DNA of 64,000 nucleotides, from the NCBI RefSeq assembly GCF_017916275.1, contig NZ_JAFMST010000002.1, positions 62,001 to 126,000 of the forward strand, written 5' to 3'. Shown here one piece after another: positions 1-64,000 of the stretch. A program made the translations under genes and the position numbers. Below the pieces are notes generated by a model. The model was not told the origin of the DNA, made no database searches, and saw only the letters and a list, made by a program, of their open reading frames with translations. This DNA comes from Rubellimicrobium arenae (GTDB taxonomy: Bacteria > Pseudomonadota > Alphaproteobacteria > Rhodobacterales > Rhodobacteraceae). Position 1 is the stretch's first letter. Every line of letters starts with the position of its first letter.

Positions 1-33
1 AAGCAGACGCACAGCCTGCTCCTCTCTCCTGCA

Positions 34-1974
34 TTAGACCAAGGTTAGGTCGTTGCGGCTGAGGCTGGCCCCGTCCTGAAGGTCGGCCACCAGCGTGAGC
101 CCGCCCGCAAGGCTGCCGTTCTGGTCGAACCAGAGCTTGGTGGCGTCCTGCTCCCAGATGAACCGCACATCCCGCTCGGCCGTCCCGCGCAGGACGTTGT
201 CGTCGGCCATCTGGAACTGGGACGCGAGCACCTGTGCGCCCGCCTTGAGCCCGCCTCCGAACGCTGCCGCGCGGATTTCCAGCCGGTCGTTGTCGCCTGA
301 GATGTTGTGGAAGTCGGAGAGGACGTCCCCGGCCTCCGCCCGGCTTGCAAACACAAACACGTCGTTGCCCAAGCCCCCCGTCAGGCGGTCTACGCCTGCG
401 CCACCATTCAGCACATCCTTCCCCTCCGCGCCGAAGATGACGTCGTCACCTGCCAGCCCGGACAGCGAGTTGGCCCCCTTGCTCCCAGTCAGGTTGTTCG
501 CCAGACCATTGCCCGTTCCGTGAAAGGCCGACGAGCCTATCAGAACGAGATTCTCCACTTGGGCCGCCAGAGCCGTAACGTCGGTAGTGGATCGGATCTG
601 ATCCGTCCCGCCCGCCGCCTTCTCGATAACTGTGTCGCCTGGCTCACTCATGATGTAGGTGTCGTTACCTGCACCTCCCTCCAGGCGATCTGCACCTGGA
701 CCGCCGTTCAGCGTGTCATTTCCCGCCCAGCCCAGGAGCGTGTCATCCCCGCCCAGCCCTGAGAGCATGTTGTCGCCCCCGTTTCCGCTCAGACGGTTCC
801 CAAGTTCGTTGCCAGTGCCGGTGAGGTTACCTGAGCCCGTGAGTTCGAGGCTCTCAGTTTCAGTTCCTAGCGTCCAATCCGAGGTCGACCGGACAAGGTC
901 AGCGGTGCCACCGCCCACGGCTTCCTTCAGTACATCACCGCTTTGGACCACGTAGGTATCGTTACCAGCACCCCCTTCAATTACATCTGCGCCCGCGCCA
1001 CCATCGAGCGTATCATTTCCATCCCCGCCCAGAAGCGTGTCGTCTCCATTGCCACCTGTCAGGAGGTCCCTACCCGAACCTCCGTCCAAGGTGTCGTTCC
1101 CTTCGCCACCCGAAGCGGTGTCGTTGTCCCGCCCGCCAGAAAGAACGTCGTCGTCGCCGAGTCCGTCCAAGTAGTCTCCTCCCGCACCTCCGAAGAAAGT
1201 ATCAGCACTGTCGCTGCCGATTAGTCTCTCTCTTACTTTAATTACGGGGGTATCGGCGTGAGGAGCAGTTAGGAAAGGAGCATATTCGATGACGCTCGCG
1301 CGGCCCAACGAGTCGTTGCGGTCCAGAATAACTTGATCGATGTACTCAGACGAGTTGGTGCCGAAGTAGTTCTCAACTGCCCGGATCGCCGCCGAACTAT
1401 AGCCGTCCTCCAACTCCAGAGCAGTTCCACCCGCAACATCAAAGGTGTTATGAACCACCGCCACCCGGTCTGCCCCGCCGTAGGCAGCCCACACCCTGAC
1501 ACTCGTGTCGATGAAGGCATTATTCTCAATAACGACTTCTGGCCGATCCGTGCCAATGCTTAGTGCTTCGCAGTTATTGAAGATGTTACCTTTGAAGCCG
1601 CTGGCAGAGGTCGGATACCAAATGTAGAAACCTTCGGTCCAGTTGAAATTTGAGTTGGAGACTTGAAAACTCCCGTAACTGGCATTACCAGTCGGCGGAA
1701 GAAAACTGCCCCCGTTGAAAATCGCGCCTTCAATATCCATCCGCCCTGGCGGATTATGAGATGATCCGAACGTTAGGTGGGCATTGTTGAAAACGACATT
1801 ACTGCCCGTCGTCCCATTAACATCGAGATTACCCCAGACTTGGATGCCCCCACCGTTGACGGTCACACCATCCTCAATGGTCAAAGTGACACCTGGCGCG
1901 ATTTGCACATCATTCTGCAAACTTATTGTAGTGCCGGCTGCCCAAGTCGTGTTCGTTGTGATTATCGTCGGCAT
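34..1974 (-). CDS. Secreted RTX (hemolysin-type Ca-binding repeat) protein with beta-helix N-terminal half
   Basis: A 646-residue protein probably exported by a type I secretion system. The first ~220 residues are Asn/Gly/Val-rich with short repeated strands ending in N, as in right-handed parallel beta-helix proteins. Residues ~250-540 carry many Ca-binding nonapeptides of the GGxGxDxLx type (GGAGNDTYVV, GGEGNDTLDGG). The last ~95 residues match the C-terminal module of the serralysin-like protein at 9993-11555 (FHN.SGDNDRL, LASQF, LWFD.NGS.AGGL, LADLQ.GA), which is the M10/T1SS signal type. I chose the ATG at 1974 because GGAAGGCGAG lies just upstream; an in-frame start at 2061 would add 29 unlikely residues. 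The cargo activity of the helix is unknown. Confidence 0.85.
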   Translation of the reverse strand: MPTIITTNTTWAAGTTISLQNDVQIAPGVTLTIEDGVTVNGGGIQVWGNLDVNGTTGSNVVFNNAHLTFGSSHNPPGRMDIEGAIFNGGSFLPPTGNASYGSFQVSNSNFNWTEGFYIWYPTSASGFKGNIFNNCEALSIGTDRPEVVIENNAFIDTSVRVWAAYGGADRVAVVHNTFDVAGGTALELEDGYSSAAIRAVENYFGTNSSEYIDQVILDRNDSLGRASVIEYAPFLTAPHADTPVIKVRERLIGSDSADTFFGGAGGDYLDGLGDDDVLSGGRDNDTASGGEGNDTLDGGSGRDLLTGGNGDDTLLGGDGNDTLDGGAGADVIEGGAGNDTYVVQSGDVLKEAVGGGTADLVRSTSDWTLGTETESLELTGSGNLTGTGNELGNRLSGNGGDNMLSGLGGDDTLLGWAGNDTLNGGPGADRLEGGAGNDTYIMSEPGDTVIEKAAGGTDQIRSTTDVTALAAQVENLVLIGSSAFHGTGNGLANNLTGSKGANSLSGLAGDDVIFGAEGKDVLNGGAGVDRLTGGLGNDVFVFASRAEAGDVLSDFHNISGDNDRLEIRAAAFGGGLKAGAQVLASQFQMADDNVLRGTAERDVRFIWEQDATKLWFDQNGSLAGGLTLVADLQDGASLSRNDLTLV

Positions 1975-2107
1975 CTCGCCTTCCGCCTGTATTGAAACCG
2001 CTTCCAGCCCGGAAAGGCACTCAATATCGTGGCGGTAGTGTGGCAGATGAAGGGCGGGCACGCGGGGCTGAACTCACGTAAGGGTTGAGTCCCGACTGGT
2101 CTGCCCC

Positions 2108-3161
2108 GGCGTTGTTGCACAACTCGATCTGAGGGCGAACTTGCCCCTTTCCCCTTCGGTTTAGCTGACGCGCACGATCTCAGCCCGGCCCAGGGCTGAG
2201 AAGCGGTTCATGAGGGCGATACGGGTGTGGGTCTCGGCGGTTTGGCGGTTGGGATCTCGGGAGGCGATGCGCTCGCCAAAGCTCTTGAGGCGGCGCATCT
2301 GGGCCTCCACCCGACTTCGGGCGTGGTAGCCTGTCAGCCGCTTCCAGAAGGCTCGCCCGAAATATCTGGAGGCGCGCAGGATCTCGTTCCTGGCCTTAGC
2401 GGCGGCACAGTCTTCCTTCCAAGGACGGCCGTTCTTTCGGATCGGGATGACAGCCGTGGCACCGCGCTCAGCGATGGCGGCATGGCACTTGCGGGTGTCG
2501 TAGGCGCCATCAGCCGTGACGGTGCCGATGGCTTGGTCGGCCGGGATCTGCGCGAGAAGGTCCAGGAGCACCGGGCTGTCGCCCTCGCGGCTGGGTGTAA
2601 ACTCGACCGCGCGGATGTCCCCGGTGGCCGTGTCCATGGCCAGGTGGACCTTGCGCCATTGCCTGCGCCGGCCAAGGCCGTGCTTGCGCACCTGCCATTC
2701 GCCGTCACCCCGTATCTTCACCCCGGTGCTGTCGACCAGCAGGTTCAGGTTGCCGTCTGAGCGGCGGAACGGGATCTGAATGGTGACGGTCTTCTGCCGC
2801 CGGCAGAGCGTCGAGTAGTCCGGCACCGGCCAGTCAGCCAGGCCGGCCATCTTCAGCAGGCTTTCCACCATCCCGATGGTCTGCCGCAGGGCTAGGCCGA
2901 ATAGGACCTTGATGCTCAGGCAGAACTGGATCGCTGAGTCAGAGTACGTCTCATTTCGCCCCGGACGGCCACTCGGAGCCGCCAGCCACTCCATCTCCCG
3001 GTCCAGCCAGACCAGCAGGGAACCACGCAGGCGCAGCGACGCGTTGTACTCGGGCCAGTTCGTCGTGCGGTAGCGGGCAGGTGACGGCTTGCTCATGCCC
3101 GCCCACATATGCGCCTCCTGTCCCTACACGAGCGAGCGCCACGAGGTTGTGCAACAACGCC
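2108..3161 (-). mobile_element. Complete IS5-family insertion sequence
   Basis: A 1054-bp element bounded by perfect 16-bp terminal inverted repeats, GGCGTTGTTGCACAAC at 2108-2123 and its complement at 3146-3161. It encloses one transposase gene. The flanks (GTCTGCCCC on the left, TCGGCCATG on the right) do not form a target-site duplication. That suggests a deletion or recombination next to the element after insertion. The right end lies inside the TM0106-type nuclease gene. Confidence 0.93.
2161..3108 (-). CDS. IS5-family DDE transposase
   Basis: A 315-residue intact transposase of the IS903-like branch (N-terminus RTTNW.EYNASLR.RGSL). DDE residues are visible: the first Asp in LLVDSTGVK, the second in TADGAYDT, and the Glu in YHARSRVEAQMRRLK, which fits the IS5 signature Y-(2)-R-(3)-E-(6)-K exactly. 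The start at 3108 is preceded by AGGAGG at a 5-nt spacing; a second ATG at 3096 has no better site. Length and reading frame are intact, so the element could still be active. Confidence 0.93.
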   Translation of the reverse strand: MWAGMSKPSPARYRTTNWPEYNASLRLRGSLLVWLDREMEWLAAPSGRPGRNETYSDSAIQFCLSIKVLFGLALRQTIGMVESLLKMAGLADWPVPDYSTLCRRQKTVTIQIPFRRSDGNLNLLVDSTGVKIRGDGEWQVRKHGLGRRRQWRKVHLAMDTATGDIRAVEFTPSREGDSPVLLDLLAQIPADQAIGTVTADGAYDTRKCHAAIAERGATAVIPIRKNGRPWKEDCAAAKARNEILRASRYFGRAFWKRLTGYHARSRVEAQMRRLKSFGERIASRDPNRQTAETHTRIALMNRFSALGRAEIVRVS

Positions 3162-3964
3162 TCGGCCATGCCGCGGATCCGGTGGTCGAGCGAGGCGAGC
3201 TCGGCCATCGTGCGGACGCCGGCGTCCTCCAGCTTCATCACCTGCCCGCGGGCGATGTTGGCCACGTTGAAGAGGCTGTCTTGCCTATCCCAAGTCTCCT
3301 GGCAGCGGTCCGCCCAGCCGCAGAGACCACAGTCCGAGCACGGGATGGGACGGGTCGGCCAAGGGTCGGCCACGAACCCCTCCAGCCGCCGCTGCGCCCG
3401 CCGGGCATAGGCGGCGTAATCGGCCAGGCGGATCGTGGCGCGTTTCCCGGTCCCGAGCTCGATATGCGCGAACTCCGGGGCGCGGCCTTGCACCCGCGCG
3501 AGAAGGTCCGAGTAGACTACGGGCTGAAGCACGTGCTTGGGCGTGATCTCCCGCTTCAGCTTGGTATCCGCTACCTCATAGCTGAAGGTACCGAGGGCAG
3601 ACGGCCGGTCCACCCGCTCCAGAAAGTCGGCCCATCCGCCCCAGAGCCCCGCGTGAAGGGCGCCTTGGAAGACGTAGTCGATGCCGTCGGCGAGCGCCGC
3701 CCGCGTGGCGTGGGCGCAGTCCTGCATGGAGCCGCGGCGGATTTCCACGACAGGGCGGCCGGACTCTTTCAGCTTGGCGAGGTAGGCCTTCTCGTGGGCC
3801 AGGCCCTTGGCCTGCAGGATCCGGGCTTCCGCGTCATCCCCGGCCGGCAGCTCGCCTCCATCTCGGAGCAGCTGAAGGTCGTAGGCGGTGGCCTGGTGGC
3901 AGCCCGAAAAGCGCATGAGGTCGGAGGCCGACAGCAGGACTCGTCCACCCAACTCTCTCATCAT
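3162..3964 (-). pseudogene. Truncated TM0106-type RecB/Cas4-like nuclease (5' fragment)
   Basis: The fragment encodes the first ~267 residues of a PD-(D/E)xK nuclease of the TM0106 family, which usually continues into a C-terminal region of several hundred residues. Visible are HEKAYL, a catalytic Asp in GWADFLERV, the D-x-K core in YEVADTKLKRE, the Q-x3-Y-like stretch VLQPVVYSDLL, and a Cys cluster (CSDCGLCGWADRC) fitting a Cas4/AddB-type Fe-S site. The IS5 end at 3161 interrupts it after ALLHNLV and the frame then runs antisense through the IS to a stop at 2951. No 3' half is found on the other side of the IS. The start is MM at 3964/3961; the Shine-Dalgarno is weak. Confidence 0.8.
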
Positions 3965-4291
3965 ACACCAAATCACTGGACCGCGCTCCGCGACTGAGAT
4001 CGGCCGGCAGCGACCTGTCAACGTTCGTGAACAGCAGGCGGACTGGATTGATCAGAAACTGCGGCGCCAGGATCATCCTCTTGAGAGCAAAAAAAGAACT
4101 TCCGGCTAGCCTGCTCGTCGTGGCTCACCTCGTTCCTAAGCTCGTGGCACAAGCTCTCCACGCTCCGAAGCAGTAGGGGGAACAAGCAACGATCATCACG
4201 GCTAGCTGGACGATATCGAAGCTCGTGGGAAAGTCGCGGAAGGGGCTGAGTTGGGCTGACCAGAGCCGCATGGTCTCGACGCTATTCTCGC

Positions 4292-4319
4292 GAGGGTCCG
4301 CTCCTAAGCGGACGCCCTC
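4292..4319 (-). terminator. Hairpin downstream of the metallophosphoesterase gene
   Basis: GAGGGTCCGC and GCGGACGCCCTC form a 10-bp stem with a 2-nt bulge and a TCCTAA loop, 19 bp after the stop of the minus-strand gene at 4338. There is no T tract, so a terminator role is only inferred. The rest of the 3965-4337 gap shows nothing I can support. Confidence 0.35.
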
Positions 4320-4337
4320 AAGCCGCGTGCATCAGGG

Positions 4338-5051
4338 TTACGGGGCAATCCCCATTTGCGTAAGAGGCAGCTCGAGCGTGAAGGCTTCATGATAGCCCAC
4401 GCAGCGGAAGTGGGTGCGCCCGTCTTGGTGGGCCCATGGGTGGTGCCAGTGTCCAAAGAGCCAAAGCGACGGCTGCAGGACCGCATGGACCTTGTCCAGA
4501 AACAGCCGGGTGCGCGAGGAGTGGGCAAGGCCTTGGCCAACCCCGTCGCCTGAGCTGCCAGTCTCACGCCAGAGCCGATCAGCGACATGCTGCGGGGCGT
4601 CGTGGCTGACGACCACATCAGGCATCTCAGCGGAAGCACTCAGACGTTTGAGCACTTCATCCATCTCGTCCTGTGCCATCTCCGTATCCTGCCGTGGCCG
4701 AAACGGCTGCCGTTGGGACTCTGCTCCCCCTAAGAAGAGAACGCGTCCGAGGATGATGCCATCCGGGAGATAGCCAGGCGCACGGATCACCTCCTCAGGT
4801 CGGTCGTGGTTACCCCGGATGAAGCGGTGCCGCCGATGCGCGAGATGGAAGGATCGCACATCACGCGCCTCCGCGTCCGAGCCGTTTCCAATGCCGTAGT
4901 CGCCCACTTGGATTGAAGGCAGAGGCCGGCCGGCCTTGGCCTCCTCTCGCCTAAGAAGCGCACGATAGGTGTCGAAACCGGCGTGGATGTCCCCCACGAT
5001 GATCGTGGGTATGCGCTCGATGTCCTTTGGCCTGCTCAGATGATGTGTCAT
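4338..5051 (-). CDS. Calcineurin-like metallophosphoesterase
   Basis: A 237-residue cytosolic protein with the full dinuclear-metal motif set of the superfamily in order: GDIHAG (residues ~20-25), QVGDYG (~48), RGNHDRP (~79), VSHDAP (~147) and FGHWHH (~198). It lacks a signal peptide or membrane segment. The substrate cannot be read from sequence; the family includes protein phosphatases, nucleotidases and small-molecule phosphoesterases. It sits upstream of the truncated nuclease and downstream of the PGN_0703-like endonuclease on the same strand, 208 bp apart, so co-transcription with the latter is possible but not shown. Confidence 0.88.
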   Translation of the reverse strand: MTHHLSRPKDIERIPTIIVGDIHAGFDTYRALLRREEAKAGRPLPSIQVGDYGIGNGSDAEARDVRSFHLAHRRHRFIRGNHDRPEEVIRAPGYLPDGIILGRVLFLGGAESQRQPFRPRQDTEMAQDEMDEVLKRLSASAEMPDVVVSHDAPQHVADRLWRETGSSGDGVGQGLAHSSRTRLFLDKVHAVLQPSLWLFGHWHHPWAHQDGRTHFRCVGYHEAFTLELPLTQMGIAP

Positions 5052-5259
5052 GTGTCGATTACCAGGGGCCGGTTGGCCACGACGAGTTCAACTAATTCGG
5101 GGCTGATGGCTTTGCAGTGCCAGTCGAACTGAGCGCAATCCTGCGCTCGATCCTACGGAAATTGCCCGCTGACGTACGGCGGGATACCCTGGGCCTGGAG
5201 GAGAAGCTTCTGAGCTTCGATTTCCTTCTCGCGTTAACGGCTTCCGACACCGCCCTCAA

Positions 5260-6255
5260 TCAGCCCGCTTCGACTTGATCAGGAGAGAGAAACGAGTACC
5301 GCTCAAGTAGGTATGAATGATGGAGCAGGTCAACGGCCTCGCCCCCCGTCCCGAACAGGTCTTCCAGCGCGCAGCTCCGAAACAGGGTCGGATCTACAAG
5401 CAGCTTGGGCCAGATCTCAGTAACAGTGCGGCCGTACGGGTTCAGGGCCTTCGAAGTGACTTTCTGGAAGGCAAGGTTCGCACGGGGTGCCAGATGCAGG
5501 ACACCCACACGCTCCGACCCCTGCTCCTTCGCCTTTTGCATCCGCCAAGCCAGCATCTGCTGGCGAAGGAGTTGGTAGAAAGGCTCGAAGAAGAAATCCT
5601 CTAGCGTGAGCCCTAAGTCCGAGCGGATCGGCCCATCTGGCGCAAATGCCAGACGCTCGTATCTGCTCCGTCGTGTCGGGTTCCCAGCAGCCGGGAGCGG
5701 CGGGCCATAGGACTCGGTGTACTTCCACTCGATGAGCCAAACCTCGACGCGACCTTGCCGGCGTATGCGGACCACCGCGTCTGCGCTCGTGCAGTTGGCT
5801 CCGCGCGTGCGGCGCCCGCTTTTAGACGTTTCGCCGAGGTGGTCTCCACCAATCCACTCGAAACCGATATAGCTTTCCCCGGCATCCTGCGTGGGCAAGC
5901 CTTCGTCACCTTGGACTGGAAGCGCTTCGACCTCCTCGCCAAAGACACGCGACAGCAGACGCTCCAGTGCTCCCTTGTTGCCCGCGTAGGGCATCAGGAA
6001 GTTTAGGCAGCACACCTGGGAACTGAGGAGATGATGCCGCATCCGGTGCCACACGATCGAGCGGTCCTCGAAATACGCCGGAGCCAGTTCGCGAATGCTG
6101 GGATACAGGTTCTCTTGCCAGACCTCCGACTGAAGAAGGAACGGATAGGTCTTGCCGCGGTACTGCCCATGGGTGCGACCTGATTGCGACAATGTCTCTG
6201 ACTCCTCCCTCCAACGCGACTGAGTCTCACGCTGCTGTGCTGAAAAGGAAGTCAT
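5260..6255 (-). CDS. PGN_0703-like putative restriction endonuclease (PD-(D/E)xK)
   Basis: A 331-residue protein. The nuclease core is SADAVVRI....VEVWLIEWKYTE: an Asp in SADA, then E-x-K (EWK) followed by TESYG, as in the family named PGN_0703 restriction endonuclease-like. The N-terminal ~120 residues include FLLQSEVWQENLYPSIR and HHLLSSQVCCLNFLMPY, typical of the same family. The start at 6255 (MTSFSAQ) has GGAG 6 nt upstream; the longer reading frame begins with TTG at 6273. No cognate methyltransferase lies next to it, so it may be an orphan nuclease, a phage-defence effector or a relic of an RM system. Activity is not demonstrated. Confidence 0.72.
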   Translation of the reverse strand: MTSFSAQQRETQSRWREESETLSQSGRTHGQYRGKTYPFLLQSEVWQENLYPSIRELAPAYFEDRSIVWHRMRHHLLSSQVCCLNFLMPYAGNKGALERLLSRVFGEEVEALPVQGDEGLPTQDAGESYIGFEWIGGDHLGETSKSGRRTRGANCTSADAVVRIRRQGRVEVWLIEWKYTESYGPPLPAAGNPTRRSRYERLAFAPDGPIRSDLGLTLEDFFFEPFYQLLRQQMLAWRMQKAKEQGSERVGVLHLAPRANLAFQKVTSKALNPYGRTVTEIWPKLLVDPTLFRSCALEDLFGTGGEAVDLLHHSYLLERYSFLSPDQVEAG

Positions 6256-6506
6256 CTTAACTCCGTTGGTCAACGATCATGGGCTTCTAAGCTCCTGACC
6301 TTGAGCGCGGATCTGGATCATTTTAAGGCAGCATGGGGATAGAACCTTCAAGCTGAGCAGGTGACCATCGCTCTGCTAGGAACTTCTAGTGGACCCACGC
6401 TGAAGGCCGGATCCGCGGGGCATGGGATCCTACGGTTTGCGACAGCCGCGATCGCCAGCCTGAGACTCGACGTGCATCCGGGGCACGAGCCCGACCCACG
6501 GTGCTA

Positions 6507-6554
6507 CATCCTCATCGCTTGACGGAACGGCATCCTCATCGCTTGACGGAACGG
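6507..6554. repeat. Tandem 24-bp duplication
   Basis: The 24-mer beginning CATCCTCATCGCTTGACGG occurs twice head to tail without mismatch (6507-6530, 6531-6554). It lies in a stretch (6256-6915) in which I see no credible gene; the long plus-strand reading frame from 6735 has codon use unlike its C-terminal part. Confidence 0.9.
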
Positions 6555-6915
6555 CAGAGCGAAGGCACAGGAGCCATGGTCAGCAGGTTTGCTTGCTTGG
6601 CTGATGGTCAGGGCTGCCACTGAGCAGCTAAGCTCCGGGTGCCGTCATGTCTAGACGCTCCGAGGACTGCAAGTACTGATCTAGTGGCGTGACAATTTGG
6701 GCGGGGGCGGTCATGTCTCCGGCCTTTCCGTACGGTGCGACTGACCGCTGGCCTTTGTGAAGTCCGCAAACCAGGTCCCGATCAGACGGACGAGCTGACA
6801 GGCCCAGACATTACCACGGGGGTGTCCCAGTTGCGGGTCCGCTTGATCATCATCCTTCTATCTGCTCTTGCAGGTCGTGGCCGCGGCAGGTTTCTGCTGC
6901 GGATCTTGTCTCAGC

Positions 6916-7053
6916 TCACGCCAGCGCCGGACGCCGGTAGTTCCCGCCGCGCGCCAGCAGCGCCCAGGCGATGCGCGCGGTCTTGCCGGCCACGGGCACG
7001 GCGGTCAGGCGGGCGGGCTTGCGCTCCAGGAGCGAGCGGACCCAGGCACCCAT
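6916..7053 (-). pseudogene. IS110-family transposase C-terminal remnant
   Basis: About 45 codons ending at a stop read WVRSLLERKPARL, then VAGKTARIAWALLARG and NYRRP. This matches the very C-terminal segment of IS110-family (DEDD) transposases, where K-x-ARI-AWA-LLARG is a hallmark. Nothing of the catalytic N-terminal half is present upstream, so it is a decayed fragment left by an old insertion or deletion. Confidence 0.7.
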
Positions 7054-7310
7054 TCGCGTCGGGCTGCTCCGAGTTAGAGGGGCGAGCTTTGCTCGTGCAC
7101 AGGGTGGCAGACCCGCTGCCGCGCTCAAGCCGCATCGCCTTGACAGCGCCACATTGGATAAACTCTATCGCTCATAACGCTCTCGCAAGGGGCTTCGCCG
7201 TGACGCATCTTGTGATGACAGGAACCCGCACAAGATTGCGGCGCGGCTCCCACTACGTCATGGACGAAGAAGAAGCCGGGTCGCAAAATCTGCTGCAGCA
7301 AGGATTCACT

Positions 7311-7799
7311 ATGATTGAGCCTATCATTGAATATCTCGAGATTGACCCTAAAGAAGGCGCAAAAGGCGGTAACTGGCAGCTTTTCGGGGTTGAGCACAAC
7401 GAGTATTATAACAATCACTATTACGAGGAGGTTCGTAGGATTCTCCTCGAAAGCGCGGGGATATACATTTTTTACGACAGCATGGGGCGCGCAATCTACG
7501 TAGGTAAAACGGAGAGACAATCATTATGGCATGAAGCAATCGGCGCGTTCAACCGTCCGCGCGACGAGCACCAATCTATGTTCGCAGTCAATCACCCGCG
7601 CGCTAATGTCAAGAAGGTGATACGCAACCGGCAGATAGTGAGGCGACCATTTGTGCTGTATGATGTCGCGCGATATTTTAGTGCCTATAAGGTGGAAAAA
7701 CAGCATATTGCTCAGATGGAAGCATTCCTTATTCGCGCCTTCGCAAACAATTTGATGAACAAGAGGATCGAGAAAATTCGCCTTGAAGTTCAGGATTAG
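7311..7799 (+). CDS. GIY-YIG domain nuclease, stand-alone
   Basis: A 162-residue protein with a GIY-YIG core: GIYIFYDSMGRAIYVGKTER (residues ~50-69, GIY and YVG), a conserved RPRD region, and QMEAFLIRAFANNLMN with the catalytic Glu and terminal Asn expected for the fold. The first 45 residues (LEIDPKEGAKGGNW) are an N-terminal extension. I chose the ATG at 7311 because AAGGA lies 6-7 nt upstream; an in-frame ATG at 7260 lacks a site. The gene is clearly richer in A+T than its surroundings, a sign of recent transfer. It could be a defence nuclease, a homing-type enzyme or a repair nuclease. Confidence 0.8.
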   Translation: MIEPIIEYLEIDPKEGAKGGNWQLFGVEHNEYYNNHYYEEVRRILLESAGIYIFYDSMGRAIYVGKTERQSLWHEAIGAFNRPRDEHQSMFAVNHPRANVKKVIRNRQIVRRPFVLYDVARYFSAYKVEKQHIAQMEAFLIRAFANNLMNKRIEKIRLEVQD

Positions 7800-7921
7800 G
7801 CTAAGACTTGTAACGACCCGCACCTTTCAGCGGCGCTGCCAGACCGAGCGCCATCATCTCCCTCCTGATCCCTCCGAGCGGGCTAGCCGGCCCCGATGGA
7901 GGCCGGCCTCTTCATCCGGCC

Positions 7922-8098
7922 TCAGGTCAGACGCCGTTTCATTTCCCGGACGACGCTTTCGCGCACACGGAGCTGGCTGTCGATCATCTCCTGGCGCGAG
8001 GCACCGCGATAGGCTTGGGCGAGAACCTGTTCGGCGGTGCGGATGACGTGAGCGCGCTTTTCGTTCTGGCTGCGCTCTTCGATCTTGCTGTGCTTCAT
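7922..8098 (-). CDS. Small charged hypothetical protein (58 aa)
   Basis: The 58-residue product begins MKHSKIEERSQNEK and ends in REMKRRLT. It is highly charged and predicted to be mostly helical, with Gln/Arg/Glu patterns like a coiled coil or a small nucleic-acid-binding protein. GGAGG lies 10 nt upstream of the ATG at 8098, which supports this start over the upstream in-frame ATG at 8209. I do not recognise a family. Neighbours are the GIY-YIG nuclease (convergent) and an unrecognised plus-strand gene starting at 8296. Confidence 0.5.
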   Translation of the reverse strand: MKHSKIEERSQNEKRAHVIRTAEQVLAQAYRGASRQEMIDSQLRVRESVVREMKRRLT

Positions 8099-8295
8099 CT
8101 TTATCGAGCCTCCATGGCATGTCGGCCCGCCGGTATAGCGAGCGCGAGCTGCTTTCAGAGGCGCAAGGAGAGTCACTGCATACTTGGGGTCTAAGCGAAG
8201 AGTCTGCACGGCTCAATAGCGCGAACATGGGCCTGCGACCGTCTCTGTCGCACCCTCCTGCTATGTGCCTGGGACCTTCATCATGGAGGTGCCCG

Positions 8296-8703
8296 ATGCC
8301 CAGCCGCTACGCCGCCCGACTTGCCCTTGAAACCGCTCTCCGCCTCGGGCGCAACCTGCCTCGTACAGGACGTGGGCTGCGCGAACTCTCCGGATGGGCG
8401 GAGGAGTGCGAGCTGGGCCTCGGCTGGAAGCATCAGAGCGGGCGCGGCCGCTGGGACCGCGCACCTGCGCCTGATCGGGAGGCCCTTGTTACAGCCATCA
8501 AGCGGGTAGCCCAGACCTACGCACGGGCTCGCCGTGACGAGGTCGCCTGCAACCTCGACGTCCTTGCCGATTGGCTTGCCCTCGATCCGGTGGAGCGCGA
8601 CTGCGTCGCCTTGATTGCCCGCGCTGAGCGGTCGGAGCCTCTCGCACCTCTCTTGGAGATCGTGACGGAGAAGAGCGGCATGAGCCACGATGAAAAGGGC
8701 TAG
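8296..8703 (+). CDS. Hypothetical protein, possibly the N-terminal piece of a larger protein
   Basis: A 135-residue product with a strong GGAGGT site 6 nt before the ATG at 8296. It is soluble and helical; residues ~98-122 (WLALDPVERDCVALIARAERSEPL) resemble a helical segment seen N-terminal to AAA+ domains in alphaproteobacterial ATPases, but this is recalled similarity, not shown. The frame stops after MSHDEKG at 8703, about 95 bp before the 3' end of the broken IS6-family transposase gene. The insertion may have cut off a longer gene, with the stop coming from junction sequence. Confidence 0.4.
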   Translation: MPSRYAARLALETALRLGRNLPRTGRGLRELSGWAEECELGLGWKHQSGRGRWDRAPAPDREALVTAIKRVAQTYARARRDEVACNLDVLADWLALDPVERDCVALIARAERSEPLAPLLEIVTEKSGMSHDEKG

Positions 8704-8797
8704 CGCTGATGACCGGTCACACGGCCGCAGAGGTGCGTCAGGCGGGTGGTATCAGACCGATGCGAACCAGTCTCGAATTCGGCAGGTCCGCTCGACG

Positions 8798-9502
8798 TCA
8801 GGTGGCAAAGAGGCCCCGCCAATCGGCGAGAGCGGCGGTGCGGGCCTGCTTGTAGACGCTGCGGCTGGAGACGCTTCGTTCGGTGTTGAACAGGTTGTGA
8901 ACGGAGGAATGGACGGCGGCGAAAATCTGCAGACTTCGCATACGCCGCAACCGCAGCATCGCCCGCTCCCGCCTTCGGAACGGTTGGTGGGAGTTCTCGA
9001 CGCGGTTGTTCTCCCTGCGGCCGGTCACCTGCCGGCCCTCGGCTCCGATGTCCTTGAGGGCAGCACCGCAGGACTTGAGCCCATCCGTCACGAACTCCTC
9101 GGCTCGCCCATGCCGCTTCATGAGTTTCCTCAGGAACTTCAGAGCTGCCTTCTTGTCCCGCTGCTTGGAAACAAAGGCCTCCAGCACTTCTCCTTCATGA
9201 TCCACCGCGCGCCAGAGGTAGTGCTAGACGCCGTTGATCTTCACGAACACCTCGTCCAAATGCCAGCGTCATCGAGACGAGCGCATCCCGCTCACACGCT
9301 TGCGCCGGATCTCGGCTGCGAACAGCGGGCCAAAGCGCAACCGCCAGAACCGCACCGCCTCGTGGCTCACCTCGATCCCACGCTCATGCAGCAGGTCCTC
9401 GACGTTCCGAGGCGAAAGTGGGAAACGCACATAGAGCATCACCGCTAGGCGGATCACCTCGGGCGAGGTCTTGAAGGAGCGGAACGGGCTGCACTGGTTC
9501 AT
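8798..9502 (-). pseudogene. IS6-family transposase with two in-frame stop codons
   Basis: A 234-codon frame covers a full IS6/IS26-type transposase: FRSFKTSPEVIRLAVMLYVR at the N-terminus, LSPRNVEDLL and HEAVRFW, then the DDE domain WHLDEVFVKINGV (Asp), VTDGLKSCGAAL (Asp) and NNRVENSHQPFRRRE (Glu). It is interrupted by TGA (complement at 9269-9271, before RWHLDEV) and TAG (complement at 9224-9226, before HYLWRAVDHEGE) without any frameshift. The usual Tyr of the second motif is Cys. Clear terminal inverted repeats were not found. The element is inactive. Confidence 0.88.
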
Positions 9503-9992
9503 GCCGGCGAGGGCAACGGAGCCCCTGCCCGGCTCAAGCGAAGTTCTTCTGACGCCGCCTGTGCGCGGCAAGACCCCCCGATGCGGATCTTGCGACGGAG
9601 GGGCGCGCAGCTCCCTCGTCGCGCTCAAGCCGGCGCGACCGCGTTCTCCAGGAGCTTCTCGCTCACCGGCCCACGGCCACAGCACCGCGCCCCTCTACTC
9701 CACCCCGAGATCCCGCTAGCCCTGCGGCGGCGCTCGCCGCTAGACTAAGTCTCAGCTGGTGGCTCACTGTCCCGGTCGCAGGCCCCCTCTCGGGCCCTGG
9801 TGCGGAGGCGACCCTGGCCATGCGGGTGCACCAGTGCGCCTGGAGGTGATGGGCTGGTGACGTGGTGAATGGTTGGCGTGGCACAAGGCCCCGATGGGCC
9901 AGCCCTCCCTCAGAGCACCGACGCCCCTTGCCGATCGATCGAGCCCGCCCGGCGCAGCCCTTGCACCCACACCCTCGAACCGGGAGATCGCC
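9503..9992. other. Non-coding stretch between IS6 relic and serralysin gene
   Basis: I see no gene here. The segment includes the expected outer end of the IS6-family element (GGGGCTCCGTTGC on the minus strand near 9514-9526 is a candidate end) and the leader of the protease gene. Long reading frames in it are antisense or out-of-frame extensions. Confidence 0.4.
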
Positions 9993-11555
9993 ATGGCTGT
10001 GGCCACCACTGGAACCTTGTCCACCAACAGATACGTCGATGCCGTTCTGGACGGCGGCGACAAATGGACCGGCGGGCTCACGCCCGATGGCCGAACCATC
10101 ATCACCATGAACTTCATAGGCTTCGGCGCTGCCGAGCCGGACTGGACGGAGTTTTGGGAGGACGGCGCCTTCTTTGCGGCCGCGGTGGGCTTTGAGCGCG
10201 TCTGCAACATCGACCTCGTGCATACGATGGACACGGCCACGGCCGACATCCGAATCCAGACCGGCCCGTCCTCGATCGCAAGCCTGAGACTTCTGGACGC
10301 CTCGGGGCCAGCCTATGGCGTCTCTGACCTTCCGTCCTCGCAGCTGGGCCGGCCCGCCCCCGTCCAGCAGGTCCGGACCGCCTTCAACACGGACCCGTTC
10401 CTTGACCCCGGCGCCAACACCTCGCCCACCGGCTGGTCGCAGGACGGGGTGGCCAAGGGCGGCTTTGGCTACTGGACCATCATTCACGAGCTGGGCCACG
10501 CCCTGGGGCTCATGCACCCGTTCCCCGAAGGCTCGCCCGCCCCGACGAACCGCCCTCTGGCGGCCACCGATGTCGCAGAGGACAGCCTGCTCACCATGAT
10601 GTCCTACAGCACCGGCGGGCTGAACCCGACCACGGGGTGGTACGACCTCACCCGCGATCAGACCTATGTCCGCGACACGGCCACCGGAGCCACGCTCCTG
10701 GGCCACGGCTATCTTGGCGGCCCTTCGGTCATCGACATCGCAGCACTCCAGGTGCTCTACGGCGCCAACCGGACCATCGCCGGCGGCAACGACACCTACC
10801 GGCTCACCGACGGGGGCACGGACGAGTTCTGGCAAACCCTTTGGGACACCGGCGGCGTCGACCAGATCGTCTATGGGGGAACACGGGCCTGCCGGATCTC
10901 CCTGGCGCCCGTCTCGCTCGAGGCCCCGATCACCACCGCGTCCGTGGCCAACACCATCAGTCAGGCCAAGGGGATCAACGGCGGCTTTCTCATCGCCGAC
11001 GACCTCACCGATGCCCTCCCCGACAGGGGCAGGGTCCAAGGTGTCATCATCGAGAACGCCACCGGTGGGAGCGGCAACGACACCCTGCGCGGCAACGGCG
11101 TCGACAACATCCTGTCGGGCCGGAACGGGCAGGACAAGCTTTACGGCGGGCGGGGCAACGACACCCTGCTTGGAGGTAAGCTCAAGGACACGCTGGCCGG
11201 GTCCTTTGGGCAGGACACGCTCACGGGCGGGCTCGGGAACGACGTCTTTGTTCTCGCGCGCGGTCAGGGCAAGGATCAGGTCACGGACTTCCACAACAGT
11301 GCGGGCGACAACGACCGGCTGCATGTCAGCCTGGAGGGCCTGGGCGGCGGGCTCACGTCGGGCACGCTCGCCGCCTCGCAGTTCCGCAGCCGGGGCGACA
11401 ACCACGCCCAGGACCTCAACGACCGCTTCATCTTCCGCACCAGCGACGCCACGCTCTGGTTTGACGCGAACGGCTCCTCCGCCGGCGGGCTCAGCCTTTT
11501 GGCCGATCTGCAAGGCGGCGCGCGCATGACCAGCGGGGATGTGCTTCTGATCTGA
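9993..11555 (+). CDS. Serralysin-like M10 metalloprotease with RTX repeats
   Basis: A 520-residue secreted zinc protease. The zinc site is HELGHALGLMHP at residues 165-176 (His165, Glu166, His169, His175), followed by the Met-turn TMMSYS ~30 residues later. An M10 C-terminal domain follows, with RTX repeats at ~358-412 (GGSGNDTLRG, GGRGNDTLLGG, GGLGNDVFV), then a module ending GDVLLI, the kind of C-terminal signal read by type I secretion. The start at 9993 has GGGAG 6 nt upstream; an in-frame ATG at 9873 would add 40 Pro/Ala-rich residues. No N-terminal Sec signal is seen. ABC/MFP exporter genes are not in the window. Confidence 0.92.
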   Translation: MAVATTGTLSTNRYVDAVLDGGDKWTGGLTPDGRTIITMNFIGFGAAEPDWTEFWEDGAFFAAAVGFERVCNIDLVHTMDTATADIRIQTGPSSIASLRLLDASGPAYGVSDLPSSQLGRPAPVQQVRTAFNTDPFLDPGANTSPTGWSQDGVAKGGFGYWTIIHELGHALGLMHPFPEGSPAPTNRPLAATDVAEDSLLTMMSYSTGGLNPTTGWYDLTRDQTYVRDTATGATLLGHGYLGGPSVIDIAALQVLYGANRTIAGGNDTYRLTDGGTDEFWQTLWDTGGVDQIVYGGTRACRISLAPVSLEAPITTASVANTISQAKGINGGFLIADDLTDALPDRGRVQGVIIENATGGSGNDTLRGNGVDNILSGRNGQDKLYGGRGNDTLLGGKLKDTLAGSFGQDTLTGGLGNDVFVLARGQGKDQVTDFHNSAGDNDRLHVSLEGLGGGLTSGTLAASQFRSRGDNHAQDLNDRFIFRTSDATLWFDANGSSAGGLSLLADLQGGARMTSGDVLLI

Positions 11556-11689
11556 GGACGCGGGGGCGCCAAACAGAGGCGAGGCGGACCCACACGACTG
11601 CCAGCCTGCCAGCCTGAATCGGTCCGCAATTATCGCGGGATGGCATGAACAGTAGCGCGGCCCTGCCAGATGGTCTGTCTGCTGGCGGT

Positions 11690-11718
11690 TCTGTAATGGC
11701 CTACGACTCGGTTACAGA
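11690..11718. repeat. TCTGTAA/TTACAGA inverted repeat
   Basis: TCTGTAA (11690-11696) and TTACAGA (11712-11718) face each other across 15 bp, 120 bp beyond the 3' end of the IS256-like remnant. It may be part of an IS256-type terminal repeat; I could not find the partner end. The rest of 11556-11841 shows no gene. Confidence 0.35.
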
Positions 11719-11841
11719 TCAAATGCTACAATCGACCCTCGCCGCGACAGCTCATGGATCCGACGAAGCCGTGGGTAGCCAGAAGCGCACGGTGCTTCTC
11801 TGAGGCGGGTGCTGTTAGACGTATGCGAACTCGTCCCAGTT

Positions 11842-12081
11842 TCACTGGCGCAGAGGTGCCTCGGTGGTGGAGATAAGGGCGGGGATCTCGGTGGGCAGGG
11901 CATCGAGCTCGGCCATTGCTTCAACCTGCATGTAGCGGTGCTGGAGCCGCCACTCGTCGTTCGCTTCGAGCCGGACGCCCCGCACGTTGGCACTGGCCAG
12001 CGCCTCCCGTGTGCGTCGGGAGATAGCCTTGCTCTCCTACTGGGCCGCCAGTGCTTTGCAGCTCCACTGTGCTCGTTCCAT
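11842..12081 (-). pseudogene. IS256 (Mutator)-family transposase C-terminal remnant
   Basis: The 80-codon frame, broken by a TAG (complement at 12037-12039), ends in LEANDEWRLQHRYMQVEAMAEL. This is the characteristic C-terminus of IS256-family transposases (usually L.E.NDEW.LQ.RYM..EA...L). The upstream catalytic part is missing; the frame before it only loosely resembles the family. The relic abuts the 3' end of the prophage terminase gene (stop at 12170), so an IS256 insertion or deletion may have removed the phage genes that normally follow the terminase. Confidence 0.68.
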
Positions 12082-12169
12082 CGCAGTGCATTCGGGCGTT
12101 CCCGGCCGTTCATATCCGATCCGAACCGCCCCCCAGCCAGTGGACATGGGTCGCGAGGACCAACGACGT

Positions 12170-13741
12170 TCATCCCGACCTCAAGGACGCGAAGTAGTCG
12201 TCGAGACCAGGAGATGCGGGCGGCGCCTCCCATGTGCCTGCGACACTCATGGCCATGGCCAGCGCCACCGCTCCATCGATGCGGCCGCGGGCTTGCCGCT
12301 TGTTCAACTTCCGATTGCCGGCCGGGTCCGACTGCACGACGGCGTTGTTCATGCACATGTTCAGAACCGGATGGCCGCCGTGCGCGATCTGTCGGTTGAG
12401 GATGGCGGCCTCTAAGCTCCGCAAGGCGGGGCTCATGGACTGCATCCCCTGCCCCATCGGCTCGAAGAGGGCGCCCTCGTCGTCCAGCTGGTCATCTCGG
12501 AACCCGGCCCGCGCAAGCCAGGGCCTGAGATGCCGCCAGTTCCAGCGGTCAAACGCGATCTTGCGGACATCGTAGCGGTCAAAGAGCGCCGCCAGGTGGT
12601 CGGCCACGAAGGCGTAATCCACCGTTCGCCCCGGGGTCGTCTGCAGAGCTCCCTCCCGTGCCCAGATGTCATAAGGCACCCGGTCGGCGCGGGCCTTCTC
12701 CGCCAGACCATCGCCGGGAAGCCAGAACGTCGGACGCACGTGCCAGACACCGCTGACTGGAGCGACCAGGACCAAGGCTGTAAGATCGGAGACCTCGGAC
12801 AGGTCCAGCCCACCGAAGACCGGCAAGCCTCTGAGGTCCTCAACACCCGGCGTGGCGCAGGCCTCCCAGACGGCGCGGCTGACGAACGGGGCCGAGGGCT
12901 CCACCCGCTGGTTGAGGTGGAGGTTGCGGAAAGCCGCCTCCTGAGAGGGCAGCGACCGGGCCAGGTCCCGGGTACGCAGAACCTCGTCCTTGTTGAGGAA
13001 GTCGCCCCAGGCCGGGTTGCACGCCTGGAGGGTGTCTTCCGAGAATGGGTCCGCATCCATGGGCGCCGCATAGACCGACAGAACGGTGCGGGGATCCTCA
13101 CCCCGGCCCGCGGCATCGATCAGCCGCGATAGCAGGTCGTTGTCGGTGGGCGCCTGGGTCGAGATGATGATGGACAACGGCTGCTCATGCGCGCCCATGC
13201 CGGTCTCCACGGCGTCGTAGAGCTCCGAGACCGGACCCTTCACCTGGCCAAGCTCGTCGTGCACCGCGAAGATGGGCGACTTGCCGTGCGCGGTGGACTT
13301 GTCGGCCGAGAGCGCCGCATAAAGCGTGCCCAGCTCGGGGCAGGCCAGTTCCTTGACCGTGTCGCGGACCACGACCACGGGGCGCAGCTCGGGCGACATG
13401 CGCACGATCCTGGCCGCCAGCTTGAACACCAGCGCCGCCTGTTCCTTGGACTGCGCCGACGAGTAAAGCTGCGAGTTGATCTTGGCCTCGGGGCCGCAAA
13501 GGTGCAGCAGCAGCAGGAACGCGATCAGGGCCGTTTTGCCGTTCTTGCGCGGGAACGACAGGATCGCCTGCCGCGTGCCGTGCGGGTTGTCGTAGATGCG
13601 GATGAGTTCGCGCTTCTGCCAGTCCCGCAGCCGCACGGGCCTGCGGGCATCCCGCCCCTCGGGGACGTAGCACACGGTCTCGATCCAGCGGATGTTGTGC
13701 TCCGCGCGGGTCTCCGCATCGGGGCGCGTCACAGCTCCCAC
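12170..13741 (-). CDS. terL: Phage terminase large subunit
   Basis: A 523-residue DNA-packaging motor protein. The ATPase half has an adenine-binding region RDWQKRELIRIYD, a Walker A-type loop SFPRKNGKT (residues ~61-69) and a Walker B-like strand FAVHDELGQ (~157-165). The nuclease half has FGGLDLSEVSDLTAL, with Asp residues typical of RNaseH-fold terminase nucleases, and FDRWNW. Length is close to the usual 500-560, and both ends look intact. It overlaps the small subunit gene by 13 bp. No portal, protease or capsid gene follows, so it belongs to a prophage remnant. Confidence 0.92.
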   Translation of the reverse strand: MGAVTRPDAETRAEHNIRWIETVCYVPEGRDARRPVRLRDWQKRELIRIYDNPHGTRQAILSFPRKNGKTALIAFLLLLHLCGPEAKINSQLYSSAQSKEQAALVFKLAARIVRMSPELRPVVVVRDTVKELACPELGTLYAALSADKSTAHGKSPIFAVHDELGQVKGPVSELYDAVETGMGAHEQPLSIIISTQAPTDNDLLSRLIDAAGRGEDPRTVLSVYAAPMDADPFSEDTLQACNPAWGDFLNKDEVLRTRDLARSLPSQEAAFRNLHLNQRVEPSAPFVSRAVWEACATPGVEDLRGLPVFGGLDLSEVSDLTALVLVAPVSGVWHVRPTFWLPGDGLAEKARADRVPYDIWAREGALQTTPGRTVDYAFVADHLAALFDRYDVRKIAFDRWNWRHLRPWLARAGFRDDQLDDEGALFEPMGQGMQSMSPALRSLEAAILNRQIAHGGHPVLNMCMNNAVVQSDPAGNRKLNKRQARGRIDGAVALAMAMSVAGTWEAPPASPGLDDYFASLRSG

Positions 13742-14163
13742 GGCTTCACCCCCTTGGCCGCGTTCCGGGACGCCGTCGCGGCCGAGAGCGGGGTGTAGCG
13801 CGACTGATTGGTGAGCCGCAGCTTGGTGGCCTTGTCCGCCGCGGCCCGGGTTTCCAGGTCGCGCATCTTCAGGAGCCCATGATAGCGCTTGGCGCCTTCC
13901 GAGCTTTTCAGCCAGTCGGGCTTGAACACCCCGATCACCTCCGAGATGGCGTCCGCACTTGCACGGTGGCGGCAGTAGTCGGTGAGCAGAGCCCGCAGCG
14001 CCGGGGTGCTGAAGAAGTCGACCGGCTCTCCGCTCACTGTCTCGCGCCAGATGCTCGCCTCCTCGGTGTTCAGGTCAGCCGGAGGCTCGGGCCGCTGGCC
14101 GAAGCCGCCGGCGATCACCTCCACCGACGCCGCGTCCGCTGATGTCCTGCCCCGCTGCGCCAT
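13729..14163 (-). CDS. Phage terminase small subunit, P27-like
   Basis: A 144-residue protein beginning MAQRGRTSADAA. P27-family features are the early PPADLNTEEASIWRETV segment, the LLTDYCRHRASAD helix and the C-terminal L.....LRLTNQSRYTPLSAAT region. It would bind the phage packaging site and recruit the large subunit. Its gene sits directly upstream of terL in the same orientation with a 13-bp overlap, the usual order. An alternative start lies 33 bp upstream (14196) but would overlap the preceding gene. Confidence 0.82.
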   Translation of the reverse strand: MAQRGRTSADAASVEVIAGGFGQRPEPPADLNTEEASIWRETVSGEPVDFFSTPALRALLTDYCRHRASADAISEVIGVFKPDWLKSSEGAKRYHGLLKMRDLETRAAADKATKLRLTNQSRYTPLSAATASRNAAKGVKPWEL

Positions 14164-14164
14164 G

Positions 14165-14368
14165 TCAGCCCCCGTTGAAGACGCGCCGGATCGCATAGGA
14201 GCGCACCAGCGAGATGACCGTGAACACCACCGAGATGCCCAAAGCGTCGGCGGGGCTCACCGGGTACCCGAACACCGGGAGAACGAACACCGTTGCGGCG
14301 ACCGAGATGAGATAGCCGACGGCCACGTTTGCGGCAGCTTCCACCACGCTCATGCGACGTGTCTGCAC
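14165..14368 (-). CDS. Small membrane protein, DUF7220-like
   Basis: The 67-residue product has two hydrophobic helices (ANVAVGYLISVAATVFVLPVFG and ALGISVVFTVISLV) joined by a short polar loop, and a basic tail RSYAIRRVFNGG. The V.EA.ANV.VGY...V and SLVRSY..RR pattern is that of DUF7220 proteins, which are common in alphaproteobacterial phages next to terminase genes; function is unknown. It overlaps the methyltransferase gene by 19 bp; an internal ATG at 14353 would reduce this to a 4-bp ATGA overlap. Confidence 0.7.
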   Translation of the reverse strand: MQTRRMSVVEAAANVAVGYLISVAATVFVLPVFGYPVSPADALGISVVFTVISLVRSYAIRRVFNGG

Positions 14369-15606
14369 CGTTCGGCCTCCAGGTCCGCGAAGGGCTGGTT
14401 GTTCGCTTCCAGCCTCGCCTGCTGGCCCGTGAACTCCTGCCAGCGCTGGACGGCCACGTCGACATGGGGCGGGCTAAGCTCGATGGCATGGCAGATGCGG
14501 CCCGTCATCTCGGCCGCGATGATCGTGGTGCCTGACCCCGAGAACGGCTCATAGACGGCCTGTCCGGGAGAGGAGTTGTTCTCGATGGGACGCTTCATGC
14601 ACGCCACGGGCTTCTGGGTGGAGTGGCCGGTCTCGGACTTCTGCGGTTTGTCGATCTGCCACAGCGTGGTCTGCTTGCGGTCGCCCGCATAATGGCCCGT
14701 CGCCTTCTCGCGCACGGCGTACCAGCAGGGCTCATGCTGCCAGTGGTAGTCGCCCCGGCCGATGGCGAAGGTCGACTTGGCCCAGATGATCTGCGAGCGC
14801 AGCCGGAAGCCCGTGCTCCTAAGGCTGTCGGCGACCACACCGGCAAATAGGCCGGCATGCCAGACGTAAGCCACGTCGCCTGGGAACAGCGCCCAGGCCT
14901 CGCGCCAGTCGGCGCGGTCGTCATTCAGGACCTTGCCTGTGGCACGGGCCGTCACCTTGGAGCCATCCGACCGATTCACCTGGTTGCGCCATTCAGGATC
15001 GTACTGCACCCCATAGGGCGGGTCCGTGACCATCAGATGCGGCCTGACACCATTCAGGGCCCGCTCCACGACGAGCGGGTCGGTGCTGTCGCCGCAGACG
15101 AGCCGGTGGCAGCCCAGGAGCCACACGTCGCCCAGCGCCGACACCGGATCCGCCGGGGGCTCGGGCACGGCGTCGGGATCGGTCAACCCCTCGTTCGTCC
15201 CGGCCAGCAGCCGGTCGATGTCGCTGAAGCCCATAAGATTGAGGTCGAACCCGGCGCCCTCCAGATCGCGCAACTCGTTGCCGAGCCTCTCCATGTCCCA
15301 ATCGGCGTTCAGGGCCAGCTGGTTGTCGGCCAGGACATAGGCGCGCTTCTGCGCCTCGGTCCAGCCCTCGGCGACCATCACGGGGACATCAGTGAAGCCC
15401 AGAACGCGCGCGGCGAGGACCCGACCGTGGCCGGCGATGATGCCCCCGTCCGGGTCGATCAGCACGGGGTTGGTCCAGCCCCACTCGCGCATGGAGGCGG
15501 CGATCTGCGCGACCTGCTCGTCCGAGTGCGTCCGCGCGTTACGGGCGTAAGGCACCAGGCTCCCGATGGGCCGACGCTCCACCCGGTCCGCAGGCCAGGT
15601 CCCCAT
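14350..15606 (-). CDS. ParB-domain/DNA (N6-A or N4-C) methyltransferase fusion, phage-type
   Basis: A 418-residue fusion. Residues ~10-100 form a ParB/sulfiredoxin-like domain (SLVPYARNARTHSDEQVAQI, then GGIIAGHGRVLAA). Residues ~165-400 form an adenine/cytosine-N methyltransferase of the beta class: DPPYG (~196-200) precedes the SAM-binding FSGSGTT (~355). Phages carry such fusions to mark their own DNA against host restriction. It lies upstream of the terminase genes in the same orientation. The target sequence cannot be read. The domain order and length are usual for the family, and no key residue is missing. Confidence 0.9.
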   Translation of the reverse strand: MGTWPADRVERRPIGSLVPYARNARTHSDEQVAQIAASMREWGWTNPVLIDPDGGIIAGHGRVLAARVLGFTDVPVMVAEGWTEAQKRAYVLADNQLALNADWDMERLGNELRDLEGAGFDLNLMGFSDIDRLLAGTNEGLTDPDAVPEPPADPVSALGDVWLLGCHRLVCGDSTDPLVVERALNGVRPHLMVTDPPYGVQYDPEWRNQVNRSDGSKVTARATGKVLNDDRADWREAWALFPGDVAYVWHAGLFAGVVADSLRSTGFRLRSQIIWAKSTFAIGRGDYHWQHEPCWYAVREKATGHYAGDRKQTTLWQIDKPQKSETGHSTQKPVACMKRPIENNSSPGQAVYEPFSGSGTTIIAAEMTGRICHAIELSPPHVDVAVQRWQEFTGQQARLEANNQPFADLEAERCRHVA

Positions 15607-15909
15607 CAGAATGCCTCAATGTTATGGTTTATGGACGATCGCTGCCCCCACCGGTCCCGCCCCCCTAGGGCTCCAGACTTTGACCCGCCCCCCCGGGGGG
15701 CCCAGGGCTGGAGGGAGCCCCGCCGCCCGCGGTCACGATCTCGGCTGGGGGGGCCGATGTGGGCGGCAGGCGACCGGCGCGTTCGGCACGGACTCGCCAA
15801 CCGCGAGGCACGCGGCCTTGGTTCATCGGAAAGGTGCAGTTCTCCGTGTGCGTATCCTGCCTGCGTCATGGCTGCCTCCGCGTGCGCCGGACCCACACCG
15901 GGGCAGGTC

Positions 15910-16101
15910 CTGTCCTGAGAATAACGCAGGCCTAAGCTCCTGTATCCATGACGTTTCTGCCCAGATTACGCCAATGTGCGCCATGTCGCGACACGGCCAC
16001 GCCGCAGGACGCGTCAGGACAGATCGGGACAGGTCGAAAGCTAATCTCTTTCACGCGCGCACGTGAAGAAGATATCCCTTTCTTCTGTCCTGATCTGTCC
16101 C
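15910..16101. repeat. Iteron-like (A/G)GGACAG heptamers in prophage intergenic region
   Basis: Heptamers occur at 16016-16022 (AGGACAG), 16026-16032 (GGGACAG), and inverted at 16085-16091 (CTGTCCT), 16095-16101 (CTGTCCC) and 15910-15916 (CTGTCCT). Each pair is separated by ATC/GAT, so the two pairs form a near-perfect inverted repeat. Between them lies an imperfect 11-bp hairpin centred on TTCACG...CGTGAA (16045-16072). The 15607-16144 region has no gene. The arrangement would suit an operator or a replication-origin-type site. Confidence 0.65.
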
Positions 16102-16144
16102 GGTCATCCCGGAGTCCATGGTGGGATCGCGCGGGCAGCGCCGG

Positions 16145-16900
16145 TCAGCGCCCGGTCTGCCGAGCAGCTTCGCTTTGCCTGGGGCATGATGAGGCCAGAC
16201 GTCGCCCTCTGCGCTTCCAAGGGCTCGGCGCATACTGAATCCGTAACTCCCGGACCGCCTGCCGAGGAACTCCCTCTCCGAACGCGGCCCTGGCGTCCCG
16301 GAGATCATCATCCCGCGAAGGTATGCGGCCAGAGGATTGGCACTCCTTGACGTAATTGCAGTACCACTCGCGAAGGAGTTTCGCCGGGTACGCTTTACGT
16401 TTGGGCGAAGCAACAGGAGGCTGATCATCCTTCATCAGGAAGATCAGGATCTGCGTGATCGCGAGACCCGGTCCAGTTGCGCTGGAATGTCGAATGTCAA
16501 GCGTAAGGTCCCGCCATCGGTCCGCACCGATGACCACCCTAGGTCCATCGAGGGAGGAATGGCTCGAGTAGCCTCGTGCTTCCAGTTCCCCGGCCAGAAG
16601 CCTGGTAATGAGCTTGGATGTTAGGGTGGTGAGCAGGGCATGCCACACGGCGGATGCTCGCTCGAATTCCTTGCGCTCCCCCGGAAACCAGTACGGGTCA
16701 ACGTATCCCCCGATCCCGTAGGCGACCCGCTCGGTGGTATAGAGTTCAACAGCCAGGTCCTTATCCGCAAAGTGGTACAGGGCATCCCATGCCTCCAGGC
16801 CTGACTGAGGGTTCAAGGTCTCCCATCGAAGGGTGTCGGTGTCCGGCTCGGGTTCCTTCTCTCCGTCGTTGTACTTCCAAGGCTCCAGCTGATCTGGCAT
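16145..16900 (-). CDS. Hypothetical protein of the prophage remnant
   Basis: A 251-residue soluble protein with an acidic N-terminus (EKEPEPDTDTLRWE) and a strongly basic C-terminus (PSPWKRRGRR). The C-terminal ~70 residues (LLREWY, then a PSRDDDLRDARAAFGEGV..QAVRELR pattern) resemble a helical, possibly DNA-binding module recurring in unrelated alphaproteobacterial accessory proteins; I infer this and cannot name a family. The start at 16900 has GGAGAG just upstream. It diverges from the HTH-primase operon, so a regulatory role is possible. Confidence 0.55.
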   Translation of the reverse strand: MPDQLEPWKYNDGEKEPEPDTDTLRWETLNPQSGLEAWDALYHFADKDLAVELYTTERVAYGIGGYVDPYWFPGERKEFERASAVWHALLTTLTSKLITRLLAGELEARGYSSHSSLDGPRVVIGADRWRDLTLDIRHSSATGPGLAITQILIFLMKDDQPPVASPKRKAYPAKLLREWYCNYVKECQSSGRIPSRDDDLRDARAAFGEGVPRQAVRELRIQYAPSPWKRRGRRLASSCPRQSEAARQTGR

Positions 16901-17075
16901 CAGCTCTCCTTCATTTGAACATGTTGGACCGGCCAGACTCACCTTTTTGGCCGGAGTTCTCAAACCCTTCAGGAAACTGGCCAGAAAGAAATTGGCGGCT
17001 TCATGCCAATTTTTGCGGCCGTGACTCGCGGTGTCAAACTCTGACCAACGATGTCGCGAAGAGGTCATGCTGATC

Positions 17076-17285
17076 ATGCGCCACGAAGACAATCACCCCT
17101 CGGCTCTGCTCTCGGAGCGGGACCTTGCCCGTCGCTGGCGGAGGTCCACCCGAACACTCCAGCGCTGGCGCTCGGCCGGCTACGGCGCCGCCTATCTGGT
17201 GATCGGCAGCAGCGTCTACTACCGCGTGGCCGACGTTCTGGCGTTCGAGGCGCGGCAGCGCCGGGATGCGGGGCAGCCCGGATGA
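17076..17285 (+). CDS. Helix-turn-helix (excisionase/MerR-like) protein
   Basis: The ~69-residue product has an HTH of the excisionase/MerR type: LLSERDLARRWRRSTRTLQRWRSAGYGAAYL, then YYRVADVLAFEARQR. Such proteins act as small DNA-binding regulators or excisionases. It overlaps the primase gene by 4 bp (ATGA), so the two are translationally coupled. Start choice is open: ATG 17067 is only 2 nt from GAGG, ATG 17076 is 11 nt from it, and a further in-frame ATG lies at 17031. Confidence 0.72.
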   Translation: MRHEDNHPSALLSERDLARRWRRSTRTLQRWRSAGYGAAYLVIGSSVYYRVADVLAFEARQRRDAGQPG

Positions 17286-18646
17286 GGGACTTGCCGATCG
17301 AAGCTGTGGCACCCAGGCCCGACCCGCTCGCCCCTGCCCTTAGCGAGGACGCCCTCGCGGCGGCCTTTGTGCAGGCTTATGGATCCACCTGGCGCTATGT
17401 GGCCGACTGGGGTTGCTGGCGCTTCTGGACTGGGACGCATTGGGCCCGAGACGAGGTCGGGGCCGTCCGTGAGTTGATCCGGCAGGTGTGTCGCTCGGCC
17501 GCCGTGGCCCATGATAAACCGGGTGAGGCCCGACGGATCGCCAGCGACAGGACCATTCGGGCCGTCGAGCGCATCGCGACCGCCGATCCCGCGATGGCCG
17601 CGCGCCCGTCTGATTGGGACACCTCGCCCATGGAGTTGAACACGCCGGCGGGTTTGGTCGATCTGGCGACCGGAGAGATCCGCCCGCACGACTCTAGCAT
17701 GCTGGTGACCCGCCTCACTGGCGCGAGCCCTGGGACGGGCTGCCCGAAGTTCATGGCCTTTCTGGATCAGATCACAGGCAGTGACGCCAGACTTGTCGCC
17801 TACCTGGCCCGGTTCTTCGGCTATTGCCTCACCGGCTCCACGCGAGAGCAGGTCTTCGTCTTTCTCGAAGGGCCGGGGGCGAACGGCAAGTCCGTCCTGC
17901 TGCAAACCATCGCTGCGGTGATGGGGGACTACGCCGCGACCGCCCCCTTGGAGACCTTCATGGCTTCCCAATCGGATCGTCACTCGACGGATCTGGCAGG
18001 GCTGCAAGGCGCGCGCCTCGTGCTGGTGCCGGAGGTCGAGGCGGGTCGCGCCTGGTCCGAGGCGAGGATCAAGACGATCACCGGGGGCGAGGAGATCAAA
18101 GCCCGCTTCATGCATCGCGACTTCTTCCCGTTCCGCCCGCAGTTCAAGCTGGCGGTGGCTGGCAATCACAGGCCCAGCCTGGCGCGGGTTGGCGAGGCGA
18201 TGCGGCGCAGGCTGCATCTCGTGCCCCTCACCGTGACGATCCCGCCCGAGCAGCGGGACAGGCAGCTGCCCGAGAAGCTCCGGGCCGAGCGCGACGGCAT
18301 CCTGGGCTGGATGCTGGCGGGCTGTGCCGAGTGGCAACTGATGGGACTCGCGCCCCCTCCCGCCGTCTCGTCTGCGGTCGAAGACTACTTCGCCGCCGAG
18401 GATGTCTTTGGACAGTGGGTGGCCGAGGAGTGCCGCACCGGTCCGCCCCTCAGTGCCACGGCCAAGCACCTGTATGGCTCCTGGTCCATCTGGGCGAAGG
18501 CTCGCGGGCACGAAGTGGGTTCGACAAAAACCTTGGGCGAGTTGCTCCGGGAACGCGGCCTCGCCCCCAAGAAGATAGGACGCGATCGAGGCTGGTCGGG
18601 CATTGCGCCGGACCGGAGAGCGTCGTCGGGGGAGGACGTCTCATGA
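17282..18646 (+). CDS. Phage/plasmid primase-helicase, P4/D5 family
   Basis: A 454-residue replication protein with a D5_N-type N-terminal half and an SF3-like helicase C-terminal half. The N-terminal part includes WGCWRFWTGTHWARD and MELNTPAGLVDLATGE. The P-loop is GPGANGKSVLL (residues ~198-208), followed by DLAGLQGARLVLVPEVE (Walker B-like), ITGGEEIKARFMHRDFF and the sensor-like FKLAVAGNHRPS, all typical of the family. It lacks the long N-terminal zinc primase domain of some members, so it is likely helicase-dominated. It starts within the stop of the HTH gene and overlaps the next gene by 4 bp. Confidence 0.9.
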   Translation: MRDLPIEAVAPRPDPLAPALSEDALAAAFVQAYGSTWRYVADWGCWRFWTGTHWARDEVGAVRELIRQVCRSAAVAHDKPGEARRIASDRTIRAVERIATADPAMAARPSDWDTSPMELNTPAGLVDLATGEIRPHDSSMLVTRLTGASPGTGCPKFMAFLDQITGSDARLVAYLARFFGYCLTGSTREQVFVFLEGPGANGKSVLLQTIAAVMGDYAATAPLETFMASQSDRHSTDLAGLQGARLVLVPEVEAGRAWSEARIKTITGGEEIKARFMHRDFFPFRPQFKLAVAGNHRPSLARVGEAMRRRLHLVPLTVTIPPEQRDRQLPEKLRAERDGILGWMLAGCAEWQLMGLAPPPAVSSAVEDYFAAEDVFGQWVAEECRTGPPLSATAKHLYGSWSIWAKARGHEVGSTKTLGELLRERGLAPKKIGRDRGWSGIAPDRRASSGEDVS

Positions 18647-18843
18647 ACCCCTACCCTGCCTCACGCATGAGCCCTGCCGAGCGCCGCACCGAGCTGTGCG
18701 CGATCCTGGCCACGGGGCTCAGGCGTCTGCGTCTCCGGGTCGTGCAGTCAAGCGTAGTATCCGACCTGACCGGAGAGAGTTCGCTTCACTCAGGCACCGA
18801 CCAGAGCGGTCATGCAACCACGTCCAATCGGAGAGTCGCATGA
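18643..18843 (+). CDS. Small conserved ORF heading the recombinase cassette
   Basis: The 66-residue product contains SRMSPAERRTELCAILATGLRRLRLR, a pattern I recall from short proteins upstream of DUF2924-recombinase pairs in alphaproteobacteria. It is basic and helical at the N-terminus and polar at the end. It overlaps the primase gene by 4 bp on one side and the DUF2924 gene by 4 bp on the other, so five genes (17076-20686) are chained by ATGA-type overlaps. Function is unknown. Confidence 0.65.
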   Translation: MNPYPASRMSPAERRTELCAILATGLRRLRLRVVQSSVVSDLTGESSLHSGTDQSGHATTSNRRVA

Positions 18844-19316
18844 CCACAATCTCACCCTCGCCGTCCACCTCGCCCGATCCCATCCCGGCGCGCCTTGCGG
18901 CGCTCAGGACCACCCCCACACCCGAACTCAAGCGCCAGTGGCGCGAGCTCTTCGAGAGCGAGCCGCCGACCTTCAACCGCCGCTACCTCGAGAGCCGTCT
19001 TGCCTACCGCATCCAGGAGCTGGCCTACGGCGGCCTGAAGCCCGAGACGGTGCGGCGGTTAGAGGCGCTGGGCGAGCAGCTCGACGGCGGCAACGTCGTG
19101 ACCCGCCGCATCCGGGCCGACCTGCGGCCCATCGCCGGCACGCGGCTCATCCGCGAGTGGCAGGGCGTGGAGCAGGTCGTGACCGTGCTCGCGGACGGCT
19201 TCGAGTGGCAGGGCCGGTCCTACCAGTCCCTCTCCGCCATCGCCCGCGCCATCACCGGCACCCGCTGGAACGGCTGGGTGTTCTTCGGGCTCAAGAACCA
19301 CCGGAGGGCGGGATGA
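18840..19316 (+). CDS. DUF2924 domain protein
   Basis: A 158-residue protein with the DUF2924 signature: LRTTPTPELKRQWRELFESEPP, then NRRYLESRLAYRIQELAYGGL, followed by GTRLIREWQGVEQVVTVL.DGFEWQGRSYQSLSAIARAITG and WNGWVFFGLK. The C-terminal part resembles the RAMA-like strand/helix unit often found beside DNA-acting enzymes. DUF2924 genes almost always precede a serine recombinase gene of this type, so a partner or directionality role in site-specific recombination is plausible but not known. It overlaps neighbours by 4 bp on both sides. Confidence 0.85.
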   Translation: MTTISPSPSTSPDPIPARLAALRTTPTPELKRQWRELFESEPPTFNRRYLESRLAYRIQELAYGGLKPETVRRLEALGEQLDGGNVVTRRIRADLRPIAGTRLIREWQGVEQVVTVLADGFEWQGRSYQSLSAIARAITGTRWNGWVFFGLKNHRRAG

Positions 19317-20686
19317 GGACGACAAGGACTAGCACGGCCTCGAAGACCAACGCCGCCCCGGCCTCTGGCCCTGCGCCTGTCACCAAGCCGCTCGTGCGCA
19401 AGCTCCGCTGCGCCGTCTACACCCGCAAGTCGTCCGAGGAAGGTCTCGAGCAGGAGTTCAACAGCCTCCATGCCCAGCGCGAAGCGTGCGAGGCCTACAT
19501 CGCGAGCCAGCGCTCGGAGGGCTGGGTGCTGGTGCGGGACCAGTACGACGACGGCGGCATCTCGGGGGGCACGCTGGAGCGCCCGGCCCTGCAGCGGCTC
19601 CTCTCGGACATCGAGGACGGGCTCGTGGACGTGGTGGTGGTCTACAAGATCGACAGGCTCAGCCGCTCGCTCATGGACTTCTCCAAGCTCGTGGAGGTGT
19701 TCGACCGCAATGGCGTGACCTTCGTCTCTGTCACCCAGTCGTTCAACACCACGACCAGCATGGGGCGGCTCACGCTCAACATCCTGCTCAGCTTTGCCCA
19801 GTTCGAGCGGGAGGTCACAGCCGAGCGCATCCGCGACAAGGTGCGCGCCTCCCGCATGAAGGGCATCTGGATGGGTGGCGTCCCGCCCCTGGGCTACCGC
19901 GTGGAGAGCCGCAAGCTTGTTGCCGACCCGGAGCGGGCCCCGCACGTGCGCTGGATCTTCGAGCGCTTCGCGGAGGTGGGCTCGGGCACGGTACTCACCC
20001 GGGAGCTCCGGGCGCGCGGCGTCACCACCCGGTCGGGCGGGCCGATCTCCAAGAGCGTGCTCTACCGCCTTCTCAGCAACCGAACCTACCTGGGCGAGGC
20101 CGTCTACAAGGGCACGAGCTACCCCGGCGAGCACGAGGGGATCGTTGATCGGGCGCTCTGGGACAAGGTCCACGCCATCCTGCAGGACAGCCCCCGGCTG
20201 CGCGCCAACCGGACACGGGCGCAGACCCCGGCGCTTCTGAAGGGCCTGATCTTTGGACCCGACAGAGCCGCGTTCTCGCCCAGTCACACGCGCAAGGGCG
20301 GGCGGCTCTACCGCTACTACGTGAGCCAGACGGTGCTGAAGCAGGGCACCGGGTCGTGTCCGGTGGGCCGGGTGCCCGCGGGCGAGATAGAGGCAGCGGT
20401 TGTCGATCAGCTCCGCGCCGTGTTCCGCCAGCCCGAGATCGTGGTGGGCACCTGGCGCGCCGCGCACAAGGAGGACGCTGCCATCACCGAGGCCGAGTCC
20501 CGCGAGGCGCTCCACCAACTCGATCCCCTGTGGGACGAACTCTTTCCGGCTGAGCAGGCGCGCATCGTGCAGCTTCTGGTCGAGCGCATCGACCTCACTC
20601 CCGAGGGGCTGAACCTCGCCCTGCGCGTGGACGGGCTCACTGGCCTCGTGCAGGAGATGGCCATCGGACTGGAGCAGGCCGCCTGA
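19313..20686 (+). CDS. Large serine recombinase (integrase of the element)
   Basis: A 457-residue protein. The resolvase domain starts at ~30: AVYTRKSSEEG with the catalytic Ser40 in the YxRxS setting, then DQYDDGGISGGTLERPALQRLL, VVVYKIDRLSRS and FERE.TAERIRDK. The recombinase domain follows (GYRVESRKLVADPE to LYRLLSNRTYLGE), then a C-terminal region without the usual zinc-ribbon cysteines (HTRKGGRLYRYYVSQ), as in the alphaproteobacterial branch that travels with DUF2924. Length fits that branch. It would insert or excise the element; no att site is visible in the window. Confidence 0.92.
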   Translation: MRTTRTSTASKTNAAPASGPAPVTKPLVRKLRCAVYTRKSSEEGLEQEFNSLHAQREACEAYIASQRSEGWVLVRDQYDDGGISGGTLERPALQRLLSDIEDGLVDVVVVYKIDRLSRSLMDFSKLVEVFDRNGVTFVSVTQSFNTTTSMGRLTLNILLSFAQFEREVTAERIRDKVRASRMKGIWMGGVPPLGYRVESRKLVADPERAPHVRWIFERFAEVGSGTVLTRELRARGVTTRSGGPISKSVLYRLLSNRTYLGEAVYKGTSYPGEHEGIVDRALWDKVHAILQDSPRLRANRTRAQTPALLKGLIFGPDRAAFSPSHTRKGGRLYRYYVSQTVLKQGTGSCPVGRVPAGEIEAAVVDQLRAVFRQPEIVVGTWRAAHKEDAAITEAESREALHQLDPLWDELFPAEQARIVQLLVERIDLTPEGLNLALRVDGLTGLVQEMAIGLEQAA

Positions 20687-21081
20687 TGCGCACGACCACC
20701 TTGCCCGACAGCCTCACCCTGCATGTGCCGCTGCGGCTGGTCCGGCGCGGCGGGCGCAAGGCGGTGGTGCTGCCGCAGGACACCCCTGCCCCACGGCCGC
20801 GGCTGGACAACACCCTCGTCAAGGCACTGGCCCGGGCGTTCCGCTGGAAGCGCATGCTGGACGCAGGGGAGGTCGCCACCATCGCTGAGCTGGCCCAGCG
20901 GGAACGGATCGCGCCGTCTCACCTCTCAAGGGTTCTGCGGCTGACGCTGCTCGCCCCCGAGATCATCGAGGCGATCCTTGACGGCCGCCAGCCCCCCGGT
21001 CTGGTGCTGGAGATGCTGCGGGAGGCGTTCCCGCCGGAATGGCACCAGCAGCTTGAATGGCTTCGGCATCACGTAGGTTAG
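20686..21081 (+). CDS. Helix-turn-helix protein downstream of serine recombinase
   Basis: A 131-residue product. After a strand-rich start (LTLHVPLRLVRRGGRKAVVLP) comes an HTH region: LVKALARAFRWKRMLDAGEV, then IAELAQRERIAPSHLSRVLRLTLLAPEIIEAIL. The final stretch PPGLVLEMLREAFPPEWHQQ matches proteins regularly encoded after such recombinases. It starts on the last base of the recombinase stop codon, so it belongs to the same operon. It is probably a DNA-binding accessory factor of the recombinase; this is inference from position and fold. Confidence 0.72.
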   Translation: MRTTTLPDSLTLHVPLRLVRRGGRKAVVLPQDTPAPRPRLDNTLVKALARAFRWKRMLDAGEVATIAELAQRERIAPSHLSRVLRLTLLAPEIIEAILDGRQPPGLVLEMLREAFPPEWHQQLEWLRHHVG

Positions 21082-21140
21082 CCTCCCCTGCCCCGCCTTG
21101 CGCCACCCCGCTGCCATCCATTAGGCCTAGGCCGGGTCAC

Positions 21141-21623
21141 GTGAAACTGAAAAAGAGCCAAGCCTCGAGTCTGCAGTCGGTCCGCGAGTTCTTTGCTGAG
21201 CACGCTCCGGAGATCGAGGTTCTCGTCACAGAGGAGAGCTCGGCCGCCGTGGCCCTTGCGGCCGTCGTCCATGACGTTGAACCGGCCCAGATCGCCAAGA
21301 CCATCTGCGTGCGCGTGGGCGAGACCACGATGCTGGTGGTGGCCAGCGGCACCGCGCGGCTGGACAACCGCAAGTTCAAGGACCGCTTCGGCACCAAGCC
21401 CCGCATGCTGGAAGCAGAAGAAGTGCTGTCAGCGACCAGTCACCCAATGGGCGGCGTATGCCCGTTCGGCCTACCTGCCCTACTGCCCGTCTACTGTGAA
21501 GTCTCGCTGCGCGCCTTCGAGGAAGTTGTGCCGGCCGCCGACGCCATCAACGCCGCCGTGCGGCTCACACCAGAGCGCCTGGCAGAGTTCACGGCCGCGG
21601 AGTGGGTGGGCATCTGCAAGTAG
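21141..21623 (+). CDS. YbaK/ProX-type aminoacyl-tRNA deacylase
   Basis: A 160-residue trans-editing domain protein. The YbaK/ProRS-editing fold is recognisable from VHDVEPAQIAKTICVRVG, LVVASGTARLDNRKFK, the MLEAEEVLSATSHPMGGVCPFGL loop (the conserved G-G-V-x-P-F-G) and LTPERLAEF. It would hydrolyse mischarged tRNA, probably Ala- or Cys-tRNA(Pro). I chose the GTG at 21141; an ATG at 21057 lies inside the previous gene. It follows the recombinase cassette on the same strand and may be a passenger of the element. The 21624-21980 region after it has no clear gene. Confidence 0.85.
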   Translation: MKLKKSQASSLQSVREFFAEHAPEIEVLVTEESSAAVALAAVVHDVEPAQIAKTICVRVGETTMLVVASGTARLDNRKFKDRFGTKPRMLEAEEVLSATSHPMGGVCPFGLPALLPVYCEVSLRAFEEVVPAADAINAAVRLTPERLAEFTAAEWVGICK

Positions 21624-21980
21624 CCCTTGTGGAGCATTCGGACGACGTTTGTCTCTCACGTGCTGACTCGCCCGACATTCACGGCGGACGGGCAACACCA
21701 GTGCCATCAACTCGCGCGGAAGTAGTGGGACTCGGCTTGCCCCCTGAGGTCCAGCAACTTAGCCTGTTCGCCGAAAGCACGGTGATGTCAGCTCAGTCCT
21801 AGGGCGCTCGGCAGGGCCGTCGCTGTCAGGGACGAGTAGGTTAGATGGAAACCGCCGAGCACATCATCCGCGATTCTGCTGTGAGCCGATCTCCTAGATG
21901 AGTCAGAGATATCTACGCTCGTAGGCTGGATAACCGCGATACCAAAATCGACAGAACATGACAGCAAAGAACACCCTCAA

Positions 21981-24079
21981 ATGATCGCAGACCACCTGAC
22001 CGGGATCGAACAGTTCGGCGCAGACCTCTGGAAGATGGCCGATGACCTGCGGGCCAACTCTGGTCTCGCGTCGAACGAGTACTTCATGCCCATCATGGGG
22101 CTCCTTTTCCTGCGGCAGGCCACGAACCGCTACTACGCAGCACTCGCCGCGATCGAGGCCGACAAAGCCGCCGGAAAGATGCCGGATCGTCCGCTGGTCG
22201 ACGCAGACTTCCGCCGCCGCCGAGCAATGCTGCTGCCTGAGGCAGCCCGTTATGATATGATCCTCGATATGCCCAAGGGTGGTCGGCTTGGTGAGGCGCT
22301 TACCGCCGCCATGGAGGAGGTAGAAGAGCATTTCCCTCCGCTTGCAGGCCAACTACCCAAGGACTACGAGCGCTTCGACGACGACCTGCTTGAAAGCATG
22401 ATGCGCAAGTTCGACACCGAAGCCCTGCGCAGCGCTTCGGGCGACGTCTTCGGCCGCATCTATGAATACTTCCTTGCCGAGTTCTCCAAGCAGGGCGCTC
22501 ATGACAGCGGTGAATTCTTCACCCCGCCGTCCATCGTCCAAACCATCGTCAACGTGATCGAACCCGATCATGGCATCGTATTCGACCCGGCGTGCGGCTC
22601 GGGCGGCATGTTCGTGCAGTCCAGCCATTTCATCGAGGACGCGGGCCAGGACACGATGAAGCGCGTCACGTTCTACGGCCACGAAAAGAACGAGACGACC
22701 GCGAAGCTCGCCCAGATCAATCTGGCTGTTCACGGCCTTCAGGGCACGATCCGGGCCGGTAACGAAGCCATCACCTACTACAAGGACCCGCACGAGCTCG
22801 TTGGTAAGTGCGACTTCGTGATGGCCAATCCACCTTTCAACGTGGACGAGGTCGACGCTGACAAGATCAAGGGCGACAAGCGGCTGCCCTTCGGCCTGCC
22901 GGGCGTGAACAAGGCCAAGAAGGTCTCGAACGCCAACTACCTGTGGATGTCCTACTTCTACAGCTACCTGAACGAGAACGGTCGCGCCGGTGTCGTCATG
23001 TCCAGCCAGGCATCCAGCGCCGGGCGGGACGAAGCCGTCGTGCGCCAGAAGCTGGTCGAAACCGGCGCCGTCGACGTGATGATCGATATCCGTGGCAACT
23101 TCTTCTACACGCGCACTGTGCCCTGCCAGCTGTGGTTCTTCGACCGGGCGAAGGAACGTGACCCGGCACGCGCCGATCACGTCCTGATGCTGGATGCGCG
23201 CAACATCTACCGAAAGGTGTCGCGCGCCATCTACGACTTCGCGCCCGAGCAGCAGAAGAACATCGCCGCCATTGTCTGGCTTTATCGGGGCCAAGTGGAC
23301 CGCTTTCTGCAACTTGTCGAAAGCTACGTTGCGCAGGCCATCAGCGCAGGCGAGGCAGCTGCGGAACCGTTGGCCGACTATGACGATACGCTCGGCAAGC
23401 TCGTCGATCTGGTGCAGCCCTTTGTCACCGAAAAGCGCGATCCGGATCCGCTGGCGGAGACCTGGGGCGAACTGACCCGCGCGCGGTCAACGCTGGGCGA
23501 AGATATCGCGGGGTTCGGCGCCACGGTGGCAGCGCGGGCAACGGCTTGGACCGACGCCGCGCGAGACAATGCCGGGCTGCATGCGGCGCGCACCGGGCTA
23601 AACCCCATGTCCGACCGCTGCCGTGACATGATCAAACAGATCGACTTGGCCGCCAAGCTAGCCGGGCGAGTTGTGGATACTGCTGTCAAGGAACTGGACT
23701 CCCGCGACCATGACCTCTGGCCCAATGCCGAGGTGACGCGCGCGCGCAAGGCGTTGGAGGCGGCGCGGGCCGCCGCGGTGGAAGCGTTGCGGGCTGCGCG
23801 GTACTTCGTGAAGCAGGCCGACTGGCTGCAGGAGCGCTTCCCAGATGCCGTCCTGCGCGATGTCGAAGGCTTGGTGAAACGGGTCAGCAGGGCCCACATC
23901 TCCGCCCATAACTACAGCCTGACGCCCGGACGCTATGTCGGCGTGGCGCCTGAGGAGGTGGACGAGGGTTTTGACTTCGAGGAGGCGCTACGGTCAATCC
24001 ATATCGACCTAAAAGGGCTGAACGAGGAAGCGGCAGAGTTGGCGGGGCGGATTGCCAAGAACTTTGAGGAGTTGGGGGC

Positions 24080-24083
<4 letters not shown>
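21981..24083 (+). CDS. hsdM: Type I restriction-modification methyltransferase subunit
   Basis: A 700-residue N6-adenine methyltransferase. An N-terminal helical HsdM_N domain is followed by the catalytic domain with FDPACGSGGMF (motif I, residues ~200-210) and NPPFN (motif IV, ~281), and the GEFFTPP loop before it. The last ~270 residues form a long helical, Ala/Arg/Glu-rich extension, beyond the ~500-530 residues of EcoKI-type HsdM. It works with HsdS to methylate the recognition site. It overlaps hsdS by 4 bp. Base composition is lower in GC than the core genes to the right. Confidence 0.95.
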
Positions 24084-25299
<1,216 letters not shown>

Positions 25300-25303
<4 letters not shown>

Positions 25304-26097
25304 CCGACGACTGGGGTGATCTCGCAGGCGCTGGCTTTGAGAATTTCCGCCTAAGTCATAGGGATCGAGCGCTTGGATTCATAGAGAACCATCGAGACTT
25401 CGAGGCGCAACTCTTCGCGATCAAGGGTGCCTTGGAACGCAACAAGGAGGCTGAGCAACGCGCGTCGGACAACATCCAGCACATGCGCGAGCAAATCAAC
25501 CTGCTTGCCCCCGAAGATCATCGCAACCGGGACCACTTGGACGACTACCTCACTGACATGTTCCATGACAGTGTCTATTCCGACGCGGCACACTCTATGG
25601 CCGCAGTGGGTATGCTAGCACCGTATTTTGAGTCTTTATTCGTTGCCCTCTTTGATGCCATTGGTAAGAAAGTGGGGAGTGACCTCGGCTCGGGAAAGCG
25701 AGCGAAGGCATTCCAAGAAATCTACTGGAATCCGCAGGTTGTCATAAGAGACAAGCGCATGGGGGACGATCTGGTAGTCGGCATCATGGAACTCGCAACG
25801 GAAGTCGGGCTCCTCACCTATCTGCCTCAGGATTTGGATAAGACTCTCAAAGCGCTATTCGCGTATCGCAATAACATGTTCCACAATGGGTTCGAATGGC
25901 CGCTTGAAACGCGCCAGAGATTCCAGAACCGTAGCGCAAACCAGCATTGGCCCAAAGACTGGTTTGAGCAATCCACATCGGGCGACGATCCGTGGATCTT
26001 CTATATGAGCGAGAAGTTCATCACTCGCTGTCTAGCCACAATTGACGAGGTGCTGGACGGCGTGGGGAGATTTCTCAAAGAGCGAAATGACGGATGA
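25300..26097 (+). CDS. HEPN-like protein inserted in the hsd operon
   Basis: A 265-residue soluble, mostly helical protein of no family I can name. Residues 190-195 read RNNMFH, an R-x4-H motif with the polar residue after Arg that is typical of HEPN ribonucleases, placed near the C-terminal end of a helix (LKALFAYRNNMFHNGFEWP). The first ~130 residues include a coiled-coil-like stretch (LERNKEAEQRASDNIQHM). It starts with GTG inside the hsdS stop and ends 9 bp before hsdR, so it is made with the RM enzyme. By analogy with PrrC, which is tied to a type I RM locus, it could be an RNase triggered when restriction fails. This is inference. Confidence 0.6.
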
Positions 26098-26106
26098 GTT
26101 AGTTGC

Positions 26107-29100
26107 ATGGCAGTAACGAGTATCAACAGCGAGGACAGGCTGGTCCAGAAGACCTTCGCCGCCCACTTAGAACAGATGCTGGGCTGGGAGAGCGTGTATG
26201 CCTGGAACCAGGAAACCTTCGGCCCGGATGGCACGCTGGGCCGCAAGGACACCAAGGACACTGTGCTGACCCGTGACCTAAGCGCCGCTCTCGCCCGCCT
26301 TAACCCCGACCTACCCGAGAAGGCAATTGAGGAAGCCGTCCGCGCGCTGACTGTATATGACGTCAGCCGGTCGATGGTGCAGCACAACCGGGACTTCCAC
26401 CGCCTGATCCGCGGCGGCGTGCCCGTCACCTATCGCGACGCCCAGGGCCGACAGAAATCCGCACGCGCCCGCGTGATCGACTTCGACAACGCCCCCGGCG
26501 CCAATCGCTTCCTTGCTGTGCGCGAGTTGAAGCTGACTGGAATCCGGACACCCAACTACAACCGCCGCGCCGATCTGGTCTGCTTCGTGAATGGCCTGCC
26601 GATGGTCTTCATCGAGTTGAAGGCCGTCTATAAGAATATCCGGGCTGGATTCGAGGGCAACCTGCGCGACTACGTGGACGAGAATGTCATCGCGCATGCG
26701 TTTCATCACAACGCCTTCCTGATCGTCTCAAACGGTGACAGCGCCCGCTATGGTTCGATTACGAGTGAATGGGAGCATTTCTACGAATGGAAGCGGCTGG
26801 ATGAGGGGGACGAGGGCAGCGTTGATGCCGAGCGACTTCTCAACGGCATGCTGGCGCATGACCGGCTGCTCGATCTCGTCGAGAACTTTCTCCTGTTCGA
26901 CGAGAGCAAGGCGGGAGCCGTGCGCAAGGTGGTAGCGAGAAACCACCAGGTCCTGGGCGTGAACCGCGCGGTAACATCAGTCGCACGGCAAGAAGCAATA
27001 AAGGCAAGTATCCCGGCCGGAGAGCGTCTACGGCACCGCGTGGTGGAGTTGCCGCTGGAGCCCAAGGCACCGGCGAAGCGCAGCAGGGGCGACCAAGCCC
27101 TTGTCTCGGCGGAGACAGCGCTGCCGTCCTTCGTCCCCGAGGGTCCCGTCGAGATCATCGAGCGGGCGCACCCCGATTTAGGCCGGCTGGGCGTGTTCTG
27201 GCATACGCAGGGCAGCGGAAAATCCTATTCCATGGCCTTCTTCGCCGAAAAGGTGCGGCGCAAGGTGCCGGGCAATTTTACCTTCCTGCTGATGACCGAT
27301 CGAAACGATCTGGACAGCCAGATCTACAAGACCTTCGTGGGCTGCGGCGTTGCCGGAAACGAGACTCCGCGCGCCACGTCCGGCGATGATCTCGAACGGA
27401 TCCTAAAGGACAATAACCAATATGTCTTTAGCCTGATCCACAAGTTCAACAAGGATGTCGACCCGAAGAAGCCCTACAGCCAGCGTGACGACATCATCGT
27501 GATCTCGGACGAGGCGCACCGCACCCAGGCGGGGCGGCTGGCCCGCAACATGCGTCTGTCGCTCCCCAATGCCGCCTTCATTGGCTTCACTGGCACGCCG
27601 CTGTTCAAGCAGGACGAGATCACCAAGCGCATCTTCGGCGAATATGTCTCGCGCTACGATTTCAAGCGGTCCGAGGAAGACGGGGCCACCGTCAAGCTGG
27701 TCTACGAAAACCGGGGCGAGAAGCTGGGCGTCGCCAAGACAGACCTGAACGAACAGATTGCTGAGAAGATAGAGGAGGCAGAGCTCGACCCCGATCAGGC
27801 GGCGCTTCTCGATAAGCTGCTCGGGAAGGACTACGAGGTCATCACCGCCGATGAGCGGCTCGACAAGATCGCAGCCGACTTCGTGGAGCACTGCGCGACG
27901 AGGTGGGAGTCCGGAAAAAGCCTCTTTGTGTGCATCGACAAGATTACCTGCGCCCGAATGCACCAGATGATTATCCCCCGATGGCGGGCGAAGGCGGCCG
28001 AAGTCAGGTTGGCAGCCGAAGCCAAGCAAACCGAAGCGGATGCAACTGTTGATGAGTCCCTGCGCGCTGTCCTCGCGGAGGAGGCGCAAGAGTTAGCTGA
28101 GCAGGCTACGTGGCTTGAGGAAACTATCGTCGAGATCATCATCAGCGAAGCGCAGAACGAGGTCGCGGACTTCAAAAAATGGGGGTTCGACATCATCCCG
28201 CACCGCGCCTTGATGAAGCAGGGCTTCGATACCGGGAATGGCGAACGGATTGATGTCGAGACAGCCTTCAAGAACCCCAAGCACCCGTTCCGCGTCGCAA
28301 TCGTCTGCGCGATGTGGTTGACCGGTTTCGACGTGGAATGCTTGTCGACGCTCTACATCGACAAGCCGATGAAGGCACACACGCTGATGCAGGCCATCGC
28401 GCGGGCAAACAGGGTGTATCCTGGCAAGGACTTCGGCCTGATCGTCGACTACAACGGGATGCTCGCCAGCCTACGAGCCGCGCTCGCCCAGTACGCGCTC
28501 GGTGATGATGGCACAGGTGGAGAAGAGATCATCGCACCCATCGAGGAGAGGGTGCAGGCCCTTCTCGAAGCTATCGAGGCAACCGAGGCCCATCTGCGCG
28601 GCCTTGGCTTCGACCCGACCGTGCTGCTCGGCTCGAAGGGCTTTGTGCGCATCAAGGGACTGAAGGACGCCGTAGAAGCGGTCTATTCGACGGACGAATC
28701 CAAGCGGCGCTTCGAGATTCTCGCACGGCAGGTATTCATTCGCTTCAAGGCGCTGCTGATGGAGCCCAGCGCGTGGGCACACGCCGAACGACACGACAAC
28801 ATCGAAGCGATCTACAAGAAGCTGACCGAGCGGCGCGACACGGCTGACGTGACTGGGCTGTTGAAGGAGTTGCACCGGATCGTCAACGAGGCCATCCGAA
28901 CGCAGGTGCCAGGAGACGACCAAGCCGAAGGGTTGACCTTCGACCTCAGTCAAATCGATCTTGAGAAGTTGCGCGATGAATTCCCTAAGGGAGTCAGGCG
29001 CAAAGCGACCGCGCTTCAGGACATCCGCGACATCGTCGAACAGAAACTCGCCGAGATGCTGGCGCGCAATCCAGCCAGGATGGACTATCAGGTGAAGTAT

Positions 29101-29532
29101 GAGGCGATCATCGCCGACTACAATCGGGAGAAAGACAGAACCACCATCGAGGAGACGTTCCGCCGATTGGTAGAGTTCGTCAACAGTCTGGACGAGGAAC
29201 AGAAGCGCGCGACGAAGGAGGGGCTCGGCGAAGATGAACTCGCGCTCTTCGACCTGCTGCTCAAGGATAATCTAGACAAAACGTCTCGTGAGCGCGTGAA
29301 GCAGGCGAGCCGCGACCTCTTTGGCTCCATAAAGGCGCGCTTGGCCGAACTCGATCGCTTCTGGGAGAAGGAGCAGACCAAGGCTGATATCGAGGTCTTC
29401 ATCTTGGACGAGGTATTCGCGAGCTTACCGTCACCGCCCTTTACGTCCGACGAAAAGGAAGCGCTTGCTGCAAGCGTCTACGCACATGTGTGGCAGCAGG
29501 CCGTGAATGGTGGCTTCGCACAGGCGGCATAG
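26107..29532 (+). CDS. hsdR: Type I restriction endonuclease/translocase subunit
   Basis: A 1141-residue motor-nuclease. The N-terminal PD-(D/E)xK nuclease is RRADLVCFVNGLPMVFIELKA (Asp, then E-L-K). SF2 translocase motifs follow: Walker A HTQGSGKSYSM (residues ~365-375), Walker B DEAHRTQ (~467), FTGTPL, a conserved LTGFDVECLSTLYIDK, and motif VI ARANRVYPGKDFGLIVDY. A long helical C-terminal domain ends at FTSDEKEALAASVYAHVWQQAV. Length is within the usual 1000-1200. The gene is intact and 9 bp after the HEPN-like gene. Confidence 0.95.
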   Translation: MAVTSINSEDRLVQKTFAAHLEQMLGWESVYAWNQETFGPDGTLGRKDTKDTVLTRDLSAALARLNPDLPEKAIEEAVRALTVYDVSRSMVQHNRDFHRLIRGGVPVTYRDAQGRQKSARARVIDFDNAPGANRFLAVRELKLTGIRTPNYNRRADLVCFVNGLPMVFIELKAVYKNIRAGFEGNLRDYVDENVIAHAFHHNAFLIVSNGDSARYGSITSEWEHFYEWKRLDEGDEGSVDAERLLNGMLAHDRLLDLVENFLLFDESKAGAVRKVVARNHQVLGVNRAVTSVARQEAIKASIPAGERLRHRVVELPLEPKAPAKRSRGDQALVSAETALPSFVPEGPVEIIERAHPDLGRLGVFWHTQGSGKSYSMAFFAEKVRRKVPGNFTFLLMTDRNDLDSQIYKTFVGCGVAGNETPRATSGDDLERILKDNNQYVFSLIHKFNKDVDPKKPYSQRDDIIVISDEAHRTQAGRLARNMRLSLPNAAFIGFTGTPLFKQDEITKRIFGEYVSRYDFKRSEEDGATVKLVYENRGEKLGVAKTDLNEQIAEKIEEAELDPDQAALLDKLLGKDYEVITADERLDKIAADFVEHCATRWESGKSLFVCIDKITCARMHQMIIPRWRAKAAEVRLAAEAKQTEADATVDESLRAVLAEEAQELAEQATWLEETIVEIIISEAQNEVADFKKWGFDIIPHRALMKQGFDTGNGERIDVETAFKNPKHPFRVAIVCAMWLTGFDVECLSTLYIDKPMKAHTLMQAIARANRVYPGKDFGLIVDYNGMLASLRAALAQYALGDDGTGGEEIIAPIEERVQALLEAIEATEAHLRGLGFDPTVLLGSKGFVRIKGLKDAVEAVYSTDESKRRFEILARQVFIRFKALLMEPSAWAHAERHDNIEAIYKKLTERRDTADVTGLLKELHRIVNEAIRTQVPGDDQAEGLTFDLSQIDLEKLRDEFPKGVRRKATALQDIRDIVEQKLAEMLARNPARMDYQVKYEAIIADYNREKDRTTIEETFRRLVEFVNSLDEEQKRATKEGLGEDELALFDLLLKDNLDKTSRERVKQASRDLFGSIKARLAELDRFWEKEQTKADIEVFILDEVFASLPSPPFTSDEKEALAASVYAHVWQQAVNGGFAQAA

Positions 29533-29811
29533 GGCGCCTCGCTGATCGTTCGATCTCGGTTCCATCAGCTTGGCGAAAGGCACTGCGAACTGTGGCCAGT
29601 GCATGTCCAGAACGAACTGCACGATTTCAACAAGATCATGCTCTGAACCGCATTGCGCGCGGTCAACAGGTCCGGAGAAAATTGGCTCAGAGAGATAGCT
29701 TTCGGCCCTCATGGCGCCGGAGCCGGTGAACAGCCCCACCCGCATAACGCCCAAAAACAGCAAGAAATTCCAGCCGCAGCCGAACCGGGAGACACGTTTC
29801 GCCAAGGCAGG
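29533..29811. other. Island end next to tRNA-Ser
   Basis: I see no gene in this 279-bp segment between hsdR and the tRNA. A minus-strand open frame there has no recognisable family and no start signal. It should contain one attachment junction if the island integrated at the tRNA 3' end, but no second copy of the tRNA 3' sequence is visible in the window. Confidence 0.4.
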
Positions 29812-29901
29812 TGGCGGAGGAGGTGGGATTCGAACCCACGGGAGGCTTGCACCTCCGGCGGTTTTCAAGACCGCAGCAATCGACCGCTCTGCCACTCCTC
29901 C
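29812..29901 (-). tRNA. tRNA-Ser(UGA)
   Basis: A 90-nt gene including an encoded CCA. The acceptor GGAGGAG pairs with CTCCTCC before G-CCA; the anticodon loop reads CTTGAAA, so the anticodon is UGA. The T arm reads GGGTTCGAATCCC, and the long variable arm (GGAGGTGCAAGCCTCC) is of the serine type. The 3' end faces the accessory region on the left, and core genes start to the right. Confidence 0.97.
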
Positions 29902-30116
29902 ATCGCGCCCTGATACGGTGGTCTCGCCGCCTTGGGAAGCGGTATCACGATGGCGGGAGGGACCGGGGTCCGGATGTCGTCGGCTTTCCATCCTGTGCCC
30001 TCAGGGCTATTCTCGCACGCGACCGTGGCGGACCCGCTCCGTTCACATGTCATGGATCGAGGCAGCGGCCGTTCATGGCCCAACCGGCGGCGCCGGACGA
30101 AGTCGAGGGGCGGAGA

Positions 30117-30725
30117 ATGTCGGCCAATCCGAACGCAGGCAGTCGGGCGAAGCGATGGCACCTTGCGCCCATCCTGCTGGCGTCCCTTGGGCTTGCAGCA
30201 TGTGCGGAGAGCCCGGGCGCCGGGTCCGGCCCGAACGGCACCGAGGTCACGTCCTCGGCCGAGCCGATCGGACCGGAGGACGATGAGGCTCCGGAGGTAT
30301 TTCACGTGGCCGAGCCCGGCCTATGGGACGGTCGCCCCTCGCTCGGGGGGATCTGGGTCGCGCATCCGGACGTGAACGAGCCCGAGCGGGTCCGTATCGC
30401 CAACGCCGACAACGGCCAGACCGTGATCGGCGCGCTGTTCCGCCGGGAGCGTGATCTGCCCGGCCCTGCGCTCCAGGTCTCGTCGGATGCGGCAACGGTC
30501 TTGGGGATGCTCCCGGGGGCCCCCGCGAACCTCGAGGTCACGGCACTTCGCAGGGACAGCGCGGATGCCCCCTCTGACCCCGCGGACGGCGGCGAGGCGC
30601 AGGACACCACATCGGACGCCGGGACGCCCGGCGCCCCTGAACCCGACGACGCGCCGGCCAGGCGCGCCATGCCCGTTCAACCGGCAGCCCAGGCGGCTGC
30701 CGACCCCCATCTCGAAGCCCGTTGA
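30117..30725 (+). CDS. Predicted lipoprotein with RlpA-like domain
   Basis: A 202-residue precursor with a lipoprotein signal: basic start, hydrophobic core LAPILLASLGLAACAES, and lipobox LAAC with the +1 Cys at ~29. Residues ~60-140 (LGGIWVAHPDVNEPERVRIAN, then DNGQTVIGALFRRE and ALGML-like) resemble the double-psi beta-barrel of RlpA-type proteins, a weak match. The last ~50 residues are Pro/Ala/Asp-rich linker without a SPOR domain. The start at 30117 follows AGGGGCGGAG. It sits 15 bp before the D-Ala-D-Ala carboxypeptidase gene, consistent with an envelope role. Confidence 0.65.
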   Translation: MSANPNAGSRAKRWHLAPILLASLGLAACAESPGAGSGPNGTEVTSSAEPIGPEDDEAPEVFHVAEPGLWDGRPSLGGIWVAHPDVNEPERVRIANADNGQTVIGALFRRERDLPGPALQVSSDAATVLGMLPGAPANLEVTALRRDSADAPSDPADGGEAQDTTSDAGTPGAPEPDDAPARRAMPVQPAAQAAADPHLEAR

Positions 30726-30739
30726 CCGGGAGGACCCCG

Positions 30740-32065
30740 ATGAGCCGACTGATCGCCGCCCTTGCCATGCTCGTCGCCGGGGCCCTGCCCCTCGCCGCCC
30801 AGGAGTTCGAGACCGCGGCCCGCGCGGCCTGGGTCTATGACGACACCACGGGCACCGTGCTTCTGGAGAAGAACGCCGACCAGCCGATCCCCCCGGCATC
30901 GATGTCCAAGCTCATGACACTGTACATGACCTTCGACGCCCTCAAGCGCGGGCAGCTGACCGAGGACATGACCCTCCCCGTCTCCGAGCACGCGATGAGC
31001 TACGGCGGCTCATCCATGTTCCTCAACACCCTGGACCGGCCGACGGTGCACCAGCTGCTGCGCGGCGTGATCGTGCTGTCGGGCAACGACGCGACGGTGG
31101 TCCTGGCCGAGGCGCTCTCTCCCGACGGGACGGAGGCCGGGTTCGCGCGGCTGATGACCGAAAAGGCGCACGAACTCGGCATGGCGCAGTCGCATTTCGT
31201 CAACTCGAATGGCTGGCCCGCCGAGGGACAGGTCATGTCCGCCCACGATCTTGGCATCCTGGCCGAGCATCTGATCCAGGACTTCCCGGACTACTATCCC
31301 ATCTTCGCGGAGCAGGAGTTCGAGTTCGATGGCCGCGTGCCCTCGAACTCGCAGAACCGGAACCCGATCCTGGGGCTCGGGATCGGGGCCGACGGCCTCA
31401 AGACCGGACATACCGAAGAGGCGGGCTACGGGCTTGTGGGGTCGGCCAAGCAGGGCGACCGCCGGGTGATCTTCGTCATCACCGGGCTGCCCTCCATGGA
31501 CGCGCGGCGAACCGAGGGTGAGCGGATCATCAACTGGGCCTTCCGCCAGTTCGCCGTCAAGAACGTCGGCTCGGCCGGAACCCGCATCGCCGAGGCCGAG
31601 GTCTGGATGGGGGCCACGCCGCGCGTGGGACTCGTGCTGCCCGAGGATCTGAGCGTCCTCGTGCCCGCCATGGGCGACGACGCGGTGCAGGCTTCGGTGT
31701 CCTACGAAGGGCCGATCTCCGCCCCCGTCGCCAAGGGCCAGCAGATCGCGGAACTCGTCCTCGAGCGGGCGGGCCTGCCCGAGATGCGCCTGCCCCTCGT
31801 CGCCGAGGCCGATGTCCCCAAGGGCGGGTTCATGCCGCGCGTGCAGACGGCTTTGGGTGTCCTGATGGGCAAGGCGGGACTGAGTCCCGCCATGCTGGGC
31901 GCCCTCCCCTCCGTCCGGACCAGTCCAGCCGACACGCAGGAGGCGGCGCCCGCAACCGCTCCCGCCGAGGCTACGGACACGACGGCGGCGGCGCCGGCCG
32001 CCTCCGAGCCGCAGATGGCCCCGTCCACGGGCGCGGATGGCGAGGCGCTTGACGATGTCGAATGA
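30740..32065 (+). CDS. dacC: D-alanyl-D-alanine carboxypeptidase (PBP5/DacC type)
   Basis: A 441-residue precursor that trims the terminal D-Ala from peptidoglycan stem peptides in the periplasm. It has a Sec signal (MSRLIAALAMLVAGALPLAAQ) and the S11 motifs: SMSK in PASMSKLMTLY, SGN in VLSGNDA, and KTGHTEEAGYG. A C-terminal PBP5-type domain follows, and then ~50 residues of Ala/Pro/Thr-rich tail without a clear amphipathic anchor. The start at 30740 has GGGAGG upstream; an in-frame codon at 30722 is less likely. It overlaps tmk by 11 bp. Confidence 0.93.
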   Translation: MSRLIAALAMLVAGALPLAAQEFETAARAAWVYDDTTGTVLLEKNADQPIPPASMSKLMTLYMTFDALKRGQLTEDMTLPVSEHAMSYGGSSMFLNTLDRPTVHQLLRGVIVLSGNDATVVLAEALSPDGTEAGFARLMTEKAHELGMAQSHFVNSNGWPAEGQVMSAHDLGILAEHLIQDFPDYYPIFAEQEFEFDGRVPSNSQNRNPILGLGIGADGLKTGHTEEAGYGLVGSAKQGDRRVIFVITGLPSMDARRTEGERIINWAFRQFAVKNVGSAGTRIAEAEVWMGATPRVGLVLPEDLSVLVPAMGDDAVQASVSYEGPISAPVAKGQQIAELVLERAGLPEMRLPLVAEADVPKGGFMPRVQTALGVLMGKAGLSPAMLGALPSVRTSPADTQEAAPATAPAEATDTTAAAPAASEPQMAPSTGADGEALDDVE

Positions 32066-32714
32066 GGCCGGCGGCCTCTTCCTCAGCTTCGAAGGGATCG
32101 ACGGCAGCGGGAAGTCCACGCAGGCCCGGCTCCTGGCCGACAGGCTCCGGGCGCTGGGCCGCGAGGTCGTCCTCACGCGGGAGCCGGGCGGCAGCCCGGG
32201 CGCCGAGGAGATCCGGCGCCTCGTGCTGACCGGGGACCGGCAGCGTTGGTCCGCCGAGACCGAGATCCTGCTGTTCACCGCCGCCCGCCGCGACCACCTG
32301 GAGCGGACGATCCGCCCGGCGCTCGCCCGGGGGGCCGTCGTGATCACCGACCGCTTCGCGGATTCGACCCGGCTCTACCAGGGCACGACGCGGGGCGACC
32401 TGCGGGATGTCGTCGACCGGTTGCACGCGCTGGTCATCGGGGTCGAGCCCGACCTGACCGTCCTCATCGACATGGACCCGGCGCTGGCGCTGGCGCGGAG
32501 CCTGCGCCGGCTGGGCGGCGATACCGCCGAAGCCCTGCCCGAGGACCGGTTCGAGGCCTTCGGCCTGGGGTTCCAGCAGCGCCTGCGGCAAGGCTACCTG
32601 GCCCTTGCCGCGCAGGAGCCGGAACGCATCGCGGTGATCGACGGCGGGCGGCCCGCCGGGGAGATCGCGCAGGACGTGGCCCGCGTGGCGCTGAGCCGCC
32701 TGATGCCTGCCTGA
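32055..32714 (+). CDS. tmk: Thymidylate kinase
   Basis: A 219-residue cytosolic enzyme phosphorylating dTMP to dTDP. The P-loop is FEGIDGSGKSTQ (residues ~11-22), with LTREPGGS, the DRF/Y-type DRFADSTRLYQG and the Asp in LIDMDPALAL, followed by the LID-like RLGGDTAEALPEDRFEAFG. All are standard for TMPK. The start at 32055 lies within the end of dacC, and the stop overlaps the holB ATG by 1 bp, so the genes form one operon. Confidence 0.95.
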   Translation: MSNEAGGLFLSFEGIDGSGKSTQARLLADRLRALGREVVLTREPGGSPGAEEIRRLVLTGDRQRWSAETEILLFTAARRDHLERTIRPALARGAVVITDRFADSTRLYQGTTRGDLRDVVDRLHALVIGVEPDLTVLIDMDPALALARSLRRLGGDTAEALPEDRFEAFGLGFQQRLRQGYLALAAQEPERIAVIDGGRPAGEIAQDVARVALSRLMPA

Positions 32715-33823
32715 TGGCCCGCGCGCCCGCCTCCGACGAGCCGCTCCCCGAACCGGACCGCCGCGACGGGGCCCCGCACCCGCGCGACGCGACGGCCGTC
32801 TTTGGACATGCCGCAGCCGAGAACGACATCCTGGCCGCGCTCGGGTCGGGCAAGATGCATTCGGGCTGGCTCTTCACCGGACCGGAGGGCATCGGAAAGG
32901 CCACCCTGGCCTACCGCATGGCCGGAACGCTGCTGGCGCAGCGGCCGGGCGATCCGCTGCCCGCCCATCTGGGCCTGCCGCCCGAGCATCCCGACGCCCG
33001 CCTGATCCGGGCCGGCGCGCATCCCCGGTTGTTCGTGCTCCGGCGCGGGATCGACGACCGGGGCAACCTTCGATCGGTCATCACGGTCGAGGAGGCCCGC
33101 AAGCTCCGGGACTTCTTCGGCCTGTCCGCGGCGGACGGGGGACGGCGGGTCGTGATCGTGGATCCGGCCGACGAACTGAACCCCAACGCCGCGAACGCGA
33201 TCCTCAAGCTGCTCGAGGAGCCTCCCGCCCGGGCGACGCTGATCCTCGTCGCCCATCAGCCCGCACGCCTTCTGCCGACCATCCGGTCCCGCTGCCGCCT
33301 GCTCCGGCTGTCGCCACTCGGGGCGGAGGACCTGGGCCGGGCCATGGAGGCGATCGGCCTGGCCACCGACGCCCCCGGTCCCCTGGCCGAACTGGCGGGC
33401 GGATCGGTCGGCAACGCGGTCCGGCTGGTGGCCGACGGGGGGCTCGAGCTTTACGGGGACCTCGTGGGCCTCTTGTCGGGAATCCCCCGCATGGACCGGT
33501 CCCGGGCCATCCGGCTGGCCGAGTCCTGCGCAGGCCGCGCCGAGGGGCGCTTCGGGCTCCTGGTCGACCTCCTGGACCTGCTCCTGACGCGGATGGCCCG
33601 CGCCGGGCTCCAGGGTCCGCCCCCCGAGGCCGCGCCCGGCGAGGCGACGCTCCTGGCCCGGATGGCCCCGCACGACCGGGCCGCCCGCGCCTGGGCCGAG
33701 CGTCAGGCGACGGCCTCGGCCCGCGCGCGCCAGGGACGGGCCGTCAATCTTGACCCTGCCGCCCTGGTGCTCGATATGCTCCTTCAGATCGAACAGACGG
33801 CGCGCACGGCCGCCGCAGCCTGA
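32714..33823 (+). CDS. holB: DNA polymerase III subunit delta prime
   Basis: A 369-residue clamp-loader subunit. It has the AAA+ fold: GHAAAENDILAALGSGKMHSGWLFTGPEGIGK (P-loop GPEGIGKAT), then VVIVDPADELNPNAANAILKLLEEPPA (Walker B region and the conserved LLEEPP) and sensor 1 LVAHQPARLLPTIRSRC. The zinc-finger cysteines of E. coli delta prime are absent, as is common in Rhodobacteraceae. It follows tmk, the usual bacterial pairing. Confidence 0.92.
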   Translation: MARAPASDEPLPEPDRRDGAPHPRDATAVFGHAAAENDILAALGSGKMHSGWLFTGPEGIGKATLAYRMAGTLLAQRPGDPLPAHLGLPPEHPDARLIRAGAHPRLFVLRRGIDDRGNLRSVITVEEARKLRDFFGLSAADGGRRVVIVDPADELNPNAANAILKLLEEPPARATLILVAHQPARLLPTIRSRCRLLRLSPLGAEDLGRAMEAIGLATDAPGPLAELAGGSVGNAVRLVADGGLELYGDLVGLLSGIPRMDRSRAIRLAESCAGRAEGRFGLLVDLLDLLLTRMARAGLQGPPPEAAPGEATLLARMAPHDRAARAWAERQATASARARQGRAVNLDPAALVLDMLLQIEQTARTAAAA

Positions 33824-33837
33824 GGCGGCCCCCTGAG

Positions 33838-34656
33838 ATGAGCCCTGACGCGTTCCCCCTCCCCGGCCTCGTGGACAGCCACTGCCACCTCGACTTTGCG
33901 GACCTGGTGGATGACCTGCCTGGCGTCATGGCCCGCGCCCGCGCTGCCGGGGTCGAACGGATGGTCACCATCTGCACCCGTCTCCGCCAGGAGCCGCGCG
34001 TCCGCGCCCTCGCCGAGGCGCATGACGGCGTCTTCTACGCCGCCGGCACCCACCCGATGAGCGCCGCCGAAGAGCCCATGGCCACGGTGGACGACCTCGT
34101 CCGGATCGCGGCCCATCCCCTGATGGTGGGCATCGGCGAGACGGGGCTGGACTACCACTACTCGGCCGACAGCGCGGAGGTTCAGAAGACCTCGCTCCGC
34201 ATCCATATCGAGGCGGCGCAGGAAACGGGCCTGCCGCTCATCATCCATGCGCGCGACGCCGACGAGGACATGGCCCGCCTTCTGTCCGACGGCTACCTGA
34301 TCAAGCCCTACGCCTGCGTCATGCACTGCTTCTCCTCCGGCGAGGGGCTGGCCCGGGCCGCGCTGGACCTGGGGTTCTACCTTTCGGTGTCGGGCATCGC
34401 CGCCTTCCCGAAAAGCGGGGAGCTGCGGGACATCTTCCGCCACGCCCCGGTCGACCGCGTCCTCGTCGAAACCGACAGCCCTTATCTGGCCCCGCCGCCG
34501 CATCGGGGCAAACGGAACGAGCCCGCCTACGTCGCCCACACCGCCCGCGCCGTCGCGCATCTTTGGGACATGACGCCCGAAGAGTTCGCGCAGGCGACCT
34601 CGCGCAACTTCGACCGCCTGTTCACCAAGGCGGCCCGGGCCCGGGCGGCGGCGTGA
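33838..34656 (+). CDS. tatD: TatD-family metal-dependent hydrolase
   Basis: A 272-residue TIM-barrel DNase-type hydrolase. Motifs: the metal-binding DSHCHLDF near the start, GIGETGLDYHY, HARDADEDMARLL, CVMHCFSSG and VETDSPYLAPPPHRGKRNEP. Family members act as 3'-5' exonucleases or on damaged nucleic acid; the natural role of this gene is not defined. It is 14 bp after holB and overlaps the next gene by 4 bp, so all are probably on one transcript. Confidence 0.93.
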   Translation: MSPDAFPLPGLVDSHCHLDFADLVDDLPGVMARARAAGVERMVTICTRLRQEPRVRALAEAHDGVFYAAGTHPMSAAEEPMATVDDLVRIAAHPLMVGIGETGLDYHYSADSAEVQKTSLRIHIEAAQETGLPLIIHARDADEDMARLLSDGYLIKPYACVMHCFSSGEGLARAALDLGFYLSVSGIAAFPKSGELRDIFRHAPVDRVLVETDSPYLAPPPHRGKRNEPAYVAHTARAVAHLWDMTPEEFAQATSRNFDRLFTKAARARAAA

Positions 34657-35447
34657 GCGGCACCTTCCGCATCCTGGGTTGCGGGTCGTCGGGCGGCGTT
34701 CCCCGCGTGGGCGGCGACTGGGGCGACTGCGACCCCACGGACCCGCGGAACGCCCGCCGCCGCTGCTCCGCCCTGGCCACGCGCAGGGGGCCGAACGGTG
34801 TCACGCGGGTCCTGATCGACACCTCGCCCGACCTTCGGACGCAGCTCCTCGACGCCCAGGTGGGCGTGCTGGACGCGGTGCTCTACACGCATCCGCATGC
34901 GGACCACGTGCATGGCATCGACGACCTCCGCATGGTGGTGTTCAACATGCGCGCGCGCCTGCCGGTCTGGGCGGACGAGCCCACCGCGCGCGAGCTGATG
35001 CTCCGCTTCGGCTACGCCTTCGAGACGCCGCCCGGCTCCGGCTATCCTCCCATCTGCGACCTCAAGCGGATCCAGGGCCCCGTCACCATCGACGGTCTCG
35101 GCGGCCCGCTGACCTTCACCGGCTTCACCGTGGAGCATGGCAGCATCCCGGCCCTCGGCTTCCGTGTCGGGGACCTGGCCTACCTCCCGGACGTGTCCTC
35201 CATCCCCGAGGACGCCTGGCCCAGCCTCATGGGGCTCGACTGCTTCGTCGTGGACGCGCTGCGCTACAAGCCGCACCCGACCCACGCGCATCTCGAACAG
35301 GCGCTGGAATGGATCGCGCGGGCCCGGCCCCGGAGGGGCGTGCTGACCAACATGCATGTCGACCTCGACTACGAGACCCTCTCCCGCGAGCTGCCGCCCG
35401 GCGTGATCCCGGCGCATGACGGGCTCGAGATCGACTTCACCCCGTGA
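34653..35447 (+). CDS. MBL-fold metallo-hydrolase (PhnP-like)
   Basis: A 264-residue protein of the metallo-beta-lactamase superfamily, close to the PhnP/RNase Z-like branch: LGCGSSGGVPRVGGDW near the start (RCS-type loop CDPTDPRNARRRCSALA), the metal site HPHADHVHGIDDLR, VEHGSIPALGFRVG.LAYLPD, and the C-terminal TNMHVDLDYETL. It starts with GTG inside the tatD stop. PhnP cleaves cyclic phosphodiesters, but substrate assignment by position here would be a guess. Confidence 0.88.
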   Translation: MSGTFRILGCGSSGGVPRVGGDWGDCDPTDPRNARRRCSALATRRGPNGVTRVLIDTSPDLRTQLLDAQVGVLDAVLYTHPHADHVHGIDDLRMVVFNMRARLPVWADEPTARELMLRFGYAFETPPGSGYPPICDLKRIQGPVTIDGLGGPLTFTGFTVEHGSIPALGFRVGDLAYLPDVSSIPEDAWPSLMGLDCFVVDALRYKPHPTHAHLEQALEWIARARPRRGVLTNMHVDLDYETLSRELPPGVIPAHDGLEIDFTP

Positions 35448-36373
35448 GCATCCTCCTGTCCGTCATCCTGCCGGTCTTTCTCGTGATCGGGATGGGCTTC
35501 CTCGCCGCCAAGAGGGGGGCGATCTCGCCGGCCGGCATCGACGGGCTCATGCGCTTCTCGCAGGGGTTTGCGGTGCCGGTGCTGCTGTTCCAGGCCATCG
35601 CGACCCTGGACCTGCGCGAGAACTTCGACCTCCGGCTGGTCGGGGCCTTCTACACCGGGTCGTTCACCTGCTTCCTGATCGGGATGTTCGGGGCCCGCCA
35701 CATCTTCCATCGCGACTGGGAGGATGCGGTCGCGATCGGGTTCATCGCGCTCTTCTCCAACTCGCTGCTGCTGGGCCTGCCCATCACCGAACGGGCCTTC
35801 GGGCCGGACTCGATCCGGTCGAACTTCGCCATCATCGCGGTCCATTCGCCGTTCTGCTACGCCGTGGGGATCACGGCCATGGAAATCGCGCGGGCGCACG
35901 GCCAGCCGCCACGCGCCATCCCGGCCAAGGTCCTGCGGGCGATCTTCTCGAACGCTCTGATTGTGGGCATCACGCTGGGGCTGATCGTCAACCTGACCGG
36001 ACTGCCGATCCCGACCGTGGTGGATGACGGGCTCGACATGCTCGTCCGCGCCGCCCTGCCCTCGGCCCTGTTCGGCCTGGGGGGCGTGATCGCGCGCTAC
36101 CGGATCGAGGGGGACCTGCCCACGATCCTGTTCACGCTGTCGCTGTCGCTGATCCTCCACCCCGCCATCGCCTGGGGGCTGGGCAGCCTCGTGGACCTGC
36201 CCGAGGACGCGTTCCGGTCCGCTGTCGTGACCGCGGCCATGGCCCCGGGCGCGAACGCCTACCTGTTCGCCGCGATGTACGGCCGCGCCACGCGGGTCGC
36301 GGCCTCCTCGGTCCTCCTGGGGACGGCGCTGTCCATCGTCACCGCCGCCATCTGGCTCGGGCTCTTGGTCTAG
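35444..36373 (+). CDS. AEC-family transporter
   Basis: A 309-residue inner-membrane protein with about ten hydrophobic segments in two halves, typical of the auxin efflux carrier family (first helix ILLSVILPVFLVIGMGFLAAKRG, last AASSVLLGTALSIVTAAIWLGLLV). The AMAPGANAYLFAAMYG segment in helix ~9 is characteristic. It starts with GTG inside the preceding stop and converges on the ABC operon with a 4-bp overlap at the 3' end. Substrate is unknown. Confidence 0.87.
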   Translation: MSILLSVILPVFLVIGMGFLAAKRGAISPAGIDGLMRFSQGFAVPVLLFQAIATLDLRENFDLRLVGAFYTGSFTCFLIGMFGARHIFHRDWEDAVAIGFIALFSNSLLLGLPITERAFGPDSIRSNFAIIAVHSPFCYAVGITAMEIARAHGQPPRAIPAKVLRAIFSNALIVGITLGLIVNLTGLPIPTVVDDGLDMLVRAALPSALFGLGGVIARYRIEGDLPTILFTLSLSLILHPAIAWGLGSLVDLPEDAFRSAVVTAAMAPGANAYLFAAMYGRATRVAASSVLLGTALSIVTAAIWLGLLV

Positions 36374-37221
36374 GCGGGGGACAGCCCCCGCAGACGCTCG
36401 CTCCGGCGGCGCAGCAGCTCGAGCGTCCCGAGCAGCAGCACCGACACCGCGATCAGCACGGTCGCTGCCGCCAGGATGGTGGGCGAGATCTGCTCGCGCA
36501 GGCCGGTGAACATCTGCCAGGGCAGCGTCTTCTGCCCCGCCGCCCCCATGAAGAGCACCACCACCACCTCATCGAAGGAGGTGATGAAGGCGAACAGCGC
36601 CCCCGACACCACCCCCGGCAGGATCAGCGGCATCTGCACCTTCCAGAAGGTCCGCATGGGTCCGGCGCCCAGGGACGCCGCCGCCCGGGTCAGCGACTTG
36701 TCGAAGCCCACCAGCGTCGCCGTCACCGTGATGATCACGAAGGGGATGCCCAGCGCCGCATGCGCCAGCACCACGCCCCAGTAGGTCCCCTGCAACCCGA
36801 TGCGCGAATAGAAGAAGTACATCCCCGCCGCCGAGATGATGAGCGGCACGATCATGGGCGAGATCAGGATGGCCATGATCGCCCGCTTGAAGGGGACGTG
36901 GCCCTGCGACAGCCCGACCGCGGCCAGCGTGCCCAGCGCGACGGCGATCAGCGTCGCCACCGGCGCGATGGCCAGCGAGTTCCACAGCGGGCCCTGCCAG
37001 TCCGGGTTCGTGAAGAAGTCGCGGTAATGCTGCAGCGAGTAGCCCGCCGGGTCGAGCCGCAGCATCTCGGGGGTGAAGGTGAAGAAGTCCTGGGCGTTGA
37101 AGCTGAGCGGGATGACGACCAGCAGCGGCGCGATCAGATAGAAGAGGATCAGGCCGCAGATGGTGCGGAAGGTGTAGTGCCAGACGCGCTGACCGGTCGA
37201 GGCATAGGTCGGAAGCGCCAT
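36370..37221 (-). CDS. ABC transporter permease, PotC-like
   Basis: A 283-residue permease with six helices. The conserved EAA loop is visible (LTRAAASLGAGPMRTFWKVQMPLILPGVVSG), as is the typical N-terminal IAPLLVVIPLSFN. It pairs with the upstream permease (37225-38796) and is encoded 3 bp after it. The four-gene order ATPase, binding protein, permease, permease is that of spermidine/putrescine-type (PotABCD) importers; the real substrate may be another polyamine or an opine. Confidence 0.92.
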   Translation of the reverse strand: MALPTYASTGQRVWHYTFRTICGLILFYLIAPLLVVIPLSFNAQDFFTFTPEMLRLDPAGYSLQHYRDFFTNPDWQGPLWNSLAIAPVATLIAVALGTLAAVGLSQGHVPFKRAIMAILISPMIVPLIISAAGMYFFYSRIGLQGTYWGVVLAHAALGIPFVIITVTATLVGFDKSLTRAAASLGAGPMRTFWKVQMPLILPGVVSGALFAFITSFDEVVVVLFMGAAGQKTLPWQMFTGLREQISPTILAAATVLIAVSVLLLGTLELLRRRSERLRGLSPA

Positions 37222-37224
37222 GTC

Positions 37225-38796
37225 TCAGCCCCCCAGCTTGACGTTGTCGATGCCGACCAGCCGGTCGTAGGCCCAGTACAGCAGCAGCACCACCGCGAGC
37301 AGGATGGTCCCCAGCGCAGCGGCAAGGCCCCAGTTGAGCGAATCCGAGATGTGGTAGGCGATGCGGTTCGAGATGAAGACGCCCTTGGTCCCACCGACCA
37401 GCTCGGGCGTGATGTAGTAGCCGATGGCCAGGATGAAGACGAGGATCGACCCCGCGCCGATCCCCGGGACCGACTGCGGGAAGTACACCCGCCAGAAGGC
37501 CGTCCAGTCGTTCGCGCCCAGCGACTTGGCGGCGCGGACATAGGAGGGCGGGATCCCCTTCATCACGGAATAGAGCGGCAGGATCATGAACGGGAGCAGG
37601 ATGTGCGTCATCGCGATGATCGTCCCGGTCTGGTTGTTGATCATCACCAGCCGCCCGCTGTCCGACAGCACGCCCGCCCAGACCAGGAGGTCGTTGATGA
37701 CGCCCTGCTGCTGGAGCAGCACCTTCCACGCGCTCGTCCGCACGAGGAGGGAGGTCCAGAACGGCAGCAGGACAAGGATCATCAGCAGGTTCGCCGAACG
37801 CATCGGCAGGCTCGCCAGGAGGAAGGCCACGGGATAGCCGAGCAGGATGCAGGTGGCCGTGATGGTGACCGACAGGATCAGCGTCCGGATGAAGAGCTGG
37901 ATGTAGATGCGGTCGGAGCCTTCGCGCAACTCGATCCCCTGCGGGCCGATCTTCAGGTCGACGGCGTTCAGGTAATAGCCGGCCGTGAAGCGGGGCGAGA
38001 AGGTGCGGAGCGTGGTCCAGATCTCGGGCTCGCCCCATCCCTCGTCGTCGTCCACAAACTGCTGCTTGAGCGAGACGGCTTCGAAGCCGGACACGTCGAC
38101 GGAGGGCAGGCCCGGCGGCTGCGCCCCGGCGGCAAGATCGCGGTAGAGCGCCGCATAGACAAAGTCGCCCAGGTCCTCCTCGGCCGGATCGTCGCCGTGG
38201 ACGTCCACCGTGAACTTGGCCCAGGCGTCATAGGCATCGGTCGTCTGGGGCAGCGCGGCGCGCACTGCGTCGTCGGCCATCCAGGCGGCCCAGCGGCCCG
38301 GATCCGCGAAGGCCGGATTGGCGTCGCCGAACTGGTCGGCATAGACGTCGGTGTCGAACTTGCCGACATGGCGCCCAGCCCCCCGGAAGAGAGAGGACGC
38401 GCCGCCGAACTCGTAGTTCAGCCGCGTGCCGAGCTGGGTGTGGATCTTGTATTCCTCGGCGACCACGAGGTCGGTGTAGAGCGCGTCGAAGACCGCCTCG
38501 CCCGGCACTTCGGCCGGGTCGTCGCGCAGGGCCGCAACGGTGCGCGGCAGGGTTTCCGGGACGATGGCGTTCTCGACCGAACGGAACAGCATGTCCCCGA
38601 TCGGCAGGACGAAGGTCACGAGGATGAACAGCAGGAGGGGCGCAATGAGCAGCAGCGCCCTCGCCTTCTGGCGCCGGAGCGACCGCGCGAGGCTGGCCCG
38701 CAGGAGCGTCCCATCGGCGGCCAGCATCGGCTCGGGAGAAGCGGGCCGCGCCTCGCGCCCCGTGGGCAGTCCGCCCGTGATCGTCGCGTCGGCCAT
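37225..38796 (-). CDS. ABC transporter permease, PotB-like, with large periplasmic insertion
   Basis: A 523-residue permease, much longer than the ~290 of PotB. The first helix is LLLIAPLLLFILVTFVLPIGDMLF (residues ~48-71). About 200 hydrophilic residues follow before the rest of the domain, which restarts near RTLILSVTITATCILLGYP. The EAA loop is VRAAKSLGANDWTAFWRVYFPQSVPGI. A perfect AAGGAGGTGA site precedes the ATG at 38796. The insertion probably forms a periplasmic domain that contacts the binding protein. Confidence 0.9.
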   Translation of the reverse strand: MADATITGGLPTGREARPASPEPMLAADGTLLRASLARSLRRQKARALLLIAPLLLFILVTFVLPIGDMLFRSVENAIVPETLPRTVAALRDDPAEVPGEAVFDALYTDLVVAEEYKIHTQLGTRLNYEFGGASSLFRGAGRHVGKFDTDVYADQFGDANPAFADPGRWAAWMADDAVRAALPQTTDAYDAWAKFTVDVHGDDPAEEDLGDFVYAALYRDLAAGAQPPGLPSVDVSGFEAVSLKQQFVDDDEGWGEPEIWTTLRTFSPRFTAGYYLNAVDLKIGPQGIELREGSDRIYIQLFIRTLILSVTITATCILLGYPVAFLLASLPMRSANLLMILVLLPFWTSLLVRTSAWKVLLQQQGVINDLLVWAGVLSDSGRLVMINNQTGTIIAMTHILLPFMILPLYSVMKGIPPSYVRAAKSLGANDWTAFWRVYFPQSVPGIGAGSILVFILAIGYYITPELVGGTKGVFISNRIAYHISDSLNWGLAAALGTILLAVVLLLYWAYDRLVGIDNVKLGG

Positions 38797-38818
38797 GCCG
38801 TCACCTCCTTGGAAGGTC

Positions 38819-38842
38819 GGCGGGGCCCCGGAAGGCCCCGCC
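38819..38842. promoter_or_regulatory. Intra-operon hairpin between binding-protein and permease genes
   Basis: GGCGGGGCC (38819-38827) and GGCCCCGCC (38834-38842) form a perfect 9-bp stem with a 6-nt loop, in the 54-bp gap after the binding-protein stop. Hairpins here often protect the upstream mRNA and lower expression of the permeases relative to the binding protein; that role is inferred. Confidence 0.6.
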
Positions 38843-38850
38843 CGCCGTGC

Positions 38851-39993
38851 TTACTGGGCCAGCCAGTTCTGGAAGGTCGCCTCGACCTCGTCCTGATGGT
38901 CGGCCCACCATTCGATGTTGTTGACGAGGTAGTTCTTCATGTTCTCGGGGTTCGTCGGCATGTAGGGCGCCATCTCGATGCCCAGGTCGGCATGGGTCGA
39001 GACGAGCGGCTGCGACGAGGCCCGGGCCGGGCCATAGGCGATGTACTTGGCCTGATCGGCAAGGCGCTGGGTGTCGGTCGCGAAGCGCAGGAAATGCATC
39101 GTGCGGTTCATGCGGGCCTCGTCGAGCCCGGCGGGCACGATCCAGCCGTCGAAGTCGAAGTTCTGGTAGTCCCAGAGCATGGCGACCGGCTGCTTCTGCT
39201 CGGCGATGACCGAGAACAGGCGGCCGTTGTAGGTCGAGCCCATCACGACTTCCTTGTCGGCGAGCAGCTGGGGCGTCTCGGCGCCGGCGGTCCACCAGAT
39301 CACGTCGCCCTTAATGGTGTCGAGCTTGGCCAGCGCGCGCTCGACGCCGCCATCCTCATCCAGGACGTCGTACACGTCCTCGGCCGGAACGCCGTCGCAG
39401 ATCAGCGCCCATTCCAGGTTCTTCTTGGGCGAGGACTGGAGCGAGCGCTTGCCCGGGAAGGTCTCGGTGTCGAAGATGTCGCAGATGTCGTCCGGGGTCT
39501 GGCCGTTCCATTCGGCCACGTCGGTGCGGTAGCCGAAGGTGGTCGAGAAGTAGATCTGCGGGATGTAGCAGTCGTTGATGAGCGAATCGCCGAAGTCGTC
39601 GGACGGCTTGGAGCCGTCGTCGCCGGGGGCCAGGGCCTCATCGGCGTCGATCTCGACCGCGAGGCCTTCGTCGCAGGCGCGCTGCGAATCGGGGCCTTCC
39701 ACGTCCACCAGGTCGAACGGCATGTTGCCGGCTTCCTGCGCGGCGCGGAGCTTGGCGATGGCCTCGTTCGAGGATTCGTCCCAGGTCACGGTGATGCCGG
39801 TCAGGGCCTCGTAGGGCTCGACATAGGCCTTGAGCTGCGAGTTCTGGTAGGCGCCGCCCCAGGACATGATGACCATGGAATCCGAGCAGTTGTCGCAGGG
39901 CGGCAGCTCGGTGCCGGCCTCCTGCGCAAGCGCGCCGCCGGCCATGGGCAGCAAGGCAAGCGCCGCCGAGCCCAGCAGTTTGGTGATCGTCAT
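38851..39993 (-). CDS. Extracellular solute-binding protein, PotD-like
   Basis: A 380-residue precursor with a Sec signal (MTITKLLGSAALALLPMAGGALAQ). The mature part has IMSWGGAYQNSQLKAYVEPYE and ITVTWDESSNEAIAKLRA, then DVEGPDSQRACDEGL, as in family 1/PotD binding proteins for polyamine-like ligands. An N-terminal CDNC pair may form a disulfide. I chose the ATG at 39993, with GGGAG upstream, over 40029. It is the second gene of the ABC operon. Confidence 0.92.
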   Translation of the reverse strand: MTITKLLGSAALALLPMAGGALAQEAGTELPPCDNCSDSMVIMSWGGAYQNSQLKAYVEPYEALTGITVTWDESSNEAIAKLRAAQEAGNMPFDLVDVEGPDSQRACDEGLAVEIDADEALAPGDDGSKPSDDFGDSLINDCYIPQIYFSTTFGYRTDVAEWNGQTPDDICDIFDTETFPGKRSLQSSPKKNLEWALICDGVPAEDVYDVLDEDGGVERALAKLDTIKGDVIWWTAGAETPQLLADKEVVMGSTYNGRLFSVIAEQKQPVAMLWDYQNFDFDGWIVPAGLDEARMNRTMHFLRFATDTQRLADQAKYIAYGPARASSQPLVSTHADLGIEMAPYMPTNPENMKNYLVNNIEWWADHQDEVEATFQNWLAQ

Positions 39994-40025
39994 TACGGTT
40001 CTCCCTGTTTGGCTTTTATTGGTCG

Positions 40026-41135
40026 TCACGCCGCGTCGAGCGCGCGGCAGTCCTCGGGCAGCCAGCCGATCTCGATCTCCTGGCCGGGCTGGAGCCGGGT
40101 CTGGTCGGGGGCGTTCCGGGACTTGATGATGAACTCGTCGTTGCCCGCCACCGACAGCCGGGTGCGGAACATGTCGCCCATGTAGATGAACTCCTCGACC
40201 CGCGCGCGCAGCGTATGCGCGTCGGACCGGAGGCGGGCCTTGTTGAATTCGACCCGCTCGGGCCGGATCGAGACCTTGGTGCGGTCGCCCACACGGCTCA
40301 CGTTCACGGGCTTGGCGTCGATCTCGTCGCCCGAATCGAGCCGCACCACGCAGCGCCCCTGGTCGATGGCGGTGACGACGCCCGTCAGGGTGTTGTTCTC
40401 GCCGATGAACTGGGCCACGAAACTGTTGAGCGGGGCCTCATAGAGCACGTCGGGCGGAGCGAGCTGCTGGATCCGCCCGTCGTTGAACACGGCCACGCGG
40501 TCCGACATGGTCAGCGCCTCGGTCTGGTCGTGGGTGACGTAGACCACCGTGATGCCGAGATTGTCCGAGATGTGCTTGATCTCGAACTGCATGTGTTCGC
40601 GCAGCTGCTTGTCGAGCGCGCCGAGCGGCTCGTCCATCAGCACCAGCTCGGGCTCGAACACGAGGGCGCGCGCCAGGGCGATCCGCTGCTGCTGGCCGCC
40701 CGACAGCTGCGCGGGCCGCCGGTTGGCGAACTTGCCCATCTGCACCATGTCCAGGGCGCGCTTGACCTTGGCCTCGCGCTCGGCCTGGCCCATCTTGCGG
40801 ACCTCCAGCGGGAAGGCCAGGTTCTCGGCCACGCTCATGTGGGGGAACAGGGCGTAGTTCTGGAACACCATGCCGATGCCGCGCTTGTGGGGCGGGACGT
40901 CGTTGATGTTGCGCCCGGCCAGCCGGATCTCACCATGGGTGGCGGTCTCGAAACCCGCCAGCATCATGAGGCAGGTGGTCTTGCCGGAGCCCGACGGCCC
41001 CAGCATGGTCAGGAACTCGCCCTTGGGGATGGTGAGGTTCAGGTCCTTCACGACGAGGGTTTGGCCATCGTAGCTCTTTTGCACGCGCTCGAACTCGACG
41101 AACGCCGCGTCCCTCGAAGCTTGGACCAATGTCAC
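40026..41135 (-). CDS. ABC transporter ATP-binding protein, PotA-like
   Basis: A 369-residue ATPase of the polyamine-importer class. Walker A is GPSGSGKTT, the Q-loop GMVFQNYALFPHMSV, the signature LSGGQQQRIALARAL, Walker B VLMDEPLGALDK and the H-loop VTHDQ. The last ~130 residues are a TOBE regulatory domain (VSIRPERVEFNKAR, FIYMGDMFRTRLSV). The start is probably GTG at 41135 (VTLVQASRDAAFVEFERV) with AGAGGGGG just upstream. The much longer open frame (to 41498) runs into the terminator and tRNA and is not used. Confidence 0.9.
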   Translation of the reverse strand: MTLVQASRDAAFVEFERVQKSYDGQTLVVKDLNLTIPKGEFLTMLGPSGSGKTTCLMMLAGFETATHGEIRLAGRNINDVPPHKRGIGMVFQNYALFPHMSVAENLAFPLEVRKMGQAEREAKVKRALDMVQMGKFANRRPAQLSGGQQQRIALARALVFEPELVLMDEPLGALDKQLREHMQFEIKHISDNLGITVVYVTHDQTEALTMSDRVAVFNDGRIQQLAPPDVLYEAPLNSFVAQFIGENNTLTGVVTAIDQGRCVVRLDSGDEIDAKPVNVSRVGDRTKVSIRPERVEFNKARLRSDAHTLRARVEEFIYMGDMFRTRLSVAGNDEFIIKSRNAPDQTRLQPGQEIEIGWLPEDCRALDAA

Positions 41136-41417
41136 ACCCCCTCTTGCTGGCGGCCTGTGCCGCTCTAGATGTTGCGACTTAACCGGACGGGGCCCGGTCT
41201 GGCAACCTAAACGGTCCTGCCCCCCGCCCGGACCACACGCAGAAATGTCCAGCGTGGAGGCGGATGCCCAATTGATGGGCATTTGCGCATGGAGTCCGGC
41301 CAGAGCAGCCGGTCGCGTCCATGTCGCCCAAGGTTTCCCCCATGCCGCCATCTGGCCGGACGCACCCAAGGTCCTGACCCGCGACGGGCGCAAAGCAACA
41401 GACCGGCGACCAAAGCA

Positions 41418-41444
41418 AAAGGCCCGCCTGTTGGGCGGGCCTTT
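41418..41444 (-). terminator. Rho-independent terminator after tRNA-Leu
   Basis: GGCCCGCC (41421-41428) and GGCGGGCC (41434-41441) form an 8-bp GC stem flanked by AAA/TTT pairs with a TGTTG loop; on the minus strand the stem is followed by TTTTG. It lies 26 bp after the 3' end of the tRNA-Leu gene. Confidence 0.85.
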
Positions 41445-41469
41445 CAGCGCCTCCTCCCGAAAGAGGATT

Positions 41470-41555
41470 GGTGCGGTTGAGAGGACTCGAACCTCCACGG
41501 GTGTTACCCCACAGCGACCTCAACGCTGCGCGTCTACCAATTCCGCCACAACCGC
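41470..41555 (-). tRNA. tRNA-Leu(GAG)
   Basis: An 86-nt gene with encoded CCA. The acceptor GCGGTTG pairs with CAACCGC before A-CCA. The anticodon loop TTGAGGT gives the anticodon GAG, and the long variable arm (TGGGGTAACACCCGT) is of the leucine type. The T loop is GGTTCGAGTCC. It is followed by the terminator at 41418-41444. Confidence 0.97.
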
Positions 41556-41662
41556 ATGTTCTGGCGAGGGGGCGTATAGACGAGGCTCTCGGGGGACCAC
41601 AAGGGGGGCCGAAAAGATTTCCGGGTCTTTTCGTCCGCCGCCTTCTCGACCATCTGATTGGC

Positions 41663-42337
41663 ATGGTGGAATGGCATCACAGCGAGGGGCTCGTCCCCTA
41701 CCCCGAGGCTCTGGCCTTCATGGAATCGCGGGTCGAGGCCATCGCCGCGGGGACCGCGCCCGAGGCGATCTGGCTGCTCGAGCACCCGCCCCTCTACACG
41801 GCCGGCACCTCGGCCAAGCCACACGACCTCAAGGACCCCGGCCGATTCCCGGTCCACGAGGCGCGGCGCGGCGGGCAGTACACCTATCACGGACCGGGCC
41901 AGCGCGTCGCCTACGTGATGCTGGACCTGAATCGCCGCGGCCGGGACGTCCGGCGCTTCGTGGCCGATCTCGAGGGCTGGGTGATCGACTCGCTGACCGA
42001 GTTCGGCCTCAGGGGCGAGCGGCGCGAGGGACGGGTGGGCATCTGGATCCCGCGGCCGGACAAGGCCCCGAACCCCGACGGCTCTCTGCGCGAGGACAAG
42101 ATCGCCGCGATCGGCGTGCGGCTGCGCCGCTGGGTGAGCTTCCACGGCATCTCGATCAACGTGGAGCCGGACCTGAGCCATTTCGACGGGATCGTGCCCT
42201 GCGGGATCAGCGAGCATGGCGTGACCAGCCTCGTGGACCTCGGGCTGCCGGTGACGATGGCCGACCTCGACGCGGCGCTGGTCCGCACCTTCGCCGCCCG
42301 CTTCCCCGACCTCGGGGATCCACGCTCCAGGACGTGA
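41663..42337 (+). CDS. lipB: Lipoyl(octanoyl) transferase
   Basis: A 224-residue enzyme transferring octanoyl from ACP to lipoyl domains. Motifs: [36 protein letters not shown], the catalytic Lys in [19 protein letters not shown], and the acyl-accepting Cys in IVPCGI. The start at 41663 (MVEWHHS) fits the family start; frames further upstream run through the tRNA. Length is typical. Confidence 0.94.
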
Positions 42338-42451
42338 AAACTGCGACCGCCTGTCGGCTTGCCCGACCGGCCCAATCCTTCTAGAACGCCCGCTGTACGG
42401 GCCCGGCCTCCGCCGTTTGCCCTCACGATTCCTTTCGGGAGAGCCGCCGCA

Positions 42452-44128
42452 ATGGCCGACGCTGCCATCCACACAGACCACCATGACGAGCGGGGCTTCT
42501 TCGCCCGCTGGTTCATGTCCACCAACCACAAGGACATCGGCATCCTTTACCTGCTCGTGTCGGGCGTCGCGGGCTTCATCGCGGTGCTCTTCACCGTGTA
42601 CATGCGCATGGAGCTGATGGAGCCCGGCGTGCAGTTCATGTGCCTCGAGGGCGCGCGCTTCTGGCCCGCCTCCGATCCGGCCACCTGCACGCCCAACGGG
42701 CACCTTTGGAACGTGATGATCACCTACCACGGGGTGCTCATGATGTTCTTCGTCGTGATCCCCGCGCTGTTCGGCGGCTTCGGCAACTACCTGATGCCGC
42801 TGCAGATCGGCGCGCCGGACATGGCGTTCCCGCGCCTCAACAACCTGTCGTTCTGGATGTTCGTCGCGGGCGTTTCGCTCGGCGTGGCGTCGCTCCTGGC
42901 GCCCGGCGGCGACGGCCAGCGCGGCGCGGGCGTGGGCTGGGTGCTCTACCCGCCGCTCTCCACCTCGGACGGCGGCATGTCCATGGACCTCGCGATCTTC
43001 GCCGTGCACCTGTCGGGCGCGTCGTCGATCCTGGGCGCCATCAACATGATCACCACCTTCCTGAACATGCGCGCCCCGGGCATGACGCTCTTCAAGGTGC
43101 CGCTGTTCTCGTGGTCGATCTTCGTCACCGCCTGGCTGATCCTCCTGGCCCTGCCCGTGCTGGCCGGCGCGATCACCATGCTCCTGACGGACCGCAACTT
43201 CGGGACGACCTTCTTCCAGCCGTCCGGCGGCGGGGACCCGGTGCTCTACCAGCACATCCTGTGGTTCTTCGGCCACCCCGAGGTGTACATCATCATCCTT
43301 CCCGGCTTCGGGATCATCAGCCACGTCATCGCGACCTTCTCGCGCAAGCCGATCTTCGGCTACCTGCCGATGGTCTGGGCGCTGATCGCGATCGGCGTGC
43401 TGGGCTTCGTCGTGTGGGCGCACCACATGTACACCGCCGGCATGTCGCTGACGCAGCAGTCCTACTTCATGCTGGCCACCATGGTTATCGCGGTGCCCAC
43501 CGGCGTGAAGGTCTTCTCCTGGATCGCCACGATGTGGGGCGGCTCGGTGGAGTTCAAGACGCCCATGCTCTGGGCCATGGGCTTCATCTTCCTGTTCACC
43601 GTCGGCGGCGTGACCGGCGTGGTGCTTTCGCAGGCCCCGATCGACCGCTACTATCACGACACCTACTACGTGGTGGCCCACTTCCACTACGTGATGTCGC
43701 TGGGCGCGGTCTTCGCGATCTTCGCGGGCATCTACTTCTACCTGCCCAAGTTCACCGGCAAGATGATGCCCGAATGGGTCGGCCGGGTACACTTCGCCCT
43801 GATGTTCATCGGCGCGAACGTCACCTTCTTCCCGCAGCACTTCCTGGGCCGCCAGGGCATGCCGCGCCGCTACATCGACTATCCGGAGGCCTTCGCCACC
43901 TGGAACTACGTGTCGTCGATCGGCGCCTTCATCGCCTTCGCCTCGTTCGTGTTCTTCATCGTGGCGCTGTTCTACGTGCTCGCCACCCAGAAGCGCACCG
44001 CCCCGGCGAACCCCTGGAACGAATGGGCCGACACGCTCGAATGGACCCTGCCCTCCCCGCCGCCGGAGCACACCTTCGAGATCCTGCCCAAGCCGTCGGA
44101 CTGGAACCGCACCCACGCGCATGAGTAA
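42452..44128 (+). CDS. ctaD: Cytochrome c oxidase subunit I (aa3 type)
   Basis: A 558-residue, ~12-helix inner-membrane protein, the catalytic subunit of the terminal oxidase. Family marks: [14 protein letters not shown] at the N-terminus, [21 protein letters not shown], the CuB site [10 protein letters not shown] (His-Tyr crosslink region), HHMYTAG, and heme ligands in [11 protein letters not shown]. The start at 42452 follows GGGAG. The gene is alone, without ctaC/ctaE neighbours, as is common in Rhodobacteraceae. A strong hairpin follows it. Confidence 0.96.
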
Positions 44129-44205
44129 GGGTGGCGCCAGCCCGGCCTCCTTACAGGAACGGTCCAGCCTCAGGCCTGAGGCCGTCCCAAGGGATCCGAC
44201 ATGAC

Positions 44206-44237
44206 AAGGCCTGCCAGCGGCGACGTTGGCAGGCCTT
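44206..44237 (+). terminator. Hairpin downstream of ctaD
   Basis: AAGGCCTGCCA (44206-44216) and TGGCAGGCCTT (44227-44237) form a perfect 11-bp stem with a 10-nt loop, 78 bp after the ctaD stop. There is no long T run after it, but the position fits a terminator. The remaining 44238-44501 shows no supported gene. Confidence 0.7.
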
Positions 44238-44501
44238 CGTCGTTCCGGCCCAAGGAATGCCCGGACGGCGGTCCAAACGCCCCGGGTCCTTGAGGGACCC
44301 CCGGTTCAGCGCCAGCGGTCCGATCAGAGAGGCAAAGGCGGCCAGCAGGCCCGGCCATCGCCGACGCCGTCCCGGACCGGAACCCATGGCATCCGCCCGC
44401 GTCAGAGCAGCGCAACGGGCCTTGAACCCAGCGCGCCATGCCTATGTCCTTGCTGCCGAGACCCAAGCCCGACGTGCGGCCCAAGGAGACCGACACATCC
44501 G

Positions 44502-45011
44502 ATGCCCTATCGCTGGACAGACCCTCTCCCCACCTCCGAGGCGGACAGCCCGCCGCCCGTTGCCCAGCTTCAGCTCTGGCCGCACAGGTCGCTGCCGCGC
44601 CGGGGTTTCGTCGGCTTCTTCGGGGCCACGGCCGTCCTGGCCGCCGTCCCCCTCCTGGCGGTCCTGGGCTCGCCGGTCCTCTGGGGGGTGCTGCCGTTCT
44701 TCCTCGTGACCTTCATGGCGCTCTGGATCGCGATCCAGGCGACCTATCGCACGGGCGAGGTGCGGGAGGAACTTCGGCTCTGGCCGGATCGCATCCTCCT
44801 GACCCGGCACGAGCCGCGCCGGCCTCCCCGCCGCTGGGAGGCCAACCCCCACTGGATCCGCACCGCCCTGCACGAGACGGGCGGCCCCGTGCCGAACTAC
44901 CTGACCCTGACCGGCGCCGGCCGCACCGTCGAGCTCGGCGCCTTCCTGAGCGAGGAGGAGCGGATCGAGCTGAAGCCCGAGCTCGAGGACGTGCTCCGCC
45001 GGTTGCAGTAA
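44502..45011 (+). CDS. DUF2244 domain membrane protein
   Basis: A 169-residue protein with two adjacent helices (GFVGFFGATAVLAAVPLLAVLG, then VLWGVLPFFLVTFMALWIAIQ) and a C-terminal cytoplasmic part ending SEEERIELKPELEDVLRRLQ, the layout of DUF2244 proteins. These often lie near cytochrome oxidase genes; role unknown. AGGAG is 13 nt upstream of the ATG at 44502, a long spacing, so the start is moderately certain. Confidence 0.8.
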   Translation: MPYRWTDPLPTSEADSPPPVAQLQLWPHRSLPRRGFVGFFGATAVLAAVPLLAVLGSPVLWGVLPFFLVTFMALWIAIQATYRTGEVREELRLWPDRILLTRHEPRRPPRRWEANPHWIRTALHETGGPVPNYLTLTGAGRTVELGAFLSEEERIELKPELEDVLRRLQ

Positions 45012-45040
45012 GGGACCCGCGCCCCGGGCGGCGCGGCCGC

Positions 45041-45226
45041 TCAGTCGTCGAGCTTCTCGGGCAGCCCCTCGTGCCTGGTGGAGGCCAGCTCCTCGAGCTG
45101 GTCCTCCGTCATGTCGTCGAACATCTCGCGCGAGGCGCCCTGCAGGTCCTCGGGCTTGATCTCGCCGCGCTTGGCGGCCAGCGCGGCGCCTGCGGCGCGC
45201 TGCTGGGCCTTGGAATGGGCGGGCAT
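45041..45226 (-). CDS. Small DUF3008 family protein
   Basis: A 61-residue protein beginning MPAHSKAQQRAAGAALAAKRG and ending TRHEGLPEKLDD, the pattern of DUF3008 proteins (SKAQQ..AGAALAAKRG, then KGLP). It is acidic at the C-terminus and probably soluble. Function is unknown. It converges on the DUF2244 gene with 29 bp between stops. Confidence 0.85.
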   Translation of the reverse strand: MPAHSKAQQRAAGAALAAKRGEIKPEDLQGASREMFDDMTEDQLEELASTRHEGLPEKLDD

Positions 45227-45283
45227 GGGGGCCTCCCTGGTTGTGGCCCGGGGAAAACGCCCCCGCCCGGCCGCCGTTCCCGA

Positions 45284-45742
45284 CTAGGACAGCCGGGCCT
45301 TGACCAGCGGTCCGACCTTGCCGAAATCCATCTGCCCGGCGTAGCGCGTCTTGAGCGCGTTCATGACACGACCCATATCGCGCAGGCCCGACGCCCCCTC
45401 GGCCGCGATGGTGGCCACGATGGCCTCCTCGGCCTCCTGCTCGGAGAGCTGCCGGGGCAGGAACTCCTCGATGACCGCGATCTCGGCCCGTTCCTTCGAG
45501 GCGAGGTCGTCGCGTCCCGCGTCGTCGTAGGCCTTGGCGCTCTCCTGCCGCTGCTTGACCATCCTGGCCAGCACGGCGATCACGCCTTCGTCCGGCACCG
45601 GCGAGGGCTGCCCTTCGCCGCGGGCGGCGATGTCACGGTCCTTCACCGCCGAATTCATCAGCCGCAGCACCCCGAGGCGCTCCGCCGCCTTGGCGCGCAT
45701 CGCCTCCTTGAGAGCCTCGTTGATCCTCGCGCGCAGGTCCAT
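45284..45742 (-). CDS. GatB/YqeY domain protein
   Basis: A 152-residue protein with MDLRARINEALKEAMRAKAAERLGVLRLMNSAVKDRDI, then EEFLPRQLSEQEAEEAI and a C-terminal DMGRVMNALKTRYAGQMDFGKVGPLVKARL. This is the YqeY/GatB-tail fold, which in GatB binds tRNA; the stand-alone protein's role is not settled. AAGGAG lies 7 nt before the ATG at 45742, which favours it over an in-frame codon at 45799. It diverges from carA with 125 bp between starts. Confidence 0.92.
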   Translation of the reverse strand: MDLRARINEALKEAMRAKAAERLGVLRLMNSAVKDRDIAARGEGQPSPVPDEGVIAVLARMVKQRQESAKAYDDAGRDDLASKERAEIAVIEEFLPRQLSEQEAEEAIVATIAAEGASGLRDMGRVMNALKTRYAGQMDFGKVGPLVKARLS

Positions 45743-45867
45743 GACCGTTCTCCTTGGTTCGTTGCAGGGCGACATATGTCCCGCGTCCGATTGGCGCAAT
45801 CGGCTTGGGTTGACCCGACGCCCGCGCGCGCGTAACGGTCCGCCGGATCACAGAAGGGAAGCCCGCC

Positions 45868-47025
45868 ATGCCGCAGTCGCCGCGCCCGACCGCTTGTCTC
45901 GCCTTGGCCGACGGGACGATCTTCTATGGACGAGGCTTCGGCGCGACCGGCACCACGGTGGCCGAGCTGGTCTTCAACACCGCGATGACCGGCTACCAGG
46001 AGATCATGACGGACCCCTCCTACGCGGGCCAGGTCGTGACCTTCACCTTCCCGCACATCGGCAATGTCGGCGCCAACGCCGAGGATGACGAGGCCGCCGA
46101 CCCCGTCGCCGAAGGCATGGTCGTCAAGTGGGACCCGACCGAGCCGTCGAACTGGCGGGCCACCGAGTCGCTGGGCGACTGGCTGTCCAAGCGCGGCCGG
46201 ATCGGCATCGGCGGCGTCGACACCCGCCGCCTGACCCGGGCCATCCGCCAGCAGGGCGCCCCCCATGTCGCGCTCTCGCACGACCCCGAGGGCAACTTCG
46301 ACCTCGAATCGCTCGTCGCCCAGGCGCGGGCCTTCCGCGGCCTCGTGGGGCTCGACCTCGCCAAGGACGTCACCTGCGCCCAGAGCTACCGCTGGGACGA
46401 GATGCGCTGGGCCTGGCCCGAGGGGTACGGCCGCCAGACCGCGCCCAAGCACCGCGTGGTCGCGATCGACTACGGCGCCAAGCGCAACATCCTGCGCTCG
46501 CTGGCCTCGGTCGGCGCCGAGGTGACGGTCCTTCCCGCCACGGCCACCGCCGACGACGTGCTGGCGCTGGACCCGGACGGCGTGTTCCTGTCGAACGGCC
46601 CGGGCGACCCGGCCGCGACGGGCGCCTATGCCGTGCCGATGATCCGTGGCGTGCTGGACCGCTCGGACGTGCCGGTCTTCGGCATCTGCCTCGGGCACCA
46701 GATGCTCGCGCTCGCGCTGGGCGCGCGGACGGTCAAGATGAACCACGGCCATCACGGCGCGAACCACCCCGTCAAGGACCTCGAGACCGGCAAGGTCGAG
46801 ATCACGTCCATGAACCACGGCTTCACCGTGGACAGCCAGACGCTGCCCGTCGGCGTCAAGGAAACCCATGTGAGCCTGTTCGACGGCTCGAACTGCGGCC
46901 TCCGGATGGCGGACCGGCCCGTGTTCAGCGTCCAGTATCACCCGGAGGCCAGCCCCGGCCCGCAGGACAGCGCCTATCTCTTCGACCGCTTCGCGCAGGC
47001 GATGGCCGATCGCCGCCAGGACTGA
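45868..47025 (+). CDS. carA: Carbamoyl-phosphate synthase small subunit
   Basis: A 385-residue glutamine amidotransferase subunit that feeds ammonia to CarB for arginine and pyrimidine synthesis. The N-terminal CPSase domain has LADGTIFYGRGFGATG and NTAMTGYQEIMTDPSYAGQ; the class I GATase has the catalytic Cys in FGICLGHQMLALALG and the His in YHPEASPGP. The start follows GAAGGG. No carB is near, which is usual in Rhodobacteraceae. Confidence 0.96.
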   Translation: MPQSPRPTACLALADGTIFYGRGFGATGTTVAELVFNTAMTGYQEIMTDPSYAGQVVTFTFPHIGNVGANAEDDEAADPVAEGMVVKWDPTEPSNWRATESLGDWLSKRGRIGIGGVDTRRLTRAIRQQGAPHVALSHDPEGNFDLESLVAQARAFRGLVGLDLAKDVTCAQSYRWDEMRWAWPEGYGRQTAPKHRVVAIDYGAKRNILRSLASVGAEVTVLPATATADDVLALDPDGVFLSNGPGDPAATGAYAVPMIRGVLDRSDVPVFGICLGHQMLALALGARTVKMNHGHHGANHPVKDLETGKVEITSMNHGFTVDSQTLPVGVKETHVSLFDGSNCGLRMADRPVFSVQYHPEASPGPQDSAYLFDRFAQAMADRRQD

Positions 47026-47109
47026 CCATTCCCTGACGCAACGCGCGGGGCCTTAACCGCCCTTTAACCATGATCCGGGATCCTGCCCTTCTCAGTTTGG
47101 GGAGGATCC

Positions 47110-48900
47110 ATGCCAGAACCGCTCATGCAAATCCGCTCGGTGGCGCCGGTCGCCGCCCCGGCCGTCGCCGGGCCGCGCAGGCTCACGGCGCGGCGGGCGC
47201 GGCTCGAGGGGTTCCGCTCCATCGATCCGGAGCGGCACCCCCCGGATCCGGCCCTGGTCTCCCGGCTGGCCCCCGTCCTCGCCCTTACCCAGGCCCTCCT
47301 GCCCTGGCGGAACCAGGGCGCCGCGACGGTGGTGCTGTGCGAGGATCCGCGCTGGGCGGTGCGTCATCGTCCCATGCTCGAATCGGCGCTTGGCCCAGTC
47401 CGCCTGGCCCATGCCGAGGCGGCGGTCCTTCGGCGCGCCCTCGCCCGGAGCGTCGGCGGTCCCCTGGCGCTTGGGGCCGAACAGCGCGTGCCCGCCATGG
47501 CAAGCTGCCGATCCCTTCCCGGCGCCCGCCTGGCCCGCTGGGGGCTGGCGGCCGCACTGCTCGCGGCGGCGCTGGCCCTGTTCGCCCCGCTCGCCACGCT
47601 CGAGGCGCTGGTGGGCGTCACCGTCCTGTGCCTCGTCGCCACGGCGGGGCTCAAGCTCGCCGCCGCGACGGCCAGCCTGCGCCGGAGTCCGCGGGACGAC
47701 GGCGCCCAGGTGGTGCCCGCCCGCCTGCCCGTCATCTCGGTCCTGGTCCCGCTCTATCGCGAGCGCGAGATCGCCGGGACCCTGCTCCGCCGGATCGGAC
47801 GGCTCGATTATCCGCGCGATCACCTGGACCTGTGCCTGATCGTGGAGGATGACGACGCCCTCACCCGCGACGCCCTGGAGGCCGTCCAGCTTCCGCCCTG
47901 GGCCCAGATCGTCGAGGTGCCGGAGGGGACGCTCCGCACCAAGCCGCGGGCTTTGAACTACGCCCTGACCTTCGCCCGGGGCACCATCGTCGGCATCTAC
48001 GACGCCGAGGACATCCCCGGCCCGGATCACCTGCGCGAGGTCGCGCAACGGTTCGCCCGGCGCGGTCCGGCCACCGCCTGCCTGCAGGGGACACTGGATT
48101 ACTTCAACTGCGACCGCAACTGGATCGCCCGCTGCTTCACGCTGGAATACGCGGGGTGGTTCCGGGTGCTGCTGCCAGGGCTCGAACGGCTGGCCTTCGC
48201 GCTGCCGCTCGGGGGCACGACCCTCTTCCTGCGGCGCGAGGCGATCGAGGCCGTCGGCGGCTGGGATGCCCACAACGTGACCGAGGACGCCGACCTGGGC
48301 CTGCGCCTCGCCCGCCACGGCTATCGGACCGAGATGATCCCCATCGTCACCCAGGAGGAGGCGAACGCCCGCCCCTGGCCCTGGATCCGGCAACGGTCGC
48401 GCTGGCTCAAGGGCTATGCGGTGACCTGGGCCGTCCACATGCGCGACCCCGTGGGCCTGTGGCGCGATCTTGGGCCGCGTCGGTTCTGGGGCGTGCAGGT
48501 GATGTTCCTGGGAACGCTGGTGCAGTTCGCCCTCGCCCCCCTGCTCTGGAGCTTCTGGCTCGTGCCGCTGGGGCTGCCCCATCCGCTGGCGCGGCTCCTT
48601 CCGCCCTCGCTGCTCGTGGCTCTGTCGATCCTGTTCCTGGCCACCTACGCGCTGGATGTGGCCTATGCCTGGATCGGGGCGCGCCGCGCGGGCAAGCCGC
48701 ACCTCGCGCTCTGGGGGCCGAGCCTCGTGCTCTATTTCCCCCTCGCGACGGCCGCGATCTACAAGGCCCTGTGGGAGGCGGCGTGGCGCCCCTTCCATTG
48801 GGACAAGACGGCGCATGGCATCGACCTTCCCACGGTCGCGCCCGAGGCGGTTATTCCGCCGCCTGCACCTTTGCCGCATCCAGCTTCAGCCGTGTCATGA
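47110..48900 (+). CDS. GT2-family processive glycosyltransferase, membrane-bound
   Basis: A 596-residue protein. After ~140 residues of unassigned N-terminal domain come two helices (~141-185), then a GT2 catalytic domain: VLVPLYREREIAGTLLRRI, the nucleotide-binding IVEDDDALT, YDAEDIP, the acceptor-side TEDADLGLRL and the QxxRW motif QRSRWLKG. Three to four C-terminal helices follow. QxxRW marks cellulose/hyaluronan-synthase-like processive enzymes, so it probably makes an exopolysaccharide or beta-glucan. Its last 50 bp overlap the GntR gene on the other strand. Confidence 0.88.
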   Translation: MPEPLMQIRSVAPVAAPAVAGPRRLTARRARLEGFRSIDPERHPPDPALVSRLAPVLALTQALLPWRNQGAATVVLCEDPRWAVRHRPMLESALGPVRLAHAEAAVLRRALARSVGGPLALGAEQRVPAMASCRSLPGARLARWGLAAALLAAALALFAPLATLEALVGVTVLCLVATAGLKLAAATASLRRSPRDDGAQVVPARLPVISVLVPLYREREIAGTLLRRIGRLDYPRDHLDLCLIVEDDDALTRDALEAVQLPPWAQIVEVPEGTLRTKPRALNYALTFARGTIVGIYDAEDIPGPDHLREVAQRFARRGPATACLQGTLDYFNCDRNWIARCFTLEYAGWFRVLLPGLERLAFALPLGGTTLFLRREAIEAVGGWDAHNVTEDADLGLRLARHGYRTEMIPIVTQEEANARPWPWIRQRSRWLKGYAVTWAVHMRDPVGLWRDLGPRRFWGVQVMFLGTLVQFALAPLLWSFWLVPLGLPHPLARLLPPSLLVALSILFLATYALDVAYAWIGARRAGKPHLALWGPSLVLYFPLATAAIYKALWEAAWRPFHWDKTAHGIDLPTVAPEAVIPPPAPLPHPASAVS

Positions 48901-49501
48901 AGGCGCGCGAGATATGCTCGCGCAGCGCGGCATCGGCGGCGTCGCCGTCGCCCGCCTCGATGGCGCGGACGATGGCCTCATGCTCGTCCAGGGTGCCTCG
49001 GGACCGCCCCTCGGCCGAGAGCGAGGTCGAGGCCAGAAGCGCCATGGACCGATGCACAAGATCCAGCTGCTGCACCAGGAACCGGTTGTGCGAGGCCAGG
49101 TGGATCTGCCGGTGGAACCGCCGATTGGCCCGGCTCAGGGCCTGGGGGTCGTTCACCAGCGCCCGGTCCGCCTCCAGCATGTCGCGCAGGACCCGTACTT
49201 CCTCCCGCGTGGCGTGCCGGGCGGCAAGCCGGGCGGCCAGCCCCTCCAGCTCGCCCCGGACGACATAAAGCTCGGCCAGTTGGTTGTGGTCGAGAGAGGC
49301 CACAATGAGCGACCGCCCATCCCGGCTGAGAAGCGACTGCGTCTCCATGCGCTGGAGCGCTTCGCGGATCGGCGTGCGCGACACGCCGAAGCGTTCGGCC
49401 AGCTCGCTTTCCACCAGGCGATCTCCAGGCTTGTAGAGCCCGGAGTCGATGGCTTCCAGGATCAGGTCATACGCGTCGCGCTGGGATTTCGGGTCGGTCA
49501 T
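48851..49501 (-). CDS. GntR/FCD-family transcriptional regulator
   Basis: A 216-residue regulator with an N-terminal winged helix (YDLILEAIDSGLYKPGDRLVESELAERFGVSRTPIREALQRME) and a C-terminal FCD ligand domain (LYVVRGELEGLAARLAA, then FHRQIHLASHNRFL, and DEHEAIVRAIEAGD with the metal-binding His pattern). The ATG at 49501 is used; the frame continues upstream without signals. It diverges from the HAD gene and probably controls a nearby metabolic gene, but no target is visible. Confidence 0.92.
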   Translation of the reverse strand: MTDPKSQRDAYDLILEAIDSGLYKPGDRLVESELAERFGVSRTPIREALQRMETQSLLSRDGRSLIVASLDHNQLAELYVVRGELEGLAARLAARHATREEVRVLRDMLEADRALVNDPQALSRANRRFHRQIHLASHNRFLVQQLDLVHRSMALLASTSLSAEGRSRGTLDEHEAIVRAIEAGDGDAADAALREHISRAFMTRLKLDAAKVQAAE

Positions 49502-49583
49502 TGCCCCTGATGTTACGCGCACGGACCGGGGGTTCAAGCCGGCATGGTTGCGAAGGGGCCGCGACATTCGTAGGGTCGGCCCC

Positions 49584-50228
49584 ATGGTCGCCGCATCCTT
49601 TGCCCATGTCCGCGCCTGGGTCTTCGACCTGGACAACACCCTCTACCCCCCGTCCGCACGCCTTTTCGCGCAGATCGAGGTCCGGATGACGGCTTATGTG
49701 TCCCGGATCCTGGGCATCACCGAAGCCGAAGCCGATCGCCTGCGGGCGGATTACTGGGCGCTGTACGGCACGACCCTGGCGGGCCTGATGGCCGAGCATG
49801 ACCTCGATCCCGGCCCCTACCTCAAGGATGTCCACGACATCGACTTCTCGGGGCTGGTTCCGGATCCGCTGCTGGCGGCCCGAATCACCGCCCTGCCCGG
49901 ACGCAAGATCGTCTTCACCAATGGCGACGGGGTCTATGCGGCCAAGGTCCTCGCGGCCCGCGGCCTGAACAGCGCCTTCGATGCCGTCTATGGGGTCGAG
50001 CACGCCGGCTACCTGCCCAAGCCGGAGCAGGCGGCCTTCGAAGCGGTCTTCGCCCTCGACGGCCTTTCGCCCGCCGAAGGAGCGATGTTCGAGGACGACC
50101 CCCGCAACCTCATGGTGCCGCACCTGATGGGGATGCGGACCGTCCTCGTGGGACCCGAGGCGCTCGCGCAGGATCACATCCACCACCATGCCGAGGACCT
50201 TTCGGCCTTCCTTGCGCGGCTCGTCTGA
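49584..50228 (+). CDS. HAD-family pyrimidine 5'-nucleotidase-like hydrolase
   Basis: A 214-residue phosphatase. Motif I is FDLDNTLYPP (Asp nucleophile and DxD), motif II FTNGD, then the Lys in YLPKPEQAAF and motif IV FEDDPRNL. The cap insertion lies between I and II. It resembles the SSM1/pyrimidine 5'-nucleotidase branch (AWVFDLDNTLYP). No Shine-Dalgarno is seen; GGGGCCG/CGGCCCC forms a hairpin ending right at the ATG, so the start region is unusual. Confidence 0.88.
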   Translation: MVAASFAHVRAWVFDLDNTLYPPSARLFAQIEVRMTAYVSRILGITEAEADRLRADYWALYGTTLAGLMAEHDLDPGPYLKDVHDIDFSGLVPDPLLAARITALPGRKIVFTNGDGVYAAKVLAARGLNSAFDAVYGVEHAGYLPKPEQAAFEAVFALDGLSPAEGAMFEDDPRNLMVPHLMGMRTVLVGPEALAQDHIHHHAEDLSAFLARLV

Positions 50229-50270
50229 CCGGGCCTTCCCGCCGCCGGGAAAGCGGCCTATCTCAGCGGC

Positions 50271-51443
50271 ATGGACAGCACGGACATTCTGATTGCCGGT
50301 GGTGGGACGGCGGGCCTGGCCGCGGCGGCGGCCTTCGGAAGCCGCGGGCTCCGCGTCACCTGCGTGGACCCGGCCCCGGCCCAGGCCCCCGATGGCCCGG
50401 ACGCCGACCTTCGCACGACCGCGATCCTGTCGCCCGCCCGGGCGCTCCTCGATGGGGCGGGACTGTGGAGCCGGCTTGGGCCAGAGGCCACCCCGCTGCG
50501 GGTGATGCGGATCGTGGACGCACGCGGCACGCCGGTCCGGCGCGACTTCGACGCGGGGGACCTGGGCGACCAGCCCTTTGGCTGGAACATCCCGAACCGC
50601 GTCCTCAAGCAGGCCTTCGCGGAACGCCTGGCCGAGATGCCCAACGTGACCCTGCTGCGCGGAACCGGCTTCGCGGGCCGGGTCGCCCGCGTGGATGAGG
50701 TCACCTCCACCCTGTCGGACGGGCGAACGATCACCGCCCGGCTCTTGATCGGCGCGGACGGCCGGGATTCCGCCGTGCGCCGGGCCTGCGGCATCGGGGC
50801 CCGCACCACCCGCTATGGCCAGAAGGCGCTGGTCTTTGCCGTCACCCACGACGCGCCGCACGGCGGCGTCTCGACCGAGGTCCATGCCGCGGGCGGCCCC
50901 TTCACGCTCGTGCCCCTCCCCGATCATGACGGGCGCCCCTGCTCGGCCGTGGTCTGGATGACCGACGGGGCCGAGGCGCTCCGGCTTGCGGCGCTGCCCG
51001 CGGAGGAGTTCGCCCAGGCCGTGAACGCCCGTTCAGCGGACGTCATGGGGCCGCTCGTGCCGGTCGGCGGGCGGCAGGTCTGGCCGATCATCACCCAGGT
51101 CGCGGACCGCCTGACCGCGCGCCGGACGGCCCTGATGGCCGAGGCGGCCCATGTGGTTCCGCCCATCGGGGCGCAGGGGCTCAACATGTCGCTGGGCGAC
51201 CTCCGGGTCCTCCTCGACCTGACCAGCGGACGACCGGACGACCTGGGGAGCGATGGGTGGCTCGCCGCCTATGCGCGCCTGCGGGAGCCGGACATCCGCC
51301 TCCGCGCCTTCGGCATCGACGCGCTCAATCGTGCCTCGATCGGCGGGCTCGGCCCGCTGCGGGCCTTTGGCCTGCGGGCCATGCACGACCTGCCGCCGGT
51401 GCGCCACGCCCTGATGCGCCTCGGGCTCGGGATGGGGCGCTAG
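50271..51443 (+). CDS. UbiH/UbiF-family FAD-dependent hydroxylase
   Basis: A 390-residue flavoprotein monooxygenase of ubiquinone synthesis. Motifs: N-terminal dinucleotide site ILIAGGGTAGLAAAAAFGS, the second FAD motif LLIGADGRDSAVR, and ALMAEAAHVVPPIGAQGLNMSLGDLR (GD motif and the MSLGD loop). Length is typical. The exact ring position cannot be read from sequence. It overlaps the Lrp gene by 4 bp on the other strand at its end. Confidence 0.9.
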   Translation: MDSTDILIAGGGTAGLAAAAAFGSRGLRVTCVDPAPAQAPDGPDADLRTTAILSPARALLDGAGLWSRLGPEATPLRVMRIVDARGTPVRRDFDAGDLGDQPFGWNIPNRVLKQAFAERLAEMPNVTLLRGTGFAGRVARVDEVTSTLSDGRTITARLLIGADGRDSAVRRACGIGARTTRYGQKALVFAVTHDAPHGGVSTEVHAAGGPFTLVPLPDHDGRPCSAVVWMTDGAEALRLAALPAEEFAQAVNARSADVMGPLVPVGGRQVWPIITQVADRLTARRTALMAEAAHVVPPIGAQGLNMSLGDLRVLLDLTSGRPDDLGSDGWLAAYARLREPDIRLRAFGIDALNRASIGGLGPLRAFGLRAMHDLPPVRHALMRLGLGMGR

Positions 51444-51889
51444 AGAGGGCCGGGCCGGCGCTCCTCGCTCAGCAGGACATTCGCCTCGATGGTCCCGACA
51501 CCGGGCAGCGCGGTGATGCGCCGCCGCAGGACACGCTCGAAGTCGGCGATGTCGCGGGCCACCACGCGCAAACGGTAGTCGTAAAGACCCAGGACATGTT
51601 CGACCGTCTGCACCTCGCGGATGGCGGTCACGGCGCGTTCGAACTCCTCGAGCCGCGCGCGGGCGGCCAGCTTGATGCCCAGGAAGACCGTGACGCCGAA
51701 GCCCAGCGCCTCGCGGTCGAGCACGAGGCGGCGCCCCTGGATCACCCCCTCGTCCCGCAGACGCCGCACGCGCCGCCAGGCGGCCGGTTGCGACAGCCCC
51801 ACCCGCCGGCCCAGCGCCGCGGCCTCGACGGTGGCGTCCTGCTGCAAAGCCCGCAGGATCGCGCGGTCGGTGTCATCCAGATCGATCAC
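51440..51889 (-). CDS. Lrp/AsnC-family regulator (first of two)
   Basis: A 149-residue regulator: N-terminal HTH with LDDTDRAILRALQQDATVEAAALGRRVGLSQPAAWRRVRRL and a C-terminal RAM (AsnC) domain (VTVFLGIKLAAR, YDYRLRVVARDIADFERVLRRRI, then TALPGV). It overlaps the other Lrp gene by 4 bp, so the two are co-transcribed from the promoter opposite ilvC. It is the downstream partner of a same-type pair, which may form heteromers. Confidence 0.93.
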   Translation of the reverse strand: MIDLDDTDRAILRALQQDATVEAAALGRRVGLSQPAAWRRVRRLRDEGVIQGRRLVLDREALGFGVTVFLGIKLAARARLEEFERAVTAIREVQTVEHVLGLYDYRLRVVARDIADFERVLRRRITALPGVGTIEANVLLSEERRPGPL

Positions 51890-52341
51890 AGCGGCAGCGC
51901 CTCGTTGTCCTGAAGGACGCTCAGGGTCATGAGCGCCTCGATGTCGCTGATGCGCGGCAGGGTCAGGATGCGGTCGCGGTAGATGGCGCGGTAATGCGCG
52001 AGGTCGCGGGCGATCAGCGACAGGCGCACGTCCACCTGCCCCAGGAAGGTCTGGATCTCGACCACCTCGGGCACGTCGCGGGCCGCAGCCAGGAACTCCT
52101 CGAAGGCGCGAGGGGCGCCCTTGTCCAGGGTCACCCGGAGCGAGACATGGACCTCATAGCCCAACCGGCGCCAGTCGATCACCGCCTCCTGCCCTCGGAG
52201 GATGCCGGCTTCGCGCAGCCGGTCGAGCCGCCGCGCCGCGCGGCCCGGGGTCAGGCCCGCGGCCTGCGCCAGGTCCGGCACCGGCTGGCCGGGATCCTCC
52301 TGCAGGAGGCGAAGAAGGCGGCGATCCAGATCGTCAAGCAT
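51886..52341 (-). CDS. Lrp/AsnC-family regulator (second of two)
   Basis: A 151-residue regulator with HTH LDDLDRRLLRLLQEDPGQPVPDLAQAAGLTPGRAARRLDRL and RAM domain (VHVSLRVTLDKGAPRAFEEFLAAARDVPEVVEIQTFLG, LPRISDIEALMTLS). The start at 52341 is used; an ATG at 52380 would extend it into the operator-like palindrome. It diverges from ilvC with 131 bp between, and Lrp proteins commonly control branched-chain amino acid genes, so ilvC is a likely target. Confidence 0.92.
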   Translation of the reverse strand: MLDDLDRRLLRLLQEDPGQPVPDLAQAAGLTPGRAARRLDRLREAGILRGQEAVIDWRRLGYEVHVSLRVTLDKGAPRAFEEFLAAARDVPEVVEIQTFLGQVDVRLSLIARDLAHYRAIYRDRILTLPRISDIEALMTLSVLQDNEALPL

Positions 52342-52355
52342 GAGAAAAGCAATAA

Positions 52356-53495
<1,140 letters not shown>

Positions 53496-53503
53496 TCCAG
53501 ATC

Positions 53504-53535
53504 CGGCCACGGGAGCAATCGCCCGTGGCCGTTTT
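53504..53535 (+). terminator. Rho-independent terminator after ilvC
   Basis: CGGCCACGGG (53504-53513) pairs perfectly with CCCGTGGCCG (53522-53531) over an 8-nt loop and is followed by TTTT, 8 bp after the ilvC stop. Confidence 0.93.
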
Positions 53536-53580
53536 CCACGCAAGGGACGGCGAATGCCGCCCTGTTGATGCCTGCCGCAT

Positions 53581-53603
53581 TGACCCTTCCTCCCGAAGGG
53601 TCA
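53581..53603. promoter_or_regulatory. Perfect hairpin/palindrome in opgC leader
   Basis: TGACCCTTC (53581-53589) and GAAGGGTCA (53595-53603) form a 9-bp perfect inverted repeat with a 5-nt loop, 34 bp before the opgC start. It could be an operator or a leader hairpin; a second terminator is less likely because no T run follows. Confidence 0.5.
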
Positions 53604-53637
53604 CATTCGCCGTCACGGCTTTCGACGTGGGGGCGCA

Positions 53638-54831
53638 ATGCGGCTGACGATCCTGGACGGCTTCAGGGGATATTTCCTCTTCTTCATGGCCGTCGTCCAC
53701 ATCAACGGCATCGTCCACGTCACCCTGGGAGAGATTAACCACCACTCGCTGGGCTGGGTCGAGGACGCGCAGGGCTTCGTCTTCATCTCGGGCTTCGTGG
53801 TCGGCCTCGTCTATGGCGGCATCTATGTCCGCAAGTCCTACGAGGCGATGCGGCGCGGCATCCTCGACCGGATGCGGACCATCTACACCTACCACGCCGG
53901 CCTCGTCCTGCTGATCTGCGCGGCGGCGCTCCTGCTGGGGCTGGTGGGGGTCGAATCCAACATCGTCCATCCCTACCAGGCCGAGCCGGTGCTGTTCACC
54001 CTGCTCTCCCTGGCGATCCTGTCGGCCAGCGCGTTCATGGGCATCCTCCCCATGTATCTCTGGTTCATGGCCGTCACCCCCTGGGCGCTGAGGGCCTTCC
54101 GCAACGACCGCACCCTGGCGGTGCTGGTCCTTTCGGTCGGCCTCTGGCTCTTTGCGCAGACCCGGCTGATGGACTACCTGATCCTCCAGCTCGGCGGCGT
54201 CCTGGACGCCTGGGGTCACCCGATGGACCTGGGGCTCGGCTTCAACATCCTGGCCTGGCAGGTGATCTTCTTCTCGGGGCTGTGGCTGGGGCTGCGTCAG
54301 GCCGAGGGACGGCTGGACCTGTCGTTCCTCAAGACGCCCCAGATGCAGGGCGCCTTCGTGATGGCGATGGCGCTGGTCGGGGGACTGGCGGTCTTCGACT
54401 GGATCGTCCAGTTCCAGCTCGTGTCGCCGGACTACAGCGGGCTGGCCTGGTCCCATGTGGACCGCAACACCCTGTCCGCGATCTACTTCGTCGCCTTCTT
54501 CCTCGACCTGTTCGTGATCAGCTGGCTCCTGGTGGCCGGGCCGACCTCCACGGTGCGCTGGGCGCCAGCGGCGGCGCGCGTCATCGAGGCGGTCTTCACC
54601 TGGCGGCCGCTGGTCTTCCTGGGCCAGCATTCCCTGCAGGTCTTCGCCTGGCACGTCGCGACGGCCTATCTCATCGACTTCGTCGTGAACGGCCGCGACC
54701 TGGGCGAATTCTACGGAACCCTCGTCCTGGTCGCCGGGACGGCGTCGATCTTTATCCCGGCCTGGCTCCACGCCCGCTCGGTCGCGGCACGCAAGGCCTT
54801 GCGTGCCGCGCCGGGCCGCGCCGCCGCCTGA
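53638..54831 (+). CDS. opgC: OpgC-like membrane acyltransferase
   Basis: A 397-residue protein with ~10 helices. The OpgC family start is seen: LTILDGFRGYFLFFMAVVHINGIV, with RxxxDGxRG-like and His elements, then GFVFISGFVVGLVYGGIY and FLGQHSLQVFAWHVATAYL. OpgC adds succinyl groups to osmoregulated periplasmic glucans. It follows the palindrome and is separated from ilvC by a terminator, so it has its own promoter. Confidence 0.85.
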   Translation: MRLTILDGFRGYFLFFMAVVHINGIVHVTLGEINHHSLGWVEDAQGFVFISGFVVGLVYGGIYVRKSYEAMRRGILDRMRTIYTYHAGLVLLICAAALLLGLVGVESNIVHPYQAEPVLFTLLSLAILSASAFMGILPMYLWFMAVTPWALRAFRNDRTLAVLVLSVGLWLFAQTRLMDYLILQLGGVLDAWGHPMDLGLGFNILAWQVIFFSGLWLGLRQAEGRLDLSFLKTPQMQGAFVMAMALVGGLAVFDWIVQFQLVSPDYSGLAWSHVDRNTLSAIYFVAFFLDLFVISWLLVAGPTSTVRWAPAAARVIEAVFTWRPLVFLGQHSLQVFAWHVATAYLIDFVVNGRDLGEFYGTLVLVAGTASIFIPAWLHARSVAARKALRAAPGRAAA

Positions 54832-54900
54832 CCAGCCCCGCCGCGACTTCCCTTTTCCGAGGTCTCTGCCAAGGTCCCGGCAGGCAACAGGGGGACTGAC

Positions 54901-55665
54901 ATGGGCCGACTCGCGGGCAAGGTGGCGATCATCTCGGGGGGTGCGACGGGGATGGGAGGAGCCGCCTCATCGCTGTTCGCCGCCGAAGGGGCCAAGGTCG
55001 CGATCATCGACCGGAACCTCGAGGCGGCCAGCACCCGCGCCGCCACGATCCGCGCCGCCGGTGGAACCGCCATCGCCCTTGCCGCGGATGTGGCCCAGGC
55101 GGACCAGGTCGAGGCCGCCGTCCGCCAGGCCGAGGAGGCGCATGGCCCAGCCAATGTCCTGTTCAACCATGCGGGCACCATCGTCATCAAACCCTTCCTC
55201 GAGACCACCGAGGAGGAGTGGGACTGGCTCCACGCCGTCAACGTGAAATCCATGTTCCTGATGACCCGGGCGGTCCTGCCCGGGATGCTGGCGCAGGGCG
55301 GCGGGTCGATCGTGTGCACCTCCTCGATCTCGGCCGTCGCGGGCACGCCGATGGAGGTGCTTTACGGCACGACCAAGGGCGCCGTGCACATGTTCGCCCG
55401 CGCCATCGCGGTCGAGTTCCGCGACCGCAACATCCGCTGCAACGCCGTCTGCCCCGGCTTCATCCGCACGCCTCATGGCCTGCGCGAGGTGGCCGACCTC
55501 CAAGCCTTGGGGGTGGACGTCTCCGAGGCGGCGCTGATCGCCGCGCAGGGCCGCATCGGAGAACCCGAGGAGGTGGCCCGCGCCGCGCTGTTCCTCGCCT
55601 CGGACGAGTCGAGCTTCGTCAACGGCACCCACCTGTTCGTTGACAACGCCTTCACCGCCATCTGA
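54901..55665 (+). CDS. SDR-family oxidoreductase
   Basis: A 254-residue short-chain dehydrogenase. The cofactor loop is SGGATGMGGAASSLF (TGxxxGxG-type), then NHAG in place of the usual NNAG, the catalytic Ser in CTSSISAVAG, and YxxxK in YGTTKGAVHMF. The C-terminal part has NAVCPGFIRTPHG and the usual SSFVNGTHLFVDNAFTAI end. Substrate unknown. It is 11 bp ahead of the methyltransferase gene. Confidence 0.92.
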   Translation: MGRLAGKVAIISGGATGMGGAASSLFAAEGAKVAIIDRNLEAASTRAATIRAAGGTAIALAADVAQADQVEAAVRQAEEAHGPANVLFNHAGTIVIKPFLETTEEEWDWLHAVNVKSMFLMTRAVLPGMLAQGGGSIVCTSSISAVAGTPMEVLYGTTKGAVHMFARAIAVEFRDRNIRCNAVCPGFIRTPHGLREVADLQALGVDVSEAALIAAQGRIGEPEEVARAALFLASDESSFVNGTHLFVDNAFTAI

Positions 55666-55676
55666 GGGAGCCCCCC

Positions 55677-56309
55677 ATGAGCGACACCGAAAGCGCTGCC
55701 ATGGCGGCCGTCTACGCGGCCCGGACCGTGGGCGAGCTTGCGGCGGGCTACGCCGACTGGGCCGAACGCTACGACGCCGAGACCGCCGCCTCGGGCTATC
55801 GCCTGCCTCATCTTTGCGCCGCCTTCCTCGCGCGGCATCTGCCCGCCGAGGCCCGCCCGATCCTCGATGCCGGGTGCGGCACCGGCCTCGTGGGCGACGA
55901 TCTCCGGGCGCTGGGTTACGACGGGATCACCGGCATCGACCTGTCCGAGCCGATGCTGGCGCGCGCCGCCGGGCGCGGCGTCTATGCGGTCCTCCGGCAG
56001 ATGACGCTGGGCGAGCCGCTCGACCTGCCGGACGCCGGCTTTGCCGCCGTCATCTCGAGCGGCGTGTTCACCGCCGGCCACGCCCCCGCCTCGAGCCTCG
56101 ACGAGCTGCTGCGCGTGACCCGGCCGGGCGGGGTGCTGGTGTTCAGCGTCCGCGACGACATCCACCGGACGCAGGGCTTCCGCGAGCGCCAGGACGCGCT
56201 GGAGGCGCAGGGACGCTGGCGGTTGCGCGAACGGAGCGAGCCCGTCCGCGCTTTCACCGTCAGGGAGCCGCATGTGCTGGCGCGGGTCTTCGTCTATGAG
56301 GCCGCCTGA
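55677..56309 (+). CDS. Class I SAM-dependent methyltransferase
   Basis: A 210-residue enzyme with motif I ILDAGCGTGLVGDDLRALGY, then ITGIDLSEPMLARA and FAAVISSGVFTAGHAP, the UbiE/methyltransf_11 pattern. The first 25 residues (SDTESAAMAAVYAART) form a helix before the YADWAERYD motif typical of a methyltransferase subset. Substrate not determinable. It converges with glmM, 29 bp apart. Confidence 0.9.
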   Translation: MSDTESAAMAAVYAARTVGELAAGYADWAERYDAETAASGYRLPHLCAAFLARHLPAEARPILDAGCGTGLVGDDLRALGYDGITGIDLSEPMLARAAGRGVYAVLRQMTLGEPLDLPDAGFAAVISSGVFTAGHAPASSLDELLRVTRPGGVLVFSVRDDIHRTQGFRERQDALEAQGRWRLRERSEPVRAFTVREPHVLARVFVYEAA

Positions 56310-56338
56310 GGACGGCCCGTCGCACGACCCGAACCGGC

Positions 56339-57700
56339 CTATTCGGCGGCGTGGGCCATGGCCGCGTGCTCCACGGCCAGGACGATCTCGCCCACGACCT
56401 CGGCGAGCATGGCCTCATCCTCGCATTCGGCCATGACGCGGATCAGCGGCTCGGTCCCCGACTTGCGGATCAGAAGGCGACCGCGTCCATCGAGCCGGGC
56501 CTTGGCGCCCTCGATCACCGCCTGCACCGCGGGGGAGGACAGCGGCTGCTGGCCCGCCGCGTAGCGGACATTGCGGAGAAGCTGCGGCACGGTGTCGAAC
56601 TGCTGGAGGAGGCGCGACGCCGGCTCTCCGGTTTCGATCATGGCGGCCAGCACCTGCAGCGCCGCCAGCAGACCGTCCCCGGTGGTGGCGTAATCGGTCA
56701 TGACGATGTGGCCCGACTGTTCGCCCCCCAAGTTCCAGTCGCCCTGGCGCATGGCCTCGACCACGTAGCGGTCGCCCACGGCGGTCCGCTCCAGCCGCAG
56801 GCCGCGCCCGTCCAGGAACCGCTCCAGCCCCAGGTTCGACATCACGGTCGCGACGAGCGTGCCGTTGCGCAGGCGCCCCTGCTCGGCCCAGCGCGCGGCC
56901 ATGAGCGCCATGAGCTGGTCCCCGTCGGCGATCTGCCCGTTCTCGTCGATCAGGATCACCCGGTCGGCGTCGCCATCCAGGCAGATGCCCAGGTCGGCGC
57001 CATGGGTCACGACCATCTCGGCCGCCGCGCGCGGCGAGGTCGACCCGCAGCCGTCGTTGATGTTGTACCCGTTGGGCGTGGTCCCGACCGGGACGACCGT
57101 CGCGCCCAGTTCCCAGAGCACTTCGGGCGCAACCTTGTAGGCGGCCCCGTTCGCGCAATCGATCACGACCTTGAGCCCATCGAGCCGCCGCCCATGCGGG
57201 AAGGTGCTCTTGAGCCGCTCCATGTAGCGGAAGCGGCCATCGTCGATCCGCTTGGCGCGGCCGATGTTGTTGGCGCCGGTGGGCTCCACGCCCGCCTCGA
57301 CCAGCGCCTCGATCTCGGCCTCGGCCTCGTCGGACAGCTTGAAGCCGTCGGGGCCGAAGAACTTGATGCCGTTGTCTTGGTGCGGGTTGTGCGAGGCGGA
57401 GATCATGATCCCCACATCGGCGCGCATCGAGGTGGTCAGCAGGCCCACGGCCGGCGTCGGCACCGGTCCCAGCAGCAGCACGTTCATGCCGGTGGAGGTC
57501 AGGCCCGCGGTCAGCGCATTCTCGAACATGTAGCCCGACAGGCGGGTGTCCTTGCCGATCACCACGCGATGGCCGTTCGACCCGTCGTTCCGGAAGTAGC
57601 GCCCGGCGGCCGCGCCCAGGCGCAGAGCCAACTCGGCCGTCATGGGCCAGGCATTGGCCGTGCCGCGCACGCCGTCCGTCCCGAAAAGTTTCCTCGTCAT
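56339..57700 (-). CDS. glmM: Phosphoglucosamine mutase
   Basis: A 453-residue enzyme making glucosamine-1-phosphate for peptidoglycan and LPS. Motifs: N-terminal [14 protein letters not shown], the phosphoserine loop [17 protein letters not shown], the Mg site [13 protein letters not shown], and the sugar-binding GGEQSGHI. Length is exact for the family. It overlaps folP by 4 bp and is the last of folB-folP-glmM on the minus strand, the usual Rhodobacteraceae order. Confidence 0.96.
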
Positions 57701-58701
57701 GCTGTCCCGCCTACTGCTTGCTGCAGGCTCAAGGCCTGTCTTGTTTCACCCACGTCGTGCACCCGCACCATCTGCGCGCCCTGCCGGACGGCATGGAGCG
57801 CCACCGACACCGAACCGGGCATCCGATCCTGCGCCCGCGCCGCGCCGCCCAGGGTCCCGATGAACCCCTTGCGCGAGACGCCGACCAGCATGGCGCAGCC
57901 CAGGCCATGATAAAGCGACACACGCTGGAGCAGACTCACGTTATGTTGCACTGTCTTGCCGAAGCCGATCCCCGGATCGACCAGAATGCGGCTCCGGGGC
58001 ACCCCGCGGGCCTCGGCCAGGGCGATCCGCTCCTCGAGCGCGTCATAGACATCGAGGACCACGTCCTCGTAGCGCGGATTCGCCTGCATCGTCTCGGGCG
58101 TGCCCTGCGCGTGCATGAGGCAAAGCCCCCCCGCCCGCGCGGCCACTTCGCCCATTCGTGGATCGAAGCTCAGGGCCGAGACGTCGTTGACCAGATCCGC
58201 CCCGGCGGACAGGGCCGCCTCGGCCACCGCAGCCTTCCGGGTGTCGACGGACAGGGGGATCCCGCTTTCGGCGCGGATCCGCGACAGCACGGGAACGACG
58301 CGCGCGATCTCCTCGGGCTCGGGGACGAGCACCGCGCCGGGCCGCGTGCTCTCCCCGCCAAGGTCGAGCATGTCGGCCCCCTGCGCCGCCATGGCCTGCG
58401 CCTGCGCCAGGGCGGCGTCGGGCGCGTCGAAGCGGCCACCGTCCGAGAAGCTGTCCGGCGTGAGGTTCAGGATGCCCATGAGGCGCGGCGCCTCGAAGGA
58501 CAGGCGCGCCAGGCGCCCGCGCGGGGCGGTCAGCCGCTCCAGCACCTCGGGCGGCGCCGCATCAATCGGGACGACTTGGGGCGGCTCGGTGCGGGATAGC
58601 CGCTCGATCCGGTCGAACCAGCACCATCCTCCGGCCAGCGTCAGGGCGCCCGGCGGACGGGCCGGATCGGTCATCGGAATCGGCCGCCAGTAGACGCTCA
58701 C
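57697..58701 (-). CDS. folP: Dihydropteroate synthase
   Basis: A 334-residue enzyme of folate synthesis. Core motifs: [59 protein letters not shown] and [10 protein letters not shown]. An extra ~70 residues precede the core ([15 protein letters not shown], then a [10 protein letters not shown] segment). The start is GTG at 58701 inside the folB stop (4-bp overlap); ATG at 58674 is an alternative. Confidence 0.94.
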
Positions 58702-59609
58702 TTGGGGGCCTCCCAAGGGTCCTGCCTGACCGGCACCGGCACGACCAGCCCGTCCGACGCCTCGACCCCGATCAGCCGCAGTTCCCTGGCCTCCAGCACC
58801 CCCGCGAGCCAGGCCGCGAGATGCGGGCCGTCGCTCTGCGCCGGGCCGTCCACCGCGTCCAAGACGACCTTGGAGGGCGCCCAGACGCAGGCCCGCGCCT
58901 GGCGCATCGCCCAGTCGAGCTCGGTCCGGGTGCCGACCACAAGGAGCCGGGGGTCCCGCGACGCCACCGCCCAGGCATTCTGGTCGAAGGCCAGCAGATC
59001 GATGTGGCGCTGCGCGGCCTCGGATTCGGCGACGACCGGGGCCGTCGCCGGCCGGCCCACGCAAAGGACCAGGGGGATGGCCTCCTCGTGCAGCTCGTCC
59101 AGAAGGCGCGCCAGCGCGGGGGCCGTAGCCTCGGCTGCCCCAAGAAGGACGATCCGGGGGCGTGGCGCATCCGGGACGACTGCCTCGCCGCCCTCGCTGC
59201 GGCTGCGCACGATCTCCACGCCCAGATCCCCCGGGCCGCGGTCGAGCTTCTGGACCCGGACGAAGACCCGCTCGGCCTGAGGCTCGCGCAGGATGCGCGC
59301 GGCCACCCGTTCGGCCAAGGTCTCCAGAAGGTTCAGACGCTCCTGCGCAAGCTCGGCGGCCACGGCCTCGGCCAGCTTGTCATAGGACAGGATCCGGTCG
59401 ACATCGTCGCCCACGTCGCCCAGGGGCCGGACCTCCACGACGATGTCGAAGCGCAGCCGTTGGCGCACCCCGCGTTCGAGCTGGAAGGCGCCGATCTCCA
59501 CTTCCACGACATGGTCGCGCAGGGAGATGCGGTCGCGCGGCGCGGCGGCGGTGGCTTCGGACCGCGCGAGCGGGTGCTCGAAGGCGTGTCGGGTTTCGTC
59601 GTGCGGCAT
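58698..59609 (-). CDS. folB: Dihydroneopterin aldolase with extra C-terminal domain
   Basis: A 303-residue protein. Residues ~28-145 are a FolB tunnelling-fold domain (RISLRDHVVEVEIGAFQLERGVRQRLRFDIVVEV, then ILSYDKLAEAV and LNLLETLAERVAARIL), complete with the conserved Glu in LLETLAE. The remaining ~155 residues (starting RPRIVLLGAA, then LVLCVGRPATAPV) form a second domain of unclear function, a Rhodobacteraceae trait as far as I recall. It heads the folB-folP-glmM set. Confidence 0.9.
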   Translation of the reverse strand: MPHDETRHAFEHPLARSEATAAAPRDRISLRDHVVEVEIGAFQLERGVRQRLRFDIVVEVRPLGDVGDDVDRILSYDKLAEAVAAELAQERLNLLETLAERVAARILREPQAERVFVRVQKLDRGPGDLGVEIVRSRSEGGEAVVPDAPRPRIVLLGAAEATAPALARLLDELHEEAIPLVLCVGRPATAPVVAESEAAQRHIDLLAFDQNAWAVASRDPRLLVVGTRTELDWAMRQARACVWAPSKVVLDAVDGPAQSDGPHLAAWLAGVLEARELRLIGVEASDGLVVPVPVRQDPWEAPK

Positions 59610-59669
59610 GCCCAGGATCCCTGATCGAGCCGTCTGCTACAGCGGCTCGGCGATCCCGGCAAGCGGGCC

Positions 59670-60362
59670 TCAGTCGGACGCGCTGGAGGCCAGGCGGATC
59701 GGCGCATCCTCGCGGTAGAACAGATGCGTGCCGATCTGGGCTGTCCGGGTGAAATCCTGGGCCCAGTAGGGCGAGACGGCCTTGTTGTGATAGAACATGG
59801 CTCCGTCCGTCAGCAGGCGCGGCGCGCCGTCCAGCATGACGCGGGCGACCCGGCCTACCTCGGCCCAGGCGACCTTGTCGGCGACGGTGTCCGACCGGCC
59901 GTCGCAGTAGTAGCTGAACTGGCAGGCGTTCCGCTGTCCGGCCCCCTGCTCGACCACGCCACAGACGGTGGACGGGTAACGGCCGCTGTCCCGGCGGTTC
60001 AGCACGACCTCGGCGACGGCGATCTGCCCCTCGAGAGCTTCGCCCCGCGCCTCATGGTAGATGGCCTCGGACAGGCAGCGCCACTGCTCATCCCCCTCGG
60101 GCGCGGCGTCTTCGATGAGCTCCTCGAGGCCGGACAGGTCGGTGACCTCGCTGATGGCGACCCCCCGGCCCTCGGGCGCGGGAAAGGGGCCGCCCTGCGC
60201 CGCCGGCGTGACCTGCGCCCCCTCCCGCTGCGCTCCCAGGAGGGAGCCGAGGCGTCCGTCGAGATCCGCCCCGGCCGCAAGGCACATACCGGCCAAGACC
60301 AGCGTCAGGCCCGAGGCCACGACCAAAGCGCGCCAGACCGCGCGCCCGAGCGAAACCATCAT
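59670..60362 (-). CDS. SleB-type cell wall hydrolase (Hydrolase_2)
   Basis: A 230-residue precursor with a start-proximal helix (VWRALVVASGLTLVLAGMCLAAG) acting as signal or anchor. The catalytic domain (~95-220) has CLSEAIYHEARGEALEGQIAVAEVVLNR, with the conserved Glu of SleB-like muramidases, then QFSYYCDGRSD and GAMFYHNK. It probably cuts glycan strands in the periplasm. The start is one of two adjacent ATGs (60362, 60359); the Shine-Dalgarno is weak. Confidence 0.88.
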   Translation of the reverse strand: MMVSLGRAVWRALVVASGLTLVLAGMCLAAGADLDGRLGSLLGAQREGAQVTPAAQGGPFPAPEGRGVAISEVTDLSGLEELIEDAAPEGDEQWRCLSEAIYHEARGEALEGQIAVAEVVLNRRDSGRYPSTVCGVVEQGAGQRNACQFSYYCDGRSDTVADKVAWAEVGRVARVMLDGAPRLLTDGAMFYHNKAVSPYWAQDFTRTAQIGTHLFYREDAPIRLASSASD

Positions 60363-60522
60363 AGCACTGTCCCATCGTTCCAAGCGGGCGCTTCCCGCCG
60401 TCACCAAGGGACTACGAATTACTTACCTATGTGTCTACGCAGCCACAGTAGGTACGGCGGCGCCGCGCCGAGCGCGCAGGAGCATATCCGCCGATCCTCG
60501 GCCGATACGGGAAATCCGCCTG

Positions 60523-63198
<2,676 letters not shown>

Positions 63199-63302
63199 GA
63201 CGCCGTTGTCCCACAGGATGATTAAGGCGCCGTTAGGGCATCGGGCGTTGCGGGCCGGCGCCGGGAACTTTCCCGCCGATGCGGCACCCTGCCCGCGACA
63301 GG

Positions 63303-63339
63303 CCCCAGGCCGGGCGGGGACATCCCGCACGGCCTGGGG
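63303..63339 (-). terminator. Long hairpin between glyS and ppdK
   Basis: CCCCAGGCC (63303-63311) pairs with GGCCTGGGG (63331-63339), and inside it GCGGG (63314-63318) pairs with CCCGC (63324-63328). It lies 7 bp after the glyS stop. No T tract follows on the minus strand, so it may attenuate rather than end transcription. Confidence 0.6.
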
Positions 63340-63345
63340 TTCTGC

Positions 63346-64000
63346 CTAGCCTTCGACGCGGGTCAGGTCCGCGACCTCCAGGCAAAGCCGACGGATGCGG
63401 CTCAGCAAGTTGAGGCGGTTGCGGCGGATGACCTGGTTGTCGGTGTTGATCTGCGCGACCGTGAAGAAGGCGTCGATGGGCGCGCGCAGGGCCGCGAGCG
63501 CCGACATGGCCCCCTGGAAGTCCTCGGCCGCCATGGCGGGCCGGATGCGCGCCTCGGCGGCGTCGAGCGCGGCGAAGAGCGCCCGCTCCTCGTCGTACTC
63601 GGACCATTTCGGGTCCGCGCCGAAGGAGTATTCCACGCCGTCCTTGGCCTCGGCCTGCGCCAGCAGGTTCGCCGCCCGCTTGAAGCCCTGAAGCAGGTTC
63701 TCCCCGTCCTCGGTCTTGAGGAACGCCGCCAGCGCCTCGGCCCGCCGCACGAGCAGCACGAGGTCGTCGTTCCCCGGCATGGCGAGGCAGGCGTCGATCA
63801 CGTCATGCCGGATGCCCTGATCGCGGAGGTGCACCTTCAGGCGGTCGTGGAAGAATTCCAAGACACTCGCCGTGAAGTCGCCCGTCCTAGCAAACTCCCC
63901 ATAAATTGGATCATGGGAGGCCATGGACGCTGGATCCGTGAGCAACGAAAGGTTCTTGCGCAGCCAGTCGACCACGAACTCGACACCTTGGAAGATGTCG
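63346..64000 (-). CDS. glyS: Glycine-tRNA ligase beta subunit, C-terminal part
   Basis: About 218 C-terminal residues of the beta subunit are present; the frame is open to the window edge. Typical segments are GVEFVVDWLRKNLSLL, FFHDRLKVHLRDQGIRHDVIDA, VLLVRRAEALAAFL and LRAPIDAFFTVAQINTDNQVIRRNRLNLLSRIRRL, the anticodon-binding end. glyQ would lie to the right, outside the window. The 63199-63302 gap before ppdK holds only the end of the hairpin and the ppdK leader. Confidence 0.93.
   Translation of the reverse strand, partial: DIFQGVEFVVDWLRKNLSLLTDPASMASHDPIYGEFARTGDFTASVLEFFHDRLKVHLRDQGIRHDVIDACLAMPGNDDLVLLVRRAEALAAFLKTEDGENLLQGFKRAANLLAQAEAKDGVEYSFGADPKWSEYDEERALFAALDAAEARIRPAMAAEDFQGAMSALAALRAPIDAFFTVAQINTDNQVIRRNRLNLLSRIRRLCLEVADLTRVEG

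Follow-up and report, generated by a model that had tools for sequence, protein, structure and literature searches.

A probable HEPN-type RNase gene as apparently exchangeable cargo between hsdS and hsdR of a type I restriction-modification operon

The gene between hsdS and hsdR in the window (the whole 64,000-nucleotide stretch of Rubellimicrobium arenae DNA that was analyzed) probably encodes an HEPN RNase, as predicted here, of an unnamed family. With a probability of roughly 0.6, this protein is a stand-alone HEPN-type RNase that a type I restriction-modification (R-M) operon carries in its slot between hsdS and hsdR as exchangeable cargo against phages, and its trigger is independent of this particular R-M enzyme. 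The gene product would be a metal-independent RNA endonuclease that, through a start-stop overlap, is made in step with hsdS and most likely has no activity before a signal derived from a phage or from stress reaches it. It would then cut RNA of the host, the phage, or both and stop the infected cell, providing a second layer beside restriction. The RNase activity, the target, the trigger, and the autonomy of the protein are what we infer from the observations described below.

RESULTS

The HEPN-like gene is a separate gene inside a type I operon

The HEPN-like open reading frame (ORF) lies between hsdS and hsdR (Table 1), where the initial annotation had placed it. Bases 25300-25303 (GTGA) contain both its GTG start and the TGA with which hsdS ends, and a gap of 9 bp (positions 26098-26106) separates it from the ATG of hsdR; overlap and gap agree with the earlier description. 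The gene had also been described as fused into the operon; it is indeed inside a type I operon, but as a separate gene with no protein fusion. Its neighbors hsdM, the translation of which contains NPPF, hsdS, and hsdR look like an apparently complete type I system by their family matches. The 4-base overlap with hsdS recurs in all five operons of the window type that have the full HEPN-like gene.

Upstream of hsdM is a group of three ORFs that we take to be a recombinase cassette, and between it and hsdM lies an ORF that is presumably YbaK-type deacylase-like. Relatives of all three cassette ORFs were observed upstream of the hsd operons of two other loci, L018 and L061, with 58 to 78% identity, and a relative of the 131-aa ORF was also observed near the HEPN-like gene of L001. 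Because of these relatives, the R-M unit may be mobile together with a recombinase.

Table 1. Features of the window and cargo of the hsdS-hsdR slot in related operons
Locus	Feature	Position	Strand	Remarks
Window	Presumed recombinase cassette	18603-21081		237-aa ORF, serine-recombinase-like ORF, 131-aa ORF
Window	ORF, presumably YbaK-type deacylase-like	21057-21623		188 aa
Window	hsdM, type I methyltransferase	21981..24083	+	Pfam N6_Mtase 1.8e-69, HsdM_N 1.2e-12; PADLOC MTase_I 2.1e-244
Window	hsdS, specificity subunit	24080..25303	+	Pfam Methylase_S 3.8e-19; stop overlaps HEPN-like start
Window	HEPN-like gene	25300..26097	+	265 aa, GTG start on hsdS stop; R190-N191-x3-H195, E111
Window	hsdS-hsdR interval, cargo slot	25304..26106	+	803 bp; related operons: HEPN, AIPR, CBASS, PsyrTA, Fic, zeta toxin, others
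Window	hsdR, restriction/translocase subunit	26107..29532	+	Pfam SWI2_SNF2, HSDR_N, T1RH-like_C; TIGR00348 above cutoff
L058	Slot cargo			DUF4268
L061, L062	Slot cargo			HEPN-like
L066	Slot cargo			AIPR/AbiU
L109	Slot cargo	1462-4979		PsyrTA-like pair (RecQ-like + DprA-like), E. coli plasmid
L110	Slot cargo			AbiD with ImmA/IrrE and DUF4411
L111	Slot cargo			PIN
L112	Slot cargo		opposite strand	dCTP deaminase
L129	Slot cargo			Zeta toxin with HicB-like
L130	Slot cargo			Fic with HicB-like
L133	Slot cargo			RhuM-Fic
L136	Slot cargo	7795-9596		CBASS-like pair: SMODS cyclase + 4TM effector
L138	Slot cargo			DUF1016 nuclease
L141	Slot cargo			Ppl

Relatives of the protein occur in varied gene contexts

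When genome contigs were scanned with the window protein as the only query, 34 relatives were obtained, in Pseudomonadota, Verrucomicrobiota, Planctomycetota, Acidobacteriota, Chloroflexota, Chlorobiota, and Thermodesulfobacteriota. The family is rare, with a match in 3 of the 295 genomes of the window's taxonomic family, the window genome included. On plasmids, 13 records gave a match, every one of them annotated as a hypothetical protein, and no match to the HEPN-like protein was obtained among phage records. Alignment A1 comprised the window protein and 29 of the 34 relatives (30 rows); L029, L030, L031, L033, and L034, which are incomplete, split, or truncated where a contig stops, stood outside it. 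A set of 34 rows was formed from A1 plus two further copies in hsd operons (L061 and L062) and two plasmid copies (L047 and L048).

Used as tblastn queries, the window Hsd proteins detected type I genes like their own at four (L004, L011, L018, and L029) of the 34 contig loci, and no R-M genes of this kind were in view at the rest. Among the neighbors that were scanned, the surroundings were otherwise diverse. In L001, the HEPN-like gene stands behind an EcoEI-type HsdR, together with GmrSD; in L002, it occurs with TPR-PIN and permuted GreAB-C genes; and in L006, it occurs with HmaB and an HmaC that has an N-terminal HEPN_Swt1. Further contexts were a dCTPase-like gene (L011), an upstream DUF1016 nuclease (L013), a DUF1156 methylase with an SNF2/PLD helicase and PIN (L019), and an HSDR_N protein that the HEPN-like gene precedes (L027). 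Of the plasmid copies, L048 is near PIN, ATPase, and TIR genes and L047 is near a PAPS-reductase/DUF4007/cysteine-desulfurase cluster, which may be a phosphorothioation cluster. By mechanical ORF calls, the gene lacks a close neighbor in the same direction in four relatives (L012, L022, L023, and L028), and housekeeping neighbors were seen in L024 (GMP synthase) and L008 (FakA/DegV).

The R-N-x3-H motif and an acidic residue are invariant

The sequence RNNMFH occupies residues 190 to 195 of the HEPN-like protein (codons 25867-25884), as had been annotated. R-x4-H is expected 0.63 times by chance in shuffles of the window protein, which has a second match (RSANQH), and this chance level led us to reject R-x4-H by itself as evidence for HEPN. 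Judged from the alignment, conservation raises R-N-x3-H above chance, because R190, N191, and H195 as well as E111 are identical in all 34 rows, together with Y189, G197, and W200. The initial annotation had let its case depend on R-x4-H being retained in homologs, and R190 and H195 are retained in every row. In excerpts of PMC3710099, the HEPN motif is defined as R-x4-6-H with a polar residue after the R, and R190-N191-x3-H195 has this form throughout the 34 rows.

The scan peptide MFHNGFEW is absent from 16 of the 34 rows, and RN..[LF]H is kept in all 16, one of which (L061) is not an independent case, having been found by a scan with two patterns that included YRNxMFHxG. YRNxMFHxGFEW is a signature specific to the family, and further invariant residues outside the general HEPN motif are S99-M100 and G104-M105 in addition to G197 and W200.

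The predicted helix layout resembles that published for HEPN proteins

An AlphaFold2 model of the window protein made with alignment A1 (pLDDT 87.4, pTM 0.83) has long helices at residues 34-68, 74-125, 179-196, and 238-264, an insert between helices 2 and 3, and a beta-hairpin at residues 222-236. The model of a shorter member, L025 (pLDDT 88.8), has the same order of elements. In the secondary structure of both models, R190-H195 is located where the third long helix ends and the second long helix contains E111, and the same layout of motif and helices is described for HEPN by Anantharaman et al. in 2013 (excerpts of PMC3710099). Csx1 likewise has a beta-hairpin after the motif.

Foldseek searches gave no match at an E of ≤0.001, either against the PDB with the two models or against the BFVD viral models with one model. 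TasH chains, which recurred near the top of the Foldseek PDB lists, were discarded (TM 0.14 to 0.21, rmsd 13 to 19). Also discarded were two matches with E above 1 from a PDB sequence search with the window protein as the query, and the spectrin repeats (best E 0.003) and designed proteins from a PDB search with the family profile. The comparison of an AlphaFold model with HEPN structures that the initial annotation proposed thus gave agreement in helix layout and no PDB match at this Foldseek cutoff.

The nearest of four HEPN profile sets is DUF4145

The protein had been called unrecognized, and it has no match above the curated cutoffs of Pfam, NCBIfam, or PADLOC: one Pfam match fell far under the cutoff, and none was found in NCBIfam or PADLOC, which were compared with the window protein alone. 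When all 30 rows of A1 were compared with Pfam and PHROGs, scattered weak matches were obtained, the best having an E of 0.0036 in a single row, and no family matched more than two rows; the PHROGs matches were dismissed as noise.

The family profile was compared with four HEPN sets, made from 18 of 22 DUF4145 matches, 13 of 14 PF05168 matches, 5 of 6 Swt1 matches plus L006, and 2 of 2 Apea matches. DUF4145 (PF13643) was best, with a score of 22.4 (15.4 for the reversed profile), and none of 60 column shuffles scored as high as the real profile, compared to 1 of 60 for PF05168, 17 of 60 for Swt1, and 21 of 60 for Apea. The Swt1 reversed profile outscored the real one. The Apea and Swt1 comparisons were set aside as uninformative, given how many shuffles scored as high. 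With hhalign against DUF4145, the probability was only 2.6 to 3.3%, with an E of 0.013 to 0.018. In the DUF4145 alignment, N191 and H195 are in register and R190 is opposite a G, and R-x4-6-H is absent from the matched stretch in 12 of the 18 DUF4145 rows used. DUF4145 is listed as an HEPN family with a mostly conserved motif in excerpts of PMC3710099.

The profile link of the family to DUF4145 appears weak. What the two have in common is the order of helices, the register of the motif N and H, and occurrence in defense contexts, DUF4145 itself being fused to or near R-M parts; the present family differs in that no library model fits it and in having a signature of its own, and the proteins of the set are 224 to 310 aa long. 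The earlier HEPN-like assignment is thus upheld by the invariant R-N-x3-H, the helix order, the acidic residue of helix 2, and this weak profile link, but not by fold searching. Taken together, the readings in which the protein is an HEPN protein seem to us very likely to be right, mainly on the strength of motif and helix order.

The hsdS-hsdR slot carries diverse defense genes

For a survey of the slot, operons were found by HsdR similarity and the hsdS-hsdR interval of each was then measured. Five of the 32 loci found in this way were dropped since no hsdS was visible (L052, L056, L113, L128, and L139); for plasmids, where 51 records had an HsdR match, the survey covered 5 of them. The interval measured 640 to 3538 bp in 18 of the 27 operons, and in the other 9 it was ≤26 bp or an overlap. 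Adding the window and L004, L011, and L018, which were found through the HEPN gene, brought the count to 22 of 31 operons, with intervals of up to 4837 bp; L029, another locus reached through that gene, has no visible hsdS and stood outside this count. Recognizable cargo was present in 14 of the 18 large intervals (Table 1); L142 gave no match, and L131, L135, and L137 were outside the scan. Apart from HEPN-like genes, the slot also carries unrelated defense systems that are apparently complete. A 416-aa ORF with no match above the cutoff was seen between the HEPN-like gene and hsdR of L062 (L062:6057-7307, minus strand) and is a candidate second cargo gene.

The gene and the operon differ in their histories

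The search of genome neighborhoods for homologs between hsdS and hsdR, which the initial annotation had suggested, gave five operons with a full HEPN-like gene in this place: the window, L004, L018, L061, and L062. Among them, the identities in pairwise alignments were 78.6 to 94.4% for HsdM and 79.5 to 94.4% for HsdR, 41.9 to 53.2% for the HEPN-like protein, and 33.2 to 58.6% for HsdS. Between the window and L018, HsdM was 93.0% and HsdR was 93.2% identical, and the HEPN-like proteins were 44.1% identical (pairwise; 37% in the multiple alignment). The window protein is closer to those of L001 and L002 (63%, multiple alignment), both of which are outside such operons.

In a tree of the 34 rows, the window copy groups with L001 to L003 (support 99/98) and the L018 copy pairs with L026, a non-hsd copy (support 100/99). 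An approximately unbiased (AU) test rejected a single clade of the five slot copies (p 1.6e-53) and also one of the window, L018, and L061 (p 1.7e-74); the groups tested were named by operon position, and the identities and the tree had been seen before the test. The slot label needs 5 changes on the tree, which gives no direction of exchange, so that copies could have departed from hsd operons as well as joined them. In both cases, the histories of the gene and the operon differ.

An R-M-facing surface common to the slot copies was not seen in the columns specific to them, of which there were 3; at least 3 were also present in 632 of 792 five-row subsets from the same 12-row clade, which makes this a weak test.

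DISCUSSION

Autonomous cargo as the favored reading, and its alternatives

Because the gene is found beside unrelated defense systems as well as alone, and because its slot is shared with independent systems that are apparently complete, an autonomous, exchangeable abortive-infection cargo is favored over the R-M-guarded RNase that the initial annotation had put forward. In the latter case, the HEPN protein would be silent in the type I complex and be freed when a phage protein disables the enzyme, which we consider unlikely. Its position follows the same logic as that of PrrC, which is held in the type I complex of EcoprrI (excerpts of PMC3874165), and the tight hsdS overlap, kept in five of five operons, would suit a guarded toxin too. 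Anantharaman et al. proposed such guarding for R-M-linked HEPNs in general (excerpts of PMC3710099). Nothing specific to the present locus supported such guarding, however: no ABC-ATPase part was found, unlike in PrrC, and relatives stand beside unrelated systems or alone, some of them with no R-M genes in view. In addition, the gene is 42 to 53% identical between operons in which HsdM and HsdR are 79 to 94% identical, the slot copies do not form one clade, and the slot holds unrelated defense systems. Guarding also predicts a shared surface, and no hsd-specific conserved columns stood out in the weak test described above.

The remaining alternatives concern the protein itself. That it has the HEPN fold but acts as an RNA-binding or regulatory subunit instead of a nuclease is highly improbable; some HEPN families that have lost the motif may just bind RNA (excerpts of PMC3710099), but here, unlike in those families, every row retains the full R-N-x3-H and the same acidic residue. 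It is also improbable that this is no HEPN protein and that an unrelated long-helix protein uses its invariant RNxMFHxGFEW-like stretch in another role. Such a protein would fit the Foldseek lists, which had no HEPN above noise, the low profile probabilities, and the invariant residues outside the general HEPN motif; it fits less well with a window protein in which the motif ends the third long helix, the acidic residue is in the second, an insert separates the two, and a beta-hairpin follows the motif as in Csx1, or with a DUF4145 score above all 60 shuffles.

Relation to known systems

With PrrC of EcoprrI, the window protein shares a gene position inside a type I R-M operon and, probably, an HEPN-type active site. 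PrrC and RloC, however, have an SbcC/Rad50-like ABC-ATPase fused to HEPN, whereas the much shorter window protein has no ATPase family that could be found, and PrrC is tied to type I R-M whereas the relatives of the window protein are not tied to R-M. The earlier suggestion that the PrrC strategy would gain a new type of partner here does not hold, since the nuclease of PrrC is itself of the HEPN kind and no fewer than 16 HEPN clades adjacent to R-M systems had been described in 2013; that HEPNs accompany R-M and may have a second-line suicide role was already stated or proposed (excerpts of PMC3710099).

Defense genes between hsdS and hsdR, with the suggestion of a hotspot, are reported in excerpts of PMC12255303, and excerpts of PMC11411939 describe the embedded TgvAB and cite RloF between hsdR and hsdS. 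A preprint by Payne et al. on genes embedded in immune systems is cited in excerpts of both PMC11411939 and PMC13092281. DarTG2 (hsdS-hsdR, EPEC), TgvAB (Vibrio cholerae), and RloF are likewise separate defense genes at this position or a comparable one, whereas the cargo here is a single HEPN-like gene of an unnamed family that varies from one near-identical hsdM/hsdR backbone to another. HEPN nucleases within BREX-related loci or close to them have been read as backup suicide effectors (excerpts of PMC12839542), and L006 puts the window family beside HmaB/HmaC of such Hma/DUF499 systems; unlike in those systems, the window family has no Swt1 match and is hosted by an operon of the classical type I R-M kind. 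No paper on HEPN together with AIPR and type I R-M was found among the open-access papers searched. As far as those papers show, two things appear to be new: the family, and the way its members turn over while the hsdM/hsdR backbone stays nearly identical.

We suggest, as a tentative and rather doubtful extension, that the HEPN family serves unrelated DNA-sensing defenses (type I R-M of two kinds, Hma-like, TPR-PIN, and possibly phosphorothioation-based systems) as a plug-in effector that cuts RNA and that the hsdS-hsdR junction is a site of effector exchange. If this is true, effectors would be swapped while hsdM/hsdR and the start-stop overlap with hsdS stay constant, and one restriction enzyme could be given different suicide effectors in turn. 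An unnamed, phylum-crossing HEPN-like family joins the known set of embedded defense effectors. The near-identical hsdM/hsdR backbones with differing occupants between hsdS and hsdR amount to a natural experiment, which makes it a testable question whether the restriction enzyme keeps guard over embedded toxins or these simply travel with it.

Additional observations at related loci

In L052 (6647-7885, minus strand; genome G239), the last third only of an hsdR 94% identical to that of the window was seen, with no hsdS or hsdM within the 14-kb region. L029 has no hsdS in view, and its positions 8001-8381 contain an N-terminally truncated HEPN-like remnant directly before an hsdR that is 81% identical to that of the window; an ORF upstream of it is presumably transposase-like. 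The EcoEI-type HsdR of L001 (4612-8004), which overlaps the HEPN-like gene, carries an N-terminal DUF4145, an HEPN family, and the L001 operon has two HEPN-type domains, the DUF4145 of HsdR and that of the HEPN-like gene.
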